The notes below the pieces were generated by a model that saw only the letters and a list, made by a program, of their open reading frames with translations, searched no databases and was not told where the DNA came from. Below are positions 1 to 64,000 of a DNA stretch of 64,000 bases, piece by piece. The stretch is from the NCBI RefSeq assembly GCF_900460065.1, contig NZ_UAVD01000025.1, forward strand, positions 1 to 64,000, in the 5' to 3' direction. This DNA comes from Streptomyces griseus. Its GTDB lineage: Bacteria; Actinomycetota; Actinomycetes; Streptomycetales; Streptomycetaceae. Both the position numbers and the translations under genes were made by a program. Positions within the stretch are counted from its first letter, which is position 1; each line of letters opens with the position of its first letter.

Positions 1-984
1 GGCCGCGGTGATCAGCGGGCCCATCTCGGAGGCGGGGTCGTTGCCGGGGCCGATCTTGATCTTCTCAGCGCGCTCGCGGATCTTGGCGACCAGCTCGTCG
101 CCGATCGCGCCGACCGCGACGACGGCGGAGATCGCCATGCAGCGTTCGCCCGCGGAGCCGTACGCCGCCGAGACCGCGGCGTCGGCGGCGGCGTCCAGGT
201 CGGCGTCCGGGAGGACCAGCATGTGGTTCTTGGCGCCGCCGAGCGCCTGGACGCGCTTGCCGTTGGCGGAGGCCGTGGCGTGGATGTAGCGGGCGATGGG
301 GGTGGAGCCGACGAAGGAGACGGCGGCCACGTCGGGGTGGTCGAGCAGGGCGTCCACCGCGACCTTGTCCCCGTGGACGACGTTGAGGACGCCGTCCGGG
401 AGGCCGGCCTCGGCCGCCAGCTCGGCCAGCAGGTTGGCGGCCGAGGGGTCCTTCTCGCTGGGCTTCAGCACGAAGGTGTTGCCGCAGGCGATGGCCAGCG
501 GGAACATCCACATCGGCACCATGGCAGGGAAGTTGAACGGGGTGATGCCCGCGACGACGCCGAGCGACTGGCGGATCGAGGAGACGTCGACCCGGCTGGA
601 CACCTGGGTGGACAGCTCGCCCTTGAGCTGGGTGGTGATCCCGCACGCCAGCTCGACGATCTCCAGGCCCCGGGCGACCTCGCCCAGCGCGTCCGAGTGC
701 ACCTTGCCGTGCTCGGCGGTGATCAGCGCGGCGATGTCGTCGCGGTGGGCGTCGAGGAGCGCGCGGTAGCGGAAGAGGACGGTGGTGCGCTGGGCGAGCG
801 AGGAGGTGCCCCAGGTGGCGTACGCGGTCTTCGCCGCCGCCACGGCCGCGTCGACCTCCTCCGCGGAGGCCAGCGCGACCTGCGTGGTGACCGCGCCGGT
901 GGCCGGGTCGGTGACGGGACCGTACTGGCCCGACGTGCCCTCCACGGTCTTGCCGCCGATCCAGTGGTTGACGGTCTTCGTCAT
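1..984 (-). CDS. mmsA: Methylmalonate-semialdehyde dehydrogenase (CoA-acylating), 3' part cut by window edge
   Basis: NAD-dependent, CoA-acylating aldehyde dehydrogenase. In inositol catabolism this family (MmsA/IolA) turns malonate semialdehyde into acetyl-CoA and CO2, and it also acts in valine degradation. The 328 codons present start at ATG 984 (MTKTVNHWIGGKTVEG) and show the cofactor-binding TPFNFPAMVP segment, the GSTP glycine motif, and the catalytic cysteine in GERC near residue 282. The family is usually about 500 residues, so roughly the last third lies beyond base 1. It is the last gene seen in the leftward iol operon, 57 bp after iolD; that gap holds a weak 6-bp inverted repeat (1007-1012/1024-1029). 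The context supports the inositol (IolA) role. Confidence 0.93.
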   Translation of the reverse strand, partial: MTKTVNHWIGGKTVEGTSGQYGPVTDPATGAVTTQVALASAEEVDAAVAAAKTAYATWGTSSLAQRTTVLFRYRALLDAHRDDIAALITAEHGKVHSDALGEVARGLEIVELACGITTQLKGELSTQVSSRVDVSSIRQSLGVVAGITPFNFPAMVPMWMFPLAIACGNTFVLKPSEKDPSAANLLAELAAEAGLPDGVLNVVHGDKVAVDALLDHPDVAAVSFVGSTPIARYIHATASANGKRVQALGGAKNHMLVLPDADLDAAADAAVSAAYGSAGERCMAISAVVAVGAIGDELVAKIRERAEKIKIGPGNDPASEMGPLITAA

Positions 985-1041
985 GACGTACTCCTTCAGG
1001 CTTCTGGCCGCTCAGGCCGTTCGAGCGGCTTCAGGCGGTCT

Positions 1042-3069
1042 TCACAGGTGGCGGCGTCGGGCGGCGACCTGCCGGTCGTACTCCTCCCGGGCCTTGACCG
1101 CCGCCGGCCGGCTCGCGGTCTCGGCCACCGGAACATCCCACCACGCCTGTGCCGGAGGGGGGCCCGACACTGTGTCGGGCGTTTCGGTCTCGACGTAGAC
1201 ACAAGTGGGGCCCTCCGCGTCCCGGGCCTCGGAGAGTGCGGTGCGCAGGTCGTCGACGGTGGTGGCGCGCAGGACGCGCAGGCCGAGGGAGGCCGCGTTG
1301 GCGGCCAGGTCGACGGGGAGCGGCGGGCCGGTGAAGCCGCCGTCGGCGTCCCGGTGGCGGTAGGCCGTGCCGAAGCCTTCGGCGCCGACCGCCTCGGAGA
1401 GCCCGCCGATGGAGGCGTACCCGTGGTTCTGGAGGATCAGCAGCTTCAGCGGCAGGTTCTCCTGGACGGCGGTGACGATCTCGGTGGGGTTCATGAGGTA
1501 CGTGCCGTCGCCGACGAGCGCCCAGACGGGGCGGCGCGGCCGGTGCGGGCCGCCCCGGGCCCCGTCGGCGAGCAGGACGCCGATCGCGGCGGGGATCTCG
1601 TAGCCCATGCAGGAGTAGCCGTACTCGACGTGGTACTGGTCGGGGGAGCGGGTGCGCCAGAGCTTGTGCAGGTCGCCGGGGAGGGAGCCCGCGGCGTTGA
1701 CGATGATGTCGTCCTCGGTGACCAGGGCGTCCAGCAGGCCGAGGACCTGGGTCTGGGTGGGGCGCGCGGTGGGGTCGGGGGTGGCGAAGGATGCTTCGAC
1801 CCGTTCCTCCCACGCCTCCTTCGCGCCGGTGTACTCCGTCTCGTACGCCGGGTCGACCCGGTAGCCGCGTCCGGCGAGCTGTGCCGTGAGCGCCTCCAGT
1901 CCGGTGCGGGCGTCGGCGACCAGGGGGAGGGCGGCCAGCTTGTGGGCGTCGAAGCCGGCGATGTTGAGGTGGAGGAAGCGGACCGACGGGTTGGCGAAGA
2001 GGGTGCCGGAGGCGGTGGTGAAGTCGGAGAAGCGGGTGCCGACGCCGATCACCAGGTCGGCGGTGCGGGCCAGTTCGTCGGCGGTGGCGGTGCCGGTGTG
2101 GCCGATGCCCCCGACGTCGGCCGGGTGGTCGTGGCGGAGCGCTCCCTTGCCCGCCTGGGTCGCGGCGACCGGGATGCGGGTGGCGGCGGTGAACGCGGCG
2201 AGCGTCTCCTCGGCGGCGCTGTGCCGGACCCCGCCGCCCGCGACGATCAGGGGACGGCGGGCGGAGCGGATCGCCCGTACCGCCGTCTCCAGCTCGTACG
2301 TGTCGGGCGCGGGCCTGCGGACGTGCCAGTCGCGCTCGGCGAAGAACTCCTCCGGCCAGTCGTACGCCTCCACCTGCACGTCCTGCGGCAGCGCGAGCGT
2401 GACGGCCCCGGTCTCGGCCGGGTCGGTGAGGACCCGCATCGCCTGGAGGGCCGCCGGGATCAGCGCCTCGGGCCGGGTGATCCGGTCGAAGTAGCGCGAG
2501 ACGGGGCGCAGACAGTCGTTGACGGACACGTCGCCGGCGTAGGGGACTTCGAGCTGCTGGAGTACGGGGTCGGCGGGGCGGGTCGCGAAGGTGTCACCGG
2601 GCAGCAGGAGGACGGGCAGGCGGTTGATCGTCGCGAGGGCGGCCCCGGTGACGAGGTTGGTGGCCCCCGGGCCGATGGACGTGGTCACCGCGTGCGCGGA
2701 GAGCCGCCCCGACTGGCGGGCGTATCCGACGGCCGCGTGCACCATGGCCTGTTCGTTGCGGCCCTGGAGGTAGGGCATGCGGTGCGCGGCCCCGGCACCA
2801 CTGTGGCCGTTCGCGTTGCCGTTCGCGCCGCCGCCGTTCCCGTCGCCGTTTCCGCGCGGGCCCGCCTCGACGAGCGCCTGGCCGATGCCCGCGACGTTCC
2901 CGTGCCCGAAGATGCCCCAGGTGGCGCTGATGAGCCGCTGCCGACGGCCGTCGCGCTCGGTGTACTGCCGGGCCAGGAAGGCGACCAGGGCCTGAGCGGT
3001 GGTCAGCCGGCGGGTGGGGCCGTGGGCGTTCGCGGAAGGTGCCGTGCGGGCGGGACTCGTCGGGCTCAA
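1042..3069 (-). CDS. iolD: 3D-(3,5/4)-trihydroxycyclohexane-1,2-dione hydrolase
   Basis: Thiamine-diphosphate enzyme that opens the ring of 3D-trihydroxycyclohexane-1,2-dione to 5-deoxy-glucuronate in cytosolic myo-inositol breakdown. The 675-residue product has the ThDP-family order: N-terminal Pyr domain (RLISATWGIFGHGNV), central domain, and C-terminal PP domain with GDGTYLMNPTEIV as the GDG...N Mg/ThDP motif. The start is taken as TTG at 3069, because GGAGGT lies 6 bases upstream and the frame begins MSPTSPAR. This TTG overlaps the iolB stop (TTGA), which indicates translational coupling. An oddity is a Gly/Asn-rich insertion of about 25 residues near residue 70 (about 2800-2870), between two conserved blocks. 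Bacillus IolD is about 637 residues, so the extra length fits the insertion and the loose N-terminus. Confidence 0.94.
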   Translation of the reverse strand: MSPTSPARTAPSANAHGPTRRLTTAQALVAFLARQYTERDGRRQRLISATWGIFGHGNVAGIGQALVEAGPRGNGDGNGGGANGNANGHSGAGAAHRMPYLQGRNEQAMVHAAVGYARQSGRLSAHAVTTSIGPGATNLVTGAALATINRLPVLLLPGDTFATRPADPVLQQLEVPYAGDVSVNDCLRPVSRYFDRITRPEALIPAALQAMRVLTDPAETGAVTLALPQDVQVEAYDWPEEFFAERDWHVRRPAPDTYELETAVRAIRSARRPLIVAGGGVRHSAAEETLAAFTAATRIPVAATQAGKGALRHDHPADVGGIGHTGTATADELARTADLVIGVGTRFSDFTTASGTLFANPSVRFLHLNIAGFDAHKLAALPLVADARTGLEALTAQLAGRGYRVDPAYETEYTGAKEAWEERVEASFATPDPTARPTQTQVLGLLDALVTEDDIIVNAAGSLPGDLHKLWRTRSPDQYHVEYGYSCMGYEIPAAIGVLLADGARGGPHRPRRPVWALVGDGTYLMNPTEIVTAVQENLPLKLLILQNHGYASIGGLSEAVGAEGFGTAYRHRDADGGFTGPPLPVDLAANAASLGLRVLRATTVDDLRTALSEARDAEGPTCVYVETETPDTVSGPPPAQAWWDVPVAETASRPAAVKAREEYDRQVAARRRHL

Positions 3070-3977
3070 GGCGTTACCTCCGGGCCGGGCGACGGATGCG
3101 CCGTGTACAGCGGGAGTCTGGCGTCGATCGGCTCGCCCGGCCAGGTGTCGCGGATCCATCGGTGGTCGGGATGGTCGCGGATCAGCCAGGCGCGCTCCTC
3201 CCCCGGCCCGGCCATCACGTTCAGGTAGTACAGCGTCCGGCCGGGCGGGGCGATGGACGGGCCGTGCCAGCCGTCGGGGATGAGGACGGCGTCGCCGTCG
3301 CGCACTTCGGCGAGGACGTCCGTGCCGCCGTCGTGCGACGGGGAGACGCGGTGGTAGCCGATCCCGCCGTCCGCGACCTCGAAGTAGTAGATCTCCTCCA
3401 GTTCGCACTCCTCGCCCGGCACGTGCTCGTCGTGTTTGTGCGGCGGGTAGGAGGACCAGTTGCCGCCGGGGGTGAGCACCTCGACGGCGATCAGCCGGTC
3501 GCAGTCGAAGGTGTCGGCCGCGGCGAAGTTGTTCACCTGGCGCGAGCAGGTCCCGGAGCCGCGCAGCTCGACGGGTACCTCCGGCGCGGGGCCGTAGCGA
3601 GCGGGGAGTCGTCGCTCGCACTTCGCTCCTGCCAGGGCGAAGCGGCCACCTGCGCCGGAGGCGATCTGTGCGGGGGAGTCACGCGGTACGTAGGCGAAGT
3701 CGGAGACCCCGCTGAACACGCTCTCCCGGCCCAGCAGTTCAAAGGTCTCGCCTGCCGTACGCACCGTACATGCACCGGCCAACGGCAGGACGATCCATTC
3801 ACTGCCGCCGGTGTCGAGCGTGTGAACACCTCCCGGTTCCAGCTCCAGCACCCGCAGGGCCGAACGCTCCCAGCCGGCCCGCCCGGGGTCGATGTCGACG
3901 GCGTACGCCCCGCGCGCTGCGCTGCCGGCCGGCAGGTGGTGGCGAGGGTGCGGCTGTTGCTGGTGATGCGTCGTCAT
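3066..3977 (-). CDS. iolB: 5-deoxy-glucuronate isomerase
   Basis: Cupin-type isomerase that converts 5-deoxy-D-glucuronate to 2-deoxy-5-keto-D-gluconate, the step between IolD and IolC. The 303 residues carry two cupin halves. The second half holds the metal-binding set around PPHKHDEHVPGEECELEEIYYF (His, His and Glu) with a further His near GDAVLIPDGWHGP, as expected of KduI/IolB proteins. It starts at ATG 3977, where the ATG overlaps the stop of the upstream aldolase gene (ATGA), and its own stop overlaps the iolD start. The order iolC-aldolase-iolB-iolD-mmsA follows the pathway closely. Confidence 0.94.
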   Translation of the reverse strand: MTTHHQQQPHPRHHLPAGSAARGAYAVDIDPGRAGWERSALRVLELEPGGVHTLDTGGSEWIVLPLAGACTVRTAGETFELLGRESVFSGVSDFAYVPRDSPAQIASGAGGRFALAGAKCERRLPARYGPAPEVPVELRGSGTCSRQVNNFAAADTFDCDRLIAVEVLTPGGNWSSYPPHKHDEHVPGEECELEEIYYFEVADGGIGYHRVSPSHDGGTDVLAEVRDGDAVLIPDGWHGPSIAPPGRTLYYLNVMAGPGEERAWLIRDHPDHRWIRDTWPGEPIDARLPLYTAHPSPGPEVTP

Positions 3978-4885
3978 GCCCCCTGCCTACCCGTACCGAG
4001 CAGCGATACGGCGGTGTCGACGGCACTCTTCACGTCCCCGTCGACCGGGTAGAGCAACGAGCGGCCCACGACCAGCCCCCGTACGGTGGGCAGCCGCAGC
4101 GCGTCGCGCCATTTCCCGTACGCGGCGTCCTGGTCGTGGCCGACCTCGCCGCCGAGCAGGACGGCGGGCAGGGTGGAGGCCTCCATGGCCCGGGCCATGG
4201 CGTCGGGGTCGTCGGTGACGGGGACCTTCAGCCAGGTGTACGCGGACGTCCCGGCGAGGCCCGACGCGATGGCGATGGAGGTCGTCACGGCTGCGGCGCC
4301 GAGGTCGTTGCGGAGGCGGCCGTCGACGCGCCGGCAGAGGAACGGCTCGACGAAGACCGGCAGCCGGTGCGCGGCCATCGCGTCGATGGTCCGGGCGGCG
4401 GCGTGCAGGGTGTCCAGCGAACCGGGGTCGTCGTAGTCGATGCGCAGGAGCAGCTTCCCCGCGTCGAACCCGTGGCGGACCAGGTCGTCGGGGCGGTGGC
4501 CGGTGAACCGGTCGTCGAGCTCGAACGCGGCGCCGGCGAGTCCGCCGCGGTTCATCGAGCCCATCACGACCTTGTCCTCCAGGGCCCCCAGCAGGAGGAG
4601 GTCCTCCAGGACGTCGGCGGAGGCGAGCACGCCGTCGACCCCGGGGCGGGAGAGGGCGAGGCAGAGCCGCTCAAGGAGTTCGAAGCGGTTGGCCATGGCG
4701 AGGGACCGGTCCCCCACGGCGAGCGCGCCGCGCGCGGGATGGTCCGCCGCGATGATCATCAACCGGTCGCCGGGGTGCCGGATCAGCCGCCGTCGTCTCC
4801 GTCGCGCGGCGGCCTCGGCCACGGCTTCGGGGCGCTCGGCGCGCAACCGCACGAGCGCGGAGAGGGAGGGCGCGAAAGGCGTCAT
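3974..4885 (-). CDS. DhnA/LacD-like (beta/alpha)8 aldolase of the inositol operon
   Basis: A 303-residue TIM-barrel protein of the type usually annotated 'Cgl0159 family' in actinomycete iol operons. In Bacillus the next step after IolC is IolJ, which splits 2-deoxy-5-keto-gluconate-6-phosphate into dihydroxyacetone phosphate and malonate semialdehyde. No IolJ-type fructose-bisphosphate-aldolase-like gene is visible here, so this protein is the best candidate for that step (inference). Visible features are the early strand LMIIAADHPARGAL, GKLLLRIDYDD and the late SAYTWLKVPVTDD, where the lysine is in the position of a Schiff-base residue of class I aldolases. It overlaps iolC and iolB by 4 bp each (ATGA). 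Confidence 0.8.
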   Translation of the reverse strand: MTPFAPSLSALVRLRAERPEAVAEAAARRRRRRLIRHPGDRLMIIAADHPARGALAVGDRSLAMANRFELLERLCLALSRPGVDGVLASADVLEDLLLLGALEDKVVMGSMNRGGLAGAAFELDDRFTGHRPDDLVRHGFDAGKLLLRIDYDDPGSLDTLHAAARTIDAMAAHRLPVFVEPFLCRRVDGRLRNDLGAAAVTTSIAIASGLAGTSAYTWLKVPVTDDPDAMARAMEASTLPAVLLGGEVGHDQDAAYGKWRDALRLPTVRGLVVGRSLLYPVDGDVKSAVDTAVSLLGTGRQGA

Positions 4886-6081
4886 GAGCCCGCTCCGGTC
4901 CCGGCGGCACCGGGCGCGGAGTCACCCGTCGGGGCGTCTCCGGTCCGGGAACCACCGGCCGGGGAATCACCGGTCCGGGAATCACCGGTCGGGGCGTCTC
5001 CCGACGAGGCGTCTCCGGGCGAGGCGTGTCCGGGCGGGGCATCGGCCGTGGTTCCGGAGGGCCCCTGGGCGCCGGGGGTCGTCCGAGGGCCCGGGTCCGA
5101 CGTGACGGCCCCGGCCCTGACGGCTTCCTCGACCTCGTCCGGGAAGGGCATCGCGGACGAGCAGGCGAGCCGCGAGGCGACGATGGCGCCGGCCGCGTTC
5201 GCGTACCGCACGATGCGCTCCAGCGGCCACCCGGCGAGCAGCCCGTGGCAGAGCGCGCCCCCGAACGCGTCCCCCGCGCCGAGTCCGTTGACCACGTCCA
5301 CCGGCAGCGGCGGGCAGTCGGCGGTGGTGCCGTCGCGGTGGACGGCGAGCACGCCCTTCGGGCCCTGTTTGACGACGGCGAGCTCCACCCCGGCCGCGAG
5401 CAGGGCCCGGGCCGCGGCGTACGGTTCGCGTTCGCCGGTCGCGATGCGGCACTCGTCGACGTTGCCGACGGCGACCGTCGCGTGGGCCAGCGCTTCGCGG
5501 TACCGCGCGGGCGCCTCGGCGCTGTCGTCACCGCCGTCCCAGAACATGGGCCGCCAGTCCAGGTCGAAGACGGTCGCCGTGCGGGGCGGGCCGGCCGGGC
5601 CGGTGGTGCGCGCCGCGAGTGCGGCCAGGGTGGCGGAGCGGCTCGGCTCGGCGCTGAGTCCGGTGCCCGTCATCCAGAAGATCCGGGCCTCGCGCACCGC
5701 GTCCAGGTCGAGGTCCGGCGCGTGGATCTCCAGGTCGGGGGCCTTGGGGTGACGGTAGAAGTAGAGCGGGAAGTCGTCCGGCGGGAAGACCTCGCAGAAG
5801 GTGACCGGGGTCGGGTACTCCGCCACGGTCGTCGCCCAGCGGGCGTCCACCCCGAACCGTTCCAGCTCCTGATGGAGATACGCGCCGAAGGCGTCCTGCC
5901 CGGTCCGGGTGATCACGGCCGTCCGCCGCCCCAGCCGGGCCGCCGCCACCGCGACGTTCGTCGGGGAGCCGCCGAGGAACTTGCCGAACGTCTCGACCCG
6001 GGCGAGCGGTACCCCGATCTCCAGCGGGTAGAGGTCCACCCCGATCCGCCCCATGGTGATCACGTCGTACGGCTCAGGCAT
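4882..6081 (-). CDS. iolC: 5-dehydro-2-deoxygluconokinase
   Basis: PfkB/ribokinase-family kinase that phosphorylates 2-deoxy-5-keto-D-gluconate. The glycine-rich GGSPTNVAVAAARLG near residue 35-50 and the catalytic GLGAGDAFGGAL near residue 265 define the family. ATG 6081 (MPEPYDV) is chosen because GAAGGG sits 6 bases upstream; ATG 6087 is in frame but directly abuts that Shine-Dalgarno sequence. Of the 399 residues, about the last 80 form a low-complexity tail built on a TGDS/TGDAP unit (bases about 4890-5090), not expected in IolC. It is the first gene of the leftward operon and its stop overlaps the aldolase start. Confidence 0.92.
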   Translation of the reverse strand: MPEPYDVITMGRIGVDLYPLEIGVPLARVETFGKFLGGSPTNVAVAAARLGRRTAVITRTGQDAFGAYLHQELERFGVDARWATTVAEYPTPVTFCEVFPPDDFPLYFYRHPKAPDLEIHAPDLDLDAVREARIFWMTGTGLSAEPSRSATLAALAARTTGPAGPPRTATVFDLDWRPMFWDGGDDSAEAPARYREALAHATVAVGNVDECRIATGEREPYAAARALLAAGVELAVVKQGPKGVLAVHRDGTTADCPPLPVDVVNGLGAGDAFGGALCHGLLAGWPLERIVRYANAAGAIVASRLACSSAMPFPDEVEEAVRAGAVTSDPGPRTTPGAQGPSGTTADAPPGHASPGDASSGDAPTGDSRTGDSPAGGSRTGDAPTGDSAPGAAGTGAGS

Positions 6082-6120
6082 GCCCATCCCTTCGACCCGC
6101 CGGTGGCCGGCTGGGTCCCA

Positions 6121-6184
6121 GGTGTAGCCCCCTCCCGGGAACCCTGTCAACATTTTGTCCGGACATTCGGACGAACCCTTGACA
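6121..6184. promoter_or_regulatory. Divergent iol promoters with central palindromic operator
   Basis: Leftward promoter: TTGACA (minus strand, 6150-6145), 18 bases, then TACACC (6126-6121), ahead of iolC. Rightward -35: TTGACA at 6179-6184 ahead of the iolE-like gene, with only a weak -10 near 6202, so that transcript would have a very short leader. Between the two -35 boxes lies TGTCCGGACA (6156-6165), within a longer inverted repeat GTCCG-6-CGGAC (6157-6172). The position suits a repressor shutting both directions. The regulator (GntR or LacI type) is not encoded next to it in this window. Confidence 0.62.
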
Positions 6185-6215
6185 CTCTTCCGCACGGCCC
6201 GTGAGGCTGGGCGTT

Positions 6216-7142
6216 ATGACCCCCTCCGTCCGCTCCCCGGCCCGCATCCGTATCGGCTCGGCCCCCGACTCCTGGGGTGTGTGGTTCCCCGACGACCCGA
6301 AGCAGGTGCCGTGGCAGCGCTTCCTCGACGAGGTGGCCGAGGCCGGGTACGCGTGGATCGAACTCGGCCCGTACGGCTATCTGCCCACCGACCCGGCGCG
6401 GCTGGCCGACGAGACCCGCGCGCGGGGGCTGAGGGTCTCCGCCGGGACCGTGTTCACCGGACTGCACCACGGCCCTGACGTCTGGGACCGGACGTGGGCG
6501 CATGTCGCGGACATCGCCGGACTGACCCAAGCCATGGGCGCCGAGCACCTGGTCGTCATCCCCTCCTTCTGGCGCGACGACAAGACGGGCGAGGTGCTGG
6601 AGGACAGGGCGCTCACCCCGGCGCAGTGGCGTGAACTGACCGCTCAGACCGAGCGGCTGGGCCGGGAGGTCCGCGAGCGCTTCGGGCTGCGCATCGTCGT
6701 CCACCCGCACGCCGACACCCACATCGACACCGAGGAGAACGTCAACCGCTTCCTCGACGCCACCGATCCGGATCTCGTCTCCCTGTGCCTGGACACCGGG
6801 CACTACGCCTACTGCGGGGGCGACAGCCTCAAGCTCATCGAGACGTACGGGGAGCGCATCGGCTACCTCCACCTCAAGCAGGTCGATCCGGAGATCCTGG
6901 CGACGGTGGTGGCGGACGAGGTGCCGTTCGGGCCGGCGGTGGCCCGGGGGGTGATGTGCGAGCCGCCCGGCGGGGTCCCCGCACTGGAACCGGTGCTGGA
7001 AGCCGCCCGGGCCCTGGACGTCGACCTGTTCGCGATCGTGGAGCAGGACATGTATCCCTGCCCGCCGGACAAGCCGCTCCCCATCGCGCGCCGCACCCGG
7101 GAGTTCCTCCGCTCCTGCGGAAGGCCCGGCGCAACGGCCTGA
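6216..7142 (+). CDS. IolE-like TIM-barrel inosose dehydratase / isomerase
   Basis: AP-endonuclease-2 superfamily TIM barrel of 308 residues. It most resembles IolE, the metal-dependent 2-keto-myo-inositol dehydratase that feeds IolD. Matching blocks are IGSAPDSWGVWFP near the N-terminus, VVHPHADTHIDTEENVNRF, SLCLDTGHYAYCGGD and GYLHLKQVDP, whose His/Asp/Glu residues are typical metal ligands. ATG 6216 is preferred, with GTGAGG about 9 bases upstream; an in-frame GTG at 6201 is the alternative. It diverges from the iolC operon over a shared control region and supplies the dehydratase step that operon lacks. An isomerase role (IolI/IolH type) cannot be excluded. Confidence 0.8.
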   Translation: MTPSVRSPARIRIGSAPDSWGVWFPDDPKQVPWQRFLDEVAEAGYAWIELGPYGYLPTDPARLADETRARGLRVSAGTVFTGLHHGPDVWDRTWAHVADIAGLTQAMGAEHLVVIPSFWRDDKTGEVLEDRALTPAQWRELTAQTERLGREVRERFGLRIVVHPHADTHIDTEENVNRFLDATDPDLVSLCLDTGHYAYCGGDSLKLIETYGERIGYLHLKQVDPEILATVVADEVPFGPAVARGVMCEPPGGVPALEPVLEAARALDVDLFAIVEQDMYPCPPDKPLPIARRTREFLRSCGRPGATA

Positions 7143-7370
7143 GCCCGTCGGCGCTTCGGGCTCGGCCGCGGGACCCGTTTCACCCGTTCTGCTACAGCGG
7201 TCATCATTTCGGCGCACATATCTCGGTTACGCGTGGTTTCTGTCACAGCCGGTCGACAGCTCCGCGCCGCCTGCCGTCCGAGTCGGCCCGGCCGAGCACA
7301 GGCTGAGTGGTCGTCAGCCTGCGCCGCGGAGCGCAGCAGAGCCGGAGAAGCGCTGAGAGAGGTGTCACCG

Positions 7371-7562
7371 ATGACCGACGGAACGCTCTGGTCCTACAAG
7401 GACATTGCCGCGCACATCCAGGTCCAGCCGGACACCGTCCGCTCCTATCGCAAGCACGGGCTCCTGCCCCCGCCCGACCAGGTGAGGAACGGGAAGCCGT
7501 ACTGGTACGGAGACACCATCCGCGCCTGGGTCGCCTCCCGCCCCCGCAACCGGAGCCGCTGA
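7371..7562 (+). CDS. Small winged-helix/MerR-like DNA-binding protein
   Basis: A 63-residue protein that is essentially one DNA-binding domain. LWSYKDIAAHIQVQPDTVRSYRKHG reads as a helix-turn-helix followed by LPPPDQVRNGKPYWYGDTIRAWVASRP, the 'wing' pattern of MerR/AlpA-like excisionase folds. No effector domain follows, so it probably acts as a small co-regulator or forms dimers (inference). Start at ATG 7371 is supported by GAGAGAGG 8 bases upstream. It stands alone: 228 bp after the iolE-like gene and convergent with a methyltransferase gene. Target genes are unknown. Confidence 0.72.
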   Translation: MTDGTLWSYKDIAAHIQVQPDTVRSYRKHGLLPPPDQVRNGKPYWYGDTIRAWVASRPRNRSR

Positions 7563-7605
7563 CCTCCGGTCCCGCACGGCGGCCCCGCCCTCCGGGGCCG
7601 CCCCG

Positions 7606-8358
7606 TCAGCTCCGGGCGGGCGCCCGGAAGAGGGCCGTCCAGAGGAACGGCTCCCCGAAGACCGGGGATTCGGGGGCCTCGTCGTTCATCCGGCGCAGCT
7701 CGATCTCCGTCAGCCCGGAGAAGACGTGACGCAGTTCGTCGTCCGTGTAGGCGAGCCCGCCGTGCAGACCGCCCGTCAGATAGAGCTCGGCGTCGGGCAG
7801 CTCCGAGCCCATCCCGCCCTCTCCGGCGGCGAAGCAGGTGAGCGCGAAGTGGCCGCCGGGCGCCAGGCAGCGCTCCAGGAGGGCGAGATAGCTGATGCGC
7901 CGGTGGGGTGGCAGATGGTGGAAGCAGCCCGAGTCGTAGATCAGGTCGTAGGGGCCGGCGAGGGCGGCCCCCGCCGCCGTCAGGGCGAACGCGTCACCGT
8001 GGTGGAACCGGATGGTCCCGGCCCCCGCCTCGTCGGCCCGCTCCCGGGCCCAGGCCAGCGCCTCCGGGGAGAGGTCGACCGCGTCGACGTCGAAGCCGAG
8101 CGCGGCCAGACGGAGGGCGTTGCGGCCGGGCCCACAGCCCAGTTCGAGCGCGCGCCCCGGGGCGATCCGCCCCTGGCGGAGGTGGGCGTCGAGGTTCTCG
8201 TCGGGCTTCTCCGCGAAGAACGGGACCTCGCGTGAACGGTCCGCGTAGAACGCGTCCCACCAGGACGCCCCACCAGCCGTCCACCGGTCCGCCTCCGGGG
8301 CGAACAGGCCGTCCAGCAGAGCCAATACGTCATCGGTCGTCGATACGTTCCGGTGCAT
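7606..8358 (-). CDS. Class I SAM-dependent methyltransferase
   Basis: A 250-residue Rossmann-fold methyltransferase. Motif I is ALELGCGPGRNALRLA near residue 70, followed by the acidic VDAVDLSPEAL and a motif-II-like YDLIYDSGCFHHLPP. The N-terminal WWDAFYADRSREVPFF is common in small-molecule (tellurite-resistance/TehB- or UbiE-like) methyltransferases. The substrate cannot be read from the sequence. Start ATG 8358 has GGAGAAGGGGG upstream; a TAGAAT -10-like hexamer lies on the minus strand at 8388-8383. It is a monocistronic-looking gene convergent with the small HTH gene. The 229 bp between it and the exporter gene show nothing I can support. Confidence 0.85.
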   Translation of the reverse strand: MHRNVSTTDDVLALLDGLFAPEADRWTAGGASWWDAFYADRSREVPFFAEKPDENLDAHLRQGRIAPGRALELGCGPGRNALRLAALGFDVDAVDLSPEALAWARERADEAGAGTIRFHHGDAFALTAAGAALAGPYDLIYDSGCFHHLPPHRRISYLALLERCLAPGGHFALTCFAAGEGGMGSELPDAELYLTGGLHGGLAYTDDELRHVFSGLTEIELRRMNDEAPESPVFGEPFLWTALFRAPARS

Positions 8359-8587
8359 CCGGGCCCCCTTCTCCGTGAGGGAATTCTAGGCGGGATGGGC
8401 AGGAAAGCCCAGGTCAGAGGCGCTTTACCGATGCCGTCCGCGGGCCTGTGGAGACCCCCCGGCCGGCGGCCGGGCCCGGGCCCCGCCCATCATCCGTCCG
8501 TTGCCGGGCGGGCCCGCCCTGTCGCCTCCAGAGGGCATTCCCGGCTTCCCCGAGGACCCCTTTCCGGTCGACTTCGGTGTGAGGGTC

Positions 8588-10891
8588 TCAGCGTCGCGCC
8601 GGTTCGCCGATCTCCCTGCTCGCGCCCGAACCCTCCTCGTCCTCCGCGGTCGGTCGCGGGCCCGCCGGGCCTCCCCGGCCGGCCGGGTCCGGCACAGCCG
8701 GCGGGGCGACGGCCGAGGTCGCCTCCCCTTCGCTGAGGCCGAACCTGCGGTGGAAGGAGCCCAGGGGTGCGGGGGCCCACCAGGTGGAGGGGCCCATCAG
8801 CTTCATCACGGCGGGGACCAGCAGGCCGCGCACCACCATGGCGTCCATCAGGACGGCGAGGGCGATACCGAGTCCCAGCATCTTGGTGCTGGTGACCCGT
8901 GAGGTGCCGATGGCCACCATCACGACCGCGAGGATCACGGCGGCAGCGGTGATCAGCCCGCCGGTGTGCCGGAGTCCGAAGGTGACGGAGTGCTCGTGGT
9001 CACCCGTGCGGTCGTGCTCCTCCTTGATCCTGGATATCAGGAAGACCCCGTAGTCCATGGAGAGTCCGAAGGCGACGCAGAACATCAGGACGGGCAGGGT
9101 CGTCTCGATGTCGCCCGTGCTGGTGAAGGCGAGCAGCCCGGAGAGGTTCCCGTCCTGGAAGACCCAGACCACCGCTCCGAACATCGCGGTCAGGCTGAGG
9201 GCGTTGAGGACGACCGCCTGGAGCGGGATGAGCACGCTGCCGGTGAGCAGGAACACCAGGAACAGGGTGACCACCACGATGATCCCCACCGCCCAGGGCA
9301 ACCGGTCGGCTATGGCGTCCTTGGAGTCGACCAGGACGGCAGCCGTGCCCGTCACCGAGGTGTCGAGGGAGGCGGCGGAGGGCAGGGCCCTCAGGTCCCG
9401 TACGAGCTGCTGCGCCTTCTCGCCGACGGCTTCCCCCTCGGGCAGCACGCCGTAGAAGGCGACGGCATCCCCGGTGACCGGGCCGTCGACCCGCAGGACG
9501 CCGGGGAGCTGCTCGATCCGGCGCTTCAGCTCCGCGTACGCGGCGGGGGACCCCTGCCCCTCGGCCAGCACCTCCAAGCCGCCGCCGGGGCTGCCGGGGA
9601 ACCCGTCGCGGAGGTGCTCCTGGACGATCCGGGACTCCGCTCCGGCGGGCAGCTGGCGGTCGTCCGCCGTGCCGAACCTGACTCCCAGGAAGGGCAGTCC
9701 GAGCAGCAGGAGCCCGACGGTGGTGACGACGGCGAAGACGGGCGCCCTGCGCATCACCAGCACGGCCAGCCGCGCCCATCCCCGGCCGGGCGACGCACCG
9801 GCGTCGGCGGGCCCCTTCTTCCGGCGGCGGAAGAGGCGGCGCAGGTCCAGGGAGTCGACCCGGTGGCCGAGCAGCACGAGGGCGGCCGGCAGCAGGATCA
9901 GGGCGGCAGCCGCGGCCAGGAGGACCACGGCGATCCCGGCGTAGGCGAAGGACCGCAGGAAGTACTGCGGGAAGACGAGCATGGCCGACAGGGACACCGC
10001 CACGGTCAGCGCCGAGAACAGCACCGTACGCCCGGCGGTCCGCAGCGTCGTGCCCACGGCGCTCCGGGGGTCCGCCCCGCCGGCCAGCTCCTCGCGGAAG
10101 CGGCGGACGATGAACAGGGCGTAGTCGATGGCGAGTCCGAGGCCGAGCGCCGTGGTGAGGTTCATGGCGAAGACCGAGACGTCGGTGAACTCCGTCAGGG
10201 CCCGCAGCACGGCGTTGGTGCCGAGGATGGCGACGATGCCGACACCGAGCGGCAGCAGCGCGGCGACGGCGCTGCCGAAGACCATGACCAGCAGGACGAG
10301 CGTCACCGGCAGGGCGATCAGCTCGGCCCGCAGCAGGTCTTCCTGGATGATCGTCTGCATCTCGTGCTGGACCGCCACCGGTCCGCCGAGGGAGACCGTC
10401 ACCGGGCCCCGCTCCCCCGCGAAGGCCGGGGCCAGTCGGTCGAGGGTCTCGCCCGCGGTCTTCTCGTCGCCCCCGATCCGCGCGGCGATGACCGCCTCGT
10501 GACCGTCCTCGGAGCGCAGGGCGGGGGATCCGGTCTCCCAGTAGGACCCGACGCCCGAGATTCCCGGCTCGGCCTTCAGCCGCTCGACCAGGCGGGCGGC
10601 TTCGGCGGCCACCGCCGGGTCGTCGACGGACGCGGAGCCGCCGTCCACCAGCAGGAGCAGATTGGGCTGGGAGGCGGGGAACTCCCTCGCCAGCACCTCG
10701 GTCGCGTAGGTCGACTCGGCGTCGGGGGCCTGCCAGCCGCCGCTGCCCATCCGGTCCGCCACCCCGCTCCCGGCGAAGACGGCGAGCGCGGTGATCACCA
10801 GCGCGGCCAGCAGTGCGAACCGCGGCCGGGCGGTGACGAACCGGGTCCAGCCGCCGATCGGAGGCGGCGCGGAACGGTTGACTTCGGACAT
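8588..10891 (-). CDS. MMPL/RND-family membrane exporter
   Basis: A 767-residue protein of the MmpL/ActII-3 class of proton-driven exporters. The layout is TM1 (FALLAALVITALAVFAG), a large extracytoplasmic loop to about residue 190, a block of five TMs, a second loop around 400-540, and six further TMs up to about 725, ending in a hydrophilic tail. Typical motifs are GLGLAIDYALFIVRRFREEL and the repeat copy FGLSMDYGVFLISRIKEEHD, whose Asp-Tyr pairs are the proton-relay positions of the family. Substrate is likely a lipophilic compound or drug (family knowledge). It diverges from a TetR gene across an operator-like dyad, so induction by a ligand of that repressor is likely. Confidence 0.92.
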   Translation of the reverse strand: MSEVNRSAPPPIGGWTRFVTARPRFALLAALVITALAVFAGSGVADRMGSGGWQAPDAESTYATEVLAREFPASQPNLLLLVDGGSASVDDPAVAAEAARLVERLKAEPGISGVGSYWETGSPALRSEDGHEAVIAARIGGDEKTAGETLDRLAPAFAGERGPVTVSLGGPVAVQHEMQTIIQEDLLRAELIALPVTLVLLVMVFGSAVAALLPLGVGIVAILGTNAVLRALTEFTDVSVFAMNLTTALGLGLAIDYALFIVRRFREELAGGADPRSAVGTTLRTAGRTVLFSALTVAVSLSAMLVFPQYFLRSFAYAGIAVVLLAAAAALILLPAALVLLGHRVDSLDLRRLFRRRKKGPADAGASPGRGWARLAVLVMRRAPVFAVVTTVGLLLLGLPFLGVRFGTADDRQLPAGAESRIVQEHLRDGFPGSPGGGLEVLAEGQGSPAAYAELKRRIEQLPGVLRVDGPVTGDAVAFYGVLPEGEAVGEKAQQLVRDLRALPSAASLDTSVTGTAAVLVDSKDAIADRLPWAVGIIVVVTLFLVFLLTGSVLIPLQAVVLNALSLTAMFGAVVWVFQDGNLSGLLAFTSTGDIETTLPVLMFCVAFGLSMDYGVFLISRIKEEHDRTGDHEHSVTFGLRHTGGLITAAAVILAVVMVAIGTSRVTSTKMLGLGIALAVLMDAMVVRGLLVPAVMKLMGPSTWWAPAPLGSFHRRFGLSEGEATSAVAPPAVPDPAGRGGPAGPRPTAEDEEGSGASREIGEPARR

Positions 10892-10963
10892 GGTGCGGTG
10901 TCCCCTTCACCGAGACCCGGGCGGCACAGGGCAGCATGGGTCGGTCATTGCCACTTACCCTGG

Positions 10964-11018
10964 CAAACACGAGTAGTCGCTCGCGTTTCACAAGAATGCG
11001 AGCGAACACTCGTGTTTG
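10964..11018. promoter_or_regulatory. Long dyad operator between MMPL exporter and TetR
   Basis: CAAACACGAGT at 10964-10974 is mirrored exactly by ACTCGTGTTTG at 11008-11018. Inside it, CGCTCGC (10978-10984) is mirrored by GCGAGCG (10998-11004). The 55-bp dyad is centred near 10991 in the 158-bp divergent intergenic region. Spacing of the half-sites suits two TetR dimers. The adjacent TetR protein is the obvious candidate to bind here and repress both genes (inference). Confidence 0.7.
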
Positions 11019-11049
11019 TCAATCGCATCACGAGAGCCGGGGATGGACC

Positions 11050-11772
11050 GTGTCGGAGGCCAAAGCCACCAAGGGCGCCACAGCGGGCGGAGCGGACGAC
11101 GGAGCCACCGCGGACGCGGCCGACGGAACGCCGGGGTCCGCCCGCCCGCGCCGCCGCCAGGCGCGCGGCGAGGCCCGTATCGCCCAACTGCTCCAGGCCG
11201 CCGCCAGCGTCTTCTGCACCAGCGGCTACACCGCGTCGAGCACCAACGCCATCGCCCGCGAGGCCGGGGTGTCGCCGGGCACGCTCTACCAGTTCTTCCC
11301 GAACAAGGAGGCCATCGCCGTCGAGCTGGGCGATCAGCTGCTCAACCGCTGGCGGGACACCTACGGCGCCGCCTTCACCCAGAGCCACATCGAACTGCCG
11401 CTCGACCGCATGCTGGACGCCATCCTCGACCCGCTGATCGCCTTCAACTGCGAGAACCCGGCCTTCTCCGTCCTGATGCACGGCTCGGAGATCCCCGGCC
11501 GGATCACCGAGGAGCACGACACGCTGCACGCCACGATGCTGACGCGGGTCGAATCGGTGCTCGCCGGCTACCTCCCGGACGTGCCGGACGGCCAGGTCCA
11601 CCGCATCGCGGACATGACCTTCATGATCTTCAAGGCCGGACTGGATCTGATCATGGCCCACGAGGGCGAGGAACGCGCGGCCTACGTCCGGGAGCTGAAG
11701 ACGATCATGTTCCGCTACCTGGACCCCCTGGTGGGCGACGCCGTGCGGCACCGGACCCCGAACGCGCCGTAG
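11050..11772 (+). CDS. TetR/AcrR family transcriptional regulator
   Basis: A 240-residue repressor. After a disordered Ala/Gly/Asp-rich N-terminus of about 35 residues comes the TetR HTH: ARIAQLLQAAASVFCTSGYT, then STNAIAREAGVSPGTLYQFF and PNKEAIAVELG, ending near residue 90. The rest is an all-helical ligand and dimerisation domain. GTG 11050 (VSEAKATKG) is taken as start, with GGGGA about 9 bases upstream. It diverges from the MMPL exporter gene and the dyad between them is its likely operator, a common exporter/repressor pair arrangement. Confidence 0.9.
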   Translation: MSEAKATKGATAGGADDGATADAADGTPGSARPRRRQARGEARIAQLLQAAASVFCTSGYTASSTNAIAREAGVSPGTLYQFFPNKEAIAVELGDQLLNRWRDTYGAAFTQSHIELPLDRMLDAILDPLIAFNCENPAFSVLMHGSEIPGRITEEHDTLHATMLTRVESVLAGYLPDVPDGQVHRIADMTFMIFKAGLDLIMAHEGEERAAYVRELKTIMFRYLDPLVGDAVRHRTPNAP

Positions 11773-11832
11773 GCGGCCCGCGCACACCGCGGACGGGCCC
11801 GGGACCGACACAGGGCGCCCCTGGATCGCTTT

Positions 11833-11852
11833 ATACCCCCTAGGGGTATAGT
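11833..11852 (+). promoter_or_regulatory. CsoR-type copper operator overlapping copZ promoter
   Basis: ATACCCC (11833-11839), a 3-base spacer, and GGGGTAT (11843-11849) form the G-tract inverted repeat characteristic of CsoR operators. The right arm runs into TATAGT (11847-11852), a good -10 hexamer, so bound repressor would block the polymerase. The -35 is weak. CsoR itself is not in this window. Copper binding to CsoR would release copZ-copA expression (family knowledge). Confidence 0.78.
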
Positions 11853-11938
11853 GTGGTGACGTCGGAACGCAGGGAGCCCTCCGCGACCCCCTGCGCCCCG
11901 CCACGCCGCCGTAACGTGTTCGCGAAGAGGAGAACGTC

Positions 11939-12256
11939 ATGACCGCCGAGACCGAGACCACCCCGTCCACCGGTTCCTGCTGCTCGCCCACCGGCTCCTG
12001 CCACGACGGCGCGGCCGACGTGCAGATCGAGCAGAGCGACTCGGTCACCACCGTGTACCAGGTCAAGGGCATGACCTGCGGCCACTGCGAGGGCTCCGTG
12101 TCGGAGGAGATCTCCGGCATCGCGGGCGTGACCTCGGTCGCGGCCGTCGCCGCCACCGGCCTGGTCACCGTCACCTCCAAGGCCCCGCTGGCCGAGGACG
12201 CCGTCCGCGCCGCCGTCGACGAGGCCGGGTACGAGCTCGTCAGCCCGGCCGTCTGA
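11939..12256 (+). CDS. copZ: Heavy-metal-associated copper chaperone, CopZ-like
   Basis: A 105-residue protein with a single HMA domain (residues about 35-102) containing the copper-binding MTCGHC motif in [19 protein letters not shown]. It would carry Cu(I) in the cytosol and hand it to the CopA ATPase encoded 100 bp downstream. The N-terminal 35 residues are an extension beyond the usual 68-residue CopZ and contain [13 protein letters not shown], three extra cysteines and a histidine that may add a metal site. Start ATG 11939 follows AAGAGGAG at good spacing. Expression is probably from the CsoR-type promoter just upstream. Confidence 0.92.
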
Positions 12257-12299
12257 CGACCTGTCGGAGCGGCAGCACCCCTTCGCCGTCGGGCCGTCT

Positions 12300-12321
12300 C
12301 CCACCAGCCGATACTGGTGGG
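12300..12321 (+). terminator. Hairpin between copZ and copA
   Basis: CCCACCAG (12300-12307), loop CCGATA, and CTGGTGGG (12314-12321) form a perfect 8-bp stem in the 101-bp copZ-copA gap. No T-run follows. It may be a partial terminator that lowers copA relative to copZ, or an RNA stability element. Confidence 0.4.
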
Positions 12322-12357
12322 GTACGGCCCGATCTGCGTTTCCCAGGAGTTCCGGAC

Positions 12358-14781
12358 ATGGCCAGCACAGCAGCAGCCGACTTCCCCACCGCCGAGGCGT
12401 CCGAGGCCGAGCTCATGATCGGCGGGATGACCTGCGCCTCGTGCGCCGCCCGCGTCGAGAAGAAGCTCAACCGGATGGACGGCGTCACCGCCACGGTGAA
12501 CTACGCGACCGAGAAGGCCCGCGTCACCTTCGGGGAAGGCCTGGAGCTGGGGGACCTCGTCGCCACGGTCGAGAAGACCGGCTACACGGCCCGCCCCGTC
12601 GCCCGGCCGGAGCGGAGGGCGCCGACGCCGTCCGAGGCCACCGCTCCCCCGGCCGCCGCCCTCCCGAGCCCCGCTTCCCCGGCCGCCGTCCCGGCCCCGT
12701 ACGCCGGCGAGAGCCGCCGCACGGACCCCGCCACGCCCCTCGACGCCACCCCCGCCGCGGGACCCGGGCCGGACCCGCGCTCAGCGGACCGGGACGCCGG
12801 GGCGGAGCAGGACGCCGCCATCGGCGCGCTCCGCCGGCGCCTGGTCGTCTCGGCCGTGCTGGCACTGCCCGTGGTCCTGCTCGCCATGGTCCCGGCCCTC
12901 CAGTTCGACTCCTGGCAGTGGCTGAGCCTCGTCCTCGCCGCGCCGGTCGTCGTCTGGGGCGGCCTGCCCTTCCACCGCGCCGCCTGGACCAATCTCCGGC
13001 ACGGTGCGGCCACGATGGACACACTGGTCTCGCTCGGCACGCTCGCCGCGTTCGGCTGGTCGCTGTGGGCCCTCTTCTTCGGCGACGCGGGCATGCCCGG
13101 CATGCGCCACGGCTTCGACCTCACCGTCGCGCGGGCCGACGCCGGCTCGACGATCTACCTGGAGGTGGCGGCCGGGGTCGTCACCTTCATCCTGCTCGGC
13201 CGCTACCTGGAGGCCCGCGCCAAGCGGAGGTCGGGGGCGGCGCTGCGGGCGCTGATGGGCCTGGGAGCCAAGGACGTCGCCGTGCTCAGGGGCGGCCGGG
13301 AGGTCCGCGTCCCGGCGAGCACGCTCGTGGTCGGGGACCGTTTCGTGGTCCGGCCCGGGGAGAAGATCGCGACGGACGGGACCGTCGTCGAGGGCTCCTC
13401 CGCCGTGGACGCCTCCATGCTCACCGGCGAGTCCGTCCCCGTCGAGGTCACCACCGGCGACACCGTCACCGGAGCCACCCTCAACGCCGGCGGACGCCTC
13501 GTCGTCGAAGCCACCCGCATCGGCGCCGACACCCAACTCGCCCGCATGGCCAAACTCGTCGAGGACGCCCAGAACGGCAAGGCCTCCGCACAACGCCTCG
13601 CCGACCGCATCTCCGCCGTCTTCGTCCCCATCGTCATCGCCCTCGCCCTCGCCACCCTCGGCTTCTGGCTCGGCAACGACGCCGGACTCACCGCCGCCTT
13701 CACCGCCGCCGTCGCCGTCCTCATCATCGCCTGCCCCTGCGCCCTCGGCCTCGCCACCCCCACCGCCCTCATGGTCGGCACCGGCCGCGGCGCCCAGCTC
13801 GGCATCCTCATCAAGGGCCCCGAAGTCCTGGAGACCACCCGCCGCGCCGACACCATCGTCCTCGACAAGACCGGCACCGTCACCACCGGCCGCATGACCC
13901 TCCAGACCACCCACACCACCCACACCACCGACACCACCGAAGTCCTCCGCCTCGCAGGAGCACTGGAGAACGCCTCCGAACACCCCATCGCCCAAGCCGT
14001 CGCCACCGCCGCAGCCGCCACCACCGGCCCCCTCCCCACCCCCGAGGACTTCACCAACGTCCCCGGACTCGGCGTCCAGGGCACCGTCAAAGGCCACGCC
14101 GTCCTCGTCGGACGGCCCCGGCTGCTCGCCGACGCGGCGATCCCCCTCCCGCCGGTGCTGGAGGCCGCCCTGGCGGAGGCCGAGGAGCTCGGCCGTACGG
14201 CGGTCGTCGCGGCCTGGGACGGGGAGGCCCGGGGCGTGTTCGCGGTGGCGGACGCGGTCAAGGACAGCAGCGCGGCGGCCGTGCGCGAGCTGCGCGCCCT
14301 GGGGCTGAGGCCCGTGCTGCTGACCGGCGACAACCGGGCCGTGGCGGAGGCCGTGGCCCGCGAGGTGGGCATCGACGAGGTCCACGCGGAGGTGCTCCCC
14401 GAGGACAAGGTGAACGTCGTGAGGCGGCTTCAGGCCGAGGGCCGGGTCGTGGCCATGGTCGGCGACGGGGTCAACGACGCGGCCGCCCTCGCCGCGGCGG
14501 ACCTGGGGCTGGCGATGGGCACCGGGACGGATGCGGCGATCGAGGCGAGCGATCTCACACTGGTTCGTGGAGATCTCAAGGTGACGGCTGACGCAATCCG
14601 CCTCTCCAGGCGTACGCTGGCCACCATCAGGGGCAACCTCTTCTGGGCCTTCGGGTACAACGTCGCGGCCTTGCCCCTGGCTGCAAGTGGCCTGCTCAAC
14701 CCTATGATCGCGGGAGCCGCCATGGCGTTTTCGTCCGTGTTCGTCGTCACGAACAGTCTACGGTTGCGTGCCTTCACGTAA
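12358..14781 (+). CDS. copA: Copper-translocating P1B-type ATPase
   Basis: An 807-residue Cu(I) efflux ATPase of the inner membrane. The N-terminal HMA domain has MTCASC (Cys26, Cys29). A disordered Pro/Ala linker spans about residues 80-145. Membrane helices follow, then the actuator TGES motif, the ion-path CPC (Cys459, Cys461) in [16 protein letters not shown], the phosphorylated Asp503 in DKTGT, and the hinge [12 protein letters not shown]. Start ATG 12358 has AGGAG upstream. From about 13440 to 14115 the codon choice changes sharply: nearly every codon ends in C, and GGA, CAA and AAA appear often, unlike both flanks. This points to a recombined or imported internal segment, though the reading frame and motifs are intact. 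Confidence 0.95.
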
Positions 14782-14863
14782 CTTCCACAAAGAGATTTAG
14801 ATCACACCGGTTTCAGGGTAACCATCCGGTGGGTTCGCGAGTCTTAGAGTGCGATGCCAAGGA

Positions 14864-14901
14864 TGTCTTGGGGGACGTCCGATGGAGTGTCTTGGGGGAC
14901 G
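14864..14901 (+). repeat. Two exact copies of a 14-bp direct repeat
   Basis: TGTCTTGGGGGACG occurs at 14864-14877 and again at 14888-14901, 24 bp start to start. It could be a regulatory repeat in an untranslated leader; no downstream gene is evident. Confidence 0.6.
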
Positions 14902-15065
14902 CTCCTGTGGCAAGCGTTGGCCGGGGCACGTGCACCGGGGAGCTTTGAGCGGCCCTCCCGTGCGTACGTACCCCGGCGGACCGCAGCACAACAGAACAAC
15001 GGGAGCCTCGGCTCCTTGCAGACGCCCGGCCGGATCCCGTGGGGGGAATCCGCTCCGGGATATGG

Positions 15066-15114
15066 GAAACGCCCTGACCGTCGACCCGTGGGGGGATCGG
15101 CGGCGGGGCGTTTC
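15066..15114 (+). terminator. Long-loop hairpin, possible terminator
   Basis: GAAACGCCC (15066-15074) pairs exactly with GGGCGTTTC (15106-15114) around a 31-base loop. The second arm ends in a short T-run. It may end transcripts reading out of copA or a small RNA in this intergenic region. Confidence 0.4.
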
Positions 15115-15444
15115 TCGCTTTCCGGCAAAGGGGCGCGACCGAGCCCCGCGCACAACACCGCAGGAGCCGCCGGCGCGACCGCCCAAGCCCTCCCCCGTGC
15201 GCACACCGCCCCGCCCAGGCCCCGTACGCGCGCCCGCGGCCCCCTTGAGCCGCCCACGCGTGAACACGGCCCCTCAGGCCCCGTACGGACGCCCGCGGCC
15301 CGGCTCAAGCCCCGTACGCACCCCGCGCGAAGCCCTCCACAAAGCCGAATCGCCCCGGACACCGCGCTCTGTGCGAAGCGCGGTACGCGGGGCGAAGGCA
15401 GTCGGCCGAAGAGGCCGGGCACTCCAGAGGGTCGTGCGGTCGGG

Positions 15445-16743
15445 TCAGCGGCCCTCGACCGGGACGAAGTCGCGCAGGACCTCGCCGGTGTAGATCTGGC
15501 GCGGGCGGCCGATGCGGGAACCCGGCTCCTTGATCATCTCGTGCCACTGGGCGATCCAGCCGGGAAGGCGGCCGAGCGCGAACAGCACGGTGAACATCTC
15601 GGTCGGGAAGCCCATGGCCCGGTAGATCAGACCGGTGTAGAAGTCCACGTTGGGGTAGAGGTTGCGCGAGACGAAGTAGTCGTCGGAGAGCGCGTGCTCC
15701 TCCAGCTTGAGCGCGATGTCGAGCAGCTCGTCGGACTTGCCGAGCGCGGACAGCACGTCGTGGGCGGCGGCCTTGATGATCTTGGCGCGCGGGTCGAAGG
15801 ACTTGTACACCCGGTGGCCGAAGCCCATCAGGCGGACGCCGTCCTCCTTGTTCTTCACCTTGCGGATGAAGGAGTCGACGTCGCCGCCGTTGGCCTGGAT
15901 GCCTTCCAGCATCTCCAGCACCGACTGGTTGGCGCCACCGTGCAGCGGGCCCCACAGCGCCGAGATGCCGGCGGAGATCGAGGCGAACATGTTCGCCTGC
16001 GAGGAGCCGACCAGACGCACGGTGGAGGTCGAACAGTTCTGCTCGTGGTCCGCGTGCAGGATGAGCAGCTTGTCCAGCGCCGAGACGACGACCGGGTCCA
16101 GCTCGTACTCCTGGGCGGGGACCGAGAAGGTCATGCGCAGGAAGTTCTCGACGTACCCGAGGTCGTTGCGCGGGTAGACGAAGGGGTGCCCGATCGACTT
16201 CTTGTAGGCGTACGCCGCGATCGTCGGAAGCTTGGCGAGGAGGCGGATCGTCGAGAGGTGACGCTGCTGCTCGTCGAACGGGTTGTGGCTGTCCTGGTAG
16301 AACGTGGACAGCGCGCTGACCACCGAGGACAGCATGGCCATCGGGTGGGCGTCGCGCGGGAAGCCGTCGAAGAACCGCTTGACGTCCTCGTGCAGCAGGG
16401 TGTGCTGGGTGATCTCGTTCTTGAAGGTCGCCAGTTCGTCGACCTTCGGCAGATCGCCGTTGATCAGCGTGTACGCGACCTCGAGGAACGACGAGCGCTC
16501 GGCGAGCTGCTCGATCGGGTATCCGCGGTAGCGCAGAATGCCCTGCTCACCGTCGAGGTACGTGATGGCGGATTTATAGGCGGCGGTGTTGCCGTATCCG
16601 CTGTCCAGCGTCACCAGGCCGGTATTGGCCCGGAGCTTCCCGATGTCGAAGCCCTTGTCGCCGACGGTGCTGTCGATCACCGGGTAGGTGTACTCGTCAT
16701 CGCCGTACCGCAGTACTACAGCGTTGTTGGTGTGCTCGCTCAC
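15445..16743 (-). CDS. gltA: Citrate synthase
   Basis: Condenses oxaloacetate with acetyl-CoA to start the TCA cycle. The 432-residue product matches the usual length of type II bacterial citrate synthases. It shows the N-terminal beta domain (YPVIDSTVGDKGFDIGKL), GYGNTAAYKS, the first catalytic His in WGPLHGGANQSVLEML, the second in MGFGHRVYKSFDPRA, and the Asp in the VDFYTGLIYRAMGFP region. Start GTG 16743 (VSEHTNN) is chosen by homology to Streptomyces CitA-type starts and has GAGGGA upstream. An in-frame ATG at 16881 with its own GGGGG site could give a 46-residue extension. Confidence 0.95.
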   Translation of the reverse strand: MSEHTNNAVVLRYGDDEYTYPVIDSTVGDKGFDIGKLRANTGLVTLDSGYGNTAAYKSAITYLDGEQGILRYRGYPIEQLAERSSFLEVAYTLINGDLPKVDELATFKNEITQHTLLHEDVKRFFDGFPRDAHPMAMLSSVVSALSTFYQDSHNPFDEQQRHLSTIRLLAKLPTIAAYAYKKSIGHPFVYPRNDLGYVENFLRMTFSVPAQEYELDPVVVSALDKLLILHADHEQNCSTSTVRLVGSSQANMFASISAGISALWGPLHGGANQSVLEMLEGIQANGGDVDSFIRKVKNKEDGVRLMGFGHRVYKSFDPRAKIIKAAAHDVLSALGKSDELLDIALKLEEHALSDDYFVSRNLYPNVDFYTGLIYRAMGFPTEMFTVLFALGRLPGWIAQWHEMIKEPGSRIGRPRQIYTGEVLRDFVPVEGR

Positions 16744-16851
16744 GTCATCCCTCACCGACGTAGTGCCTCTTCTTCGAGGTGCCCTGACTGTCTTCCACCC
16801 TCCCCCATTCGGCTCAGGAGAGTGCACTCGGGGTCGTCCATTGGACTCATG

Positions 16852-16870
16852 GGCGGCACTGAGTGCCGCC
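16852..16870 (-). promoter_or_regulatory. Perfect inverted repeat in the gltA leader
   Basis: GGCGGCAC (16852-16859), TGA, GTGCCGCC (16863-16870): an 8-bp perfect stem with a 3-base loop, 109 bases upstream of the gltA start. It may be an operator or a leader hairpin. If translation began at the alternative ATG 16881, it would instead be coding sequence. Confidence 0.35.
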
Positions 16871-16957
16871 AACTTACTCATCCTGCCCCCTTGACTCCGG
16901 TTCCGGAAGACCTCCGTGATGTTTCCCACCGATTTGATCGATCATTTTTTCCACGGC

Positions 16958-19183
16958 TCACGCGAAGTCTTCTCCGGAGCCGCCCCGGAGCCGGAAATCC
17001 AGTGCCGTACAGCGCCTGCCTGCGGAAACCGTGCGGACCGCCTGACCGATCGCCTTACGGGACCCGACCAGCACCACCAGCTTCTTGGCCCGCGTCACGG
17101 CCGTGTAGAGCAGGTTGCGCTGGAGCATCATCCAGGCACTGGTGGTGACGGGGATGACGACGGCCGGATACTCGCTGCCCTGGGAGCGGTGGATGGTCAT
17201 GGCGTACGCGTGGGCCAGCTCGTCCAGTTCGTCGAAGTCGTACCCGATCTCCTCGTCCTCGTCGGTGTGGACGGTGAGCCGCTGTTCGTCGACGTCGAGG
17301 CCGGTGACGACGCCGACCGTGCCGTTGAAGACGCCGTTCTCGCCCTTGTCGTAGTTGTTGCGGATCTGGGTGACCTTGTCGCCGACCCGGAAGACCCGGC
17401 CGCCGAACCGCTTTTCGGGGAGATCGGGACGGCCCGGGGTGATGGCCTGCTGGAGCAGCCCGTTCAGATTCCCCGCGCCCGCCGGACCCCGGTGCATCGG
17501 GGCGAGAACCTGCACGTCACGGCGGGGATCGAGGCCGAACTTGGCCGGAATGCGACGGGCCGCCACATCGACGGCGAGCTTGCCCGCGTCCTCGGTCTCG
17601 TCCTCCACGAAGAGGAAGAAGTCGCTGAGCCCCTCGGTGAGCGGCGGCTGCCCGGCGTTGATCCGGTGGGCGTTGGTGACCACGCCGGACTGCTGGGCCT
17701 GGCGGAAGATCCGGGTGAGCCGGACGGCGGGGACCGGGCCGCCCTCCGCGAGCAGATCGCCCAGCACCTCCCCCGCGCCGACCGAGGGCAACTGGTCGAC
17801 GTCGCCCACGAGGAGGAGGTGGGCACCGGGTGCCACCGCCTTCACGAGCTTGTTGGCGAGCAGCAGGTCGAGCATCGACGCCTCGTCCACCACGACCAGA
17901 TCGGCGTCCAGCGGGCGGTCCCGGTCGTAGGCGGCGTCCCCGCCCGGCTTCAGCTCCAGGAGCCGGTGCACGGTGGACGCCTCGGCCCCGGTCAGCTCGG
18001 AGAGGCGTTTGGCGGCGCGCCCGGTGGGGGCGGCGAGCACCACCTTGGCCTTCTTCGCCCGGGCCAGTTCGACGATGGACCGTACGGTGAACGACTTGCC
18101 GCAGCCGGGGCCGCCGGTCAGGACGGCCACCTTCCGGCTGAGCGCGAGCCGTACGGCCTGCTCCTGTTCGGGCGCGAGGGTGGCTCCCGTACGGGTGGCG
18201 AGCCAGGCCAGGGCCTTGTCCCAGTCCACGTCCCGGAAGGCCGGCATGCGGTCCTCGCCGGTCTTCAGCAGGCGGCGCACCTGCCCGGCGAGGGACAGCT
18301 CGGCACGGTGGAAGGGGACGAGGTAGACGGCGGTGATCGGCTCGCCGCCGTCGGGGGACGGCACCTTCTCCCGTACGACGCCCTCCGGGTCGGCGGCCAG
18401 CTCGGCCAGGCACTCGATGACCAGCCCGGTGTCGACCTGGAGCAGCTTGACGCCGTCCGCGATGAGCCGCTCCTCGGGGAGGAAGCAGTGCCCCTGGTCG
18501 GAGGACTGGGACAGGGCGTACTGGAGGCCGGCCTTGACCCGCTCGGGGCTGTCGTGCGGGATGCCGACGGCCTGGGCGATCCGGTCGGCGGTGAGGAAGC
18601 CGATGCCCCAGACGTCGGCGGCCAGCCGGTAGGGCTGGTTCTTCACGACGGAGATCGAGGCGTCCTCGTACTTCTTGTAGATGCGGACGGCGATGGAGGT
18701 GGAGACCTCGACGCTCTGGAGGAAGACCATGACCTCCTTGATCGCCTTCTGCTCCTCCCAGGCGGTGGCGATCATCTTGGTGCGCTTGGGGCCGAGGCCG
18801 GGGACCTCGACGAGGCGCTTCGGCTCCCGCTCGATGATGTCGAGGGTGTCGACGCCGAAGTGGGTGGTGATCCGGTCGGCCATCACCGGCCCGATCCCCT
18901 TGATCAGCCCCGAGCCGAGATAGCGGCGGATGCCCTGGATGGTGGCGGGCAGCACGGTGGTGTAGTTCTCCACGGTGAACTGCTTGCCGTACTGCGCGTG
19001 CGAGCCCCAACGGCCCTCCATCCGCAGCGACTCGCCGACCTGCGCGCCGAGCAGAGCGCCGACCACGGTGAGGAGGTCGCCCGCTCCCCGCCCGGTGTCG
19101 ACGCGGGCGACCGTGTACCCGTTCTCCTCGTTGGCGTAGGTGATCCGCTCCAGGACACCTTCGAGGACGGCCATGTTGGACAT
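16958..19183 (-). CDS. recD2: RecD2-type SF1B DNA helicase
   Basis: A 741-residue ATP-dependent 5'-3' helicase of the RecD2 class, which works without RecBC. The N-terminal half has an OB-like segment and helix-hairpin-helix repeats (GSGLIKGIGPVMADRI, VPGLGPKRTKMI, DVWGIGFLTADRIAQ). The motor has Walker A LTGGPGCGKSFTVRSI near residue 358, Walker B DLVVVDEASMLD, the GDVDQLPSVG motif III, and motif VI YTAVTRAKKLVVLVG near the C-terminus. YAMTIHRSQGSEYPAV is motif V. Start ATG 19183. It probably helps DNA repair or replication-fork processing. It lies upstream of gltA on the same strand with a 214-bp gap. Confidence 0.94.
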   Translation of the reverse strand: MSNMAVLEGVLERITYANEENGYTVARVDTGRGAGDLLTVVGALLGAQVGESLRMEGRWGSHAQYGKQFTVENYTTVLPATIQGIRRYLGSGLIKGIGPVMADRITTHFGVDTLDIIEREPKRLVEVPGLGPKRTKMIATAWEEQKAIKEVMVFLQSVEVSTSIAVRIYKKYEDASISVVKNQPYRLAADVWGIGFLTADRIAQAVGIPHDSPERVKAGLQYALSQSSDQGHCFLPEERLIADGVKLLQVDTGLVIECLAELAADPEGVVREKVPSPDGGEPITAVYLVPFHRAELSLAGQVRRLLKTGEDRMPAFRDVDWDKALAWLATRTGATLAPEQEQAVRLALSRKVAVLTGGPGCGKSFTVRSIVELARAKKAKVVLAAPTGRAAKRLSELTGAEASTVHRLLELKPGGDAAYDRDRPLDADLVVVDEASMLDLLLANKLVKAVAPGAHLLLVGDVDQLPSVGAGEVLGDLLAEGGPVPAVRLTRIFRQAQQSGVVTNAHRINAGQPPLTEGLSDFFLFVEDETEDAGKLAVDVAARRIPAKFGLDPRRDVQVLAPMHRGPAGAGNLNGLLQQAITPGRPDLPEKRFGGRVFRVGDKVTQIRNNYDKGENGVFNGTVGVVTGLDVDEQRLTVHTDEDEEIGYDFDELDELAHAYAMTIHRSQGSEYPAVVIPVTTSAWMMLQRNLLYTAVTRAKKLVVLVGSRKAIGQAVRTVSAGRRCTALDFRLRGGSGEDFA

Positions 19184-19281
19184 GACCCGACGCTACCGGG
19201 TGCCGCTGACAGGGCGGTTCGCGGCCCGGGGCCCGTCACGGCGTGCGGAGGCGCGGAGGCCGTCGCGGGGCGCGGGGGCCG

Positions 19282-19884
19282 TCAGGGCGTGCGGGGGTCG
19301 TCCCGGGGCGCGGGGGCCGGTCCGCCGTCGCGGTACTCGTCGGCCAGCAGGGAGTCCATGGTCGAGCGCAGCCCGCCGAGGAACCGCTCGAACCGCTCGA
19401 TCTCCTGCGGGGAGTAGGCGGCCATCGCCGCGGCCATCCGCTCGGAGTACGGGCCGAAGAAGGCCATGGCCCGCGGCCGGATGTCGGGGCTGCTGCGCAG
19501 GGTCACCACCCGGCGGTCGGTGCTCTCGCGGGTGCGGACGATGTGTCCGGCCTGTTCGAGCCGCTTGAGCAGGATGGCGGTCGCGCCGGAGGAGAGCGAG
19601 ACGCGCTCGCTGAGCCGGGCCGGCGACAGGGGCGTGCCCTGGTCCTCCGCGTAGAGGATCTCCACCAGGGCGGCGGCGTCGGTGGAGTGCAGCCCGAGCC
19701 AGGCCGCGAAGCGGCGGGTGAACTCGGTGTAGTTGGCCCCGAAGGCGCGCAGGCCGTCCATCACCCGGTCGACCCGTGAGGCGTCGTGGCCGGTCGCCCC
19801 GTCACCGCCGGCGACGGCGTTCCCGCCCACCGGGCCGACCTCGTCCGCCCTGGCGTTCCCGTCGGCTCCGTGCCCGTTCGGCAT
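19282..19884 (-). CDS. MarR family transcriptional regulator
   Basis: A 200-residue regulator whose core (about residues 30-180) shows the MarR winged helix: HSTDAAALVEILYAEDQGTPLS, SPARLSERVSLSSGATAILLKRLEQAGHIVR, then ESTDRRVVTL as the beta wing. The N-terminus is low complexity, so the start is uncertain. ATG 19884 is preferred because third-position GC drops upstream of it; an ATG at 19977, next to an AAAGG site, and a TTG at 19962 are in-frame alternatives. It diverges from an MFS exporter gene and two MarR-like boxes lie between them, so it probably represses that exporter and itself. Confidence 0.87.
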   Translation of the reverse strand: MPNGHGADGNARADEVGPVGGNAVAGGDGATGHDASRVDRVMDGLRAFGANYTEFTRRFAAWLGLHSTDAAALVEILYAEDQGTPLSPARLSERVSLSSGATAILLKRLEQAGHIVRTRESTDRRVVTLRSSPDIRPRAMAFFGPYSERMAAAMAAYSPQEIERFERFLGGLRSTMDSLLADEYRDGGPAPAPRDDPRTP

Positions 19885-19981
19885 TGGCGCTGCCCCGCTC
19901 TCTTCCGGTTCCGGTTCCGTCGCGGGCCCTCCGGCCGCGTCTCCCACCGTCTGTTTTGACAACCTACCCCGCCACATTTAC

Positions 19982-20015
19982 CTTTGCGACAAAGCTATCT
20001 TCCTTTGCCGCAAAG
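19982..20015. promoter_or_regulatory. Twin MarR operator boxes
   Basis: CTTTGCGACAAAG (19982-19994) and CTTTGCCGCAAAG (20003-20015) are two copies of the palindrome CTTTG-N3-CAAAG, 21 bp apart centre to centre, which places both on the same face of the helix. They fill the divergent MarR/MFS intergenic region just upstream of the exporter start. Confidence 0.75.
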
Positions 20016-20038
20016 TGAATCCGGGGAGTCGAAGCACT

Positions 20039-21700
20039 GTGTCCGAACCAGCGGAAATCCCTCCCACAGCACGTCAGTGGCTCGGTCTCGTCGCCGTGGC
20101 GCTCGGCGTGGCCCTGATCGTCGTCGATCTGACGATCGTCAACGTGATCCTCGCGCCGATCATCGAGGACCTCTCCATCGGCTCCTCGGAGGCCCAGTGG
20201 ATCCAGGAGTCGTACGCGATCACGTTCGCGGCGCTCCTGCTGGTCACCGGGCGCCTCAGCGACCTGTACGGCGCACGCCGGATCTTTCTGCTGGGTCTCG
20301 CCGTCTTCGGCGTCACGAGCCTGCTGGCGGCGCTGGCCCCCGGCGGCGGTCCGCTGATCGTCGCCCGGTTCGTCCAGGGCGTCGGCGGAGCGATGATGCT
20401 GCCCACCTCGCTGGCCCTGCTGAACGCCACGTTCACGGGCCGGGCACGCGGTCAGGCGTTCGCCGTGTGGGGCTCGACCATCGGTGCGGCGGCGGCCGTG
20501 GGCCCGCTGCTGGGCGGTTGGCTCGCCGACATCTCCTGGCGCTGGGCCTTCGGCATCAACATCCCGCTGGTCGCCCTGATCGTCGTCGGGGTGCTCAGGT
20601 ATCTGGACGTGTCGCCCCGCACCCGGGGCCGTATCGACGGCGTCGGCGCGGTGCTGTCGGCGGTGGGCCTCGGCCTCCTCTCCTTCGTCCTGATCGAGGG
20701 GCGCACCCATGGCTGGCTGATGACGACCGAGCCCCTGGAGATCGGAGGCCTCTCCTGGTCCGGCGGGCTCTCGCCGGTCTTCGTCGCGCTGCTGCTGTCC
20801 GTGCCGGCGCTGGCGGTGTTCTGGCGCAGGCAGGCCGTGCTGAGCCGGGCGGGCGACGAGCCGCTGATGGACGTGGGGCTGCTCTCCATCCGCTCGTTCC
20901 GCAACGGCAACTTCGTCACGCTGATGGTCGGCCTCGGGGAGTTCGGCATCATCGCGGTGCTGCCGCTCTGGTTGCAGTTCGCCCTCGGCTACAGCGCGTT
21001 CGAGGCGGGACTCGCCCTCGTCGCGCTCGCCGCGGGCAGCTTCGCCGCCTCCGGGGCGAGCTTCCCGATGGCCGCGGCGGTCCCCGCGCTCGCCCAGGTC
21101 CGGATCGGCCTGGGCCTGGAGGCCGCCGGGCTGACGATGCTGGCCCTGATCGCGTCGACGGACAGCTCCTGGTGGCTGATCTCGATCGCGTTGTTCGTGT
21201 ACGGGATCGGCGTCGGCTTCGCCACGGCCCAGGTCACCAACATCGTCCTCGTGGACGTGCCGGAACGGAGCGGGGGCCAGGCCTCGGGCATCCAGAGCGC
21301 GGCCCGCGAGCTCGGGTCGGCCCTCGGCATCGCCCTCCTGACGACATTGTTCTTCAGCACCCTGGCCTCCGGCATGACCGACCGGCTGACCCGGGAGGGA
21401 GTCCCCGCGGACGAGGCGGAACGGCTCGGGGGCGTGGTGACGGACAGCGCGGGATCGGTGATCGGGAGTCTCGCGTCGGAGCCGCGCACGGCGTCGGCGG
21501 CGGAGGCGGCCCGCGAGGCGATGGCGGTCGGCGTGCAGGTCTCCGGGTACGTCTGCGCGGGGCTGCTGCTCCTGGCCCTGGCGGCCACCCTGTTCATGTC
21601 ACCGAGGGGGCCGAGGACACCGAAGACGCCGAAGACGCCGCAGAACCAGGGCCCTTCGGACCCGAAGGCACCGCACGGTCCGGTGCGGCGAACGGTGTGA
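20039..21700 (+). CDS. DHA2-family MFS drug exporter, 14 TM
   Basis: A 553-residue proton-coupled multidrug exporter of the EmrB/QacA group in the cytoplasmic membrane. It has about 14 hydrophobic helices, an early LIVVDLTIVNVILAPI (motif D1), motif A as GRLSDLYGARRIFLLG, and motif C as GSTIGAAAAVGPLLGGWLAD. The last 40 residues are a hydrophilic Pro/Lys/Thr-rich tail with a TPKTPKTP repeat. GTG 20039 is the start closest to the first helix and has GGGGAG upstream. It is probably under the control of the divergent MarR protein. Confidence 0.91.
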   Translation: MSEPAEIPPTARQWLGLVAVALGVALIVVDLTIVNVILAPIIEDLSIGSSEAQWIQESYAITFAALLLVTGRLSDLYGARRIFLLGLAVFGVTSLLAALAPGGGPLIVARFVQGVGGAMMLPTSLALLNATFTGRARGQAFAVWGSTIGAAAAVGPLLGGWLADISWRWAFGINIPLVALIVVGVLRYLDVSPRTRGRIDGVGAVLSAVGLGLLSFVLIEGRTHGWLMTTEPLEIGGLSWSGGLSPVFVALLLSVPALAVFWRRQAVLSRAGDEPLMDVGLLSIRSFRNGNFVTLMVGLGEFGIIAVLPLWLQFALGYSAFEAGLALVALAAGSFAASGASFPMAAAVPALAQVRIGLGLEAAGLTMLALIASTDSSWWLISIALFVYGIGVGFATAQVTNIVLVDVPERSGGQASGIQSAARELGSALGIALLTTLFFSTLASGMTDRLTREGVPADEAERLGGVVTDSAGSVIGSLASEPRTASAAEAAREAMAVGVQVSGYVCAGLLLLALAATLFMSPRGPRTPKTPKTPQNQGPSDPKAPHGPVRRTV

Positions 21701-21745
21701 ACAACCCGGTCGCCGACGGCGCTCTCCCGGCCGCATGATGACCCC

Positions 21746-22267
21746 ATGCCCCTGAACGACACCCTGGCCCGCGTGGACGCGGACCTCGCCGCCGGCCGGA
21801 TACCGGTGGCGAGGCAGCGTCTGCGCGGCCTGGTCTCCTCCTACCCGCACGAGCCGGAGCCCCGCCGTCGGCTGGCCGCCGTCCACCGCCTGTACGGCGA
21901 CCCGGCGGAGGCGGGCCGCTGGATGTATCTGGAGGAGGACCGCGTCCCGGAGGAGACGGCGGCCTTCGAGAAGCGGTACGCCACCCCGCTGCGCCGGATG
22001 ACCGCCGTCGCCTGGCGCGATCCGGAGTCTCCGGAGGAGGTTCCCGCCTTCGCCGCCCGGCAGTTGACGGCCCTGCGCACCGCGGCGTCGGACGAGGCCG
22101 GCTGCCCGCTGGACTGGGACGGCCTCCCGGCCGGGCGGCCAAAGCCCGGCCCCCGCGAGGACCTGCCCACGACCGTCGGGGAGCGCGCGGCGGCCGTGGG
22201 CTGCGCGGTCGCCGTGATCGCGTTCCTGGCGATCTGGGTGAACGGGCTGATCGACCTCTTCGACTGA
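21746..22267 (+). CDS. DUF6584-type protein with C-terminal membrane anchor
   Basis: A 173-residue protein of unknown function. Residues 1-60 form a helical, TPR-like region (LARVDADLAAGRIPVARQRL, YPHEPEPRRRLAAVHRLYGD) and include GRWMYLEED, the pattern I associate with the DUF6584 family. Near residues 150-168 VGCAVAVIAFLAIWVNGLI is a single membrane segment at the extreme C-terminus, giving a tail-anchored topology. It follows the MFS gene by 45 bp on the same strand and may be co-transcribed. No catalytic motif is visible. Confidence 0.75.
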   Translation: MPLNDTLARVDADLAAGRIPVARQRLRGLVSSYPHEPEPRRRLAAVHRLYGDPAEAGRWMYLEEDRVPEETAAFEKRYATPLRRMTAVAWRDPESPEEVPAFAARQLTALRTAASDEAGCPLDWDGLPAGRPKPGPREDLPTTVGERAAAVGCAVAVIAFLAIWVNGLIDLFD

Positions 22268-22442
22268 CCGGCGGCGAAGTCCCGTACGTACCGCCGCCGC
22301 TGTGCGGCTCGTTCGTCGCGGCGGCCGGTGGCCCGGCCCGGCCGACGGTCATCCCGGGCCCGGGCGGCGCTCCCTCCCGTGAGGGGGCCGGCCTTCCGGA
22401 CTCGGGCCCGTGGGGCGGGCCGTGCTCCGGGGGTGGGCCTGC

Positions 22443-23006
22443 TCAGCTCGGGTCCGTGCGCCGGCCCGCGTTGAAGCGCGCCTTCTTCTGGCGGTTGCCG
22501 CAGGTGTTCATGTCGCACCACTTGCGCGTACGGCTCTGGCTGGTGTCGAAGAAGGCAGCCCGGCAGGTCGGGGAAGCGCACAGGGCCAGTCTTCCGTCCC
22601 GGACGCCCGAGATCACGTCGACCGCGTCGGCGGCCACCACGCTCAGGGCGTCCTCCACGGAGGAGGAGGCGAGCCGCCACCGCCGCTCGCCCCCGGGGGT
22701 CAGGACCGCCGCCGCCCGCCCGGCGACGCTGTGGTCGCCGATGACCTGGACCGCGTCGGCGGGGAGGGGCTCGTGCAGCGCGGCGGCCGTCGCCGCGGCG
22801 TGGATCGACTCCCTCAGCTCCCGGGCCCGGTCGAGCTGGGCCGGGGTGCAGGAGTCCACGGCGAGTCCGTACTCCGCCAGCCAGTCGACGAGCCGTCGCG
22901 GAACGGGGATGCGCTCCACGGCGTCGCCGAAACGCTCCGACAGGGTCCCGGTGAAGCTCGTCGCCAGCACGTTGCCGAGACGGAAGTCAGGAAAGCCAGC
23001 ACGCAT
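22443..23006 (-). CDS. CGNR zinc-finger (ABATE-domain) transcriptional regulator
   Basis: A 187-residue protein. The N-terminal part (to about 130) fits the ABATE stress-regulator domain (RLGNVLATSFTGTL... LVDWLAEYGL). The C-terminal CGNR zinc finger is complete: LALCASPTCRAAFFDTSQ...RKWCDMNTCGNRQKKARF, with four zinc-ligand cysteines. Such proteins act as small-ligand-responsive regulators of neighbouring enzyme genes (family knowledge). It diverges from an epoxide hydrolase gene with a perfect palindrome between them, so regulation of that gene is likely. Confidence 0.88.
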   Translation of the reverse strand: MRAGFPDFRLGNVLATSFTGTLSERFGDAVERIPVPRRLVDWLAEYGLAVDSCTPAQLDRARELRESIHAAATAAALHEPLPADAVQVIGDHSVAGRAAAVLTPGGERRWRLASSSVEDALSVVAADAVDVISGVRDGRLALCASPTCRAAFFDTSQSRTRKWCDMNTCGNRQKKARFNAGRRTDPS

Positions 23007-23050
23007 GGAACCACCTTAGCCGGTTGCGACCCGCGCCGGATCACTGTTAG

Positions 23051-23067
23051 AACCGTCTTAGACGGTT
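23051..23067. promoter_or_regulatory. Palindrome between CGNR regulator and epoxide hydrolase
   Basis: AACCGTC (23051-23057), TTA, GACGGTT (23061-23067): a perfect 7-bp inverted repeat. A related half-site TTAGCCGGTT lies about 35 bp to the left, near the CGNR gene start. It is the likely binding site for the adjacent CGNR protein. Confidence 0.6.
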
Positions 23068-23159
23068 CACGATGGGCCGGGGTCGTCGCGGTGGCGGCGG
23101 GGCGGTACGGGCCCGCCCCGGCCGATCGACGCCGGTCCCCACCATGGCCAGGAGGCCCC

Positions 23160-24329
23160 ATGCCGCACCCGAACAGCGACGTCCACGCCTACGAGGCCCG
23201 CGCGACCGAAGCCGATCTCGATGATCTGAAGGCGCGACTGGCCGCGGCGCGACTGCCGGAGGCCGAGACCGTCCGGGGCGCCGAGCCCGGCCGCCGCTGG
23301 GACCAGGGCGTTCCGCTCGCCGACCTCGTCGACGTCGTGGAGCACTGGCGCACCGGGTACGACTGGCGGTCGTTCGAGCGGCGCCTCGACCGGATGGGCC
23401 AGTTCCGTACGGTCATCGACGGCCTGGGCATCCACTTCCTGCACCGGCGGTCCGCGCGCCCGGACGCCACCCCGCTGCTCCTGACGCACGGCTGGCCGGG
23501 CAGCGTCGTCGAATTCCTGCACGTCATGGACGAGTTGGCGGACCCGAAGGACGCGACCGCACCGGCGTTCCATGTCGTGGCCCCCTCGCTGCCGGGCTTC
23601 GGGTACAGCGACCGGCCGACCACCACCGGCTGGGGCACCGAGAGGATCGCGGCCGCGTGGGTGGAGCTGATGGGCCGGCTCGGCTACAGCGCGTTCCTGG
23701 CCCACGGCGGCGACTGGGGCGGCAACATCACCACGGTGCTGGGCGGGCGGTTCCCCGACCACGTGCTCGGCGTCCACTCCACCTTCGCGGAGGCCCCGCC
23801 CGGCCTGACCACGGACGGCCTGACGGAGACCGAGCGGAGGTGGACCGAGGAGACCCGCCATTTCTGGCGCCACCGCGCGGCCTACGCCAAGCAGCAGGCG
23901 ACCCGGCCGCAGACCGTCGGCTACGCACTCGTCGACTCGCCGGTCGGGCTGCTCGCCTGGATCCTCGACAAGTTCGCCGAGTGGTCGGACACCGCGGACA
24001 GCCCGTTCGAGACGATCGACCGGGACCGCGTCCTCGACAACGTCACCCTGTACTGGCTGACGCGGACGGGAGCCTCGGCGGCCCGCATCTACCACGAGAG
24101 CCACAACTCGCTGGACCCCGGGCTCCGGGTCGACGTCCCGTCGGCGATCACCATGTATCCGCGCGACATCGACAAGACGCCGCTCCCCTGGGCCCGGGAG
24201 CGGTACCGGAACATCGTGCGGTGGCGGTCGCCCGAGGCCGGAGGGCACTTCCCGTCGCTGGAGATGCCCGACTTCTTCGTCGCCGACCTGCGGGCGGGCC
24301 TGGCGGCGGTCCTGGCCGCCCGGCGGTGA
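23160..24329 (+). CDS. Epoxide hydrolase, alpha/beta-hydrolase fold
   Basis: A 389-residue enzyme of the microsomal-epoxide-hydrolase type. It has the N-terminal EHN domain (about residues 1-110, with WRTGYDWRSFERRLDRMGQF), the oxyanion motif HGWPGSVVEF, GFGYSDRP, and the nucleophile Asp185 in HGGDWGGNI. A catalytic His is likely in EAGGHFPSLEMP near the end. It opens epoxides to diols; the natural substrate is unknown. Start ATG 23160 is preceded by AGGAGG. The divergent CGNR gene and the palindrome suggest inducible expression. Confidence 0.92.
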   Translation: MPHPNSDVHAYEARATEADLDDLKARLAAARLPEAETVRGAEPGRRWDQGVPLADLVDVVEHWRTGYDWRSFERRLDRMGQFRTVIDGLGIHFLHRRSARPDATPLLLTHGWPGSVVEFLHVMDELADPKDATAPAFHVVAPSLPGFGYSDRPTTTGWGTERIAAAWVELMGRLGYSAFLAHGGDWGGNITTVLGGRFPDHVLGVHSTFAEAPPGLTTDGLTETERRWTEETRHFWRHRAAYAKQQATRPQTVGYALVDSPVGLLAWILDKFAEWSDTADSPFETIDRDRVLDNVTLYWLTRTGASAARIYHESHNSLDPGLRVDVPSAITMYPRDIDKTPLPWARERYRNIVRWRSPEAGGHFPSLEMPDFFVADLRAGLAAVLAARR

Positions 24330-24460
24330 GCGGCGCGCCGCTCACCGAGGGTCCACGCTCCGGGCACCGCCCGGTCCACGCCGGCTCCGGTGACCGACCG
24401 CGCGAGAGCCGGAGCCGGAACCGGTGACCGACCGGAGCGCGGGCCTCGGCCGAGCGCTCA

Positions 24461-24508
24461 GCCACTCAGCCACTCAGCCACTCAGTCACTCAGTCACTCA
24501 GTCACTCA
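24461..24508. repeat. Six 8-bp tandem repeats at the amidase stop codon
   Basis: Three copies of GCCACTCA (24461-24484) are followed by three of GTCACTCA (24485-24508). The last unit supplies the amidase stop codon on the minus strand. Because 8 is not a multiple of 3, the array places TGA stops in every minus-strand frame. It is a short simple-sequence repeat that could vary in copy number between strains. Confidence 0.85.
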
Positions 24509-25153
24509 GCCCATGCTCGCCGCGACCTCGCTGCGCAGTTGCGGCAGCTTGTCGTGGAGCACGCCCGGGCAGAGGGTGTCGCCGAAGTCCTTGTGCCCGT
24601 AGATGCGGCTCGGCGCGATGCCGTACTGCCGGCAGGTGTACGCGCAGAGCGCCACCAGGACCTCCCACTGGGCGCGCGGCGGCTGGGCGCCGTCGTGGTA
24701 CGCGCCTTCGTTGGCGATCCCGATGCCCGCTCCGTTCTGGCCGGAGGTGTGCGCGCCCAGGACGAAGTCCCTGCCGCTCCGCAGCGCGCCGAGGCTCTGG
24801 TGGCGGCCCTCGGTGATCCAGCCGCCCCGGCTGACGAGGAAGTGGTAGCCGGTGTCGGTCCAGCCGTTCTCGTCCATGTGCAGGTCCTGGACCCAGTGGG
24901 CGTGTGCGTGGGCCTGGGCGCGGGAGACGTCGGTGGTGTTGGCGCTGACCGTGTGGTGCACGACGATCATCGTCGGCCGCTTGCCCACCAGGTCGATCGG
25001 CCCCTGCGGCGGGCGGGCCTTCCACCGGGACGTGCTGTCGACGTCCGGTTCGACGACGTCGAGGGCATGGGCCGTGTTCGGCAGCGCGGCGGCGGCGAGA
25101 CCTCCGGCGCCGGCGAGGAGGACGTGGCGGCGGGACGGCCGGGGAAGGTGCAC
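24506..25153 (-). CDS. Exported N-acetylmuramoyl-L-alanine amidase (PGRP/amidase_2 fold)
   Basis: A 215-residue zinc amidase that cleaves the bond between muramic acid and the peptide stem. A Tat-type signal (RPSRRHVLLAGAGGLAAAALP) fills residues 5-25. Zinc ligands of the T7-lysozyme/PGRP family are visible: the first His in MIVVHHTVS, then a late His and Cys in IYGHKDFGDTLCPG. GWTDTGYHFLVSRGG and GAHTSGQNGAGIGI are the conserved central blocks. GTG 25153 has CAGGAG upstream. It sits next to a lysozyme gene on the same strand, suggesting a cell-wall turnover pair. Confidence 0.91.
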   Translation of the reverse strand: MHLPRPSRRHVLLAGAGGLAAAALPNTAHALDVVEPDVDSTSRWKARPPQGPIDLVGKRPTMIVVHHTVSANTTDVSRAQAHAHAHWVQDLHMDENGWTDTGYHFLVSRGGWITEGRHQSLGALRSGRDFVLGAHTSGQNGAGIGIANEGAYHDGAQPPRAQWEVLVALCAYTCRQYGIAPSRIYGHKDFGDTLCPGVLHDKLPQLRSEVAASMG

Positions 25154-25219
25154 GGCGGACTCCTGATCTGTGGTCGTTCCGGCGGCCGGGCCGACCCGGC
25201 CGCCGTGGGCGCGGGGCGG

Positions 25220-26104
25220 CTAAGCCGTGTTGTCGGCGAGGGCCTGGAGCCGGGCCGGGGAGCCGTTGAACTTGTTGCGGTCCACGTCCCCGGAGACCCC
25301 GGAGACCCGGCCGGTGGCCGTGTACTGCCAGATCGTCCAGGTGGGGAAGCCGGCCGGGATGTTCGGGCTGCTGGTCCCCCAATGGGCCACCCAGAGGGGA
25401 GATTTGGCGGACATCCCGGTCCAGCTGCCGGTGCAGGTGTTCCACCAGCTCGCCGTCGTGTAGATGACGACGTCCCGGGTGGTGCGCGCCTTGTAGGTGT
25501 TGTAGAAGTCGTTGATCCATGTGCGCATCTGGGTCGTGGAGAGGCCGTAGCACATGGCGCCGTACGGGTTGTGCTCGATGTCCAGCACTCCGGGGAGGGT
25601 CTTGCCGTCCCTGGACCATCCGCCGCCGTTGCCCGCGAAGTAGCCCGCCTGCGTCGCCCCGTTGGAGACGTCGGGGCGGGCGAAGTGGTACGCGCCCCGG
25701 ATCAGGCCGGCGTTGTAGGAACCGGTGTAGTTCGCGCTGAAGCGGCTGTCCTTGAAGGACGTGCCCTCGGTGGCCTTCATGTAGGCGAAGTCGATGCCCG
25801 CGGCCTTCACCGAGCCCCAGTTGATCGCCCCCTGCCAGTGGGAGACGTCGACGCCCTGGACACCGCTGGTGTCCATCGGCGTCACGCCGCCCGGAACCGA
25901 GGAGGACGGGCCCTGCTCGATGCGGGTCCCCGCCCCCATCCACGCCTGCCCGGGCCGGACCGGCTCATCGGGGTCGGGCGGCGCGGCGGCGGCCGGGCCC
26001 GTGGCGGTCAGGACCAGCGCCGCGGCACTGCCGAGGGCTCCTGCGGCCAGCAGGGCCCTCCGGGATCTCTTGAGTCGGCGGGACGGAGAACGGTACGCGG
26101 GCAC
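25220..26104 (-). CDS. Exported GH25 lysozyme (muramidase)
   Basis: A 294-residue secreted 1,4-beta-N-acetylmuramidase of the Streptomyces cellosyl/Chalaropsis type. A signal peptide (RRALLAAGALGSAAALVLTATGPAAA) covers about residues 15-42. The GH25 barrel begins with GVDVSHWQGAINW and includes AGIDFAYMKATEGTSF, RGAYHFARPD, the catalytic acidic pair in PGVLDIEHNPYG, and WTIWQYTATG near the end. GTG 26104 is chosen since GGAGGTGGCT precedes it; an upstream in-frame ATG at 26140 has no such site. The 291 bp between this start and the VOC gene show no further gene. Confidence 0.92.
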   Translation of the reverse strand: MPAYRSPSRRLKRSRRALLAAGALGSAAALVLTATGPAAAAPPDPDEPVRPGQAWMGAGTRIEQGPSSSVPGGVTPMDTSGVQGVDVSHWQGAINWGSVKAAGIDFAYMKATEGTSFKDSRFSANYTGSYNAGLIRGAYHFARPDVSNGATQAGYFAGNGGGWSRDGKTLPGVLDIEHNPYGAMCYGLSTTQMRTWINDFYNTYKARTTRDVVIYTTASWWNTCTGSWTGMSAKSPLWVAHWGTSSPNIPAGFPTWTIWQYTATGRVSGVSGDVDRNKFNGSPARLQALADNTA

Positions 26105-26395
26105 AGCCACCTCCGGGCACGTTGACGGGAAGAGGGCCATGGCATCCGCATAGCGGACGCCATGGACATGTCATGAGTAACGCACGGGCGGCGGGAGGCG
26201 TAAAGAGGCCCTGCGGTCTAGACCTGTGCCGACCGGTCCCACCTGCGCGAACGCTCCGGATCGGCGAGAATTTTCACGCCTGAAGGCCCCCGGCGCCCGA
26301 CCCCGCCCCACGGGCGCGCCACGGCGCGCAAGGGCGGCGGCCGGTCACGGAACACCCCTTGCCCTCAGTATTCAAATTTGACTACGCTGTCGGGC

Positions 26396-27103
26396 ATGAC
26401 CGAGACGACCATCCCGATGCTGCCCTGCCGCACCTCGCTGATCGAGACCACCGTCGAGTTCTACACCGCCCTGGGCTTCGCGACGACGTACCTCCAGAAG
26501 AGTCCGTACGCGTACGCCGTCGTCGAGCGGGGAGCGGTCGAACTCCAGCTGTACGGCATGAAGGAGTACGACCCGGCCTCCTCCCACTCCGGGTGCTACG
26601 TCCTGACCGAGGACGTGGACGGCCTGCACGCGGCGTTCCGGACGGGCCTCAAGGCGGCCTACGGGCGCGTCCCGGCGCGGGGGCTGCCGCGCATCGGCCC
26701 GCTGAAGGACATGTCGTACGGGGTAAGGCAGTTCCTGGTGACCGACCCGACCGGGAACACCATCCGGATCGGGCAGCCGATCAGCGAGGACCAGAGCCAC
26801 CGGCCGGCGCCGAAGGAGACCTTCGCCCGCGCCCTGCACATGGCGGACCTCTTCGCCGACTCCAAGCAGGATCTGGCGGGCGCGGCGAAGATCATCGACC
26901 GGGCGCTGGGGCTGACGGACGAGCAGCCGACTCCGGTGCAGAAGCTGCGGCTCCTCGTCCTGCGCGGGGACATCGCGCAGCGGACGGGGGACGCGGAGCG
27001 GGCGGCGGCGCTGCTGGCCCAGGCCGCCGCGCTGCCACTCGACGCCGAGGAGCGGGACGTGGCCGCCGACACCCTGTCCAGGCTCGCGGAGCTGCGGAGC
27101 TGA
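26396..27103 (+). CDS. VOC (glyoxalase/bleomycin-resistance) protein with helical C-terminal domain
   Basis: A 235-residue two-part protein. Residues 1-125 form one vicinal-oxygen-chelate domain (PMLPCRTSLIETTVEFYTAL, FLVTDPTGNTIRIGQP), of the kind seen in bleomycin-binding resistance proteins. Residues about 140-235 form a TPR-like helical region (LFADSKQDLAGAAKIIDRAL, GDIAQRTGDAERAAALLAQA) probably used for protein contact or dimerisation. Metal ligands are not obvious, which favours a binding protein over an enzyme. Start ATG 26396; the leader is short. A strong terminator follows immediately. Confidence 0.85.
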   Translation: MTETTIPMLPCRTSLIETTVEFYTALGFATTYLQKSPYAYAVVERGAVELQLYGMKEYDPASSHSGCYVLTEDVDGLHAAFRTGLKAAYGRVPARGLPRIGPLKDMSYGVRQFLVTDPTGNTIRIGQPISEDQSHRPAPKETFARALHMADLFADSKQDLAGAAKIIDRALGLTDEQPTPVQKLRLLVLRGDIAQRTGDAERAAALLAQAAALPLDAEERDVAADTLSRLAELRS

Positions 27104-27138
27104 CGCCCGGCGCCGACCCGAAGGGGTCGCCGGGCGTC
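27102..27138 (+). terminator. Terminator of the VOC gene
   Basis: GACGCCCGGCG (27102-27112) pairs exactly with CGCCGGGCGTC (27128-27138) around a 15-base loop that can itself pair. The stem begins inside the stop codon of the VOC gene. Confidence 0.8.
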
Positions 27139-27194
27139 GGGCGCCCGCACCCGCCCGACACCGCCGCTCGGGCGGCGCCGTCAGGCGGACGGCG

Positions 27195-27461
27195 TCAGGC
27201 GGACGGCGTCAGCTTCTGTGCCGTACTGCAATGACTGGTCCGCGCGTGCCTCCACAACTGCACGATCGTCAGGGTGAACAGCGCCGAGAACGCGACCAGG
27301 AGCACCGTCACGATCACCGCCTGCCGTCCGCCGGAGCCCCGCTCCGCCTGGAGCACCAGGCCCAGCAGGCTGAGCACCGCCCCTGCGAGGTACACGGAAC
27401 GGATGCGGCGGAGCTGCCGCACAGCGCGAGGGGCGAGGGCTACACGCTTCATGAGGGCCAT
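27195..27461 (-). CDS. Small two-helix membrane protein of unknown function
   Basis: An 88-residue protein with two predicted membrane helices, IRSVYLAGAVLSLLGLVLQ (about 20-38) and AVIVTVLLVAFSALFTLTIVQLW (about 47-70), and a short basic N-terminus. No family is recognised. ATG 27461 is used; ATG 27452 (MKRVALAPRA) is an equally possible start and neither has a clear Shine-Dalgarno sequence. It converges with the VOC gene. Confidence 0.6.
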   Translation of the reverse strand: MALMKRVALAPRAVRQLRRIRSVYLAGAVLSLLGLVLQAERGSGGRQAVIVTVLLVAFSALFTLTIVQLWRHARTSHCSTAQKLTPSA

Positions 27462-27510
27462 GACCGCCGATTACCCCGAGGCGGCCCGTTCTACCCCGCG
27501 GCCGGCCACC

Positions 27511-27585
27511 CGGCCCCGGTCGCTCCGCCCGCCCCCGGCCCCGGTCGCTCCGCCCGACCCCGGCCCCGGTCGCTCCGCCCGACCC
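27511..27585. repeat. Three-copy 25-bp minisatellite
   Basis: CGGCCCCGGTCGCTCCGCCC starts at 27511, 27536 and 27561, an exact 25-bp period. Copies 2 and 3 continue with GACCC and copy 1 with GCCCC. Confidence 0.85.
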
Positions 27586-27735
27586 GGGCGGCGTACCGCC
27601 GAAGTGTCCCCGGACAGCGGAATGGGGCCCGGCCTCGCGGCCGGACCCCCCTCGCTTTCCCCTCCCGTCGGGCCTTCCCGTTCCCCCCGGACCCCTCCCC
27701 GGAAGTCCCGACGCCATGTGTGACCCGGGAGGGTA

Positions 27736-27758
27736 CGCAAAGGTTGCAGCCCTTTGCG
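27736..27758. terminator. Inverted repeat downstream of the DUF993 sugar operon
   Basis: CGCAAAGG (27736-27743), 7 bases, CCTTTGCG (27751-27758). The position 32 bp after the stop of the leftward operon suits a terminator. The TTGCAG/CTTTGC content also resembles a sugar-regulator operator, so its role is open. Confidence 0.4.
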
Positions 27759-27789
27759 ATCTCTTTACCCGAGCCTCGGCGCACGGCTC

Positions 27790-28626
27790 TCAGCAGGCGT
27801 GTTGCACATAGCGCTCCGCCACTTCCGCCAGGACCTCCGCCCCGTCGCGGGCCCACAGCGCCTCGTTGAAGATCTCCACCTCGATCGGGCCGTCGAAGCC
27901 GGCGGCCTCCACCTGACGGCGGAAGGCGCGGAAGTCCACGCTGCCGTCGCCGAGTTGACCCCGGCCCAGCAGAACACCCGCCGGGAGCGGGGTGATCCAG
28001 TCGGCCAACTGGAAGGAGTGGATGCGGCCGCCCGCGCCCGCGCGGGCGATCTCCGCCGGGGCCCGGTCGTCCCACCAGAGGTGGTAGGTGTCGACGACCA
28101 CCCCGACCTGCTCGGCGGGGAAGCGCTCCGCGAGGTCCAGCGCCTGGCCGAGGGTGGACACGACGCAGCGGTCGGCGGCGTACATCGGGTGCAGCGGCTC
28201 GATCGCCAGGCGTACGCCGCGCGTCGCCGCGTACGGGGCCAGCTCCGCCAGCGCGTCGGCGACCCGCTCGCGGGCCCCGTGCAGATCCCGGCTGTCGGGC
28301 GGGAGGCCGCCGGAGACCAGGACCAGGGTGTCGGTGGACAGGGCCGCCGCCTCGTCGATCGCCGACCGGTTGTCGTCCAGGGCGCGGGCCCGGTCGGCCG
28401 GGTCGAGTGCGGTGAAGAAGCCGCCCCGGCAGAGGCTGGTGACGGCGAGCCCGGCGTCGGACAGGAGGCCGGCCGTGCGCTCGACGCCGTAGGCCTGCAC
28501 CGGCGCCCGCCACAGACCGACCTTGCCGACGCCCGCCTTGACGCAGCCCTCGGCCAGTTCGGGCAGGGACCACTGCTTGACGGTCTCCTGGTTGATCGAG
28601 AGGCGGGAGAGGGGGCCGTCGCTCAT
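27790..28626 (-). CDS. TIM-barrel sugar-phosphate isomerase/epimerase
   Basis: A 278-residue AP-endonuclease-2/xylose-isomerase-like barrel. Probable metal ligands sit in GVRLAIEPLHPMYAADRC (Glu), GVVVDTYHLWWDD (Asp, His), RIHSFQLADWITP (His) and PIEVEIFNEALW (Glu), the usual Glu/Asp/His/Glu pattern of the family. It is the last gene of a three-gene operon and overlaps the DUF993 stop by 4 bp (ATGA). The substrate is unknown; context suggests it isomerises a keto-sugar or keto-inositol made by the dehydrogenase encoded first in the operon (inference). Confidence 0.85.
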   Translation of the reverse strand: MSDGPLSRLSINQETVKQWSLPELAEGCVKAGVGKVGLWRAPVQAYGVERTAGLLSDAGLAVTSLCRGGFFTALDPADRARALDDNRSAIDEAAALSTDTLVLVSGGLPPDSRDLHGARERVADALAELAPYAATRGVRLAIEPLHPMYAADRCVVSTLGQALDLAERFPAEQVGVVVDTYHLWWDDRAPAEIARAGAGGRIHSFQLADWITPLPAGVLLGRGQLGDGSVDFRAFRRQVEAAGFDGPIEVEIFNEALWARDGAEVLAEVAERYVQHAC

Positions 28627-29771
28627 CGTGCGCCTCCGTGGACCGTGAGCAGGGAGCGCATCCGGTGCTCGGCCAGCTCCGGGTCCGGGAACAGGCCCAG
28701 ACCGTCGGCCAGTTCGTACGCCTTCGCCAGATGCGGGAGCGAGCGCGCCGACTGGAGCCCGCCCACCATCGTGAAGTGGTCCTGGTGGCCGGAGAGCCAG
28801 GCCAGGAACACCACACCCGTCTTGTAGAAGCGGGTCGGCGGCCGGAAGAGGTGGCGGGAGAGCTCGACCGTGGGGTCCAGGAGGGCCCGGAAGCCGTCCA
28901 CGTCTCCCGTGTCCAGCACCCGTACCGCGTGCGCGGCCAGCGGGCCCAGCGGGTCGAAGATCCCCAACAGGGCGTGGCTGAAACCGCGTTCGTCGCCCGC
29001 GATGAGCTCCGGGTAATGGAAGTCGTCGCCCGTGTAGCAGCGCACCCCGCCCGGGAGACGGCGGCGGACGTCGATCTCGCGGGCCGCGTCCAGGAGGGAG
29101 ATCTTGATGCCGTCGACCTTGTCGGGGTGTTCGGCGATGACCTTGAGGAAGGTGTCCGTGGCCTCGTCGAGGTCGGCGCTGCCCCAGTAGCCCTCCAGGG
29201 CCGGGTCGAACATCGGGCCCAGCCAGTGCAGGATCACCGGCTCCGAGGCCTGGCGCAGGAGGTGGGCGTAGGTGGTGAGGTAGTCCTCCGGGCCCCGCGC
29301 GGCGCGGACCAGCGCGCGGGAGGCCATGAGGATCGGCCGGGCGCCGTGCTCCTCGGCCAGGGCCAGCTGCTCCTCGTACGCCGCGATGACCTCGGCCAGG
29401 GCGGGCGTCCCGTCGGCGGGCAGCTGGTCGGTGCCCACGCCGCAGGCGATCCGGCCGCCCACCGCCTTGGCCTCGGCGGCCGACCGGCGGATCAGCTCGG
29501 CGGCGCCCGCCCAGTCCAGGCCCATGCCGCGCTGCGCGGTGTCCATGGCCTCCGCGACGCCCAGGCCGTGCGCCCACAGGTGGCGGCGGAAGGCGAGCGT
29601 GGAGTCCCAGTCGACGGCGGCCGGGTCGTCCGGGCTGATGTCCGCGTAGGGGTCGGCGACCACGTGCGCCGCCGAGAAGACCGTACGGGAGGTGGGGGCC
29701 GGTGCTCCCGGGGCGAGGTCGAGCGGGGTGGCGCGGGGCATGTAGGGGCCCTGCGGGAGGTGGATCGTCAT
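28623..29771 (-). CDS. DUF993 protein (dihydrodipicolinate-synthase-like aldolase fold)
   Basis: A 382-residue protein that I recognise as DUF993, a family placed near the DapA/N-acetylneuraminate-lyase (beta/alpha)8 class. Visible barrel-like blocks are RIACGVGTDQLP, RPILMASRALVRAA, PVILHWLGPMFDPALEGYWG, and KVDGIKISLLDAAREIDVR, where the Lys of GIKIS is in the position of a Schiff-base lysine. It is likely a carbon-carbon lyase or dehydratase for a sugar-derived intermediate (inference; no member known to me has a proven function). It lies between the Gfo/Idh gene (40-bp gap) and the isomerase gene (4-bp overlap). Confidence 0.82.
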   Translation of the reverse strand: MTIHLPQGPYMPRATPLDLAPGAPAPTSRTVFSAAHVVADPYADISPDDPAAVDWDSTLAFRRHLWAHGLGVAEAMDTAQRGMGLDWAGAAELIRRSAAEAKAVGGRIACGVGTDQLPADGTPALAEVIAAYEEQLALAEEHGARPILMASRALVRAARGPEDYLTTYAHLLRQASEPVILHWLGPMFDPALEGYWGSADLDEATDTFLKVIAEHPDKVDGIKISLLDAAREIDVRRRLPGGVRCYTGDDFHYPELIAGDERGFSHALLGIFDPLGPLAAHAVRVLDTGDVDGFRALLDPTVELSRHLFRPPTRFYKTGVVFLAWLSGHQDHFTMVGGLQSARSLPHLAKAYELADGLGLFPDPELAEHRMRSLLTVHGGAR

Positions 29772-29811
29772 GTCAGCGGCCTCCGTCGGCGCCGCGGACC
29801 GGCCGCGCGGG

Positions 29812-30963
29812 TCACAGGTTCAGCTCCGGGACGTCGAGGCGGCGGCCCTCGGCGGACGACTTCAGCCCCAGCTCGGCCAGTTGGACGCCCCGGGCGCCGG
29901 CCAGCAGGTCCCAGGTGTACGGCTCGTCGAGGACGACGTGGCGCAGGAACAGCTCCCACTGCGCCTTGAAGCCGTTGTCGAACTCCTGGTTGTCCGGGAT
30001 CTCCTGCCACTGGTCGCGGAAGGACTCGGTGACCGGGAGGTCCGGGTTCCAGACCGGCTTGGGGGTCGACGAGCGGTGCTGCACGCGGCAGTTGCGCAGC
30101 CCGGCGACGGCGGAGCCGTGCGTGCCGTCGACCTGGAACTCGACCAGCTCGTCGCGGTTGACCCTCACCGTCCAGGAGGAGTTGATCTGCGCGACCGCCC
30201 CGCCCGCCAGTTGGAAGATGCCGTACGCGGCGTCGTCGGCGGTCGCCTCGTACGGCTTGCCCCGCTCGTCCCAGCGTCGCGGAACATGCGTCTGCACATG
30301 GGCGGTTACGGAGGTGACCTGGCCGAACAGCTCGTGGAGCACGTACTCCCAGTGCGGGAACATGTCGACGACGATGCCGCCGCCGTCCTCCGCGCGGTAG
30401 TTCCACGAGGGGCGCTGGGCCTCCTGCCAGTCGCCCTCGAAGACCCAGTAGCCGAACTCCCCGCGCACGGAGAGGATCTCGCCGAAGAAGCCGCCGTCGA
30501 TCAGGCGCTTCAGCTTCAGCAGGCCCGGCAGGAAGATCTTGTCCTGGACGACGCCGTGCTTGATGCCCGCGTCCCGGGCGAGCCGGGCCAGGTCGAGGGC
30601 CCCCTCGACGTCCGTGGCGGTCGGCTTCTCCGTGTAGACGTGCTTGCCCGCCGCGACGGCCTTCTTGATCGCCTCCACCCGGGCCGAGGTGACCTGGGCG
30701 TCGAAGTAGACGTCGATCGTGTCGTCCGCGAGGACCGCGTCCAGGTCGGTCGACCACTCGGTCAGCCCGTGGCGCCCGGCGAGCTCCGCCAGGGCGTCGG
30801 CACGGCGGCCGACGAGCACGGGCTCGGGCCACAGCACCTCGCCGTCGCCGAGATCAAGGCCTCCCTGCTCGCGGATCGCGAGGATCGAGCGCACCAGGTG
30901 CTGCCGGTACCCCATGCGTCCCGTGACGCCGTTCATGGCGATGCGCACTGTCCTGCGTGTCAC
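29812..30963 (-). CDS. Gfo/Idh/MocA-family NAD(P)-dependent oxidoreductase
   Basis: A 383-residue sugar or inositol dehydrogenase type protein. The N-terminal Rossmann start IAMNGVTGRMGYRQHLVRSI has an unusual GVTGRMG version of the dinucleotide motif, followed by DVYFDAQVTSARVEAIKKAV and the family's catalytic-region EKP in HVYTEKPTATDVEGAL. The C-terminal beta-sheet domain starts near DGGGIVVDMFPHWEYVL. GTG 30963 has GGAGGG six bases upstream. It is the first gene of the leftward operon and diverges from a LacI regulator. It would oxidise a sugar hydroxyl to a ketone for the downstream enzymes (inference). Confidence 0.87.
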   Translation of the reverse strand: MTRRTVRIAMNGVTGRMGYRQHLVRSILAIREQGGLDLGDGEVLWPEPVLVGRRADALAELAGRHGLTEWSTDLDAVLADDTIDVYFDAQVTSARVEAIKKAVAAGKHVYTEKPTATDVEGALDLARLARDAGIKHGVVQDKIFLPGLLKLKRLIDGGFFGEILSVRGEFGYWVFEGDWQEAQRPSWNYRAEDGGGIVVDMFPHWEYVLHELFGQVTSVTAHVQTHVPRRWDERGKPYEATADDAAYGIFQLAGGAVAQINSSWTVRVNRDELVEFQVDGTHGSAVAGLRNCRVQHRSSTPKPVWNPDLPVTESFRDQWQEIPDNQEFDNGFKAQWELFLRHVVLDEPYTWDLLAGARGVQLAELGLKSSAEGRRLDVPELNL

Positions 30964-30984
30964 GAAGGTCCCTCCATACAGCCG

Positions 30985-31000
30985 TAGCAAGCGCTTTCTA
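30985..31000. promoter_or_regulatory. LacI-family operator
   Basis: TAGCAAGCGCTTTCTA is a 16-bp palindrome with a single mismatched pair and the central AAGCGCTT typical of LacI/GalR operators. It lies between the Gfo/Idh gene (start 30963) and the LacI gene (start 31073), 21 bp upstream of the former, so it should control the leftward operon. Confidence 0.8.
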
Positions 31001-31072
31001 TCGAAGATGACGCTAGCCTGCCGACAGCGGCCGGACAAGAGGGGGCCGCACGTGATCTCACGGAGGACAGCG

Positions 31073-32173
31073 ATGACAGTCACCCTGGCGGATGTGGCGG
31101 CCCGCGCCCGGGTGTCCCCGGCCACCGTCTCGCGTGTGCTGAACGGCAACTACCCGGTGGCCGCGTCGACCCGGGAGCGGGTCCTTCGCGCGGTGGACGA
31201 CCTGGACTACGTGCTCAACGGTCCCGCGAGCTCGCTCGCCGCCGCCACCTCCGACCTGGTCGGCATCCTGGTCAACGACATCGCCGACCCGTTCTTCGGG
31301 ATCATGGCGGGGGCGGCCCAGACGCAGATCGGCGGACCCGGCGACGGTTCCGGGCGGGCGGGCGGCGAGAAGCTGGCCGTCATCTGCAACACCGGCGGCT
31401 CCCCTGAGCGCGAGCTCACCTATCTCACCCTCCTCCAGCGCCAGCGCGCCGCCGCCGTTGTCCTCACCGGCGGCGCGGTCGAGAACCCGGCCCACCAGGC
31501 GGCGATGTCCGCGAAGCTGGCGAAGCTCGCGGACGCGGGCACCAGGATCGTCTTCTGCGGGCGGCCCCCGCTGCCCGAGGGGGACGCCCTCGTCGCCGCG
31601 CTCACGTTCGACAACCGGGGCGGCGGACGCCGGCTCGCCGAGCACCTCGTCTCACTCGGCCACCGCAGGATCGGTTACGTCGCCGGGCCTCCGGAACGCA
31701 CCACCACCCGGCACCGGCTGGAGGGCCACCGGGAGGCGCTGCGGGCCGCCGGGCTGGACGCCGCCCCGGCCGGGGCGGACCGCGACCGGAGCTCCGACGA
31801 TCAGGAGCGGCTCACCGTGCACGGCCCCTACGACCGGCGCTCCGGCTACGAGGCCACCCTCGAACTCCTGCGCAGGGCACCGGACGTGACCGCGATCGTG
31901 GCCGCCAACGACACCGTGGCGCTGGGCGCGTGCGCGGCCGTCCGGGACCAGGGGATGCGGATCCCCCAGGACATCTCGGTCGCGGGCTTCGACGACCTGC
32001 CGTTCTCGGTGGACGCGGTGCCGGCCCTCACGACGGTCCGGCTGCCCCTCTTCGAGGCTGGCGCCCGGGCCGGCCGGCTGGCGATGGGCAAGGAGAACCC
32101 GCCGCCCGGCGGCATCGCGACCATCGCGGCCGAGCTGATGATCCGGGGGTCCACGGCGGCGCCCCGGGGGTGA
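31073..32173 (+). CDS. LacI-family transcriptional regulator
   Basis: A 366-residue repressor. The HTH is textbook: VTLADVAARARVSPATVSRVLNGNYPVAASTRERV, residues 2-38, followed by the hinge helix NGPASSLAAATS. The periplasmic-binding-like effector domain covers residues 60-360 with VGILVNDIADPFFGIMAG and AIVAANDTVALGACAAVRDQG. An extra loop of about 14 residues (about residues 84-97, GGPGDGSGRAGG) interrupts the early effector domain. ATG 31073 follows GGAGG by 6 bases. The operator at 30985-31000 suggests it represses the DUF993 operon until a sugar ligand binds. Confidence 0.92.
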   Translation: MTVTLADVAARARVSPATVSRVLNGNYPVAASTRERVLRAVDDLDYVLNGPASSLAAATSDLVGILVNDIADPFFGIMAGAAQTQIGGPGDGSGRAGGEKLAVICNTGGSPERELTYLTLLQRQRAAAVVLTGGAVENPAHQAAMSAKLAKLADAGTRIVFCGRPPLPEGDALVAALTFDNRGGGRRLAEHLVSLGHRRIGYVAGPPERTTTRHRLEGHREALRAAGLDAAPAGADRDRSSDDQERLTVHGPYDRRSGYEATLELLRRAPDVTAIVAANDTVALGACAAVRDQGMRIPQDISVAGFDDLPFSVDAVPALTTVRLPLFEAGARAGRLAMGKENPPPGGIATIAAELMIRGSTAAPRG

Positions 32174-32283
32174 GGCCGGTGCGGGCGGCGGCCCCGAGGA
32201 CCGGGACCCGGAGGTCCGGGGTCTCCCGGCCTCCGGCCCCACGCACCCCCGACGGCCGTCCCGGATCCCGCGGCGGGACAGCC

Positions 32284-32628
32284 TCAGCCCAGCAGCCCCA
32301 GCAGCCGCCCCAGCGCGTCCGCGACGGGCTGGGCCATGGGTCCCACGCTGTTGGCGATCTGGCCGAGCCGCGCCAGGACGAGGCCGCGCTCGGTCATGGC
32401 CTCGCGGTCCAGGGCGAGCACGGGCAGGGTCTCTTCGACCGCGCGGACCTGCTCCGGGGTGAGATGGGCCGTCAGGTCACGGAGTCGGGCGGTCAACTCC
32501 TGCACCGCGGCGCGGAGTTCCGGGTCCTGGGTGGCTCCGACGATGCCGTAGTTGATGCCGATCACCTGCTCTCCCCGCTGGTTGAAGACGGGGCCGTTGT
32601 AGGTCGTGTGGTGCGTGGGTTCGGTCAC
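32284..32628 (-). CDS. 114-residue helical protein with N-terminal YNGPVFNQ motif
   Basis: Unrecognised family. The N-terminal 30 residues contain THHTTYNGPVFNQRGEQVIG, a Gly/Asn/Gln-rich segment that also forms the C-terminal end of the protein encoded just upstream. Residues 35-114 are predicted helical (LRAAVQELTARLRDLTAHL, EQVRAVEETLPVLALDREAM) and end in a hydrophobic ADALGRLLGLLG. Start ATG 32628 overlaps the stop of the DUF6232 gene (ATGA), so the two are translationally coupled. The arrangement of a short shared motif at the C-terminus of one protein and the N-terminus of the next resembles paired amyloid-signalling partners; this is inference only. Confidence 0.72.
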   Translation of the reverse strand: MTEPTHHTTYNGPVFNQRGEQVIGINYGIVGATQDPELRAAVQELTARLRDLTAHLTPEQVRAVEETLPVLALDREAMTERGLVLARLGQIANSVGPMAQPVADALGRLLGLLG

Positions 32629-32682
32629 AGCTTGATCCCCGTGTTCGTCCCGCCGTTCTGGTTGAAGACGGGGCCGTTGTAG
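32578..32682 (-). repeat. Exact 25-bp repeat encoding the shared NGPVFNQ motif
   Basis: CTGGTTGAAGACGGGGCCGT and its next five bases occur identically at 32578-32602 and 32658-32682, in two different genes and both in the coding frame for YNGPVFNQ. Identity at silent positions indicates a recent duplication or gene conversion. Confidence 0.85.
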
Positions 32683-33308
32683 TTGTTCAACTCGTGCACG
32701 TACGCGGTGAACTCGGCCTCCGGGTGGTTGATCGCGTGGACGATCTGACCGGCGATCGTCCGCAGCTCGTCCACGCTCGGCAGCGTCACGACCGCCAGGG
32801 AGCCGCCGGCCGTCTCGACGGCCAGGATCGGCTTCGCCGGTTCGAGGAGTTCCTTGATGAAGTACATGACCAGACCGACCAGGAAGACGACGAACACGGG
32901 GTTGCCGCTCTCCCCGATCCGCGCGTCACCGCCGCTCGACGCGTTGACCACCACGTAGACGACGGCGGTGAGGGCCAGCCACTTCAGGAAGCTGAGGAAG
33001 GTGGCGCCTCGTTGCGGCTTGACCTTGGTGGCCTCGACCCGGGTGAGGTTGTCCAGCGGGAAGGCCGCCGAGCCGATCCAGAGCATGCGCTGGTTGACCG
33101 ACACCTCCAGGACGCCGCCGGGACGCGGCAGCGGCGGTATGGGCGGCTGCCCCTGCGGAGGTCCGGGCGGAGGGCCCGGCGGTGGCGGGGACGAGGAAGG
33201 TGGTGAGGAGGGCGGCGGCGTGGAGGGCGGCGCCGGTGACGGTCCGGACAGCCGCCCGGACGGTGGCGCGGATCTCTGTGGCTGCCCGAAGCTCCCAGTG
33301 GTGTCCAT
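32625..33308 (-). CDS. DUF6232-family membrane protein with C-terminal YNGPVFNQ motif
   Basis: A 227-residue protein. Residues 1-85 are a disordered Pro/Ser-rich N-terminus (PPPSSPPSSSPPPPGPPPGP). VLEVSVNQRMLWIGSAAFPLDNLTRVEA is a small beta domain of the type annotated DUF6232. Two membrane helices follow (FLKWLALTAVVYVVVNA and PVFVVFLVGLVMYFIKELL), then a cytoplasmic alpha/beta part (ILAVETAGGSLAVVTLPSVDEL). The end reads YNGPVFNQNGGTNTGIKL. ATG 33308 has GGGGGAG upstream. The next gene overlaps by 4 bp and repeats the motif. Function is unknown; possibly a membrane effector or sensor (inference). Confidence 0.78.
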   Translation of the reverse strand: MDTTGSFGQPQRSAPPSGRLSGPSPAPPSTPPPSSPPSSSPPPPGPPPGPPQGQPPIPPLPRPGGVLEVSVNQRMLWIGSAAFPLDNLTRVEATKVKPQRGATFLSFLKWLALTAVVYVVVNASSGGDARIGESGNPVFVVFLVGLVMYFIKELLEPAKPILAVETAGGSLAVVTLPSVDELRTIAGQIVHAINHPEAEFTAYVHELNNYNGPVFNQNGGTNTGIKL

Positions 33309-33555
33309 GTGCTCCCCCGTGCACTCGTCACTCACCCCGCGCTCGCGGGAGCCCTATTAAGCAGCAACCCGGCTCCGCGCGGCAGGCGAGAAGTGGCCAT
33401 TTCCCGAATCCGCCGCCGCGGCCGTGGCCGGTGTCTGCGGGGCCGGGGGGCGAAAGATGGGGGCGACTCCCCCATGCGCCCCCACCCGCTCCCCCGCCAC
33501 GATGGACGCGGGCGGCCCGACCGGGGCCGGCCCGGGACCGGGGAGGTGCGGAGCG

Positions 33556-36500
33556 GTGACGGAGAAGGATCTGATCGACAGAGGGCCGAGCCGTCGCCCC
33601 GCCGCCGCGGTTCCCTTCGCGTCCGCTCCCGTCACTCCCGGCGCGTCCGCTCCCGCGGTGTCCGCCGAGTCCGCGGCGGCCGTTCCCGTCGGCTCCTCGC
33701 CCGCCGTATCCGTCGAGTCCGCGCCCGTCGTGCCCGTCGGCTCCGCTCCCGCGGTTTCCACCGGGTCCACGCCCGCCGCTCCCGTCGGCTCCGGTCCCGT
33801 CGTCTCCGGCGCGTCCGCTCCCGTCGTGCCCGTCGGATCCGCTCCGGCCGTTCCCCTCGGCTCCTCGCCCACCGCTCCCGTCGCGTCCGTCGCTGCCCTC
33901 TTCTCCACCGTCGGGGAGCCGTGGTGGCTGCCCGGTGTCGTCGGGGGCGGCCCCTCCGGCGAACCCGGCTGGGCGGTCTTCGCCCGGGAGGCCGTCGCCT
34001 CGGCGCCGCGTGACGTGGAGGTCGCCGACCGGGCGTACCCCGGACTCAGCGGCTTCGGGCCGATCGTCGCGCCGTTCGTCGAGGCGTCCGCACGGCGGCT
34101 CCAGGACGCGCCGGCGGTGGGCGGCTCGGCCGCGGACGGGCCGACGGGGGACGGTTCGGCCCTTCTGGCGGACTTCCGCCGGCAGCTGACGCGCCGGCTG
34201 TCCCGGATCGCGGCGCGCACCCTCGTCACGGAGTTGCACGAGGCCCGGCGGCTGGGCCGGTTGAGCGGCGAGGGCGCGAAGGAGCGCTTCCGGGACTTCG
34301 TCCGGCGCACCGCCCGACGCGACGGCCTCGCCCTGCTCGTCACCGGCTATCCCGTGCTGGCGCGCCTCCTCGCGACGGCCTGCCTGAACGCGGGGGACGC
34401 GTTCGCGGAGATGGCCGCGCGGCTCGCCGCCGACCGGCACCTGCTGGCCCCCTCGGGGGTCCTCGGCGACCGGGCCGGTTCCCCGGAGGGCGGACGCGGC
34501 GGGAGCACGGGGCCCGGGGCGCTCACCGGCGTCGAGGCCGGGGCGGGCGACAGCCACCGCGGCGGCCGGTCGGTGATGCTGCTGCGGTTCGCCGACGGCA
34601 CGCGGCTGGTCTACAAGCCGCGTCCGCTCGCGGCGCACCGGCACTTCAACGCCCTGGCCGAGTGGTTCGGTTCGCTGTCCGGCGCGCCGGAGCTGCGGGT
34701 GCTGCGGGTCCTGGACCGGGGGGAGTACGGCTGGGCGGAGTACGTCGAGGAGCGGCCCTGCGCCACGGCGGCGGAGACCCGCCTGTTCTACCGGCGCCAG
34801 GGGGCGCTGCTGGCCCTGCTGCACACGCTGGACGGTACGGACCTGCACCACGAGAACCTGATCGCCTGCGGCCCGCACCCGGTGCTGGTCGACGTGGAGA
34901 CGCTGTTCCACCCGCCGCTGGGGCCCGCCCGGTCCTCCGATCCGGCCGCCCGGGCCCTGCACGACTCGGTCCACCGGGTGGGCCTGCTGCCGCAGTTGCT
35001 CGTCGGGGACACCACCGCGCTCGACATGTCCGCCATCGGCGGGGGCCGGGCCGCGTCCTCGCCGATCGAGACCGCCGACTGGGCGGACGCCGGCACCGAC
35101 CGCATGCGGCTGGTGCGGCGGGCGGGCCTGTTCACCGAGTCCGCCAACCGGCCCCGGATGGGCGGAGTGGCGGCCGATCCCTCCGCGTTCACCGAGGCCC
35201 TGTGCGGCGGCTTCCGCGCCGGATACACGGCGATCAGCGAGCACCGGGACGAACTCCTGGGCTCGGACGGTCTTCTGCGCCTCTTCGCGCGGGACGAGGT
35301 GCGCGTCGTGCCCCGGCCGACCTGGACGTACACGACGCTGCTGGACGAGTCGACCCACCCCGATCTGATGCGGGACGCCGCCGAACGGCACCAGGTCCTC
35401 TCGCTGCTGCGCACCCCGCTCCTGGGCGTGCCCGCCCTGCCCGGCGTGGAGGACGAGGAGGTCGCGGAGCTCTGGTGCGGTGACGTGCCGGTGTTCGGCA
35501 CCCGGCCGGGCTCCACGGAGCTGTGGAGCGGCACCGGCCGTACGGTCCCGGGGCAGCCCGACGGCGAAACCGCCGGCCCCACCGGGCTGGCGCGCGTCGA
35601 GGCCAAGGTCCGCGCGATGGACACCGTGGACCGCCAGGACCAGGAACGGATCATCCGGGCCGCCATGGTGAGCACCTCGCCCGAGCCGCCGCACCGGTCG
35701 GCGCCGGGCGGCCGGTCGCGGAGCGCGGCGACCGCACCGGAGCCCGAGCAACTGCTGTCCGCCGCACGGTCGGTGGGCGACCAGCTCGTCTCCCTCGCCT
35801 ACCGGCACGAGCGCCGCACCAACTGGATCGGGCTCGAACTGCTCGGCGAGCGCTACTGGCGGCTCACCCCGATGGCGGCGGACCTCGCGGGCGGGTACAC
35901 GGGACCCGCGCTCTTTCTCGCGCAACTGGCGGCGCTCACCGGCGCCTCCCGGTACGCGGAGGCGGCCCGCGAGGCGCTCACCCCGGTCCCGGGGCTGCTG
36001 GACACCCTGCACGGCCGGGCCGACGAACTCGGGGCGCTGGGCTCCGGAGCCTTCGCCGGCCTCGGCGGCATCGCGTACGCGCTGACCGAGGTGGGCACGC
36101 TGCTGGGCGACCGGGAGGTGCTGGACCAGGCCGGTCCCGCCGTCCGGCTGAGCTGCGCGGCGAGCGCGGCCGAGGACGGGTACGGGGTGCGCGGCGGGGC
36201 GGCGGGCGGGCTCGTCTCGCTGCTCGCGGTGCACCGCGCCACCGGCCGCCCCGAGGCCTGGCGGGGCGCCGAGCGCTGCGCCGAGCGGATCGCCGCCGCC
36301 CCGCTCCCCGACGCCGCGGGCTTCGCCGACGGGGCGGCGGGGATCGGCTGGGCGCTGTTGCGCTTCGCCGGGGCCGGGGGCGACGCCAGCCACCGGAGCA
36401 CGGGGCTGGCGGCCCTGCGCCGGGCCACGGCCGGAGCGAACCGCGCGACCGCCATCGGGACGGCTCCCGAACCGGCGGCCCGAGCCGCCACCGGGTCGGC

Positions 36501-36894
36501 CTGGTGCGACGGGGCGGCCGGTATCGCGCTGGCGATCGCGGACAGCCCCGACGCGCTGGTGGACCCGGAGCTGTCCGGCTGGCTCGCCGCGCGCTCCGCC
36601 GAGCTGGCGGGCATCGGTCCGCTCGCCGACGACAGCCTGTGCCACGGGGAGTCGGGGCTGCTGGAACTCCTCGGCCACCGTGCGCTGCCCGCCGCGCGAC
36701 CCGCGTGGATGCGCCGGGCCGGAACGCTGCTGGCCTCGGCGGACCGGGCGGGCCCGCAGTGCGGGACACCCGGCCGCGTACCGCATCCGGGGCTGCTCAC
36801 CGGGCTCTCCGGGATCGGGCACGGCCTGTTGCGGGCCGGGTTCCCCGACCGGATCGGGTCCGCGCTGCTCCTGCGCCCCTCCGGGGCCCCCTGA
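33556..36894 (+). CDS. lanM: Class II lanthipeptide synthetase LanM
   Basis: An 1112-residue bifunctional enzyme that dehydrates Ser/Thr in a precursor peptide and forms thioether rings. Residues about 110-640 are the dehydratase (DUF4135), with RLVYKPRPLAAHRHFNALAEW and GTDLHHENLIACGPHPVLVDVETLF carrying kinase-like ATP and phosphate residues. Residues about 720-1112 are the LanC cyclase with all zinc ligands: Cys984 in AWCDGAAGI, Cys1029 and His1030 in SLCHGESG. The N-terminus has four 16-residue tandem repeats (about 44-107), not seen in ordinary LanMs. Start GTG 33556 (VTEKDL) has GGAG upstream. The only small gene after it encodes a peptide without cysteine. Confidence 0.93.
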   Translation: MTEKDLIDRGPSRRPAAAVPFASAPVTPGASAPAVSAESAAAVPVGSSPAVSVESAPVVPVGSAPAVSTGSTPAAPVGSGPVVSGASAPVVPVGSAPAVPLGSSPTAPVASVAALFSTVGEPWWLPGVVGGGPSGEPGWAVFAREAVASAPRDVEVADRAYPGLSGFGPIVAPFVEASARRLQDAPAVGGSAADGPTGDGSALLADFRRQLTRRLSRIAARTLVTELHEARRLGRLSGEGAKERFRDFVRRTARRDGLALLVTGYPVLARLLATACLNAGDAFAEMAARLAADRHLLAPSGVLGDRAGSPEGGRGGSTGPGALTGVEAGAGDSHRGGRSVMLLRFADGTRLVYKPRPLAAHRHFNALAEWFGSLSGAPELRVLRVLDRGEYGWAEYVEERPCATAAETRLFYRRQGALLALLHTLDGTDLHHENLIACGPHPVLVDVETLFHPPLGPARSSDPAARALHDSVHRVGLLPQLLVGDTTALDMSAIGGGRAASSPIETADWADAGTDRMRLVRRAGLFTESANRPRMGGVAADPSAFTEALCGGFRAGYTAISEHRDELLGSDGLLRLFARDEVRVVPRPTWTYTTLLDESTHPDLMRDAAERHQVLSLLRTPLLGVPALPGVEDEEVAELWCGDVPVFGTRPGSTELWSGTGRTVPGQPDGETAGPTGLARVEAKVRAMDTVDRQDQERIIRAAMVSTSPEPPHRSAPGGRSRSAATAPEPEQLLSAARSVGDQLVSLAYRHERRTNWIGLELLGERYWRLTPMAADLAGGYTGPALFLAQLAALTGASRYAEAAREALTPVPGLLDTLHGRADELGALGSGAFAGLGGIAYALTEVGTLLGDREVLDQAGPAVRLSCAASAAEDGYGVRGGAAGGLVSLLAVHRATGRPEAWRGAERCAERIAAAPLPDAAGFADGAAGIGWALLRFAGAGGDASHRSTGLAALRRATAGANRATAIGTAPEPAARAATGSAWCDGAAGIALAIADSPDALVDPELSGWLAARSAELAGIGPLADDSLCHGESGLLELLGHRALPAARPAWMRRAGTLLASADRAGPQCGTPGRVPHPGLLTGLSGIGHGLLRAGFPDRIGSALLLRPSGAP
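33685..33876 (+). repeat. Four 48-bp repeats in the LanM N-terminal region
   Basis: Units begin at 33685, 33733, 33781 and 33829, each encoding a 16-residue block beginning PVGS. Together they make an extended Pro/Val/Ser/Ala linker, LanM residues about 44-107. Confidence 0.85.
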
Positions 36895-37019
36895 CCGAAC
36901 CACCGCTCCGATGACCACGACGACCGACAGCGACCGACGACCAGCGACAGCGCCGAGATCGGCGACAGCGACCACATCATCACCACCGCTATCACCACCA
37001 CCCAGAGGATGAGGCAGAG

Positions 37020-37217
37020 ATGAAGCAGTTCGGCGAATCGGCCCTGCAGGCGTCCGGCGAGATCGCGCACGAGGGCACGCCCGAGCACCCGGCGGGGCAG
37101 ATCTCCTTGGGGTCCACCGGAGGCCTCGGTGCACGCGGCAGACTCCTCAGCGCCTCGGAGGGCGAGAGCGGCTACAGCCACGATCTGCCGTGGACCACCA
37201 TGACGGCCCCGTGGTGA
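37020..37217 (+). CDS. Candidate LanM substrate peptide lacking cysteine
   Basis: A 65-residue peptide gene 125 bp after lanM, ATG 37020 with GAGGCAGAG just upstream. The product begins MKQFGESALQASGEIAHE and ends YSHDLPWTTMTAPW. The first part is acidic and leader-like; the rest is rich in Gly, Ser and Thr (11 Ser/Thr in the last 37 residues). There is no cysteine, so classical lanthionine rings could not form within it. It may carry only dehydrated residues, be partnered with another peptide, or not be a precursor at all. Its place directly between lanM and the cluster regulators is the main evidence. Confidence 0.6.
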   Translation: MKQFGESALQASGEIAHEGTPEHPAGQISLGSTGGLGARGRLLSASEGESGYSHDLPWTTMTAPW

Positions 37218-37296
37218 ACGGTTCCAGCCAACTAAGCCTTAAATGAGCCGAATTGGCCCGCTGCCGTCGAGGATTGGGCTCCAGTAACCTGCGGCC

Positions 37297-40227
37297 ATGC
37301 GAGCGACTTCGCCGGTCATCGTCGGACGGGACGAAGAGATCGGACTGCTGAGCAGCGCCCTGGACGCCGTACAACGGCGTTCGGGGCGCGCGCTGTTCCT
37401 CCTCGGGGAAGCCGGTATCGGCAAGTCCCGACTGGTGGGCGAGTGCGCCTACCGGGCGTACGGGCTCGGCATGCCCGTCCTGCGCGGCCGGGCCACCTCG
37501 ACCGGGCTCGTCGTGCCCTTCCGCCCGCTCGCGGAGGCGCTGGCGTCCCGGTTCCGGGCCGCTGGCACCCCGACCGATCCGGAGCTGGCGCCCTACCACC
37601 CCGCGCTGGCCCGCCTGGTCCCGGAGTGGCGCAAGGACGGGTCCCCCGGCTATCCGGAGACGGTCGTGGAGCTCGCCGAGGCCCTGCTGCGGCTGCTGTC
37701 GGTGCTGGGCCGGGAGGCGGGCTGCGCGATCCTCCTGGAGGATCTGCACGACTGCGACACGGAGACCGTCGCGGTCGTCGAGTACGTCATCGACAACCTG
37801 GCCGATCTGCCCATCCTGTTGCTGGGCACCCTGCGTCCGGAGCCGGGCTCCGCACTGGACCTCGTACGCTCCGTCGAACGCCGGCACGCCGCGACCGTGC
37901 GGGAGCTGGGCCCCCTCCGCGACGACCGGGTGCGGGCGCTGACGGGCGCCTGTCTGGAGGCGCGGCCGGAGGAGATACCCGAGTCGGTGCACCGCCGGCT
38001 GGCCGAGCGTGCCGCGGGCAACCCGTACTTGCTGGAAGTCCTGCTGGCGGACCTGCTGGACACGGGGCGGCTCCGGCGGACGGACGAGGGGTGGGAGGCG
38101 GTGGACCAGCCGGGCGGCTCGGTCCCCTCGGACATCGTCCGCAGCTGGGCCCGCAGGCTGGAGCGGCTGGACGAGCCGGTGCGGGACCTCTTACTGGCGT
38201 CGGCCACCCTGGGCAGCCAGTTCTCGGTGACCGTGCTCCAGACCGTCACCGGTTTCGAGGACCGGGCCCTGTTCACGCATCTGCGCTCCGCCGTCGAAGC
38301 CGGTGTCATCGCCCCCGACGGCGCGGCCCCCGACCGCTACACCTTCCGGCACTCGCTGACCGCCGAGGCCCTGATCTCCTCGCTCGCGCCGGCCGAACGC
38401 GCCTCGCTCGCCCGCCGCGCCGCCGGGGCCATCGAGCACGCCGGGCAGCCGCTGGACGAGGACGGGCGGCAGCTCGTGGCCTCGTTGCAGCTGGCGGCGG
38501 GCAACCGGGCCGGAGCGGCCCGCCAGTTCGCGGAGGCGGGAAGACGGATGCTCGCTTCGGGGGCGCACGGCTCCGCCGTGGTGCTGCTGGAGCGGGCGCA
38601 CCCGCTGGCCGCCGAGACCGACCGGGCCGCCGTCGCCGAGTCGTTGGCGGTCGCCCGGGCCGAGGGCGGCGATCTGGACGGCGCGCTGGCGCTGGCGGAC
38701 GCGCTTCCGCCGGTTCCGGCGCGTTCCGAGGCCGCCGCCCGGCGCGGCCTGATCCACATCGAGCTGGCCTGGGCCGCGGTCATGGCGGAGCGCCCCGCCG
38801 ACGCGGCGCTCCAGGTCGAGGCGGCCCGGGTGCTGCTGGGACCGTCGCCGCCGCCGGGCCGCCGGGCCGCGCTCGTGGTGGTCGACGGGTACCTGGCGCT
38901 GCTTCCCGGGCACGGGCGGCCCGGACCCGAGCCCCGGGATCCGGCGGGCTCCGAGCGGGCCGTGCGGGAGGCCGCGGAGACCGCGGAGGCGGAGGGGCTG
39001 CCCGTGGTGGCCTGTCAGGCGTGGCAGTTGCTGGCGCTGCTGCGGCGCGAGGAGGGCTTCGACGCGGCGGACGCCGCACTGGAGCGGATGCTGTCGATCT
39101 CCACCGAACACGCCCTGCCGGTCTGGCGGGTGGAGGCGCTGGTGCGGCTCGGGGCGAACGCCTTCATGCGGACCGGGGACGCGGCCCGGCTGCTCTCGGC
39201 GCGGGCGGCGGCCACCGAGCTGGGGGCGCTGCTGCTGACCCGCACGGTCGACGGGCTGCTCGCGATGAACGCGGTGATGTGCGCCCGGTGGGAGGAGGCG
39301 CAGGAGATCATCGACCGCTCGGCGGAGGCCAGCGCGCGGGTCGGTGACCGGTCCGCCCACCGCTACCTGCTGCTGGCCGGGGCGACGATGGCCGCGCACC
39401 GGGGGCGGCGGCGGGACATGGACCGGTCGCTGGCCGCGTTCCGGCGGGCGGGTGGCGAGCAGTCGCTGCTGGTGCCGCTCCGGTCGGGGCTGTGCCGGGC
39501 GTTCGGGGCGCTCCTGGAGGAGGACCGGGAGCGGGCGGCGGCGGATCTCGACGAGGCGCTGGCCTGGGAGGCGGACCACCCGAGCTACTACTACCTGAGC
39601 GGGCGGTACGGGCTGCGCCCGCTGCTGCGGGTGCTGGCGGGCGACGCGGACCGGGCGGAGCTGGAGGAGGCACGGGCGACGCCCGGGGGGTGTCTCGCCT
39701 GGAACCGGCAGTTCCTGGAGCTGGCGTCCGCGGTGCTGCTGGGGCGGGAGGGGGACGCGGCCGGGGCGGCCCGGCGGATGGCGTCGTTCGACGGGCGGTC
39801 CGCGCCCTTCCCGGTCGCCCGCCACCTGGGGCTGCGGCTGGTCGCGGACGCGGCCCGCGCGGACGGGTGGGGCGAGCCGGTGGCGTGGCTGCGGTCCGCC
39901 GAGGAGTTCTTCTACGGGGCGGGGGTGCAGCCGGTCGCCTCCGCGTGCCGGGCGGCGCTGCGGCAGGCCGGGGCCAGCGTGGGCCAGCACCGGGGCGGCT
40001 GGGACCGGATCCCGTCGCCGCTGCGGTCCAGCGGGGTGACCCCGCGCGAGTACGAGGTGTTCGTGCTGCTGCCCGAGCGGCCCGGCAACCAGCAGATCGC
40101 CCGGCGGCTCTCCATCTCGCCCCGCACGGTGGAGAAGCACATGGCCAGTCTGCTGAGCAAGACCGGGCGCGCGGACCGGGCGGCGCTGTGCGAGTTCGCC
40201 GCCGAGTGCGCCGTCGAACCGGCCTGA
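37297..40227 (+). CDS. LAL-type LuxR-family regulator with a TTA codon
   Basis: A 976-residue large ATP-binding LuxR regulator. Walker A is FLLGEAGIGKSRLVGE near residue 40; Walker B is AILLEDLHDCD. A long TPR-like helical middle leads to the C-terminal HTH, GVTPREYEVFVLLPERPGNQQIARRL and SISPRTVEKHMASLLSKTG, residues about 905-960. Leu299 is encoded by TTA (38191-38193), which is read by the bldA tRNA in Streptomyces, so translation should depend on developmental stage. TAACCT at 37285-37290 would put the transcription start at the ATG, giving a leaderless message (inference). It is probably a cluster-situated activator of the RiPP genes around it. Confidence 0.9.
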   Translation: MRATSPVIVGRDEEIGLLSSALDAVQRRSGRALFLLGEAGIGKSRLVGECAYRAYGLGMPVLRGRATSTGLVVPFRPLAEALASRFRAAGTPTDPELAPYHPALARLVPEWRKDGSPGYPETVVELAEALLRLLSVLGREAGCAILLEDLHDCDTETVAVVEYVIDNLADLPILLLGTLRPEPGSALDLVRSVERRHAATVRELGPLRDDRVRALTGACLEARPEEIPESVHRRLAERAAGNPYLLEVLLADLLDTGRLRRTDEGWEAVDQPGGSVPSDIVRSWARRLERLDEPVRDLLLASATLGSQFSVTVLQTVTGFEDRALFTHLRSAVEAGVIAPDGAAPDRYTFRHSLTAEALISSLAPAERASLARRAAGAIEHAGQPLDEDGRQLVASLQLAAGNRAGAARQFAEAGRRMLASGAHGSAVVLLERAHPLAAETDRAAVAESLAVARAEGGDLDGALALADALPPVPARSEAAARRGLIHIELAWAAVMAERPADAALQVEAARVLLGPSPPPGRRAALVVVDGYLALLPGHGRPGPEPRDPAGSERAVREAAETAEAEGLPVVACQAWQLLALLRREEGFDAADAALERMLSISTEHALPVWRVEALVRLGANAFMRTGDAARLLSARAAATELGALLLTRTVDGLLAMNAVMCARWEEAQEIIDRSAEASARVGDRSAHRYLLLAGATMAAHRGRRRDMDRSLAAFRRAGGEQSLLVPLRSGLCRAFGALLEEDRERAAADLDEALAWEADHPSYYYLSGRYGLRPLLRVLAGDADRAELEEARATPGGCLAWNRQFLELASAVLLGREGDAAGAARRMASFDGRSAPFPVARHLGLRLVADAARADGWGEPVAWLRSAEEFFYGAGVQPVASACRAALRQAGASVGQHRGGWDRIPSPLRSSGVTPREYEVFVLLPERPGNQQIARRLSISPRTVEKHMASLLSKTGRADRAALCEFAAECAVEPA

Positions 40228-40279
40228 GCCCCGACCCGCCCGAACCGGACCGGCCTGAGCCGCGATCCGCCCGGACCGG
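40219..40279 (+). repeat. 31-bp tandem duplication across the LAL stop codon
   Basis: CCGGCCTGAGCC begins at 40219 and again at 40250, and the following 18-19 bases are nearly identical. The first copy contains the stop codon of the LAL gene (40225-40227). Confidence 0.6.
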
Positions 40280-40469
40280 CCGGGGGCGGGGTCCGCTCCG
40301 GGGCCCATGGGGGCCGGGGCGGGCAACATGGGGGCAGCGGGCGGTTTCGGTCGGGTGGCCGGGCGGAAAATGCGTGCGGGGCCCCGATGTGCGGGGGTCG
40401 GGGGGGCCAGCAGGATCGGGCGTACGTACGGACCAGTCCGCCGCCCGTCCCCGTTCCGGAGGCCCGCTG

Positions 40470-42392
40470 ATGACCCGACCTCCCGCCCGTACCGGCTCCG
40501 CAGGTGCGGTGCACGTCTCCCTGCTCGGCCCGCTCACCGCCCGGCTGGACGGCCGTGAGCTGCCGCTCGGCCCGCGAAAGCAGCGCCTGGTCCTCGCCAC
40601 GCTGCTGGCCCGCCCCAACACCCCCGTGCCGGTGGGCGTGCTGACCGACGCGGTGTGGCCGGACGACCCGCCCCGGACCGCCCGCAAGAACCTCCAGGTC
40701 TACGTCAGCGCCGCCCGCACCCTCCTGGGGCCCGCCGGGGACGGGGGCCGGGACCGGGTGGTGCACGGTTGCGGGGGCTACCTCCTGCGCATCGCCGAGG
40801 CGGAGCTGGACACCCTGCGGTTCGGGGCGCTGGCCCGCGCGGGGCGGGCGGCGGCCGGCCGGGGCGATCTGCCCGGCGCGGCCCGGCTGCTGCGTGAGGC
40901 ACTGGACCTGTGGGAGGGGCCGCCGCTGAACGATCTGCGCGACTCCGTCGGGGTCGCCGAGGAGGCCGACCGGCTGGAGGCCCGCTGTCTGACGGTGTTC
41001 GAGGACTGGGCGGAGACCGAGATCGAGCTGGGCCGGGCCGCCGTCGCGGTGGACGGGCTGCGGGATCTGGTGGAGCGCCACCCGCTGCGGGAGCGCCTCC
41101 GGGCCGCCTGGATGACCTCCCTGCACCAGTCGGGGCGGCAGGCCGAGGCGCTGGCGGTGTACGACGACTACCGGCAGCTGATGTCGCGGGAGCTGGGGCT
41201 GGAGCCGTCTCCGGCGATGGCGGCGCAGTACCGCTCGATGCTCGGCCGGGGGCGTGAGGCCCGGCGGCCCGCCGCCACCCGGGAGGCGGGGAGCGCGGGG
41301 GCGCTGCCCGCCTGTACGGGCGCGTTCACCGGCCGCCGCGACGAACTGCGGGACCTGCTGGACGTGCTGGGCGGTGGCGAGGAGCGGGTGGTGGTCGTCT
41401 CGGGTCCGGCCGGGGCCGGGAAGTCCGCGCTCGCGGTCCGGGCGGCGCATCTGCTCGCCGACCGTTTCCCCGACGGGCGCGTCCACGTCCGGGTGCGCCG
41501 GGAGGACGGTACGGCCCGGAGCCGGGCGGAGGTCCTGGCCGAGCTGGGACGGCTGTGCGGGGTGGCCGGCGCCGCGCCCGCGGGGGCGGCGGGCGGCCCG
41601 GCGGACGCGCGCGGGGCCACGGCGGCCCTGGCGGACGCCTGGCAGGGGTGGCTGGCCCGGCACCGGGCGCTGGTCGTCCTGGACGGCGTGCCGGACGAGG
41701 CGGCCGTCCGGGGGCTGCTGCCCCGGTCCGGGAAGTGTTCCGTACTGGTCACCGCCCGGGGGCAGTTGGCGGGTCTCGCTCCGGTACACCGGATCGCGTT
41801 GCCCGCGCTGGCGGACGGTGAGGCGCTGGAGCTGCTGGGGAAGCTGATCGGGGCCGGGCGGCTGCGGACCGACCCGGGGGCGGCGTTACGGATCGTCCGG
41901 GCCTGCGGGGCGCTGCCGCTCGCGGTCGAGGTGAGCGGGATGCGGCTGGCGGTGCTGCGGCATCTGCCGCTGGCGGAGTACGCGGCCCGGCTCGACGACC
42001 CGTCGGCCGCGCTGGACGAACTGGTCGCCGGGGACGTCTCCGTACGGGACCGGATCGCGTCCGGCTGGCGGGACCTCGGGGACGGCGACCGGTGGGCGCT
42101 GGGCCGGCTGGCGGAGCTCGCCGAGGACGGGGGCTTCGCCCTGGACCGGGCCACGGCGGCGCTGGGCCGCGGGGAGCGGGCGGCGATCCGGGCCGTGGAG
42201 TCGCTGATCGGCGCGGGGGCGGTGACCTCGCCCGCCGGGGAGGTCACCGCGCACGCCGCGCTCTACGAGGTGCCGAGGCTGCTCGCCCTGTACGCCCGTG
42301 AGCGGGAGGCTGCCGCCCTGCCGGGGGCCCCGGACCGGCCGGAGGCCCCGGACCTGCCGGGTGTGCAGGCCTCCGCGCTCATCCCAGGGTGA
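40470..42392 (+). CDS. SARP/AfsR-family regulator with NB-ARC domain and a TTA codon
   Basis: A 640-residue regulator. Residues 10-105 are the OmpR-type winged helix (VHVSLLGPLTARLDGRELPLG, LTDAVWPDDPPRTARKNLQVYVSAAR), 110-255 the BTAD domain, and 280-560 an NB-ARC ATPase with Walker A VVVSGPAGAGKSALAVRA. The C-terminal TPR part of full AfsR is absent. ATG 40470 follows CCGGAGG. Leu473 is a TTA codon (41886-41888), so it too should require the bldA tRNA. Its last 14 bases overlap the 3' end of the convergent lanKC gene. SARPs bind 11-bp direct repeats; such a repeat lies at 46841-46862. Confidence 0.91.
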   Translation: MTRPPARTGSAGAVHVSLLGPLTARLDGRELPLGPRKQRLVLATLLARPNTPVPVGVLTDAVWPDDPPRTARKNLQVYVSAARTLLGPAGDGGRDRVVHGCGGYLLRIAEAELDTLRFGALARAGRAAAGRGDLPGAARLLREALDLWEGPPLNDLRDSVGVAEEADRLEARCLTVFEDWAETEIELGRAAVAVDGLRDLVERHPLRERLRAAWMTSLHQSGRQAEALAVYDDYRQLMSRELGLEPSPAMAAQYRSMLGRGREARRPAATREAGSAGALPACTGAFTGRRDELRDLLDVLGGGEERVVVVSGPAGAGKSALAVRAAHLLADRFPDGRVHVRVRREDGTARSRAEVLAELGRLCGVAGAAPAGAAGGPADARGATAALADAWQGWLARHRALVVLDGVPDEAAVRGLLPRSGKCSVLVTARGQLAGLAPVHRIALPALADGEALELLGKLIGAGRLRTDPGAALRIVRACGALPLAVEVSGMRLAVLRHLPLAEYAARLDDPSAALDELVAGDVSVRDRIASGWRDLGDGDRWALGRLAELAEDGGFALDRATAALGRGERAAIRAVESLIGAGAVTSPAGEVTAHAALYEVPRLLALYAREREAAALPGAPDRPEAPDLPGVQASALIPG

Positions 42393-45000
42393 GCAGATCC
42401 AGCAGATCGTGCGGCCGGTCGCCGGCGGGGGCCCCGAGGGAGGGTCCGCCGGCTTCCGCACCGGCCAGGAAGTACAGGGACAGCAGCAGCCCCGCCGCTC
42501 CGGTGGCCAGGTCGGCGGAGCAGCGCAGCAGCCCCGCCCCCGGGACGAGCAGCCGGTCCTCGTCGGCGACCAGGTGCCAGGACAGGTTGCGTACGGAGGC
42601 CAGGACCCCGGGGGCCGTACGGCCCTCCGGCGACAGGGCGCCCGCCACGGCCATGAGCCCCGCCCGGCCGGTGAACAGCCCCGGCTCGCGGACGAATTCG
42701 AAGGCGCAGCCCCTGGCCACCCCGGGCAGCAGGGCGGCGAGCTCCGGGGACTCGCGGCGGGCCAGCCAGGCCCGGGCCACCAGGGCGAACCCGCCGCTGC
42801 CCTGGTCCAGGTAGAGGAAGTGCCGTCGGCCGTCCTTCACCTGGACGGTGCCGTCCGGCATGGTCACGCAGTGGGCCGCCTCCGCCTCCAGGGCCCGGCC
42901 CGCCGCGAGAAGGAACCGCTCGTCGCCGGTCATGGCGTGCAGTTCGAGGTGGAGCAGGGCCGCACCGCTCAGCCCGCGCAGCAGACCCGCCGAGGCGGGG
43001 GCGCGCAGCCCCGGCACGGACTCGCCCCGCACCAGCCGGTCGAGGTCGTGGGCGGTGCGGGCGGCGGCGTCGACGAGGTCGTGGTCGACCTTGGCGTCGG
43101 GCGAGGCGCCCTCCGCGCGCTGGGGGCGGGCGAGGCGCAGCGCGGCGAGGGCGACGCCCGCGCGGCCGTTCATCAGGTCGGCCGAGGCGGACGGGGGCGC
43201 GGCGGCGCACCGTTCGTAGAGTTCCCGGCCCTCCTCCCGGCGGCCCAGCGCGGACAGCACCACCGCGGTGCCCGGCAGCCCGCCGTAGAGGCCGCCGGGC
43301 GACGCGGGATCCTGGCGCCGGGCGGTGTCGGCGAGCCAGTCGGTCCAGGCGGGCGGCACCGGGGCGCCGGTGCGGTGCAGGGTGTGGAGCACCCCGGCCG
43401 CCCCGTGCGCGACGTCGGTCCCGCCGGTCGAGAAGGCCTGGGGGTCCCCGGGGAAGAGGCGGTCGGTGCGCTCGGGCGTCGCCCCCGCGTGGATGCCCCG
43501 CAGCAGCCGGTCCCGCAGCCCGGCCCAGTCCGGCCGCGGCCCTTCGAGGAGCGCGGCGGTCTCCCGCTCGCGGCCGTCGGTGCTCTCCGCGGCCCGCAGC
43601 GCCGCGGGCCTGCGCGGTCCCGCTCCGGCGTCCAGGCCGTACCTCCGGCGGGCCCAGCGTTCCAGCGTCAGGGCCTTGGCCCGGTCGTGGCCGGCCATCT
43701 CCATGATGGGCATCAGCATGTAGAGCCAGGTCGCCCAGAGCGCGTAGGCGTCGGCCTCGGCGCCGACGGTCCCGGCGGGCGCCTGGAGCCCCGGTGCCCC
43801 CGCCACCGGGGTGTCCGGGTCGTCGAGGGCGGTGGCGTACTCGAAGTCGATCAGGGCCACGCGGCCGTCGGGGCGGATGATGACGTTGGAGGGGTGCAGG
43901 TCGCCGAAGCGCAGACCGCGCTCGTGGACGGCGGCCAGCGCCGCGGTCAGCCGCTCGGTCACCGACTCCACCCAGTCGGTGTACGGGGCGAGTTCGGCGG
44001 CCGTGCCGGTGGTGTGGAGCAGGGCGAAGCGGCCGACGATCTCCTCCAGGAGGGTGGTCCCCTCGATGTGCTCCTCGATCAGGAAGTGGTGCTCCCACAC
44101 GGTCCGTACGCCGTACACCTCGGGAACGCAGTCCAGCCCGGCCAGCGCGGTCAGGGCCCGGTGCTCGCGGCGCAGCCGGGTGACCGCGTCGTCGCCCGCC
44201 TCGTCCAGCCCGCTGTGCGGCCTGGCCTCGCGGAGCACCACCCGCCGGCCCGTCTCCCGGTGCCGGGCCAGGTAGATGCCGCCCGCGTTGGAGAACTGGA
44301 GGGATTCGGAGACGTCGTAGGGGAAACCGGCGTCCCCGGCCGCGGCGCGGGCCGCCAGGTGCGGGCGCAGCGCGTCGGGGACGGTGACCCACGGCGGTAT
44401 CCGGAACACCACCCCGCGCTCGTCGGGCACCAGTTCGCCCGAGGGGTGGCGCAGGGCGAGGACCCGTTCCCCGTTCCCGTCGAGGCACCAGCGGGAGACG
44501 AACGCCCCGTACCGGATGTACACCGGGGCGTCGCCGATCCGCAGGTCGCTGAGGATGTAGGGGCCGCGGCGGCCGGCGAGGGCGCGGGTCAACTCGTCCA
44601 GCACCCGCAGGAAGACGCGCTCGTCCGGCGGGTAGAGCGTGATGAACTTCCCGGCGCCCGCCCGGGACATGTACTTGCCCGACATCAGCAGGAGCGCCCG
44701 CTCGCTGCGGAGGAACTTGAACGGCACCCCGTGGGCCCGGCAGATCCGGGCGGTGTCGAGCAGGGTCTCCTCGGCCTCCTCCGGGACGGTGGAGACGTGG
44801 ATCTTCCAGCCCTGCCCGGCCGGTTCACGGCCCTCGGGGAGCAGGGAGGTCCACAGCCCGCCCGCGACCCGGCGCCAGCCGTCGGCCGGCGGCTCCGAGT
44901 CCAGCGGGTAGCGGGTGCTCTCGTCCTTCAGCCGGGCAGGGGTCTCGTAGTACGTACGGTCGGCGAGGCAGTAGAGCTGGGTCTGCTGGAGACCGGGCAC
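42379..45000 (-). CDS. lanKC: Class III lanthipeptide synthetase LanKC
   Basis: An 873-residue three-domain RiPP enzyme of the RamC/AmfT type: N-terminal phospho-Ser/Thr lyase part (about 1-220, with KIHVSTVPEEAEETLLDTA and GKFITLYPPDE), a Ser/Thr-kinase-like domain (about 240-520, with FGDLHPSNVIIRPDG near residue 366 and IDFEY in the DFG place), and a LanC-like cyclase (about 560-873). The cyclase lacks the Cys-Cys-His zinc site (LFTGRAGLMAVAGAL instead), as is normal for class III. GTG 45000 is placed by GAGGAGG, which overlaps the stop codon of the upstream MFS gene. It should modify the LDLQ-leader peptide encoded at 46558-46713. Confidence 0.93.
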   Translation of the reverse strand: MPGLQQTQLYCLADRTYYETPARLKDESTRYPLDSEPPADGWRRVAGGLWTSLLPEGREPAGQGWKIHVSTVPEEAEETLLDTARICRAHGVPFKFLRSERALLLMSGKYMSRAGAGKFITLYPPDERVFLRVLDELTRALAGRRGPYILSDLRIGDAPVYIRYGAFVSRWCLDGNGERVLALRHPSGELVPDERGVVFRIPPWVTVPDALRPHLAARAAAGDAGFPYDVSESLQFSNAGGIYLARHRETGRRVVLREARPHSGLDEAGDDAVTRLRREHRALTALAGLDCVPEVYGVRTVWEHHFLIEEHIEGTTLLEEIVGRFALLHTTGTAAELAPYTDWVESVTERLTAALAAVHERGLRFGDLHPSNVIIRPDGRVALIDFEYATALDDPDTPVAGAPGLQAPAGTVGAEADAYALWATWLYMLMPIMEMAGHDRAKALTLERWARRRYGLDAGAGPRRPAALRAAESTDGRERETAALLEGPRPDWAGLRDRLLRGIHAGATPERTDRLFPGDPQAFSTGGTDVAHGAAGVLHTLHRTGAPVPPAWTDWLADTARRQDPASPGGLYGGLPGTAVVLSALGRREEGRELYERCAAAPPSASADLMNGRAGVALAALRLARPQRAEGASPDAKVDHDLVDAAARTAHDLDRLVRGESVPGLRAPASAGLLRGLSGAALLHLELHAMTGDERFLLAAGRALEAEAAHCVTMPDGTVQVKDGRRHFLYLDQGSGGFALVARAWLARRESPELAALLPGVARGCAFEFVREPGLFTGRAGLMAVAGALSPEGRTAPGVLASVRNLSWHLVADEDRLLVPGAGLLRCSADLATGAAGLLLSLYFLAGAEAGGPSLGAPAGDRPHDLLDLLTLG

Positions 45001-45010
45001 GGGATCCTCC

Positions 45011-46393
45011 TCAGGGTGTGCCGGGGCCCGCGGCGTCGGGGGCCGGCCCGGCCGTGGTCCGCTCCGGGGCGGTCGCCGGGCGGGTGGGGACGGTTCCGGC
45101 CGGTTCCGGGTCCGGCCGTTCGGGCAGCTGCGGCGTCGCCGGCTCCTCCCGCGGCTCCGGCGCCCCGGCCGCATCCGGCTTCTCCCCCACCGCACCCGCC
45201 CCGGCGCGGACGGACGGCGCGAGCGTCACGACGGCCGCCGAGACGGCCAGCACGCAGCCGATCACGACGAAGGCGGCGCTGCTGTCCAGCGTGGTCAGCA
45301 GGAAGCCGCCGACGAGCGGGCCGAACGGCTGGACCAGCGAGGAGAGGAAGCCCGCGGCGCTCTGCACCCGCCCGATCCGGTCCTCGGGGGTGACGACCAG
45401 CAGGGTGGAGAGGAAGCCGATGCTGGCGACCGTCGAGAGGCACATGCAGAGCGCGCAGAGCAGTCCGGCCACCAGCGGGCTGCTGAGCCAGGCCAGGACG
45501 CCCGCCGTCGCCACACAGCTCCAGCAGGTGAGGACGATGAGCGTCCGGACGTGGCGCTCCGCGGCGAACCGGGGCGCGATCAGCGCACCGGCGAGGGCTC
45601 CCGCCGAGACGCAGGTGATGACGAAGCCGCCGCCGAGGCCGGAGCGCCCGCCGTCGGAGAAGACGGCGAGCGCCGTGAAGGTGAGGGCGCCGAAGGAGAA
45701 GTTCATGCCCAGCCCGAAGACGAGCAGCACCGTCCGCAGATAAGGCAGTTGCCACAGGAAGGAGAGTCCCGCGGTGAGCTCCCGGCGGCTGAACACCGAG
45801 CCCGCCCGGCTCCTGGCCTTCGAGCGGGTCCGTACGAGCGCCACACAGACGGTGGAGAGGAGCAGCCCGAGGAACTGGGCGGTGAAGGGCAGGGCCTCGT
45901 GCACGCCGAACAGGGCGCCGCCGACCAGCGGCCCGACCAGCCGGGCCGTGGAGGTACGCGCCTGGAGCCGGGCGGTCGCCGTGCTCATCCGGTCCGGCGG
46001 CACGACCGCGCGCATCAGACCGAAGGCGGCGGGGGCGTAGACGCTGTTGAGCACGGCGCCGGCGGTCGCGACCAGGAGGACGAGGGCCATCGGGGCGTGC
46101 CCGTTCCACACGGCGACGGCCAGCGCGGTGACGGCCGCCAGGCTGCCCACGTCGCACAGCCGCATCAGCCTGCGGCGTTCGACCCGGTCGGCCATGACCC
46201 CGCCCGGCAGCATCGTGATCAGCACGGCGCAGACGGCCACGGTTCCCACGGCGCCGGCCTGCACGGCGGAGCCCGTCTCCTTGAGGACCAGCAGGGGCAG
46301 CGCGATGGCACTCATCTGGCCGCCGAGAACGGCGAAGAGGCCGCTCAACCAGAGCAGCCGGAAATCCCGGTTGGAACGGAGCGACTCGGCCAT
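45011..46393 (-). CDS. MFS exporter of the class III lanthipeptide unit
   Basis: A 460-residue EntS-like major-facilitator transporter with about 10-12 helices. Motif A is LPGGVMADRVERRRLMRLCD and the conserved central part is RLQARTSTARLVGPLVGGALFG. The last 70 residues are a Pro/Glu/Thr-rich cytoplasmic tail. ATG 46393 has GGGAG upstream. It lies between the precursor gene and lanKC (10-bp gap), where class III clusters often carry ABC transporters instead, so it is the probable exporter of the mature peptide (inference). Confidence 0.88.
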   Translation of the reverse strand: MAESLRSNRDFRLLWLSGLFAVLGGQMSAIALPLLVLKETGSAVQAGAVGTVAVCAVLITMLPGGVMADRVERRRLMRLCDVGSLAAVTALAVAVWNGHAPMALVLLVATAGAVLNSVYAPAAFGLMRAVVPPDRMSTATARLQARTSTARLVGPLVGGALFGVHEALPFTAQFLGLLLSTVCVALVRTRSKARSRAGSVFSRRELTAGLSFLWQLPYLRTVLLVFGLGMNFSFGALTFTALAVFSDGGRSGLGGGFVITCVSAGALAGALIAPRFAAERHVRTLIVLTCWSCVATAGVLAWLSSPLVAGLLCALCMCLSTVASIGFLSTLLVVTPEDRIGRVQSAAGFLSSLVQPFGPLVGGFLLTTLDSSAAFVVIGCVLAVSAAVVTLAPSVRAGAGAVGEKPDAAGAPEPREEPATPQLPERPDPEPAGTVPTRPATAPERTTAGPAPDAAGPGTP

Positions 46394-46434
46394 CGTGGGC
46401 TCCCGTCGGTGGTGGTCGTTCGGCTGCGCGGGAC

Positions 46435-46467
46435 GGGGCGGCCTCCGTGGTGCGCGGAGGCCGCCCC
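46435..46467 (-). terminator. Attenuator-like hairpin after the class III precursor gene
   Basis: GGGGCGGCCTCCG (46435-46447) pairs perfectly with CGGAGGCCGCCCC (46455-46467) around a 7-base loop, between the precursor gene and the MFS gene. Its position suits partial termination, giving more precursor transcript than enzyme transcript. Confidence 0.7.
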
Positions 46468-46557
46468 GGCTCAGGCCGGTGCCACGGCCGTGGGACTCGG
46501 GGCCCGTCGGGCGTGGCTCAGGGCGGTGCGGCCCTGACGGCCGCGTGGTCCGTCCGG

Positions 46558-46713
46558 TCAGCCCAGGACGAGGCTCACGGTGCTGACGCAGTTGCCGGGG
46601 ACGTCGATGATCTCGTGGTTGCCGGCCGTCTCCTGGAGGTCCAGGACGGAGTGCGCCTCGACCTCGGGGGTCTCCTCGGCGTCGCCGGCCTCGGGCTTGG
46701 TGTTCTCGGACAT
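46558..46713 (-). CDS. Class III lanthipeptide precursor with LDLQ leader motif
   Basis: A 51-residue peptide missed by length filters, ATG 46713 with GGAGA six bases upstream. The acidic leader (MSENTKPEAGDAEETPEVEA) is followed by HSVLDLQETAG, the L-x-L-Q element recognised by LanKC enzymes. The probable core ends GNCVSTVSLVLG. It has one cysteine, and the Ser/Thr residues lie after it, the reverse of the Ser-x2-Ser-x3-Cys labionin pattern of SapB/AmfS peptides. The operon order precursor-hairpin-MFS-lanKC supports the call. The ring chemistry cannot be predicted from this core. Confidence 0.85.
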   Translation of the reverse strand: MSENTKPEAGDAEETPEVEAHSVLDLQETAGNHEIIDVPGNCVSTVSLVLG

Positions 46714-47035
46714 GATGGTCTCCATCCACTCGTCACAGCGGGGCCGGGTTCCGTCGGGGATCGCCCCTCGGTGTCCGGTGCGGCCGGCTGGTGCCTGCCG
46801 TTGCCGAGAACGTTAGGAAGCCGGGCCTGGCAATCGCTTCGGCGTCGGTATGGCGCCGGTATCGGGCCAGTTGACGGTGTACGGGGGCCGGTTCGCGACC
46901 GTTCGCGGCGGCCCGCGGACCCGCTCCGACCTGGGCCCATACCGCCGCCGAACCACCTTCGGACCGTCCCCGAACCGGTGCCGCGCAGCCTGGGTACGCG
47001 CCCGACGCGCCCCGGCCCCGAAGGAGGCGGCCCGC
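46714..47035. other. 322-bp divergent control region of the RiPP locus
   Basis: Separates the class III precursor gene from the radical SAM gene. It contains an 11-bp tandem repeat (46841-46862), a second pair GTTCGCGACC/GTTCGCGGCG (46891-46910), TTGACG (46871-46876) as a possible rightward -35, and TAACGT on the minus strand (46816-46811) as a possible leftward -10. No gene is supportable in it. Confidence 0.55.
46841..46862. promoter_or_regulatory. SARP-type 11-bp tandem direct repeats
   Basis: GGCGTCGGTAT (46841-46851) is followed directly by GGCGCCGGTAT (46852-46862), 10 of 11 bases identical. Direct repeats with an 11-bp period are the binding mode of SARP regulators. The location between the two divergent RiPP operons and the SARP gene at 40470 make it the best candidate site for control of both. 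Confidence 0.6.
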
Positions 47036-48160
47036 ATGGAACTCGCCGAACTCGTCGCACGGCGGCCCTTCCCGGCCGCCGGTCTGCTCCTCGGCCTCAC
47101 CCGGCGCTGCCCGCTGAGCTGCGCGCACTGCTCGACCGGGTCGGACCTGTTCACCCGGGAGGAGCCGGACGGCGGTCAGCTGGAGCGCTTCGTGGGCTCG
47201 TTCACCGAGGTGGACCGGCCCGACATCGTCATGCTCACCGGCGGGGAACCCCTGCTGCTGCCCGCGCTCGCCGAACGGCTGAGCACCCTGGCGCGCGGTG
47301 CCGGGTCCCGTACCGCGCTGCTCAGCGGCATGTTCTTCGCCCGGTCCGGGAGCCGGCGGGGCCGGAGGGGCGCGGCGATTCCCCCCGCGATCCTGCGCGC
47401 GATCCGCTCCGTCGACCACTTCTCGGCCTCCCTCGACCTGCACCACGAGCGCGAGGTGCCGCGCGCCGACGTGTTCCGCGCCCTGCACCGGATCCGGGAC
47501 GAGGGCGTGGCGGTGAGCTTCCACCTCACCGGGACCGGTGCGGCCGACCCGTATCTCGCCGACATCACCCGGGCGGTGGAGCGGGAGTTCGGCGGCCGGG
47601 TCCCCTGCCTGGTCAACGAGGTGCGCCCGTTCGGCCGGGCGGCCTCCTGGGCCAGGCCCGCCCGTACCGGCCCCGACCCCGCGGCGGCCTCCCCCTGCTC
47701 GATGGCCGCCTGGCCGGTGGTCGCCTTCGACGGCCGCGTACTGGCCTGCTGCAACCAGGACACCGTCGACAAGCGGCCCGTCCCGGCCCATCTGGACCTC
47801 GGGCACATCGGCGCCGACGACTGGGGGACCGTACGCGCCCGGGCGCTGGAGTCGCCGGTGCTGCGCATGCTCCGCACGGTCGGGCCGACGCATCTGGCCG
47901 CCCGGTACGGCTCCGGCCCCGGGGCGGGCTCCTACTGCGACGGGTGCCGGGCGCTGGGCGACGACGAGGCGGCGGCGGCCGGGGCGCTGGCCGTGGCGGG
48001 CGGGGCGGCCGGGGCGCTGCTGGACCTGACGGCCGCGGTGCGCGGCTCCCGGGAGGGTGCGCAGGGCGTCGTGCGCCGCCACGGCTGTGCGGCCTACGCG
48101 CCCCTGGTCGTCACGGGCGGGCCACCGCTGCCGGAGACCGAGGGGCGGGACGTCCGATGA
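47036..48160 (+). CDS. Radical SAM enzyme of the RiPP locus
   Basis: A 374-residue radical SAM protein. The cluster-binding CPLSCAHC gives Cys25, Cys29 and Cys32 of the CxxxCxxC motif; VMLTGGEPLLLP is the SAM-binding GGEP element. The C-terminal part has CSMAAW, ACCNQDT and SYCDGC, cysteines suggesting an auxiliary SPASM/twitch-like iron-sulfur site. ATG 47036 has AAGGAGG upstream. It overlaps the next gene by 4 bp (ATGA). Such enzymes install thioether, C-C or epimer changes in peptides; here the target may be the 72-residue protein two genes on or the divergent class III peptide (inference). Confidence 0.9.
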   Translation: MELAELVARRPFPAAGLLLGLTRRCPLSCAHCSTGSDLFTREEPDGGQLERFVGSFTEVDRPDIVMLTGGEPLLLPALAERLSTLARGAGSRTALLSGMFFARSGSRRGRRGAAIPPAILRAIRSVDHFSASLDLHHEREVPRADVFRALHRIRDEGVAVSFHLTGTGAADPYLADITRAVEREFGGRVPCLVNEVRPFGRAASWARPARTGPDPAAASPCSMAAWPVVAFDGRVLACCNQDTVDKRPVPAHLDLGHIGADDWGTVRARALESPVLRMLRTVGPTHLAARYGSGPGAGSYCDGCRALGDDEAAAAGALAVAGGAAGALLDLTAAVRGSREGAQGVVRRHGCAAYAPLVVTGGPPLPETEGRDVR

Positions 48161-48912
48161 GCACCGCGACCGACGGCACACGGGTCGGGCACGCGGGGGC
48201 GTCGGCCCGGCTGCGGGTCAAACTGCTGCTGCTGGAACCGGAGTTCCGGGACGCCACGCACCACATGTGGCGCGCCGACGGGCTGTTGCCGCGCTACCGG
48301 ACGTATCTGTGCACCATGCACGCCGTCATCCGCGCCTCCGTCCCGCTGATGGAGCTGGCCCTCGACCGCACCCGCGCCCTGGCCGGGTCCGGCGATCCGC
48401 TGGCCGTGCCGCTCGCCGCGTACCTGGAGGAGCACATCCGGGAGGAGGCGGACCATGACGCCTGGCTGCTGGAGGACCTCCGGGCGGCGGGCGGCGACCC
48501 CCGGGACGCGCTCGACCCCCTGCCCTCCCCCCTGGTCGCCTCGCTCGTCGGGTCCCAGTACTACTGGATCGAGCACCACCACCCGGTCGCCCTGCTCGGC
48601 TACATCGCCGTCCTGGAGGGCTACGCCCCCGCCCCGGGCCTGACCGGCCGCATCGCCCGGCTGACCGGGCTGCCCGCCGCCGCGCTGCGGACCGTACGGG
48701 AGCACTCGGTGATCGACACGGAGCACCTGGACGAGCTGTACGCGCTGCTCGACCGGCTACCGCTCGACCGGGGGCGGGAAGCGGCCGTCGCGGTCAGCGC
48801 ACTGCACTCCCTCGACGCGCTCACCAGGCTGTTCGTCCGGCTCGGGCGCTCCGCACCGGCGCCGTCGCTGCGGGGAGCCGGACTCGTCCCACCGATGGGA
48901 GTCACACCATGA
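48157..48912 (+). CDS. Haem-oxygenase-like iron-containing redox enzyme
   Basis: A 251-residue all-helical protein of the TENA/haem-oxygenase-like di-iron group. Likely metal residues are spread over helices: the Glu/His set in AYLEEHIREEADHDAWLLED (about 88-107), QYYWIEHHHPVALLGYIAVLEGY (about 130-152), and HSVIDTEHLDELYALLD (about 188-204). Relatives perform O2-dependent C-C or N-oxidation chemistry. It is translationally coupled to the radical SAM gene before it and the aroma-sacti gene after it (4-bp overlaps), so it most probably acts on the same peptide. Confidence 0.85.
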   Translation: MSTATDGTRVGHAGASARLRVKLLLLEPEFRDATHHMWRADGLLPRYRTYLCTMHAVIRASVPLMELALDRTRALAGSGDPLAVPLAAYLEEHIREEADHDAWLLEDLRAAGGDPRDALDPLPSPLVASLVGSQYYWIEHHHPVALLGYIAVLEGYAPAPGLTGRIARLTGLPAAALRTVREHSVIDTEHLDELYALLDRLPLDRGREAAVAVSALHSLDALTRLFVRLGRSAPAPSLRGAGLVPPMGVTP

Positions 48913-49127
48913 CCGGACCACCCGAGAACGGCGAACGGCCCGTGCTGCCCGCCGCCCTGTACGAGGCGGGCTTTCCCGTGGACCTGCTCACCGAGGAACA
49001 GCGCGAGGTGCTGTGCGGGCTGACGCCGGAGGAACTGGCGCTGCTGCTGGACGTCAAGGGCCGGCTGGACGCCGTGGGGCCGGAGGTCCAGGCGCACGGC
49101 GAGATCGCCGGCGGCGCCCTGTTCTGA
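48909..49127 (+). CDS. Aroma-sacti cluster domain protein, possible RiPP precursor
   Basis: A 72-residue protein. The middle, LYEAGFPVDLLTEEQREVL and LTPEELALLLDVKGRLDAVG, is the helical domain I recall being annotated 'aroma-sacti cluster domain' near radical SAM genes in actinomycetes (from memory, not checked). The C-terminal tail PEVQAHGEIAGGALF is short, Gly-rich and ends in an aromatic residue, as a core peptide might. The single Cys lies in the domain, not the tail. It is the third of three overlapping genes and is followed by a very strong terminator. It could equally be a recognition protein rather than the substrate. Confidence 0.78.
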   Translation: MTGPPENGERPVLPAALYEAGFPVDLLTEEQREVLCGLTPEELALLLDVKGRLDAVGPEVQAHGEIAGGALF

Positions 49128-49150
49128 CCGGCGGGCGGTGACCGATCACC

Positions 49151-49193
49151 GGTACGGCCCCGGCGGCGGGTTCAGGGCCGCCGGGGCCGTACC
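49151..49193 (+). terminator. 17-bp-stem terminator after the radical SAM operon
   Basis: GGTACGGCCCCGGCGGC (49151-49167) pairs perfectly with GCCGCCGGGGCCGTACC (49177-49193) around a 9-base loop, 24 bp after the aroma-sacti stop codon. Confidence 0.85.
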
Positions 49194-49245
49194 CGCCGGG
49201 GCACGGGCGCCCGGTGCGCCCGCCCGGCCCCTCACCGCACACCGT

Positions 49246-49341
49246 CCGACCGCACGCCCCCCGACCGCGCACGGGCGCCTGACCGCACGCCACCCCGCCG
49301 CACGCGCGCACACCTGACCGCACGGCACCTCCGACCGCACG
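49246..49341 (+). repeat. Degenerate CYGACCGCACG repeats upstream of the cyclase gene
   Basis: CCGACCGCACG or CTGACCGCACG recurs at 49246, 49279, 49314 and 49331, with weaker copies at 49261 and 49296. Spacing is irregular (11-35 bp). They fill the leader of the cyclase/AAA gene. Confidence 0.5.
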
Positions 49342-49365
49342 GCCCCCGGGAGAGAAGGACCCGCC

Positions 49366-52300
49366 ATGAACTGCTCCTCGTGCCAGCAGGATCTGCCGCC
49401 GACGGCCCGGTTCTGTTCGTCCTGCGGGACCCCGTGCGCGGCCACCGGGGCCGCCGGGGCCGGGCCGGTCCCCGCCGCGCCGCCCGGTGACGAACGCAAG
49501 CCGGTGACCGTGCTGTTCTGCGACCTCGTCGGGTCCACCGCGCTGTCGGGGGTGCTCGACCCCGAGACCCTGCGCACGGTGACCCTGCGCTACTTCGAGG
49601 CGATGAGCGCGGAGATCGTGGCGCGGGGCGGCACCCCGGAGAAGTTCATCGGGGACGCGGTGATGGCGGTGTTCGGCGTACCGGTGGTCCGTGACGACGA
49701 CGCCCGCCGGGCGCTGGCGGCGGCGCTCGGGATGCGTCGGGCGCTGGCCCGGCTGAACGAGGAGCTGGACGCCACTCTGGGCATCGAGCTGACCACCCGG
49801 ATCGGCGTCAACACCGGGCAGGTGGTGGCGGGTTCGGACACGACCGCCCGGCAGGCCCTGGTCTCCGGGGAGACCGTCAACATCGCCGCCCGGCTGGAGC
49901 AGAACGCGGGCCCCGGCGAGATCCTGATCGGCCCGGAGACCCTGCTCGCCGCGGGCCCGACGGTGCGGGCCGAACCCACCGGGCCGCTGCGGCTGAAGGG
50001 CAAGCGGGACAGCGTGGAGGCCTACCGGCTGCTGGCGCTGGGCGCGGACGACCCCGAGCTGCTGCGCCGCTTCGACGTCCCCTTCGTCGGCCGCGACGCC
50101 GAACGGCGTTCGCTCGACGCCGCTTTGGAGCGAGCCGTCCGCGGCGGCGGGGCCGGGCTGCTGCGGGTCACCGGGGAGGCGGGCATCGGCAAGACCCGGC
50201 TGGTACGGGAGTGGCTGTCGCGACGGTCGGCGTCCGGCGCGCTCACGTACGGGGCGGGGCGGTGCCGCAGTTACGGGGACCACGGCACCCTCGCCCCGCT
50301 GGCCGACGCGGTGCGCTCGCTGGTGGCGGTGGGGCCCGCATCCGATGCCGGGCCGGGCTCCGGGGCCGGATCGGCGGCGGGGTCCGGGCAGGCGCCGGAG
50401 CCTGGGCCCGGGTCCGGTCATGTCTCCGGGCAGGCGTCCGGTCGGATGCCCGGCGCCGCGGACGACGGGAAGGACACGGCGGGTGGTCTGGCGGTCGACG
50501 ACGCGATGGCCCTGCTGTCCGGGGGCCTCCTGCGCGACGGTACGCCGAACGCGCCGTTCGAGGACATGTGCGCGGCCCTGACGGCGGTCCTGGAGCGGGC
50601 CGCCCGGGCCCGCCCGGTCGTCCTGGTCCTCGACGACTGGCACGCGGCGGCCCCGTTGCTGGTCCGCACGGTGCGCCGGCTGACGGACGGCTCGGGGTGC
50701 GCGGGGGTCCTGGTGGTCTGCGCCGGGCGGCCCGACGGACCGGACGGCGCGGAGGGCCCGGGAGCGCCGGAAGGGCCGGACGAGGGGGTCGAGGGGGACG
50801 GGTCCGCCACCGGTGCGGGGCGCCTCCTGCTCACCGGTCTGCCGCCCGGGGAGGCGGCGCGGCTCGCCGCCGGTCTGGCGGGGCCGGACGCCGGGCCCGC
50901 CCCGGTGGACGACCGGCTCCTGGCCCGGGCCGGCGGCAATCCGCTCTACCTGGAACAGCTCCTGATCGGCGACCGGGCGGACCCGGCGGTCGCCGCCCGT
51001 CCGGGGGAACCGGCGGCCGAGGAGGATCTGCCGCCCACGCTCCAGGCCCTGCTGGGCGCGCGCATCGGCGCCCTGGCCCGGGCGGAGCGCGGGGTGGTGG
51101 ACCTGGCCGCGGTGATCGGACGGGAGTTCACCGCGGCGGAGCTGGTCCGGCTGGAGCTGTCGCTACGGGCCGGGGAGGGGCACGACGCCGGGCAGCTCGC
51201 CGGGGCGACCGGCGCGGCCGGGGCGGCCCCGGAGCACCGGCGGCGCGTCGAGGAGGCGTTGGCCGTGCTGGGCCGTCGCCGGCTGGTGGAGTCGGGGGCC
51301 CCGGGGTCCCGGGAGCCCGCGCCCTACCGGTTCAGCAGCGGACTGGTGCACGAGGTCGCGTACGCCTCGCTGTCCAAGCGGGCCAAGGCCGAACGCCATG
51401 CCTGGGCGGCGGAGCTGCCCAGCGTGCTGCGCAGCGGCGACGGCGCGGTCGGCGGCCATCTGGAGCGGGCCTACCGCTACCGGGCGGAGCTGGGCCTGCT
51501 GGACGATCCGGCCCGGCGGCTGCGCGAGCGGGCCGCCGCGGCGCTGGGCCGGGCCGGGGCGCAGGCCGCCGCCCGGTCCGACCTGCACTGGGCGCACGGC
51601 CTGCTGGAGCGGGCGGTGGACCTGTGCCCCGGGGACCCGGCGGCGACCCGGCGGCTCGGCGAGGTACGGGTGGCGCTGGGCCGCACCGTGGAGGGCGCCG
51701 AACTGCTGCGCCTCGTCCGGGACTCGGGGGGCGACCCGGTGGAGGCCGCCCATGCCCGCCTGGCGCTCGCGGTGCTGGATCCGGGCGGTCCGGGTCCCGG
51801 CCCCGCCGCCGTGGCCCGGGCCGTGCTGCCGGTGTTCGAGGCGGCCGGGGACTCGGCCGGCCGGGCGCGGGCCCATCTGCGGCTCTCCCAGCAGTTCCAG
51901 CGGTCCGGTCGGCACGAGGAGGCGGAGCGGGACCAGGCGCGGGCCCTGGAGCACGCGGTGCTGGCCGGCGCGGAGCCGGAACGGGCCGGGGCGCTCGGCG
52001 CGATCGGCGTCTCCCTGTGGCGGGGGCCGGTTCCGGTGCCCGAAGCGGTGGACCGCTGCCGGTCGCTGCTGGCGGCGCACGGGGCGGGCCGGCCCACGGT
52101 CCGGGTCACCCTCAACTGCCCGCTGGCGGTGCTGCACGCGCTCCAGGAGCGGCCCGACGAGGCATACCGCTGCCTGGCCGAGGCGGAGCGGCTCGCCGGG
52201 AAGCTGGGGTTCGCCGAGGCGGAGGTCTTCCTCCCGGTGTTCCGGGCGGCGGTGGAGGCACTCCTCGGCAACGGCCCGGAGGCCCTGGACCTGCTGGGGC

Positions 52301-52761
52301 GGGCGGACGCGGCGGCCCGGCGCACGGGGGCGGCCGGGATGCGGACGGCGGTGGCGCTGGACGCGGCCCGCCTGGAGCTGGACGCGGGCCGGGAGGCCCC
52401 GGCGGCGGCCCGGCTGGCGGGCGTCGGCGACACGTCGGGGCTGAGCCGCGCGGACGCGGTGGACCTGGCGGGGCTGCGGGCCCGGCTGACGGTGCGCGAC
52501 CGCCCGGAGGAGGCGGCGGAGCACGCGGACCGGGCGGTCCGGGCCTCGCTGCTCACGGACTCCCCGCTGGTGCAGGCGACGGCCGAGCTGGACCGGGCGC
52601 AGACGCTCGCCGCCCTGGGCCGGTGGCCGGAGGCCGAGGCCTCGGCCCGGTCGGCCGGGGCGCACTTCACGGGCAAGGGGCATCTGCCGGGGGTGCGCCG
52701 GGTCTCCGGCTTCCTCGCGCACCCGCCCCGGCCGCTGGCCACGACGAGGGAGAGGAGCTGA
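49366..52761 (+). CDS. Zinc-ribbon / class III nucleotide cyclase / AAA ATPase / TPR protein
   Basis: An 1131-residue multidomain signalling protein. Residues 3-20 form a zinc ribbon (Cys3, Cys6, Cys17, Cys20). Residues about 45-215 are a class III adenylate/guanylate cyclase: metal Asp53 in VLFCDLVGSTAL, Lys93 and Asp97 in EKFIGDAVMAVFG, and the Asn/Arg pair in GETVNIAARL, so catalysis looks possible. Walker A is VTGEAGIGKTRLVREW near residue 270, then NTPase and TPR-like repeats to the end. No HTH is visible. ATG 49366 follows GAGAAGG. The subtilisin gene starts 3 bp after its stop. It may sense a ligand and control the neighbouring protease or RiPP genes (inference). Confidence 0.88.
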   Translation: MNCSSCQQDLPPTARFCSSCGTPCAATGAAGAGPVPAAPPGDERKPVTVLFCDLVGSTALSGVLDPETLRTVTLRYFEAMSAEIVARGGTPEKFIGDAVMAVFGVPVVRDDDARRALAAALGMRRALARLNEELDATLGIELTTRIGVNTGQVVAGSDTTARQALVSGETVNIAARLEQNAGPGEILIGPETLLAAGPTVRAEPTGPLRLKGKRDSVEAYRLLALGADDPELLRRFDVPFVGRDAERRSLDAALERAVRGGGAGLLRVTGEAGIGKTRLVREWLSRRSASGALTYGAGRCRSYGDHGTLAPLADAVRSLVAVGPASDAGPGSGAGSAAGSGQAPEPGPGSGHVSGQASGRMPGAADDGKDTAGGLAVDDAMALLSGGLLRDGTPNAPFEDMCAALTAVLERAARARPVVLVLDDWHAAAPLLVRTVRRLTDGSGCAGVLVVCAGRPDGPDGAEGPGAPEGPDEGVEGDGSATGAGRLLLTGLPPGEAARLAAGLAGPDAGPAPVDDRLLARAGGNPLYLEQLLIGDRADPAVAARPGEPAAEEDLPPTLQALLGARIGALARAERGVVDLAAVIGREFTAAELVRLELSLRAGEGHDAGQLAGATGAAGAAPEHRRRVEEALAVLGRRRLVESGAPGSREPAPYRFSSGLVHEVAYASLSKRAKAERHAWAAELPSVLRSGDGAVGGHLERAYRYRAELGLLDDPARRLRERAAAALGRAGAQAAARSDLHWAHGLLERAVDLCPGDPAATRRLGEVRVALGRTVEGAELLRLVRDSGGDPVEAAHARLALAVLDPGGPGPGPAAVARAVLPVFEAAGDSAGRARAHLRLSQQFQRSGRHEEAERDQARALEHAVLAGAEPERAGALGAIGVSLWRGPVPVPEAVDRCRSLLAAHGAGRPTVRVTLNCPLAVLHALQERPDEAYRCLAEAERLAGKLGFAEAEVFLPVFRAAVEALLGNGPEALDLLGRADAAARRTGAAGMRTAVALDAARLELDAGREAPAAARLAGVGDTSGLSRADAVDLAGLRARLTVRDRPEEAAEHADRAVRASLLTDSPLVQATAELDRAQTLAALGRWPEAEASARSAGAHFTGKGHLPGVRRVSGFLAHPPRPLATTRERS

Positions 52762-52764
52762 CCG

Positions 52765-53679
52765 ATGACGACCACGGAATCGGAACGGCCACGGACGGAA
52801 CCGGAACGGCCGCGGACGGCCCCGGGGCAGGGGCTGACCTGGAGCCTGCGCGGGCGCGGCCCGGAGGACGTACCGGTGCTGGCGGACCCCGGGCCGCCGC
52901 TCGGCCGCCCCACCGGGCCCGCCACCGGGCGCGGGGTGCGGGTGTGCGTGGTGGATTCGGGCGTGGAGCGGGACCATCCGCTGATCGGCCCGCTCGCCGG
53001 TTCCTGGGTGGTCGTCAAGGACGCGGAGAGCGGGGAGATCACGGTCGAGCCGACGACCACCGGGGACACCTGCGGGCACGGCACCGCGTGCGCGGGCATC
53101 GTCCGCCGGACCGCCCCGGAGTGCGAGATCCACAGTGTGCGGGTGCTCGGGGAACGGTTCTCCGGCACCGGCGACGTCCTGATGGCGGGGTTGCGCTGGG
53201 CGGTGGAGCAGGGCTTCGACGTGGTCAACCTCAGCCTGTCGACGACCCGTACGCGGTTCGCGCAGGAGCTGCACAGCCTGGCCGACAGCGCCTACTTCGC
53301 CCGTACGGTGATCGTCGCCTCGGCCCACAACACCCCGGTGGAGAGCTTCCCCTGGCGGTTCGCGTCGGTGATCTCGGTGGGCAGCCACCAGGAGGACGAC
53401 CCCGAACTCCACCTGTACAACCCCGAGCCCCCGGTGGAGTTCTTCGGGCCCGGCCAGAACGTGACCGTGCCGTGGCTGGGCGGCCGGACGATCCGCACCA
53501 CGGGGAACAGCTTCGCCACGCCGTACGTCGCCGGGCTCTGCGCCCGCGTCCTGTCCGCGCATCCGCGGATGACGGCCTTCCAGCTCAAGAACGCCCTTTA
53601 TCTGTCCGCGGCCAATGTGCGCCACACGCCGCGTCCTTCCACTGCGGCAGGAGATATCCGTGATGACTCCGAGAACTGA
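52765..53679 (+). CDS. S8 (subtilisin-like) serine peptidase, intracellular
   Basis: A 304-residue compact subtilase with a complete triad: Asp64 in VCVVDSGVERDHP, His105 in CGHGTACAGIV, Ser249 in TTGNSFATPYVAG, and the oxyanion Asn189 in VIVASAHNT. There is no signal peptide and almost no pro-domain, so it should act in the cytosol. It could remove a RiPP leader or process a partner of the cyclase protein (inference). Start ATG 52765 with GAGGAG upstream, 3 bp after the cyclase gene; its end overlaps the GAF gene by 17 bp. Confidence 0.9.
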   Translation: MTTTESERPRTEPERPRTAPGQGLTWSLRGRGPEDVPVLADPGPPLGRPTGPATGRGVRVCVVDSGVERDHPLIGPLAGSWVVVKDAESGEITVEPTTTGDTCGHGTACAGIVRRTAPECEIHSVRVLGERFSGTGDVLMAGLRWAVEQGFDVVNLSLSTTRTRFAQELHSLADSAYFARTVIVASAHNTPVESFPWRFASVISVGSHQEDDPELHLYNPEPPVEFFGPGQNVTVPWLGGRTIRTTGNSFATPYVAGLCARVLSAHPRMTAFQLKNALYLSAANVRHTPRPSTAAGDIRDDSEN

Positions 53680-54286
53680 TCCCGCTCCGTCCCTCTCCCC
53701 CACCGCCGCCGCCACGGTCGCCGACGCCCCGCGCCGCGAGCTGCTCCAGTCGGTCGTCGACGTGGCCCGCGCCATCTTCGGGGCCGAGGCCAGCTCGGTG
53801 TTCCTGCTCGACGAGGAGGCGGACGAGCTGGTCTTCCAGGCCGTGTCCGGGCAGGGCGAGGAGTTCCTGGTGGGCCGCCGGTTCCCGGCCGGCCGCGGGA
53901 TCGCCGGGTGGGTGGCGACCTCCGGCGAGCCGATGGTGGTGGACGACCTGAGCTCCGACACGTCGTTCGACCGGTCGCTGGCCGAGTCGACCGCGTACGT
54001 GCCGAACGCCCTGATGGCGGCCCCGCTCATCAGCGAATCCCGGATCCTCGGGGTGCTGGAGGTGCTGGACCCCTCCCCGCAGGCCAGGTCGGGCGTCCGG
54101 GAGCTGGACCTGCTCGCGATGTTCGCCCGGCAGGCCGCGGCGGCGCTGCGGGTGGTCACCCCGGAGCCGGTCCGCGAGGCCGAGCAGCGGGCGGCGGCCG
54201 GCGCGGGCGTGCTGGACGGTGCGCGGCGCGAGGACGCGCTGAAGCTCCTGGGTAGCCTGGAGCGGCTGCTGCGCGGCGTCGGCTGA
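53663..54286 (+). CDS. GAF-domain protein
   Basis: A 207-residue protein with one GAF domain, residues about 28-165: LLQSVVDVARAIFGAEASSVFLLD, GRRFPAGRGIAGWVATSGEPMVVDD, and NALMAAPLISESRILGVLEVLD. GAF domains bind small ligands, often cyclic nucleotides, which would fit the cyclase encoded two genes upstream (inference). The last 40 residues are helical and may contact a partner. ATG 53663 follows CAGGAG; it overlaps the peptidase gene by 17 bp, completing a coupled three-gene set. Confidence 0.85.
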   Translation: MTPRTDPAPSLSPTAAATVADAPRRELLQSVVDVARAIFGAEASSVFLLDEEADELVFQAVSGQGEEFLVGRRFPAGRGIAGWVATSGEPMVVDDLSSDTSFDRSLAESTAYVPNALMAAPLISESRILGVLEVLDPSPQARSGVRELDLLAMFARQAAAALRVVTPEPVREAEQRAAAGAGVLDGARREDALKLLGSLERLLRGVG

Positions 54287-54409
54287 GGAGGCCGGCGCCC
54301 GGGCGGCCGTCAGCCCCGGGCCGGGAGCGCCCGCCGACCACGCGGTCGGGAGTAGCGACCGGCCCGGCGGGCAGGAGCGGGGCGTCGGCACAAGGGAAGG
54401 AACCGCACG

Positions 54410-55198
54410 ATGAAGCTCGCATTCTCCACCCTCGGGGTGCCGGGAACGCCGGTCCCGGAGGTCGTCCGGCTCGCCGCCGGGAACGGCTATCAGGGGGTGG
54501 AGCTGCGCGTCCACCCCGAGGAGCCGGTGCACCTGGGGCTCTCGTCGCTGGAACGGGCCGATGTGGTCGAGGCGTTCAAGGCCGGCGGGGTGGAGATCCT
54601 GGCCCTCGCCGGGTATGTGAAGGCGGCTGCCGAGGGGGACGACGAACCGGTCCTGGCGGAACTGTCCGAGCTGGTGAAGCTCGCCCGGGACCTGGGCGCG
54701 TCCTACGTCCGGGTCTTCCCGGGCGGCGGCGACCAGGAGCAGGCGGAGGCCGACGCGACGGCCGCCCGGCGGCTCGGGGCCGTGGCGCCGGCCGCCGCCG
54801 ACATGGGCGTGAGCATCCTGCTGGAGACCCATGACTCGCACCGGGCGGGCCTCGACGCCGCCCGGGTCGTCGCCACGGTCGGGCACCCCCGGGTCGGGGC
54901 GATCTGGGACGTGCTGCACACCTGGCTCGCCGGTGAGGAGCCGGCCGCCAGCCACGCGGTGCTCGCACCGCACCTGGGCTACGTCCAGGTGAAGGACGTG
55001 GCGTCGGCGGACGACCTGACCCCGTTGGCGCTGGGCTCCGGGGTGCTTCCGCTGGCGGAGTGCCTGGACGGGCTCGATCCGGACACGTGGGTGTGCTGGG
55101 AGTACGAGAAGCGCTGGCACCCGGGGGCGGCGGAGTTGCCGGGGCTGCTGGGCGCGGGGCGCGAGCACCTGCTGCGGCTCAGAGCGCCGAAGCAGTAG
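54410..55198 (+). CDS. TIM-barrel sugar isomerase/epimerase
   Basis: A 262-residue AP-endonuclease-2-like barrel. The N-terminus KLAFSTLGVPGTPVPEVVRLA is typical, and metal-ligand positions appear in GVSILLETHDSH (Glu), GAIWDVLHTW (Asp, His), LGYVQVKDV and CWEYEKRWHPG (Glu). ATG 54410 has AAGGGAAGG upstream. It is a third member of this fold in the window but stands alone, 124 bp after the GAF gene and before the GH3 gene. The substrate is unknown. Confidence 0.82.
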   Translation: MKLAFSTLGVPGTPVPEVVRLAAGNGYQGVELRVHPEEPVHLGLSSLERADVVEAFKAGGVEILALAGYVKAAAEGDDEPVLAELSELVKLARDLGASYVRVFPGGGDQEQAEADATAARRLGAVAPAAADMGVSILLETHDSHRAGLDAARVVATVGHPRVGAIWDVLHTWLAGEEPAASHAVLAPHLGYVQVKDVASADDLTPLALGSGVLPLAECLDGLDPDTWVCWEYEKRWHPGAAELPGLLGAGREHLLRLRAPKQ

Positions 55199-55347
55199 CG
55201 GCGGGCGGTACGAGGGCGCGGGGGCGGCGGGAGCCGGCGCACCCCGCGCCTTCGCATGCCCGCCGGAGGGCGTTCCCCCGCGCTTCCGGGCCGCTCGTTC
55301 CCGTCCCCCCGTTCGCGTGCGGGTCGTCACGCGAACGGCCGGGCCCC

Positions 55348-55398
55348 TTGACCGGAAGTTACTTTCCCTATAAGCGTACTCACTTGGAAGTTTCTTTC
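55348..55398 (+). promoter_or_regulatory. GH3 gene promoter with two repeated operator-like sites
   Basis: TTGACC (55348-55353) and TAAGCG (55371-55376) are 17 bp apart. The site GGAAGTTACTTTCC (55354-55367) lies in the spacer, and a second copy GGAAGTTTCTTTC (55386-55398) lies downstream of the start region. Both are imperfect palindromes of the kind sugar-responsive repressors bind. Confidence 0.55.
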
Positions 55399-55417
55399 AC
55401 CCCGGGAAGGAGCTCAC

Positions 55418-57250
55418 GTGCCCCACCGCACCTCAAGACGCACCCTCCTCACCGCCACCGCGGCCGCCACGGCCGCGGCGGCCACCGGCGCCCTCGCCGT
55501 CCCCTCCGCCGCTTCCGCGCACCCCACGAACGCCTCCTCCGACCGCCGGCTGCGACGGATCATCGCCGGGATGAGCCTGGAGGAGAAGGTCGGCCAGCTG
55601 TTCGTGATGCGGGTCTACGGGCACTCCGCCACCGACCCCGACCAGGCGGACATCGACGCGAACCTCAAGGAGATCGGGGTCCGTACGGCCGCCGAGTTGA
55701 TCTCCACGTACCACGTCGGCGGCATCATCTACTTCACCTGGGCGCACAACACCCGCGACCCGCACCAGATCGCCGACCTCTCCAACGGCCTCCAGCGCGC
55801 CGCGCTCGCCGGGCGCTCCCGGCTGCCGCTGCTCGTCTCCACCGACCAGGAACACGGCATCGTCTGCCGGGTCGGCGAACCCGCCACACTGCTGCCGGGC
55901 GCGATGGCCCTGGGCGCGGGCGGCTCGCGCTCCGACACCCGCCGGGCGGCCCGGATCGCGGGCGCCGAACTCGCCGCGCTCGGCATCAACCAGAACTACG
56001 CGCCGGACGCCGACGTCAACGTCAACCCGGCCAACCCGGTCATCGGCGTACGGTCCTTCGGCTCCGACCCCGCCGCGGTGGCCGCCCTGGTCGCGGAGCA
56101 GGTGAAGGGGTACCAGGGCGCGGGCGTCGCGTCGACCGCCAAGCACTTCCCCGGCCACGGGGACACCAGCACCGACAGCCACACCGGGCTGCCCGTCATC
56201 AACCACACCCGGGCCCAGTGGGAGGAGTTGGACGCCCCGCCGTTCCGCGCCGCCGTCCGGGCCCGGATCGACTCGATCATGACCGCGCACATCGTGGTCC
56301 CCGCACTCGACCCGTCCGAGGACCCGGCCACGCTCTCCCGGCCGATCCTCACCGGCATCCTCCGCGAGGAGCTCGGCTACGACGGGGTGGTGGTCACCGA
56401 CTCCCTCGGCATGGAGGGGGTGCGCACGAAGTACGGCGACGACCGCGTGCCGGTCCTGGCGCTGCTGGCGGGCGTGGACCAGCTGCTCAACCCGCCGAAC
56501 CTCTCCGTCGCCTGGAACGCCGTGGTGGCGGCGGTGCAGGGCGGCGAGATCAGCGAGGCGAGAGTCGATGAATCGATCCTGCGGATCCTGCGGCTGAAGG
56601 ACCGGCTGGGCCTGTTCCGCGACCCGTTCGTCAGTCGGCGGGACGTCGGGCGCACGGTCGGCAGCCGCGCCCACCGGGCCGCCGCCGACCGGATCGCCGA
56701 ACGCACGACCACCCTGCTCGCCGACCCGGGCGCCCTGCTGCCGCTCTCCCGCCGCAGCCACCGCGACCTGCTGGTGGTGGGGGCCGATCCGGCCTCCCCC
56801 TCCGGGACGACGGGCCCGCCGACCAGCACCCTGCGCGACGCCTTCGGCGAACTGGGCTTCACGGCGACGGCGTTGTCCACCGGTACGGCTCCGAACCAGG
56901 CGAAGATCGCCGAAGCGGTCGCCGCGGCCCGGGGCCGGGACGCGGTCGTCGTGGCGACGTACAACGTCACGGCGACCAGCGCGCAGCGCACCCTGGTCAC
57001 CGCCCTCGTGGCGACCGGCGTCCCGGTGGTGGCCGTCGCCGTCCGCAACCCCTACGACATCGCCCACCTCACCGGGACCGGAGTCGCGGCGAGCCTCGCC
57101 GCGTACTCCTGGACCGATGTCGAACTGCGCGCCGCGGCCCGGGTGATCGCGGGCCACGCCGACCCGCGGGGCACCCTCCCGGTCCCGGTGCAGCGCGCGG
57201 ACGACCCGACGCAGGTGCTGTATCCGGTGGGCCACGGCATGTCGTACTAG
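55418..57250 (+). CDS. Exported GH3 beta-N-acetylhexosaminidase (NagZ-like)
   Basis: A 610-residue glycoside hydrolase family 3 enzyme. A Tat-type signal (TSRRTLLTATAAATAAAATG) covers residues 5-33. The barrel has STDQEHGIVCRVG, and KHFPGHGDTSTDSHTGLP, whose His/Asp set is the proton donor dyad specific to NagZ-type N-acetylglucosaminidases. The nucleophile Asp is in GVVVTDSLGMEGV. A C-terminal GH3 sandwich domain follows. It releases terminal GlcNAc from wall fragments or chitin oligomers outside the cell. GTG 55418 follows AAGGAG. The repeated operator-like sites upstream suggest sugar-regulated expression. Confidence 0.92.
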   Translation: MPHRTSRRTLLTATAAATAAAATGALAVPSAASAHPTNASSDRRLRRIIAGMSLEEKVGQLFVMRVYGHSATDPDQADIDANLKEIGVRTAAELISTYHVGGIIYFTWAHNTRDPHQIADLSNGLQRAALAGRSRLPLLVSTDQEHGIVCRVGEPATLLPGAMALGAGGSRSDTRRAARIAGAELAALGINQNYAPDADVNVNPANPVIGVRSFGSDPAAVAALVAEQVKGYQGAGVASTAKHFPGHGDTSTDSHTGLPVINHTRAQWEELDAPPFRAAVRARIDSIMTAHIVVPALDPSEDPATLSRPILTGILREELGYDGVVVTDSLGMEGVRTKYGDDRVPVLALLAGVDQLLNPPNLSVAWNAVVAAVQGGEISEARVDESILRILRLKDRLGLFRDPFVSRRDVGRTVGSRAHRAAADRIAERTTTLLADPGALLPLSRRSHRDLLVVGADPASPSGTTGPPTSTLRDAFGELGFTATALSTGTAPNQAKIAEAVAAARGRDAVVVATYNVTATSAQRTLVTALVATGVPVVAVAVRNPYDIAHLTGTGVAASLAAYSWTDVELRAAARVIAGHADPRGTLPVPVQRADDPTQVLYPVGHGMSY

Positions 57251-57375
57251 CCCTACGGCGGCCGGACGGCACCGCCCTCCGGCCACGGACGCAAAGCGCC
57301 CCGCGCACCTGGCGTGGCCCCGCTCGCGCGGGCCGCGCCGGGTGTACGTCTGGAGAGACGTATCGGGGGTTCTCC

Positions 57376-58071
57376 ATGGATGAGCGCACTTTCCCGGGAG
57401 CCCGGCGCCGGCCGCCGGTTCCATCGCGGGCCCGGGTCACGGCCCGCGCCGCCGTGCCGGTCGTGCTCGTGGCCGCGCTCCTGCTGACGGCCTGCCGGGC
57501 CTCGGACGGGACGGCCGCCGACGACCGCGGGCACGCCTCCGCCGCCGCACCCGCGCCCGGCCCCGGCCCCGGCTCGCCCGGCCCCTCCCCCTACGGGGTG
57601 GTCTTCCTCGGCCCCGGCGACTGCAGTTCGCGCGGACCGGAGATCCGGGAGGTGTTCTGCCGCAGCGAGAAGGCCCTGGCCACCGTGCTCGCCCGGCACC
57701 TCGGCACCCCGGCGTCGGGCCCGCCCTGCCCCGACGCGACGGATTTCGTCCTGCATGTGTCGGAGACGGGCGCCGGGGCCCGTTCCCGGCTCACCACCGG
57801 TTACGCCTGCATGCGCAACCTGGAGCCTCCGCACCCGGGCGATCCGGGGCAGGGCGGCGGTCCGCTGACCGTGGTCGGGGACTGCGTCACGGGCTCCCGC
57901 GCGGGGGAGGTCACCGAGACCCCGTGCGCGGACACGGGCGGACGGGCACCGCGCTACCGGGTCGAGTCGGCGGTGCAACGGCGGGCGCAGTGCCCCGCCA
58001 CCACGGACCTGTTCGTCGCCCTGGACGGGGACAGGCCGGTGGGCTGCGCCCACCGGTCACCGGGAGAGTGA
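57376..58071 (+). CDS. Putative lipoprotein of unknown function
   Basis: A 231-residue exported protein. Basic residues, then VPVVLVAALLLTACRASDG give a lipobox LTAC with the acylated Cys near residue 40. A Pro/Gly-rich linker (APAPGPGPGSPGPSP) leads to a globular part with six further cysteines (for example GDCSSRG, FCRSEK, PPCPDAT, YACMRN). No catalytic motif is recognised. Start ATG 57376 has GGGGG upstream. It is flanked by the GH3 gene and a convergent peptidase gene. Confidence 0.75.
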   Translation: MDERTFPGARRRPPVPSRARVTARAAVPVVLVAALLLTACRASDGTAADDRGHASAAAPAPGPGPGSPGPSPYGVVFLGPGDCSSRGPEIREVFCRSEKALATVLARHLGTPASGPPCPDATDFVLHVSETGAGARSRLTTGYACMRNLEPPHPGDPGQGGGPLTVVGDCVTGSRAGEVTETPCADTGGRAPRYRVESAVQRRAQCPATTDLFVALDGDRPVGCAHRSPGE

Positions 58072-58158
58072 CCGGGGGACACAGCCCACGGGGACGGGCC
58101 GGGACGCCGGCGGAACCGTGCGTGGCCGGGACGCCGCCCGGAGAACCGCGCCTCGCCG

Positions 58159-59643
58159 TTACGGGCGCAGCGTGGCCTCGTCGCGCTCGACCTCGCCGTT
58201 GCGCAGGTCCAGCCTCTTGTCGAACTTCGCCAGCGGCTTCGCCTTGGCCGGGTCCGCCTCGACGGCCGCCGGGGCGACGCCCGCCCAGCGCAGGATGTCG
58301 GCGGTGGCCTTCGCCCGCTGGGCCTCCGGGAGACCGGAGACCCTCGAACCGTGGTTGCCGCCGGGGACGGTGTGGACGGCGCTGTCCTTCGCGCCGCGCC
58401 CGAGGCGGAAGGGCTCCGCGCTCCACGGGTCGTTCTCGCCGTTGACGTACATCATCTGCCGGGCGTTGTGCCTGACCCAGCTGTCGATGTCGCGCATGGC
58501 GCCCCGGTCGAACTTCATCGGGATGGAGCGGGGCACGAAGTTGCGCGGGGGCTGGTAGCCGTAGCGGCTCAGGTTGCCGAGCCAGGGCTGCTTGATGTCC
58601 GGCGATCCGAGCTGGGTGCCCGCCTGGTAGTAGTACGGGGTGTACGTCTGGAGACCCTGGTCGGCATAGCCGGAGAAGCCGACGATGCCGTCGACGGAGT
58701 TCCAGATGTCCTCGTCCGTCGCCTTCTTCGCGTCGGCGGGGATCTCCACGCAGTCGGCGAGCAGGCTGTACTGCCAGAAGGCGAACACGTAGTCCAGGAC
58801 CGTGGCCTCGTAGGCGCGGTCGAGGGAGCCGACGGTGTTGAAGGTCCAGCCGTTGGCGGCGGCCTGCTCCTGGTACTTCTTCTGGAGCGGGGCCCGGCGG
58901 ATCAGCGCCTCGCGCTGCACACCGGCCAGCTTGTCGCGGCACTCCTTCGTCCCGACGTCGCGGAAGAACCGGTCGTACGCCGAGTCCTCCTTGTCGTTGA
59001 CGTCGTTGGGCGCGACGTAGGCGACGACCCCGTCCATGTCCTTCGGGTAGAAGCGCTCGAAGTACGTGGCGGTCATGCCGCCCTTGGACCCCCCGGTGGC
59101 CAGCCACTTCTTGTCGTAGATCTTCTTCAGCGCCGTGAACACCCGGTGCTGGTCGCTGGCGGCCTGCCAGATGTCCAGCTTGGACCAGTCGGCGGGGGCC
59201 GGCCGGGACGGGGTGAAGTAGCGGTACTCCAGGGAGACCTGGTTGCCGTCGATGATCTGCGTGGGCTCACTGCGGCTGGGGTTGGTCGAGACGTTGTAGC
59301 CGCTGGTGAAGAAGACCGTCGGACGGCTCACGTCCTTGTGCAGCAGGGTCAGGCGCTGCTGGAACGTGCCCTTGGACGGGCGCCGGTGGTCGACCGGCTG
59401 GGTGTAGTTGAGGACGAAGTAGCGGTAGCCCGCGTACGGCTTCTCCTCGATCAGACTCATGCCCGGGATGGCCAGGATGCGGTCCTTGATGTCCTCGTTG
59501 CTCGCTTCGCTGCCCGCGACGGCTCCGCTGCTCCGCTTCGCGGCCGGTTCCGCGGCGGTGGCCGCACCGGCCGAGGCCCCCGTGGCTCCGACCGTGCCTA
59601 TGAGCACGGCGAGCGAGAGAACCCCTGTGAGTGACTTGCGCAT
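58159..59643 (-). CDS. Secreted S37 prolyl tripeptidyl aminopeptidase
   Basis: A 494-residue secreted serine peptidase of the Streptomyces PS-10/S37 type, removing tripeptides from N-termini. A Sec signal (KSLTGVLSLAVLIGTVGATGASAGA) covers residues 3-27. The nucleophile motif is LATGGSKGGMTATYF. VAYVAPNDVNDKEDSAYDRFF, GFSGYADQ and MYVNGENDPWSAEPF (likely catalytic Asp) and VPGGNHGSRV (likely catalytic His) are the other conserved blocks. Some annotation calls this family S28. ATG 59643 has GGGGAG upstream. It is convergent with the lipoprotein gene. Confidence 0.9.
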   Translation of the reverse strand: MRKSLTGVLSLAVLIGTVGATGASAGAATAAEPAAKRSSGAVAGSEASNEDIKDRILAIPGMSLIEEKPYAGYRYFVLNYTQPVDHRRPSKGTFQQRLTLLHKDVSRPTVFFTSGYNVSTNPSRSEPTQIIDGNQVSLEYRYFTPSRPAPADWSKLDIWQAASDQHRVFTALKKIYDKKWLATGGSKGGMTATYFERFYPKDMDGVVAYVAPNDVNDKEDSAYDRFFRDVGTKECRDKLAGVQREALIRRAPLQKKYQEQAAANGWTFNTVGSLDRAYEATVLDYVFAFWQYSLLADCVEIPADAKKATDEDIWNSVDGIVGFSGYADQGLQTYTPYYYQAGTQLGSPDIKQPWLGNLSRYGYQPPRNFVPRSIPMKFDRGAMRDIDSWVRHNARQMMYVNGENDPWSAEPFRLGRGAKDSAVHTVPGGNHGSRVSGLPEAQRAKATADILRWAGVAPAAVEADPAKAKPLAKFDKRLDLRNGEVERDEATLRP

Positions 59644-59775
59644 GCACGCTCCCCTTGATTCACAACAGTCGCCGTGAACTTATCGGGGCAACACACGCCA
59701 CGCCAGACCTGGTTGCCCGTGTCAGTGGGGAAGATCCGCCCCGGGGGCGAAGTTCGGCCGGCCGGGCGGCGGTGG

Positions 59776-60267
59776 TCAGCAGAGAATCCATCCGGTGGAG
59801 GCGGACTTCTTGCCGATCGCGCCGGTGGCCCGGACGCAGCGGTTCAGCGCGCTGACCGTGACGGGCCCGGCCATCTTCGTGTACGAGCCCTTGTCGGTGA
59901 CCGCGCGACCGCCGCGCGCCTGGAGCGTGACGCTCATCGTCCGCCGCTTGCCGGGCTTCTTGGCGACGGTCACCGCGCACGCCTGCGCGCGGCTCTTGTA
60001 GACGCGCAGCTCTCCCGTGGAGAACTCGACGGTCTTCGCGGGGCGGCCGGAGCAGCCGGAGGCGGCCTGCGCGGTGGCGGGGGCGGCGAGGAGGGGGACG
60101 GACCCGGCGAGGAGGGGAAGGACGAGCAGGCGGACGAGCAGGCGCCGCGCCCTGGGCCGGGTCGGGCCGCCGGACGCCCCGGGCCCGGCGGACGTCCCCC
60201 GACCGCCGGGCGCCCCCGGTCCGGCCGGTAGCGCCGGTCCCGTCGACTCCGCAGTTCTGTCGAACAC
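59776..60267 (-). CDS. Small secreted basic protein
   Basis: A 163-residue exported protein of unknown function. After a Pro/Gly-rich N-terminus, ARRLLVRLLVLPLLAGSVPLL is a signal helix ending near AQAAS. The mature part is about 90 residues, basic, with four cysteines (SGCSGRP, AQACAVTV, LNRCVRAT, WILC at the very end) that could make two disulfides. GTG 60267 (VFDRTAES) is the chosen start; an in-frame GTG four codons earlier is possible. Confidence 0.68.
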   Translation of the reverse strand: MFDRTAESTGPALPAGPGAPGGRGTSAGPGASGGPTRPRARRLLVRLLVLPLLAGSVPLLAAPATAQAASGCSGRPAKTVEFSTGELRVYKSRAQACAVTVAKKPGKRRTMSVTLQARGGRAVTDKGSYTKMAGPVTVSALNRCVRATGAIGKKSASTGWILC

Positions 60268-60443
60268 CTTCGCCCCCACCTGACGTCTGTGCGCACCCGT
60301 GCGTCCCTGGCTACGACGCAGCGGGCCCGCGGGAGGTTGCGTCACCGGGGCCACCCGGACCACGCGGCCCCGGCGTCACCCGGACCACGGGGCCCGGTGG
60401 ACCAGCCGCGCGGGCCCGGTGGACCACGCGGCCCGGGGGCCGC

Positions 60444-63400
60444 TCAGACGCCCGCCGGCTCGTCCTCCCCTATGCCCTCGCCGATGAAGGTGCGCCACAG
60501 CCGGGCGTACCGCCCGCCGAGGGCGAGCAGCTCGTCGTGGGTGCCGTCCTCGACGACGCGCCCGTGGTCCATGACCACGACCCGGTCGGCGCGGGCGGCG
60601 GTGGTCAGCCGGTGGGCCACCACCAGCGTGGTGCGGCGGCCCGCGAGGCGGTCGGTGGCCTGGTTGACCAGGGCCTCCGTGGCGAGGTCCAGGGCGGCGG
60701 TGGCCTCGTCCAGGAGCAGGACGTCCGGGTCGACGAGTTCGGCGCGGGCCAGCGCGATGAGCTGGCGCTGCCCGGCGGAGAGGTTGCGCCCTCGCTCGGC
60801 GACCTCGTGGAGATAGCCGTCCTCCAGCGTGGCGATCATCTCGTGCGCGCCGACCGCCCGGGCGGCGGCCTCCACCCGGGCGTCGGTGGCGTCGGGCAGC
60901 CCGTAGGCGATGGCGTCACGGACCGTGCCGGCGAAGAGGTACGCCTCCTGCGGGACGACGCCGAGGCGGTGCCGGTAGGCCGTCAGGTCGAGGGTGCGCA
61001 GATCGGCCCCGTCGGCGGTGACCCGGCCGCTCGTGGGGTCGTAGTAGCGGGCGACCAGTTTGACGAGGGTCGACTTCCCGGCACCCGTCTCCCCGACGAA
61101 CGCCACCGTCTGGCCCGCCGGGATGCGCAGGTCGACGCCGGTCAGGGCCTCCTCGTCGGAGCCGTACGCGAAGGAGACGTCCTCGAAGGCGATCTCGCCG
61201 CGCAGCGAGAGCACGTCGAGCGGTTCGTCCGGGTCCTCGGTCGAGGTGGGTTCGCGCAGCAGCTCCTGGATGCGGCCGAGGGAGACGGTCGCCTGCTGGT
61301 AGCCGTCGAAGACCTGGGAGAGCTGCTGGACGGGGGCGAAGAACAGCTCGATGTAGAGGAGGTAGGCGACCAGGGCCCCGACGGTCAGCGTGCCGTTGTC
61401 GACCCGTCCCGCGCCGACGATGATCACGGCGGCGGCGGCGACCGAGGCCAGCAGCTGGACGAACGGGAAGTAGACGGAGATCAGCCACTGGCCGCGTACC
61501 CGGGCCTGGCGGTAGTGGTCGCTGCGCTCGGCGAAGCGGGCGGCCCCGTCGTGCTCGCGGCCGAAGGCCTGGACGATGCGGAGACCGGAGACGGACTCCT
61601 GGAGGTCGGCGTTGACGGCGCTGATGCGGGTCCGGGCCAGCTCGTACGCCTTCACACTGCTGCGCCGGAAGAAGACGGTCCCGATGATCAGTACGGGCAG
61701 GGTGGCGAAGACGACCAGGGCGAGCTGGACGTCCAGGACGAGCAGCGCGACCATGATGCCGAAGAAGGTGACCACGGAGACGAACGCGGTGACGAGCCCG
61801 GTCTGGAGGAACGTGGCGAGCGCGTCGACGTCCGTCGTCATCCGGGTCATGATCCGGCCGGTCAGCTCCCGCTCGTAGTAGTCGAGGCCGAGCCGCTGGA
61901 GCTGGGCGAAGATCTTCAGGCGGAGCGAGTAGAGGATCCGCTCGCCGGTCCGGCCGGTCATCCGGATCTCGCCGGTCTGCGCCGCCCACTGGACGAGGAC
62001 GACGACCAGCGCGATGGCGGACGCCGCCCACACCGCGCCGGTGGAGAGCCGGGAGACGCCCTCGTCGATGCCGTGCCGGATGAGGACCGGCAGCAGCAGG
62101 CCCATGCCGGCGTCGACGGCGACGAGCCCGAGGCTGATCAGCAGGACCGCGCCGAAGCCGCGCAGCAGCCGGCGCAGCCCGTAGGAGTCCTCCGGTCGCA
62201 CGGCGGCGGTCTCGTCGACCTCGGGGGTGTCGGTGGCGGGCGGCAGGGCCTCGACCTGGGCGAGCAGCTCGGGCGTCGCGGGCATGCCCGCGACGGTGGT
62301 GTCCCGCTCCTCCTCCTCGCGGATCCAGAGTGCGGGGGTGATGCCGCGCTCCGCGTCGAACTCGGCGTCCAGCTCCTCCTGGAGCGCGCGGTCGTCCTCG
62401 GGGTCCGTCGCGGTGCGCAGCGGGCGGTGGCCGGGCGAGGCGCCGCCCAGCTCGTCGGGGTCGGTGAGGAGGCGGCGGTAGAGGGCGGAGGTGCGCTCCA
62501 GCTCCTCGTGGGTGCCGATCGCGGCGAGTTTCCCGCCGTCCAGGACGGCGATGCGGTCGGCGAGCTGGAGGGTGGAGCGGCGGTGGGCGATGAGGAGTGT
62601 GGTGCGACCCGCCATCACCTGCTTGAGGGCCTCGTGGATCTCGTGCTCGACCCGGGCGTCGACGGCGGAGGTCGCGTCGTCGAGGAGGAGGAGCCGGGGG
62701 TCGGTGAGGATGGCGCGGGCGAGGGCGACGCGCTGGCGCTGGCCGCCGGAGAGGGTGAGCCCGTGCTCGCCGACGGTGGTGTCGTACCCCTCGGGCAGGT
62801 CGGCGATGAACCCGTCGGCCTGGGCGGCGCGGGCGGCCTGTTCGATCTGCTCCTGGGTGGCGCCGGGGAAGCCGTAGGCGATGTTGGCGCGGATGGTGTC
62901 GGAGAACAGGAAACTGTCTTCGGGGACGAGTCCGATGGCGGAGCGCAGGGACGCCTGGGTCAGCTCGCGGACGTCGTGGCCGCCGATGAGGACGGCCCCG
63001 TGGGAGACGTCGTAGAAGCGGGGCAGCAGGAGCGAGACGGTGGACTTGCCGCTGCCGGACGCGCCGACGACGGCGACGGTCTCGCCGGGCTCCACGGTGA
63101 GCGAGAACCCGTCGAGGACGGGCCGCTCCTCGTCGTACCCGAAGCGGACGTCGTCGAACTCGATGCCGGCCGGGGCGTCGGCGGGCAGTTCCTTCGTGCC
63201 GTCCCGCAGGGAGGGCTCGGTGTCGATGAGCTCCAGGACGCGTTCCACACCGGCCCGGGCCTGCTGGCCGACGGTGAGGACCATGGCGAGCATCCGGACG
63301 GGTCCGACGAGCTGGGCCAGGTAGGTGGAGAAGGCGACGAACGTGCCGAGGGTGATCTCGCCCCGGGTGGCCAGCCAGCCGCCGAGGGCGAGCATGGCGA

Positions 63401-64000
63401 CCTGGCCGAGCGCGGGCACCGCCTGGAGGGCCGGGGTGTAGCGGGAGTTCAGCCGGATGGTGCGCAGCCGTCCGGCGAACAGCCGGCGGCCGACCTCGCG
63501 GAGCTTGCCGGTCTCCTGGTCCTCCTGGCCGAAGCCCTTGACGACCCGGACCCCGGAGACGGCCCCGTCGACGACTCCGGCGACGGCGGCGGCCTGGCTC
63601 TGGGCGTACCAGGTGGCGGGGAAGAGGCGGGCACGGGAGCGGCGGGCGATGACCCAGAGGGCGGGGGCGACGGCGAGGGCGACGAGGGTCAGGGGCAGCG
63701 AGAGCCACGCCATGATCACCAGGGAGATGAGGAAGAGGAGGACGTTCCCGATGGTCATCGGGAGCATGAACAGCAGGCCCTGGATCAGCTGGAGGTCGCT
63801 GGTGGCGCGGCCGACGACCTGGCCGGTGGAGAGCTCGTCCTGCCGTTTCCCGTCGAGCCGGGTGATCGTCGTGTACATGTCCGTACGCAGGTCGTGCTGG
63901 ACGTCCAGGGCGAGCCGGCCGCCGTAGTACCTGCGGATGTAGGTGGCTATGTAGACGAGGACGGCCGCGCCGATGAGCAGCCCGGTCCAGACGGCGAGGG
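60444..64000 (-). CDS. Fused two-half ABC exporter, 5' end beyond window
   Basis: At least 1185 residues with the order TMD1-NBD1-TMD2-NBD2, a full ABC exporter in one chain; most of the first membrane domain is present and the start lies past base 64000. NBD1 has Walker A VVGASGSGKST, signature LSGGQRQRVAL and Walker B LLLLDDATSAVD, where Asp replaces the catalytic Glu. NBD2 has GETGAGKSTLV, signature LSAGQRQLIAL and a normal LLLDEATAALD. One ATP site (NBD1 Walker motifs with the NBD2 signature) therefore looks degenerate and the other canonical, as in heterodimeric exporters. A Glu/Asp-rich linker follows NBD1. The substrate is unknown. Confidence 0.93.
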   Translation of the reverse strand, partial: LAVWTGLLIGAAVLVYIATYIRRYYGGRLALDVQHDLRTDMYTTITRLDGKRQDELSTGQVVGRATSDLQLIQGLLFMLPMTIGNVLLFLISLVIMAWLSLPLTLVALAVAPALWVIARRSRARLFPATWYAQSQAAAVAGVVDGAVSGVRVVKGFGQEDQETGKLREVGRRLFAGRLRTIRLNSRYTPALQAVPALGQVAMLALGGWLATRGEITLGTFVAFSTYLAQLVGPVRMLAMVLTVGQQARAGVERVLELIDTEPSLRDGTKELPADAPAGIEFDDVRFGYDEERPVLDGFSLTVEPGETVAVVGASGSGKSTVSLLLPRFYDVSHGAVLIGGHDVRELTQASLRSAIGLVPEDSFLFSDTIRANIAYGFPGATQEQIEQAARAAQADGFIADLPEGYDTTVGEHGLTLSGGQRQRVALARAILTDPRLLLLDDATSAVDARVEHEIHEALKQVMAGRTTLLIAHRRSTLQLADRIAVLDGGKLAAIGTHEELERTSALYRRLLTDPDELGGASPGHRPLRTATDPEDDRALQEELDAEFDAERGITPALWIREEEERDTTVAGMPATPELLAQVEALPPATDTPEVDETAAVRPEDSYGLRRLLRGFGAVLLISLGLVAVDAGMGLLLPVLIRHGIDEGVSRLSTGAVWAASAIALVVVLVQWAAQTGEIRMTGRTGERILYSLRLKIFAQLQRLGLDYYERELTGRIMTRMTTDVDALATFLQTGLVTAFVSVVTFFGIMVALLVLDVQLALVVFATLPVLIIGTVFFRRSSVKAYELARTRISAVNADLQESVSGLRIVQAFGREHDGAARFAERSDHYRQARVRGQWLISVYFPFVQLLASVAAAAVIIVGAGRVDNGTLTVGALVAYLLYIELFFAPVQQLSQVFDGYQQATVSLGRIQELLREPTSTEDPDEPLDVLSLRGEIAFEDVSFAYGSDEEALTGVDLRIPAGQTVAFVGETGAGKSTLVKLVARYYDPTSGRVTADGADLRTLDLTAYRHRLGVVPQEAYLFAGTVRDAIAYGLPDATDARVEAAARAVGAHEMIATLEDGYLHEVAERGRNLSAGQRQLIALARAELVDPDVLLLDEATAALDLATEALVNQATDRLAGRRTTLVVAHRLTTAARADRVVVMDHGRVVEDGTHDELLALGGRYARLWRTFIGEGIGEDEPAGV

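Follow-up and report, generated by a model that had tools for sequence, protein, structure and literature searches.

A candidate two-peptide RiPP-type locus with its own processing module in Streptomyces griseus

Do a radical SAM enzyme, a haem-oxygenase-like iron protein, a 72-residue peptide and three signalling or processing genes form one pathway, how far does it extend, and on which peptide would it act? The question is raised by a window of 64,000 nucleotides (the whole stretch of DNA analysed, from contig NZ_UAVD01000025.1), where the initial annotation had described such a set of six genes as a peptide-modifying pathway with its own signalling and processing arm. All six were found where they had been placed, and the locus contains the following features.

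37297..40227, plus strand: LuxR-type AAA regulator (AAA_16 and GerE), upstream and conserved in Streptomyces loci
40503..42392, plus strand: SARP-type regulator, BTAD domain and NB-ARC (PF03704, 1.9e-38; PF00931)
42379..45195 (longest ORF), minus strand: LanKC, class III lanthionine synthetase (NF038151, 886 bits against a cut-off of 575); the profile match starts near 44979, inside this ORF
45011..46393, minus strand: MFS exporter (PF07690), adjoining lanA and conserved
46558..46725, minus strand: lanA, class III lanthipeptide precursor of 55 aa (PEVEAHSVLDLQ plus core ...GNCVSTVSLVLG)
47036..48160, plus strand: radical SAM enzyme, rSAM (PF04055, 4.7e-9), with CPLSCAHC
48157..48912, plus strand: haem-oxygenase-like dimetal oxidase/oxygenase, HDO (PF14518, 3e-11)
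48909..49127, plus strand: P72, a 72-residue RiPP-precursor-like protein (NF045560, 9.9e-23, 80.1 bits against a cut-off of 30)
49151..49193, plus strand: perfect 17-bp hairpin between P72 and cyclase, a possible terminator, not conserved
49366..52761, plus strand: zinc-ribbon / class III nucleotidyl cyclase / AAA (STAND-like) / TPR protein (Pfam)
52765..53679, plus strand: signal-less S8 subtilase (PF00082), probable leader protease cutting after [DE]VxAH
53615..54286 (start 53615 or 53663), plus strand: GAF-domain protein (PF01590)

The six genes are genuine and form one group, and the boundaries first drawn around them were too narrow. The 4-bp overlaps that had been claimed are present, the rSAM/HDO and HDO/P72 junctions both reading ATGA, and the subtilase has, as judged by eye, no hydrophobic N-terminal segment, in keeping with its description as signal-less. 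For the cyclase protein, PF00211 and AAA_16 score above the Pfam cut-offs, but the zinc-ribbon and TPR matches that completed its description fall below theirs. Co-occurrence, set as a check on the gene set, was borne out by a search of genome contigs: all six families stand together in 33 of 38 rSAM loci, and each of the other five runs into a contig end. LanKC is present in 35 of these loci and a SARP regulator in 36, and nearly all Streptomyces copies also carry LanKC, lanA, the exporter and the SARP regulator, which in Streptomyces are part of the unit. The 38 loci (L002-L039) were kept from 40; L040, whose 3.4-kb contig covers HDO, P72 and a part of the cyclase, was left out. Two matches were set down to chance: a Chitinophaga locus (rSAM, 37% across one fifth of the query, without neighbours) and a single weak Ensifer plasmid match to P72 (E 0.01), with no other module gene found by tblastn. 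The close form of the subtilase (at least 400 bits, 13 matches) occurs in 12 genomes among 384 class genomes, the same 12 that have NF045560 above cut-off in a 394-genome sample; four subtilase matches of 108-114 bits from the 384-genome search, and their loci, were left out. The searches made turned up no product for such a gene set, and the initial annotation knew of none.

The modifying half and the signalling/processing half of the locus are separable. One clade keeps P72, cyclase, subtilisin and GAF protein without HDO or the module-type rSAM, and its P72 ends in ELKLV or a similar tail. A peptide-modifying pathway with its own arm is still the best reading, but the unit is larger than proposed and its two halves can part. 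The 'strong terminator' proposed between P72 and the cyclase fared less well: the hairpin is real, but it has no T run, is not among the terminators listed by a terminator scan, and folds no better than shuffles (z = 0.75). Since a perfect stem of at least 12 bp is present in just 11 of 34 P72-cyclase gaps, it was rejected as a conserved boundary of the locus.

P72, judged from its sequence, looks like a RiPP precursor. It belongs to the aroma-sacti precursor family NF045560, as had been claimed, both on score and on the tailoring enzymes encoded alongside; it falls short of the sactipeptide model NF045559 (25.1 bits, 1.7e-5, cut-off 75), and its tail has no cysteine. The NF045560 helical region, at about residues 15-56, is followed by PEVQAH and the near-invariant tail GEIAGGALF, the Gly-rich, aromatic-ended tail first described. 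In the AlphaFold2 model, with helices at residues 15-19, 29-36 and 40-56 and pLDDT below 50 at residues 68-72, P72 looks like a folded helical leader bearing a disordered tail. Across 38 sequences, differences per pair are 0.040 (non-synonymous) and 0.226 (synonymous) in the tail codons, and 0.240 and 0.237 in the leader codons. Elsewhere the same leader family heads an StsA-type sactipeptide precursor (L082; NF045559, 142 bits against the cut-off of 75), and at one locus (L078) four P72 copies stand in tandem, their W-ended tails falling into three kinds. As P72 persists in the HDO-lacking clade, where several loci have no recognised tailoring enzyme nearby, it may have a modification-free role. 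An invariant core is also unusual for an antibiotic-type RiPP, which counts against reading the locus as a two-peptide RiPP cluster. Comparison of the P72 profile with the PDB gave weak matches only; the best (1.4e-5), an engineered cytochrome, was set aside.

What is new here is a pentamer, [DE]-V-x-[AG]-[HQ], common to P72 and lanA. Of the 81 module P72 copies, 80 have its strict form just before or near the tail, and all 37 cluster lanA peptides have the pentamer, the window's own copy included; these 37 are not an independent sample, because they were found by similarity to a motif-bearing peptide. (An earlier count of 96 P72 copies in 81 loci held L073, which is the same contig as L011, and copies divergent from the cyclase; the 81 copies exclude L073 and are same-strand only, with 14 divergent copies set aside.) Even the loose pentamer is missing from seven of a wider set of 125 P72-family matches. 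As a control, 30 LanKC loci were kept from a longer list, 23 with a lanA candidate and seven without; the pentamer is absent from 22 of the 23 candidates, and the exception adjoins the same protease and module. The lanA half of the window's cluster is of the lanthipeptide class III type, by the score of LanKC and the LDLQ of lanA; beside 33424-36894, a LanM precursor was sought and none was found with confidence.

These counts bear on whether chance has brought two independent sets of genes together, the lanthipeptide half (LanKC, MFS, lanA) and the rSAM half. The rSAM half with its module does stand without LanKC in L035 and L072, and LanKC occurs elsewhere without the module. LanKC is nevertheless present at 35 of the 38 loci; the LanKC proteins of L037, L039 (both among the 38) and L085, at 33-34% identity to that of the window, still adjoin the module; and the one motif-bearing lanA of the control set was itself beside the module. 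Chance adjacency is, in our judgement, very unlikely.

In a rival reading P72 is no substrate but a small adaptor or leader-like helper, through which rSAM and HDO would reach a different peptide, here lanA. Such a helper might be seen in the clade that keeps P72 without HDO and the module-type rSAM, and lanA or another motif-bearing precursor is near many of the loci (among them L247 and L246, with four-repeat and single precursors). L035 and L072, however, have rSAM, HDO, P72 and the module without LanKC, and a motif scan of both returned a 46-residue frame well upstream in L035 and frames belonging to long genes, none of them convincing as a second precursor. An adaptor would conserve its folded part, whereas in P72 the disordered tail is the conserved one, and the four tandem copies of L078, with their three kinds of tail, likewise tell against it; we consider the adaptor role unlikely.

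The S8 subtilase has D64, H105, N189 and S249 in 74 of 74 sequences. The models that fit it best, mycosin and QhpE, both score under cut-off (QhpE, NF049966: 102 bits against 165), so that a likeness to QhpE concerns how it may work, not family membership. QhpE is a cytosolic, suicidal subtilisin that takes the leader off an rSAM-modified peptide, ElxP is a cytoplasmic S8 protease that recognises (D/E)(L/V)xxQ, and AmyP is an S8 protease with the motif (T/S/A)EVE. The pentamer fits the motif reported for ElxP. The EVE of the AmyP motif is present in the window's lanA (PEVEAH), not in P72 (PEVQAH), and is preceded by P rather than T, S or A.

The presumed tailoring enzymes appear intact. The rSAM has its CxxxCxxC and five further conserved cysteines (C25, C29, C32, C221, C238, C301 and C304 in 49 of 49 sequences, C239 in 48) and probably carries a SPASM/twitch-like auxiliary cluster; its sole sequence match in the PDB at E 0.01 is PqqE (6c8v, E 0.005). 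HDO is a member of its superfamily by its haem-oxygenase-like fold with conserved carboxylate and His residues: H93, E96, E97, D101, D107, H140, E154, H183, D187 and H190 are invariant in 31 sequences, and the AlphaFold2 model (pLDDT 91) matches 3dde, UndA, CADD and HrmI in Foldseek. Among the cluster proteins scanned, Pfam found no PqqD-like recognition domain.

The form of the tail goes with HDO. Among the 81 P72 copies just upstream of a same-strand cyclase, 50 of 50 with F/W-ended tails are in HDO loci, as against 0 of 31 with other tails, and the 7 of 7 readable later loci agree (L248, cut off, was left out; L234 overlaps L233). On the subtilase tree, in which near-copies were thinned and the labels of added loci set by hand, this association is a single change, so it cannot reach significance by independent pairs, and the idea that it arose in many events was abandoned. 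At L068, L069 and L071, all distant loci, HDO accompanies V-ended tails, the [DE]VxAH pentamer is missing and no rSAM is in view; L068 and L069 supply the two HDO-accompanied, V-ended tails among the 14 divergent copies. The tail pattern and the gene coupling of P72 to HDO lend indirect support to a possible affinity of P72 for the two enzymes.

A near-invariant aromatic C-terminus would also suit a peptide-derived redox cofactor of the mycofactocin or PQQ kind, in which rSAM would rearrange the C-terminal aromatic residue, HDO would oxidise it and the product would be clipped out. The PqqE match, UndA and CADD among the HDO-fold matches, and the action of MftC on a C-terminal Val-Tyr point the same way. 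Yet the PqqE match is weak, no client dehydrogenase or recurrent client gene was noticed in the loci examined (without a dedicated search), release is predicted to give a nonapeptide rather than a dipeptide, and the SARP, lanthipeptide genes and exporter suggest a secreted product. We regard a cofactor as quite unlikely.

The cyclase retains D53, K93, D97 and N172 in 77 of 77 sequences, R176 in 76, and the P-loop residues G273, G275 and K276 in all 77; it falls far below the TOMM kinase/cyclase model TIGR03903 (125 bits, cut-off 706). Cyclase, STAND ATPase and protease could be taken for the effector set of a defence or conflict system, given that PADLOC matches the cyclase to Pycsar cyclases (best 4.4e-15) and the S8 protein to a subtilase model (2.7e-18). 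We judged these matches to be at superfamily level and dropped that reading as hardly credible: none of the six proteins scanned was called a Pycsar effector by PADLOC, and the locus is kept in place with biosynthetic genes and a SARP across many Streptomyces.

At all 15 distant loci, too, a GAF protein is paired with the subtilase. The window's GAF protein lacks, by regular expression, NKFDE, a pattern of cNMP-binding GAF domains. Tandem motif-repeat ORFs lie near 7 of the 15 distant S8 genes; with any of eight control patterns the figure was 0-1 of 15, and around random centres it was 4 of 276. These repeat proteins suggest further peptide systems, for which no family was found. Seven of seven neighbours scanned, from seven of the 15 loci, have cNMP-binding domains; they were picked by position and frame reading, and further MFS neighbours (for example at L185, L188 and L194) were outside the scan.

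A wider reading makes the module a cyclic-nucleotide-controlled peptide-release system, widespread in actinobacteria, in which the AAA/TPR part of the cyclase would sense a cue and the GAF protein would couple the cyclic nucleotide to the intracellular protease. The short peptides freed after [DE]VxAH/GQ would serve as signals, one clade using ELKLV, another GEIAGGALF modified by rSAM and HDO, and distant lineages tandem-repeat peptides. Lanthipeptide, sactipeptide and rSAM-peptide clusters would have recruited the module by building its tag into their leader sequences. This is a tentative proposal to which we give a low probability.

The reading that we prefer, with a probability of roughly 55%, is a two-peptide RiPP-type cluster with its own processing module, in which the P72 tail is modified and the S8 subtilase frees both peptides. 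The sequences establish the gene content and how far it is conserved, the family of the leader, the conservation of the tail, the intact catalytic residues and the association between pentamer and protease; we infer the peptide on which each enzyme acts, the cut site, the chemistry, the export and the cyclic-nucleotide control as follows. The helical leader of P72 would present the disordered tail to rSAM and HDO, which would act most likely at or near its C-terminal aromatic residue, while LanKC would modify lanA in parallel. The cytosolic subtilase would then cleave both after the pentamer, releasing products derived from GEIAGGALF and SVLDLQ...VSLVLG, and a product could leave the cell through the MFS protein. 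The cyclase, with its AAA/TPR region, and the GAF protein may gate the protease or the cluster via a cyclic nucleotide. If so, several peptide classes that are not related to one another would share a single protease module and a single tag, and this would ease the missing-protease problem of actinobacterial class III lanthipeptides; a cyclase-GAF-protease set would be placed beside peptide maturation; and GEIAGGALF would be a short candidate substrate for the rSAM/HDO pair.

Among the closest known systems are the StsA-type actinobacterial sactipeptides (NF045559/NF045560), whose leader domain is homologous to that of P72; in many genomes (L116, L126, L129 and others) the same cyclase-S8-GAF module has an StsA-like precursor next to it in divergent orientation. 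P72 differs in having no tail cysteine, CxC core or WxxP element, and at StsA-like loci the window-type rSAM and HDO were not found by the module profiles at full score. ElxP, AmyP and QhpE are likewise subtilases of peptide maturation, ElxP and QhpE reported as cytoplasmic, and the ElxP motif, and in part the AmyP motif, fit the shared pentamer, a likeness between reported motifs; here, in contrast, the protease is accompanied by a GAF protein and a cyclase, and several classes of peptide are presumed to be its substrates. The TOMM kinase/cyclase also joins a cyclase to an AAA region in a RiPP-associated signalling protein, whereas the window's cyclase has no kinase domain, has a zinc ribbon in front, and is accompanied by no TOMM enzyme that we saw. 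In mycofactocin, as proposed for P72, the substrate of the rSAM is a short precursor whose C-terminal region is conserved and aromatic, and the HDO fold is common to PqqC; leader fold, protease class, tail length and partners, however, set the present locus apart from mycofactocin and PQQ.

The best-supported reading of this locus is that the 72-residue precursor-like protein (P72) and the class III lanthipeptide precursor (lanA) would be tailored by separate routes, that a common S8 subtilase would release the peptides derived from both, and that the cyclase and GAF protein would form the control part. All six genes claimed in the initial annotation were found, with the overlaps as claimed, and the check it proposed, co-occurrence of the six families in other genomes, came out in its favour. 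Querying genome contigs with the radical SAM enzyme (rSAM) gave 40 loci, with S. anulatus among those closest to the window; of the 38 examined for the six families (L002-L039), 33 hold the complete set, and the remainder (L002, L027, L028, L031 and L038) each stop at a contig end. The lanthipeptide synthetase LanKC is present in 35 of the 38 and the SARP regulator in 36. Pfam agrees with the names given to SARP (BTAD, NB-ARC) and LuxR (AAA, GerE). In Streptomyces, gene order is nearly invariant: SARP, LanKC, putative MFS exporter, lanA, rSAM, haem-oxygenase-like dimetal enzyme (HDO), P72, cyclase, S8, GAF. The rSAM half is present without LanKC in L035 and L072, and the LanKC proteins of L037, L039 and L085 are merely 33-34% identical to the window's. 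The hairpin 3' of P72, initially described as a strong terminator, is perfect over 17 bp, but has no T run and is unconserved. Directly upstream of the LuxR gene, positions 33424-36894 (+) encode a LanM-type (class II) lanthipeptide synthetase (TIGR03897, 685 bits), for which no clear precursor was found nearby.

P72 is a strong match to the aroma-sacti model NF045560 and a weak one to the sactipeptide model related to StsA. PMC12710340 describes StsA as a sactipeptide precursor from actinobacteria to which StsC binds via a WxxP element. In the AlphaFold2 model of P72, roughly residues 15-56 form a helical domain predicted with confidence, and the tail is disordered. Across 38 sequences, non-synonymous and synonymous differences per codon and pair amount to 0.040 and 0.226 in the final 15 codons, compared with 0.240 and 0.237 over the remaining 42 codons that were read. 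Because the disordered tail is better conserved than the folded part, it points to a substrate or ligand. A role for P72 as an adaptor appears unlikely. Conversion of the tail to a peptide-derived cofactor would have a parallel in mycofactocin, where MftC processes the C-terminal Val-Tyr of MftA (PMC7491314), and we consider it quite improbable.

The enzymes around this putative substrate retain their key residues. rSAM keeps C25, C29, C32 and five further cysteines in 49 sequences (C239 in 48), and its sole sequence match in the PDB is PqqE (E 0.005). The complete set of His and carboxylate residues of HDO is kept in 31 sequences, and its model (pLDDT 91) matches the folds of 3dde, haem oxygenases, UndA, CADD and HrmI. 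All 74 subtilase sequences share the catalytic triad and the likely oxyanion Asn. In the cyclase, D53, K93, D97 and N172 are kept in 77/77 and R176 in 76/77 sequences, residues that we take to be catalytic by comparison with class III cyclases; the P-loop is also kept.

Tail type follows the presence of HDO. With L073 set aside as a duplicate of L011, 81 P72 copies stand directly upstream of the cyclase on the same strand. The 50 whose tails end in F or W are all found in HDO loci, and none of the other 31 is; modules without HDO have P72 tails of ELKLV or similar. The rule holds in all seven later readable loci (L233, L243-L247 and L249). Copies divergent to the cyclase are mostly StsA-like precursors; two, those of L068 and L069, have V-ended tails in loci with HDO, as does the copy of L071. 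A tree of 74 subtilases needs a single change in HDO presence, and a wider one of 77 (65 labelled) likewise, which makes the association one evolutionary event; it agrees with the idea that the tail is the substrate, as a single event rather than a statistical proof.

NF045560 was found in 6/396 genomes of a phylum sample at E 0.001 (4 above cut-off), 13/394 of a class sample (12 above) and 49/297 of a family sample (48 above). Sixty further stretches (20 + 40) revealed five settings for these proteins: HDO and rSAM with a P72 tail ending in F or W; an StsA-like CxC precursor, either adjoining the module or standing alone; precursors ending in NNNNCLC or the like; the module without companions; and distant loci holding only a P72-like protein, HDO and cyclase. 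The third setting, with Cys last in the tail, is seen in NF045560-type precursors adjoining the module in L114, L118, L121, L143 and L153. The last arrangement is that of L068, L069 and L071, loci of small distant actinobacterial genomes, and may represent an earlier stage of the system. L078 carries P72 in four tandem copies.

The link between P72 and lanA is a shared pentamer. [DE]-V-x-[AG]-[HQ] occurs inside the last 21 residues of 80/81 module P72 copies. In a wider set including sactipeptide-type precursors, 118 of 125 hits have the loose form and 112 the strict form, the last residue being H in 85 hits and Q in 33; in some sactipeptide precursors the pentamer lies well upstream of the core. 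Of the 51 aromatic tails, 42 have nine residues after the pentamer. It is present in 37/37 lanA, comprising the window's and 36 obtained by similarity to it. As a control, LanKC loci of 41 relatives were examined and 30 kept; a lanA candidate was found at 23 of these, and only that of L223 has the pentamer, with an S8 module about 11 kb away. We infer a putative cleavage site after the pentamer's H or Q. According to the review PMC10885120, ElxP, an S8 protease of the cytoplasm, has the motif (D/E)(L/V)xxQ, and AmyP of class III lanthipeptides has (T/S/A)EVE. The cytosolic single-turnover subtilisin QhpE is reported to take the leader off an rSAM-modified peptide (PMC7876137).

Further precursor candidates stand near such modules. 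One beside the rSAM-HDO-P72 module of L247 (14290-14745, +) has four repeats around EPEV(V/I)AHSGEDTPWCG(V/I)NV, and its counterpart in L246 (14462-14773, +) has one copy, IEVVAHGEDEEAEAGCIVNNSSDIS. In L079 (18024-18332, -, and 16786-17979, -) and L080, another radical SAM enzyme (PF04055) and a precursor candidate that ends CLWFSGQCALYYADS and has the pentamer as IDVVAH are close to the cyclase module. The window's lanA (46558-46725, -) has a CVSxxS core, with Cys preceding two Ser, the reverse of the Ser-Ser-Cys order usual in class III lanthipeptides.

In the reverse direction, a search of 384 class genomes with an S8 profile yielded 13 hits scoring at least 400 bits, spread over 12 genomes, the same 12 with NF045560 above cut-off. 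Fifteen weaker hits (255-318 bits) make up a second group, and at every one of their loci a GAF protein adjoins the protease. Small ORFs with at least two motif copies lie near the protease in seven of these 15 loci, against 0-1 of 15 for eight control patterns and 4/276 for random centres.

Tandem-repeat small ORFs around [DE][VT]x[GA]H (first seven lines) and MFS proteins with a fused C-terminal cNMP-binding domain by Pfam, near GAF and S8 (last three), beside GAF-S8 pairs of distant actinobacteria
L187 8560-9069, -, repeat ORF
L189 10629-10985, +, repeat ORF
L190 10803-11096, +, repeat ORF
L191 7414-7755, -, repeat ORF
L192 3392-3667, -, repeat ORF
L194 9828-10307, +, repeat ORF
L198 10589-10882, +, repeat ORF
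L187 10033-11712, +, MFS-cNMP fusion
L191 9865-11535, +, MFS-cNMP fusion
L195 10233-11972, +, MFS-cNMP fusion

The repeat ORFs look like multi-core peptide precursors; none of six (L187, L189, L190, L191, L192, L194) matched NCBIfam, and that of L194 had no Pfam match. By Pfam, Crp-like cyclic-nucleotide-binding proteins adjoin the protease in L189, L190, L192 and L196, and all seven neighbours scanned for a cNMP-binding domain, from seven of the 15 loci, contain one. The L191 MFS protein weakly matches TIGR03896, a bacteriocin-type transport-associated model. The second group supports the motif-protease and cyclic-nucleotide links from outside the window's own family.

The family names already exist in NCBIfam; a literature search did not find the term 'aroma-sacti', and one combining haem-oxygenase-like enzymes, RiPPs and radical SAM turned up only azetidine amino acid biosynthesis. 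The passages seen of a paper on lanthipeptide protease networks (PMC8960859) do not name AmyP. The gene combination is a fresh variation on a known theme. A cyclic-nucleotide-linked, tag-specific protease module, if shown, would go beyond such a variation.
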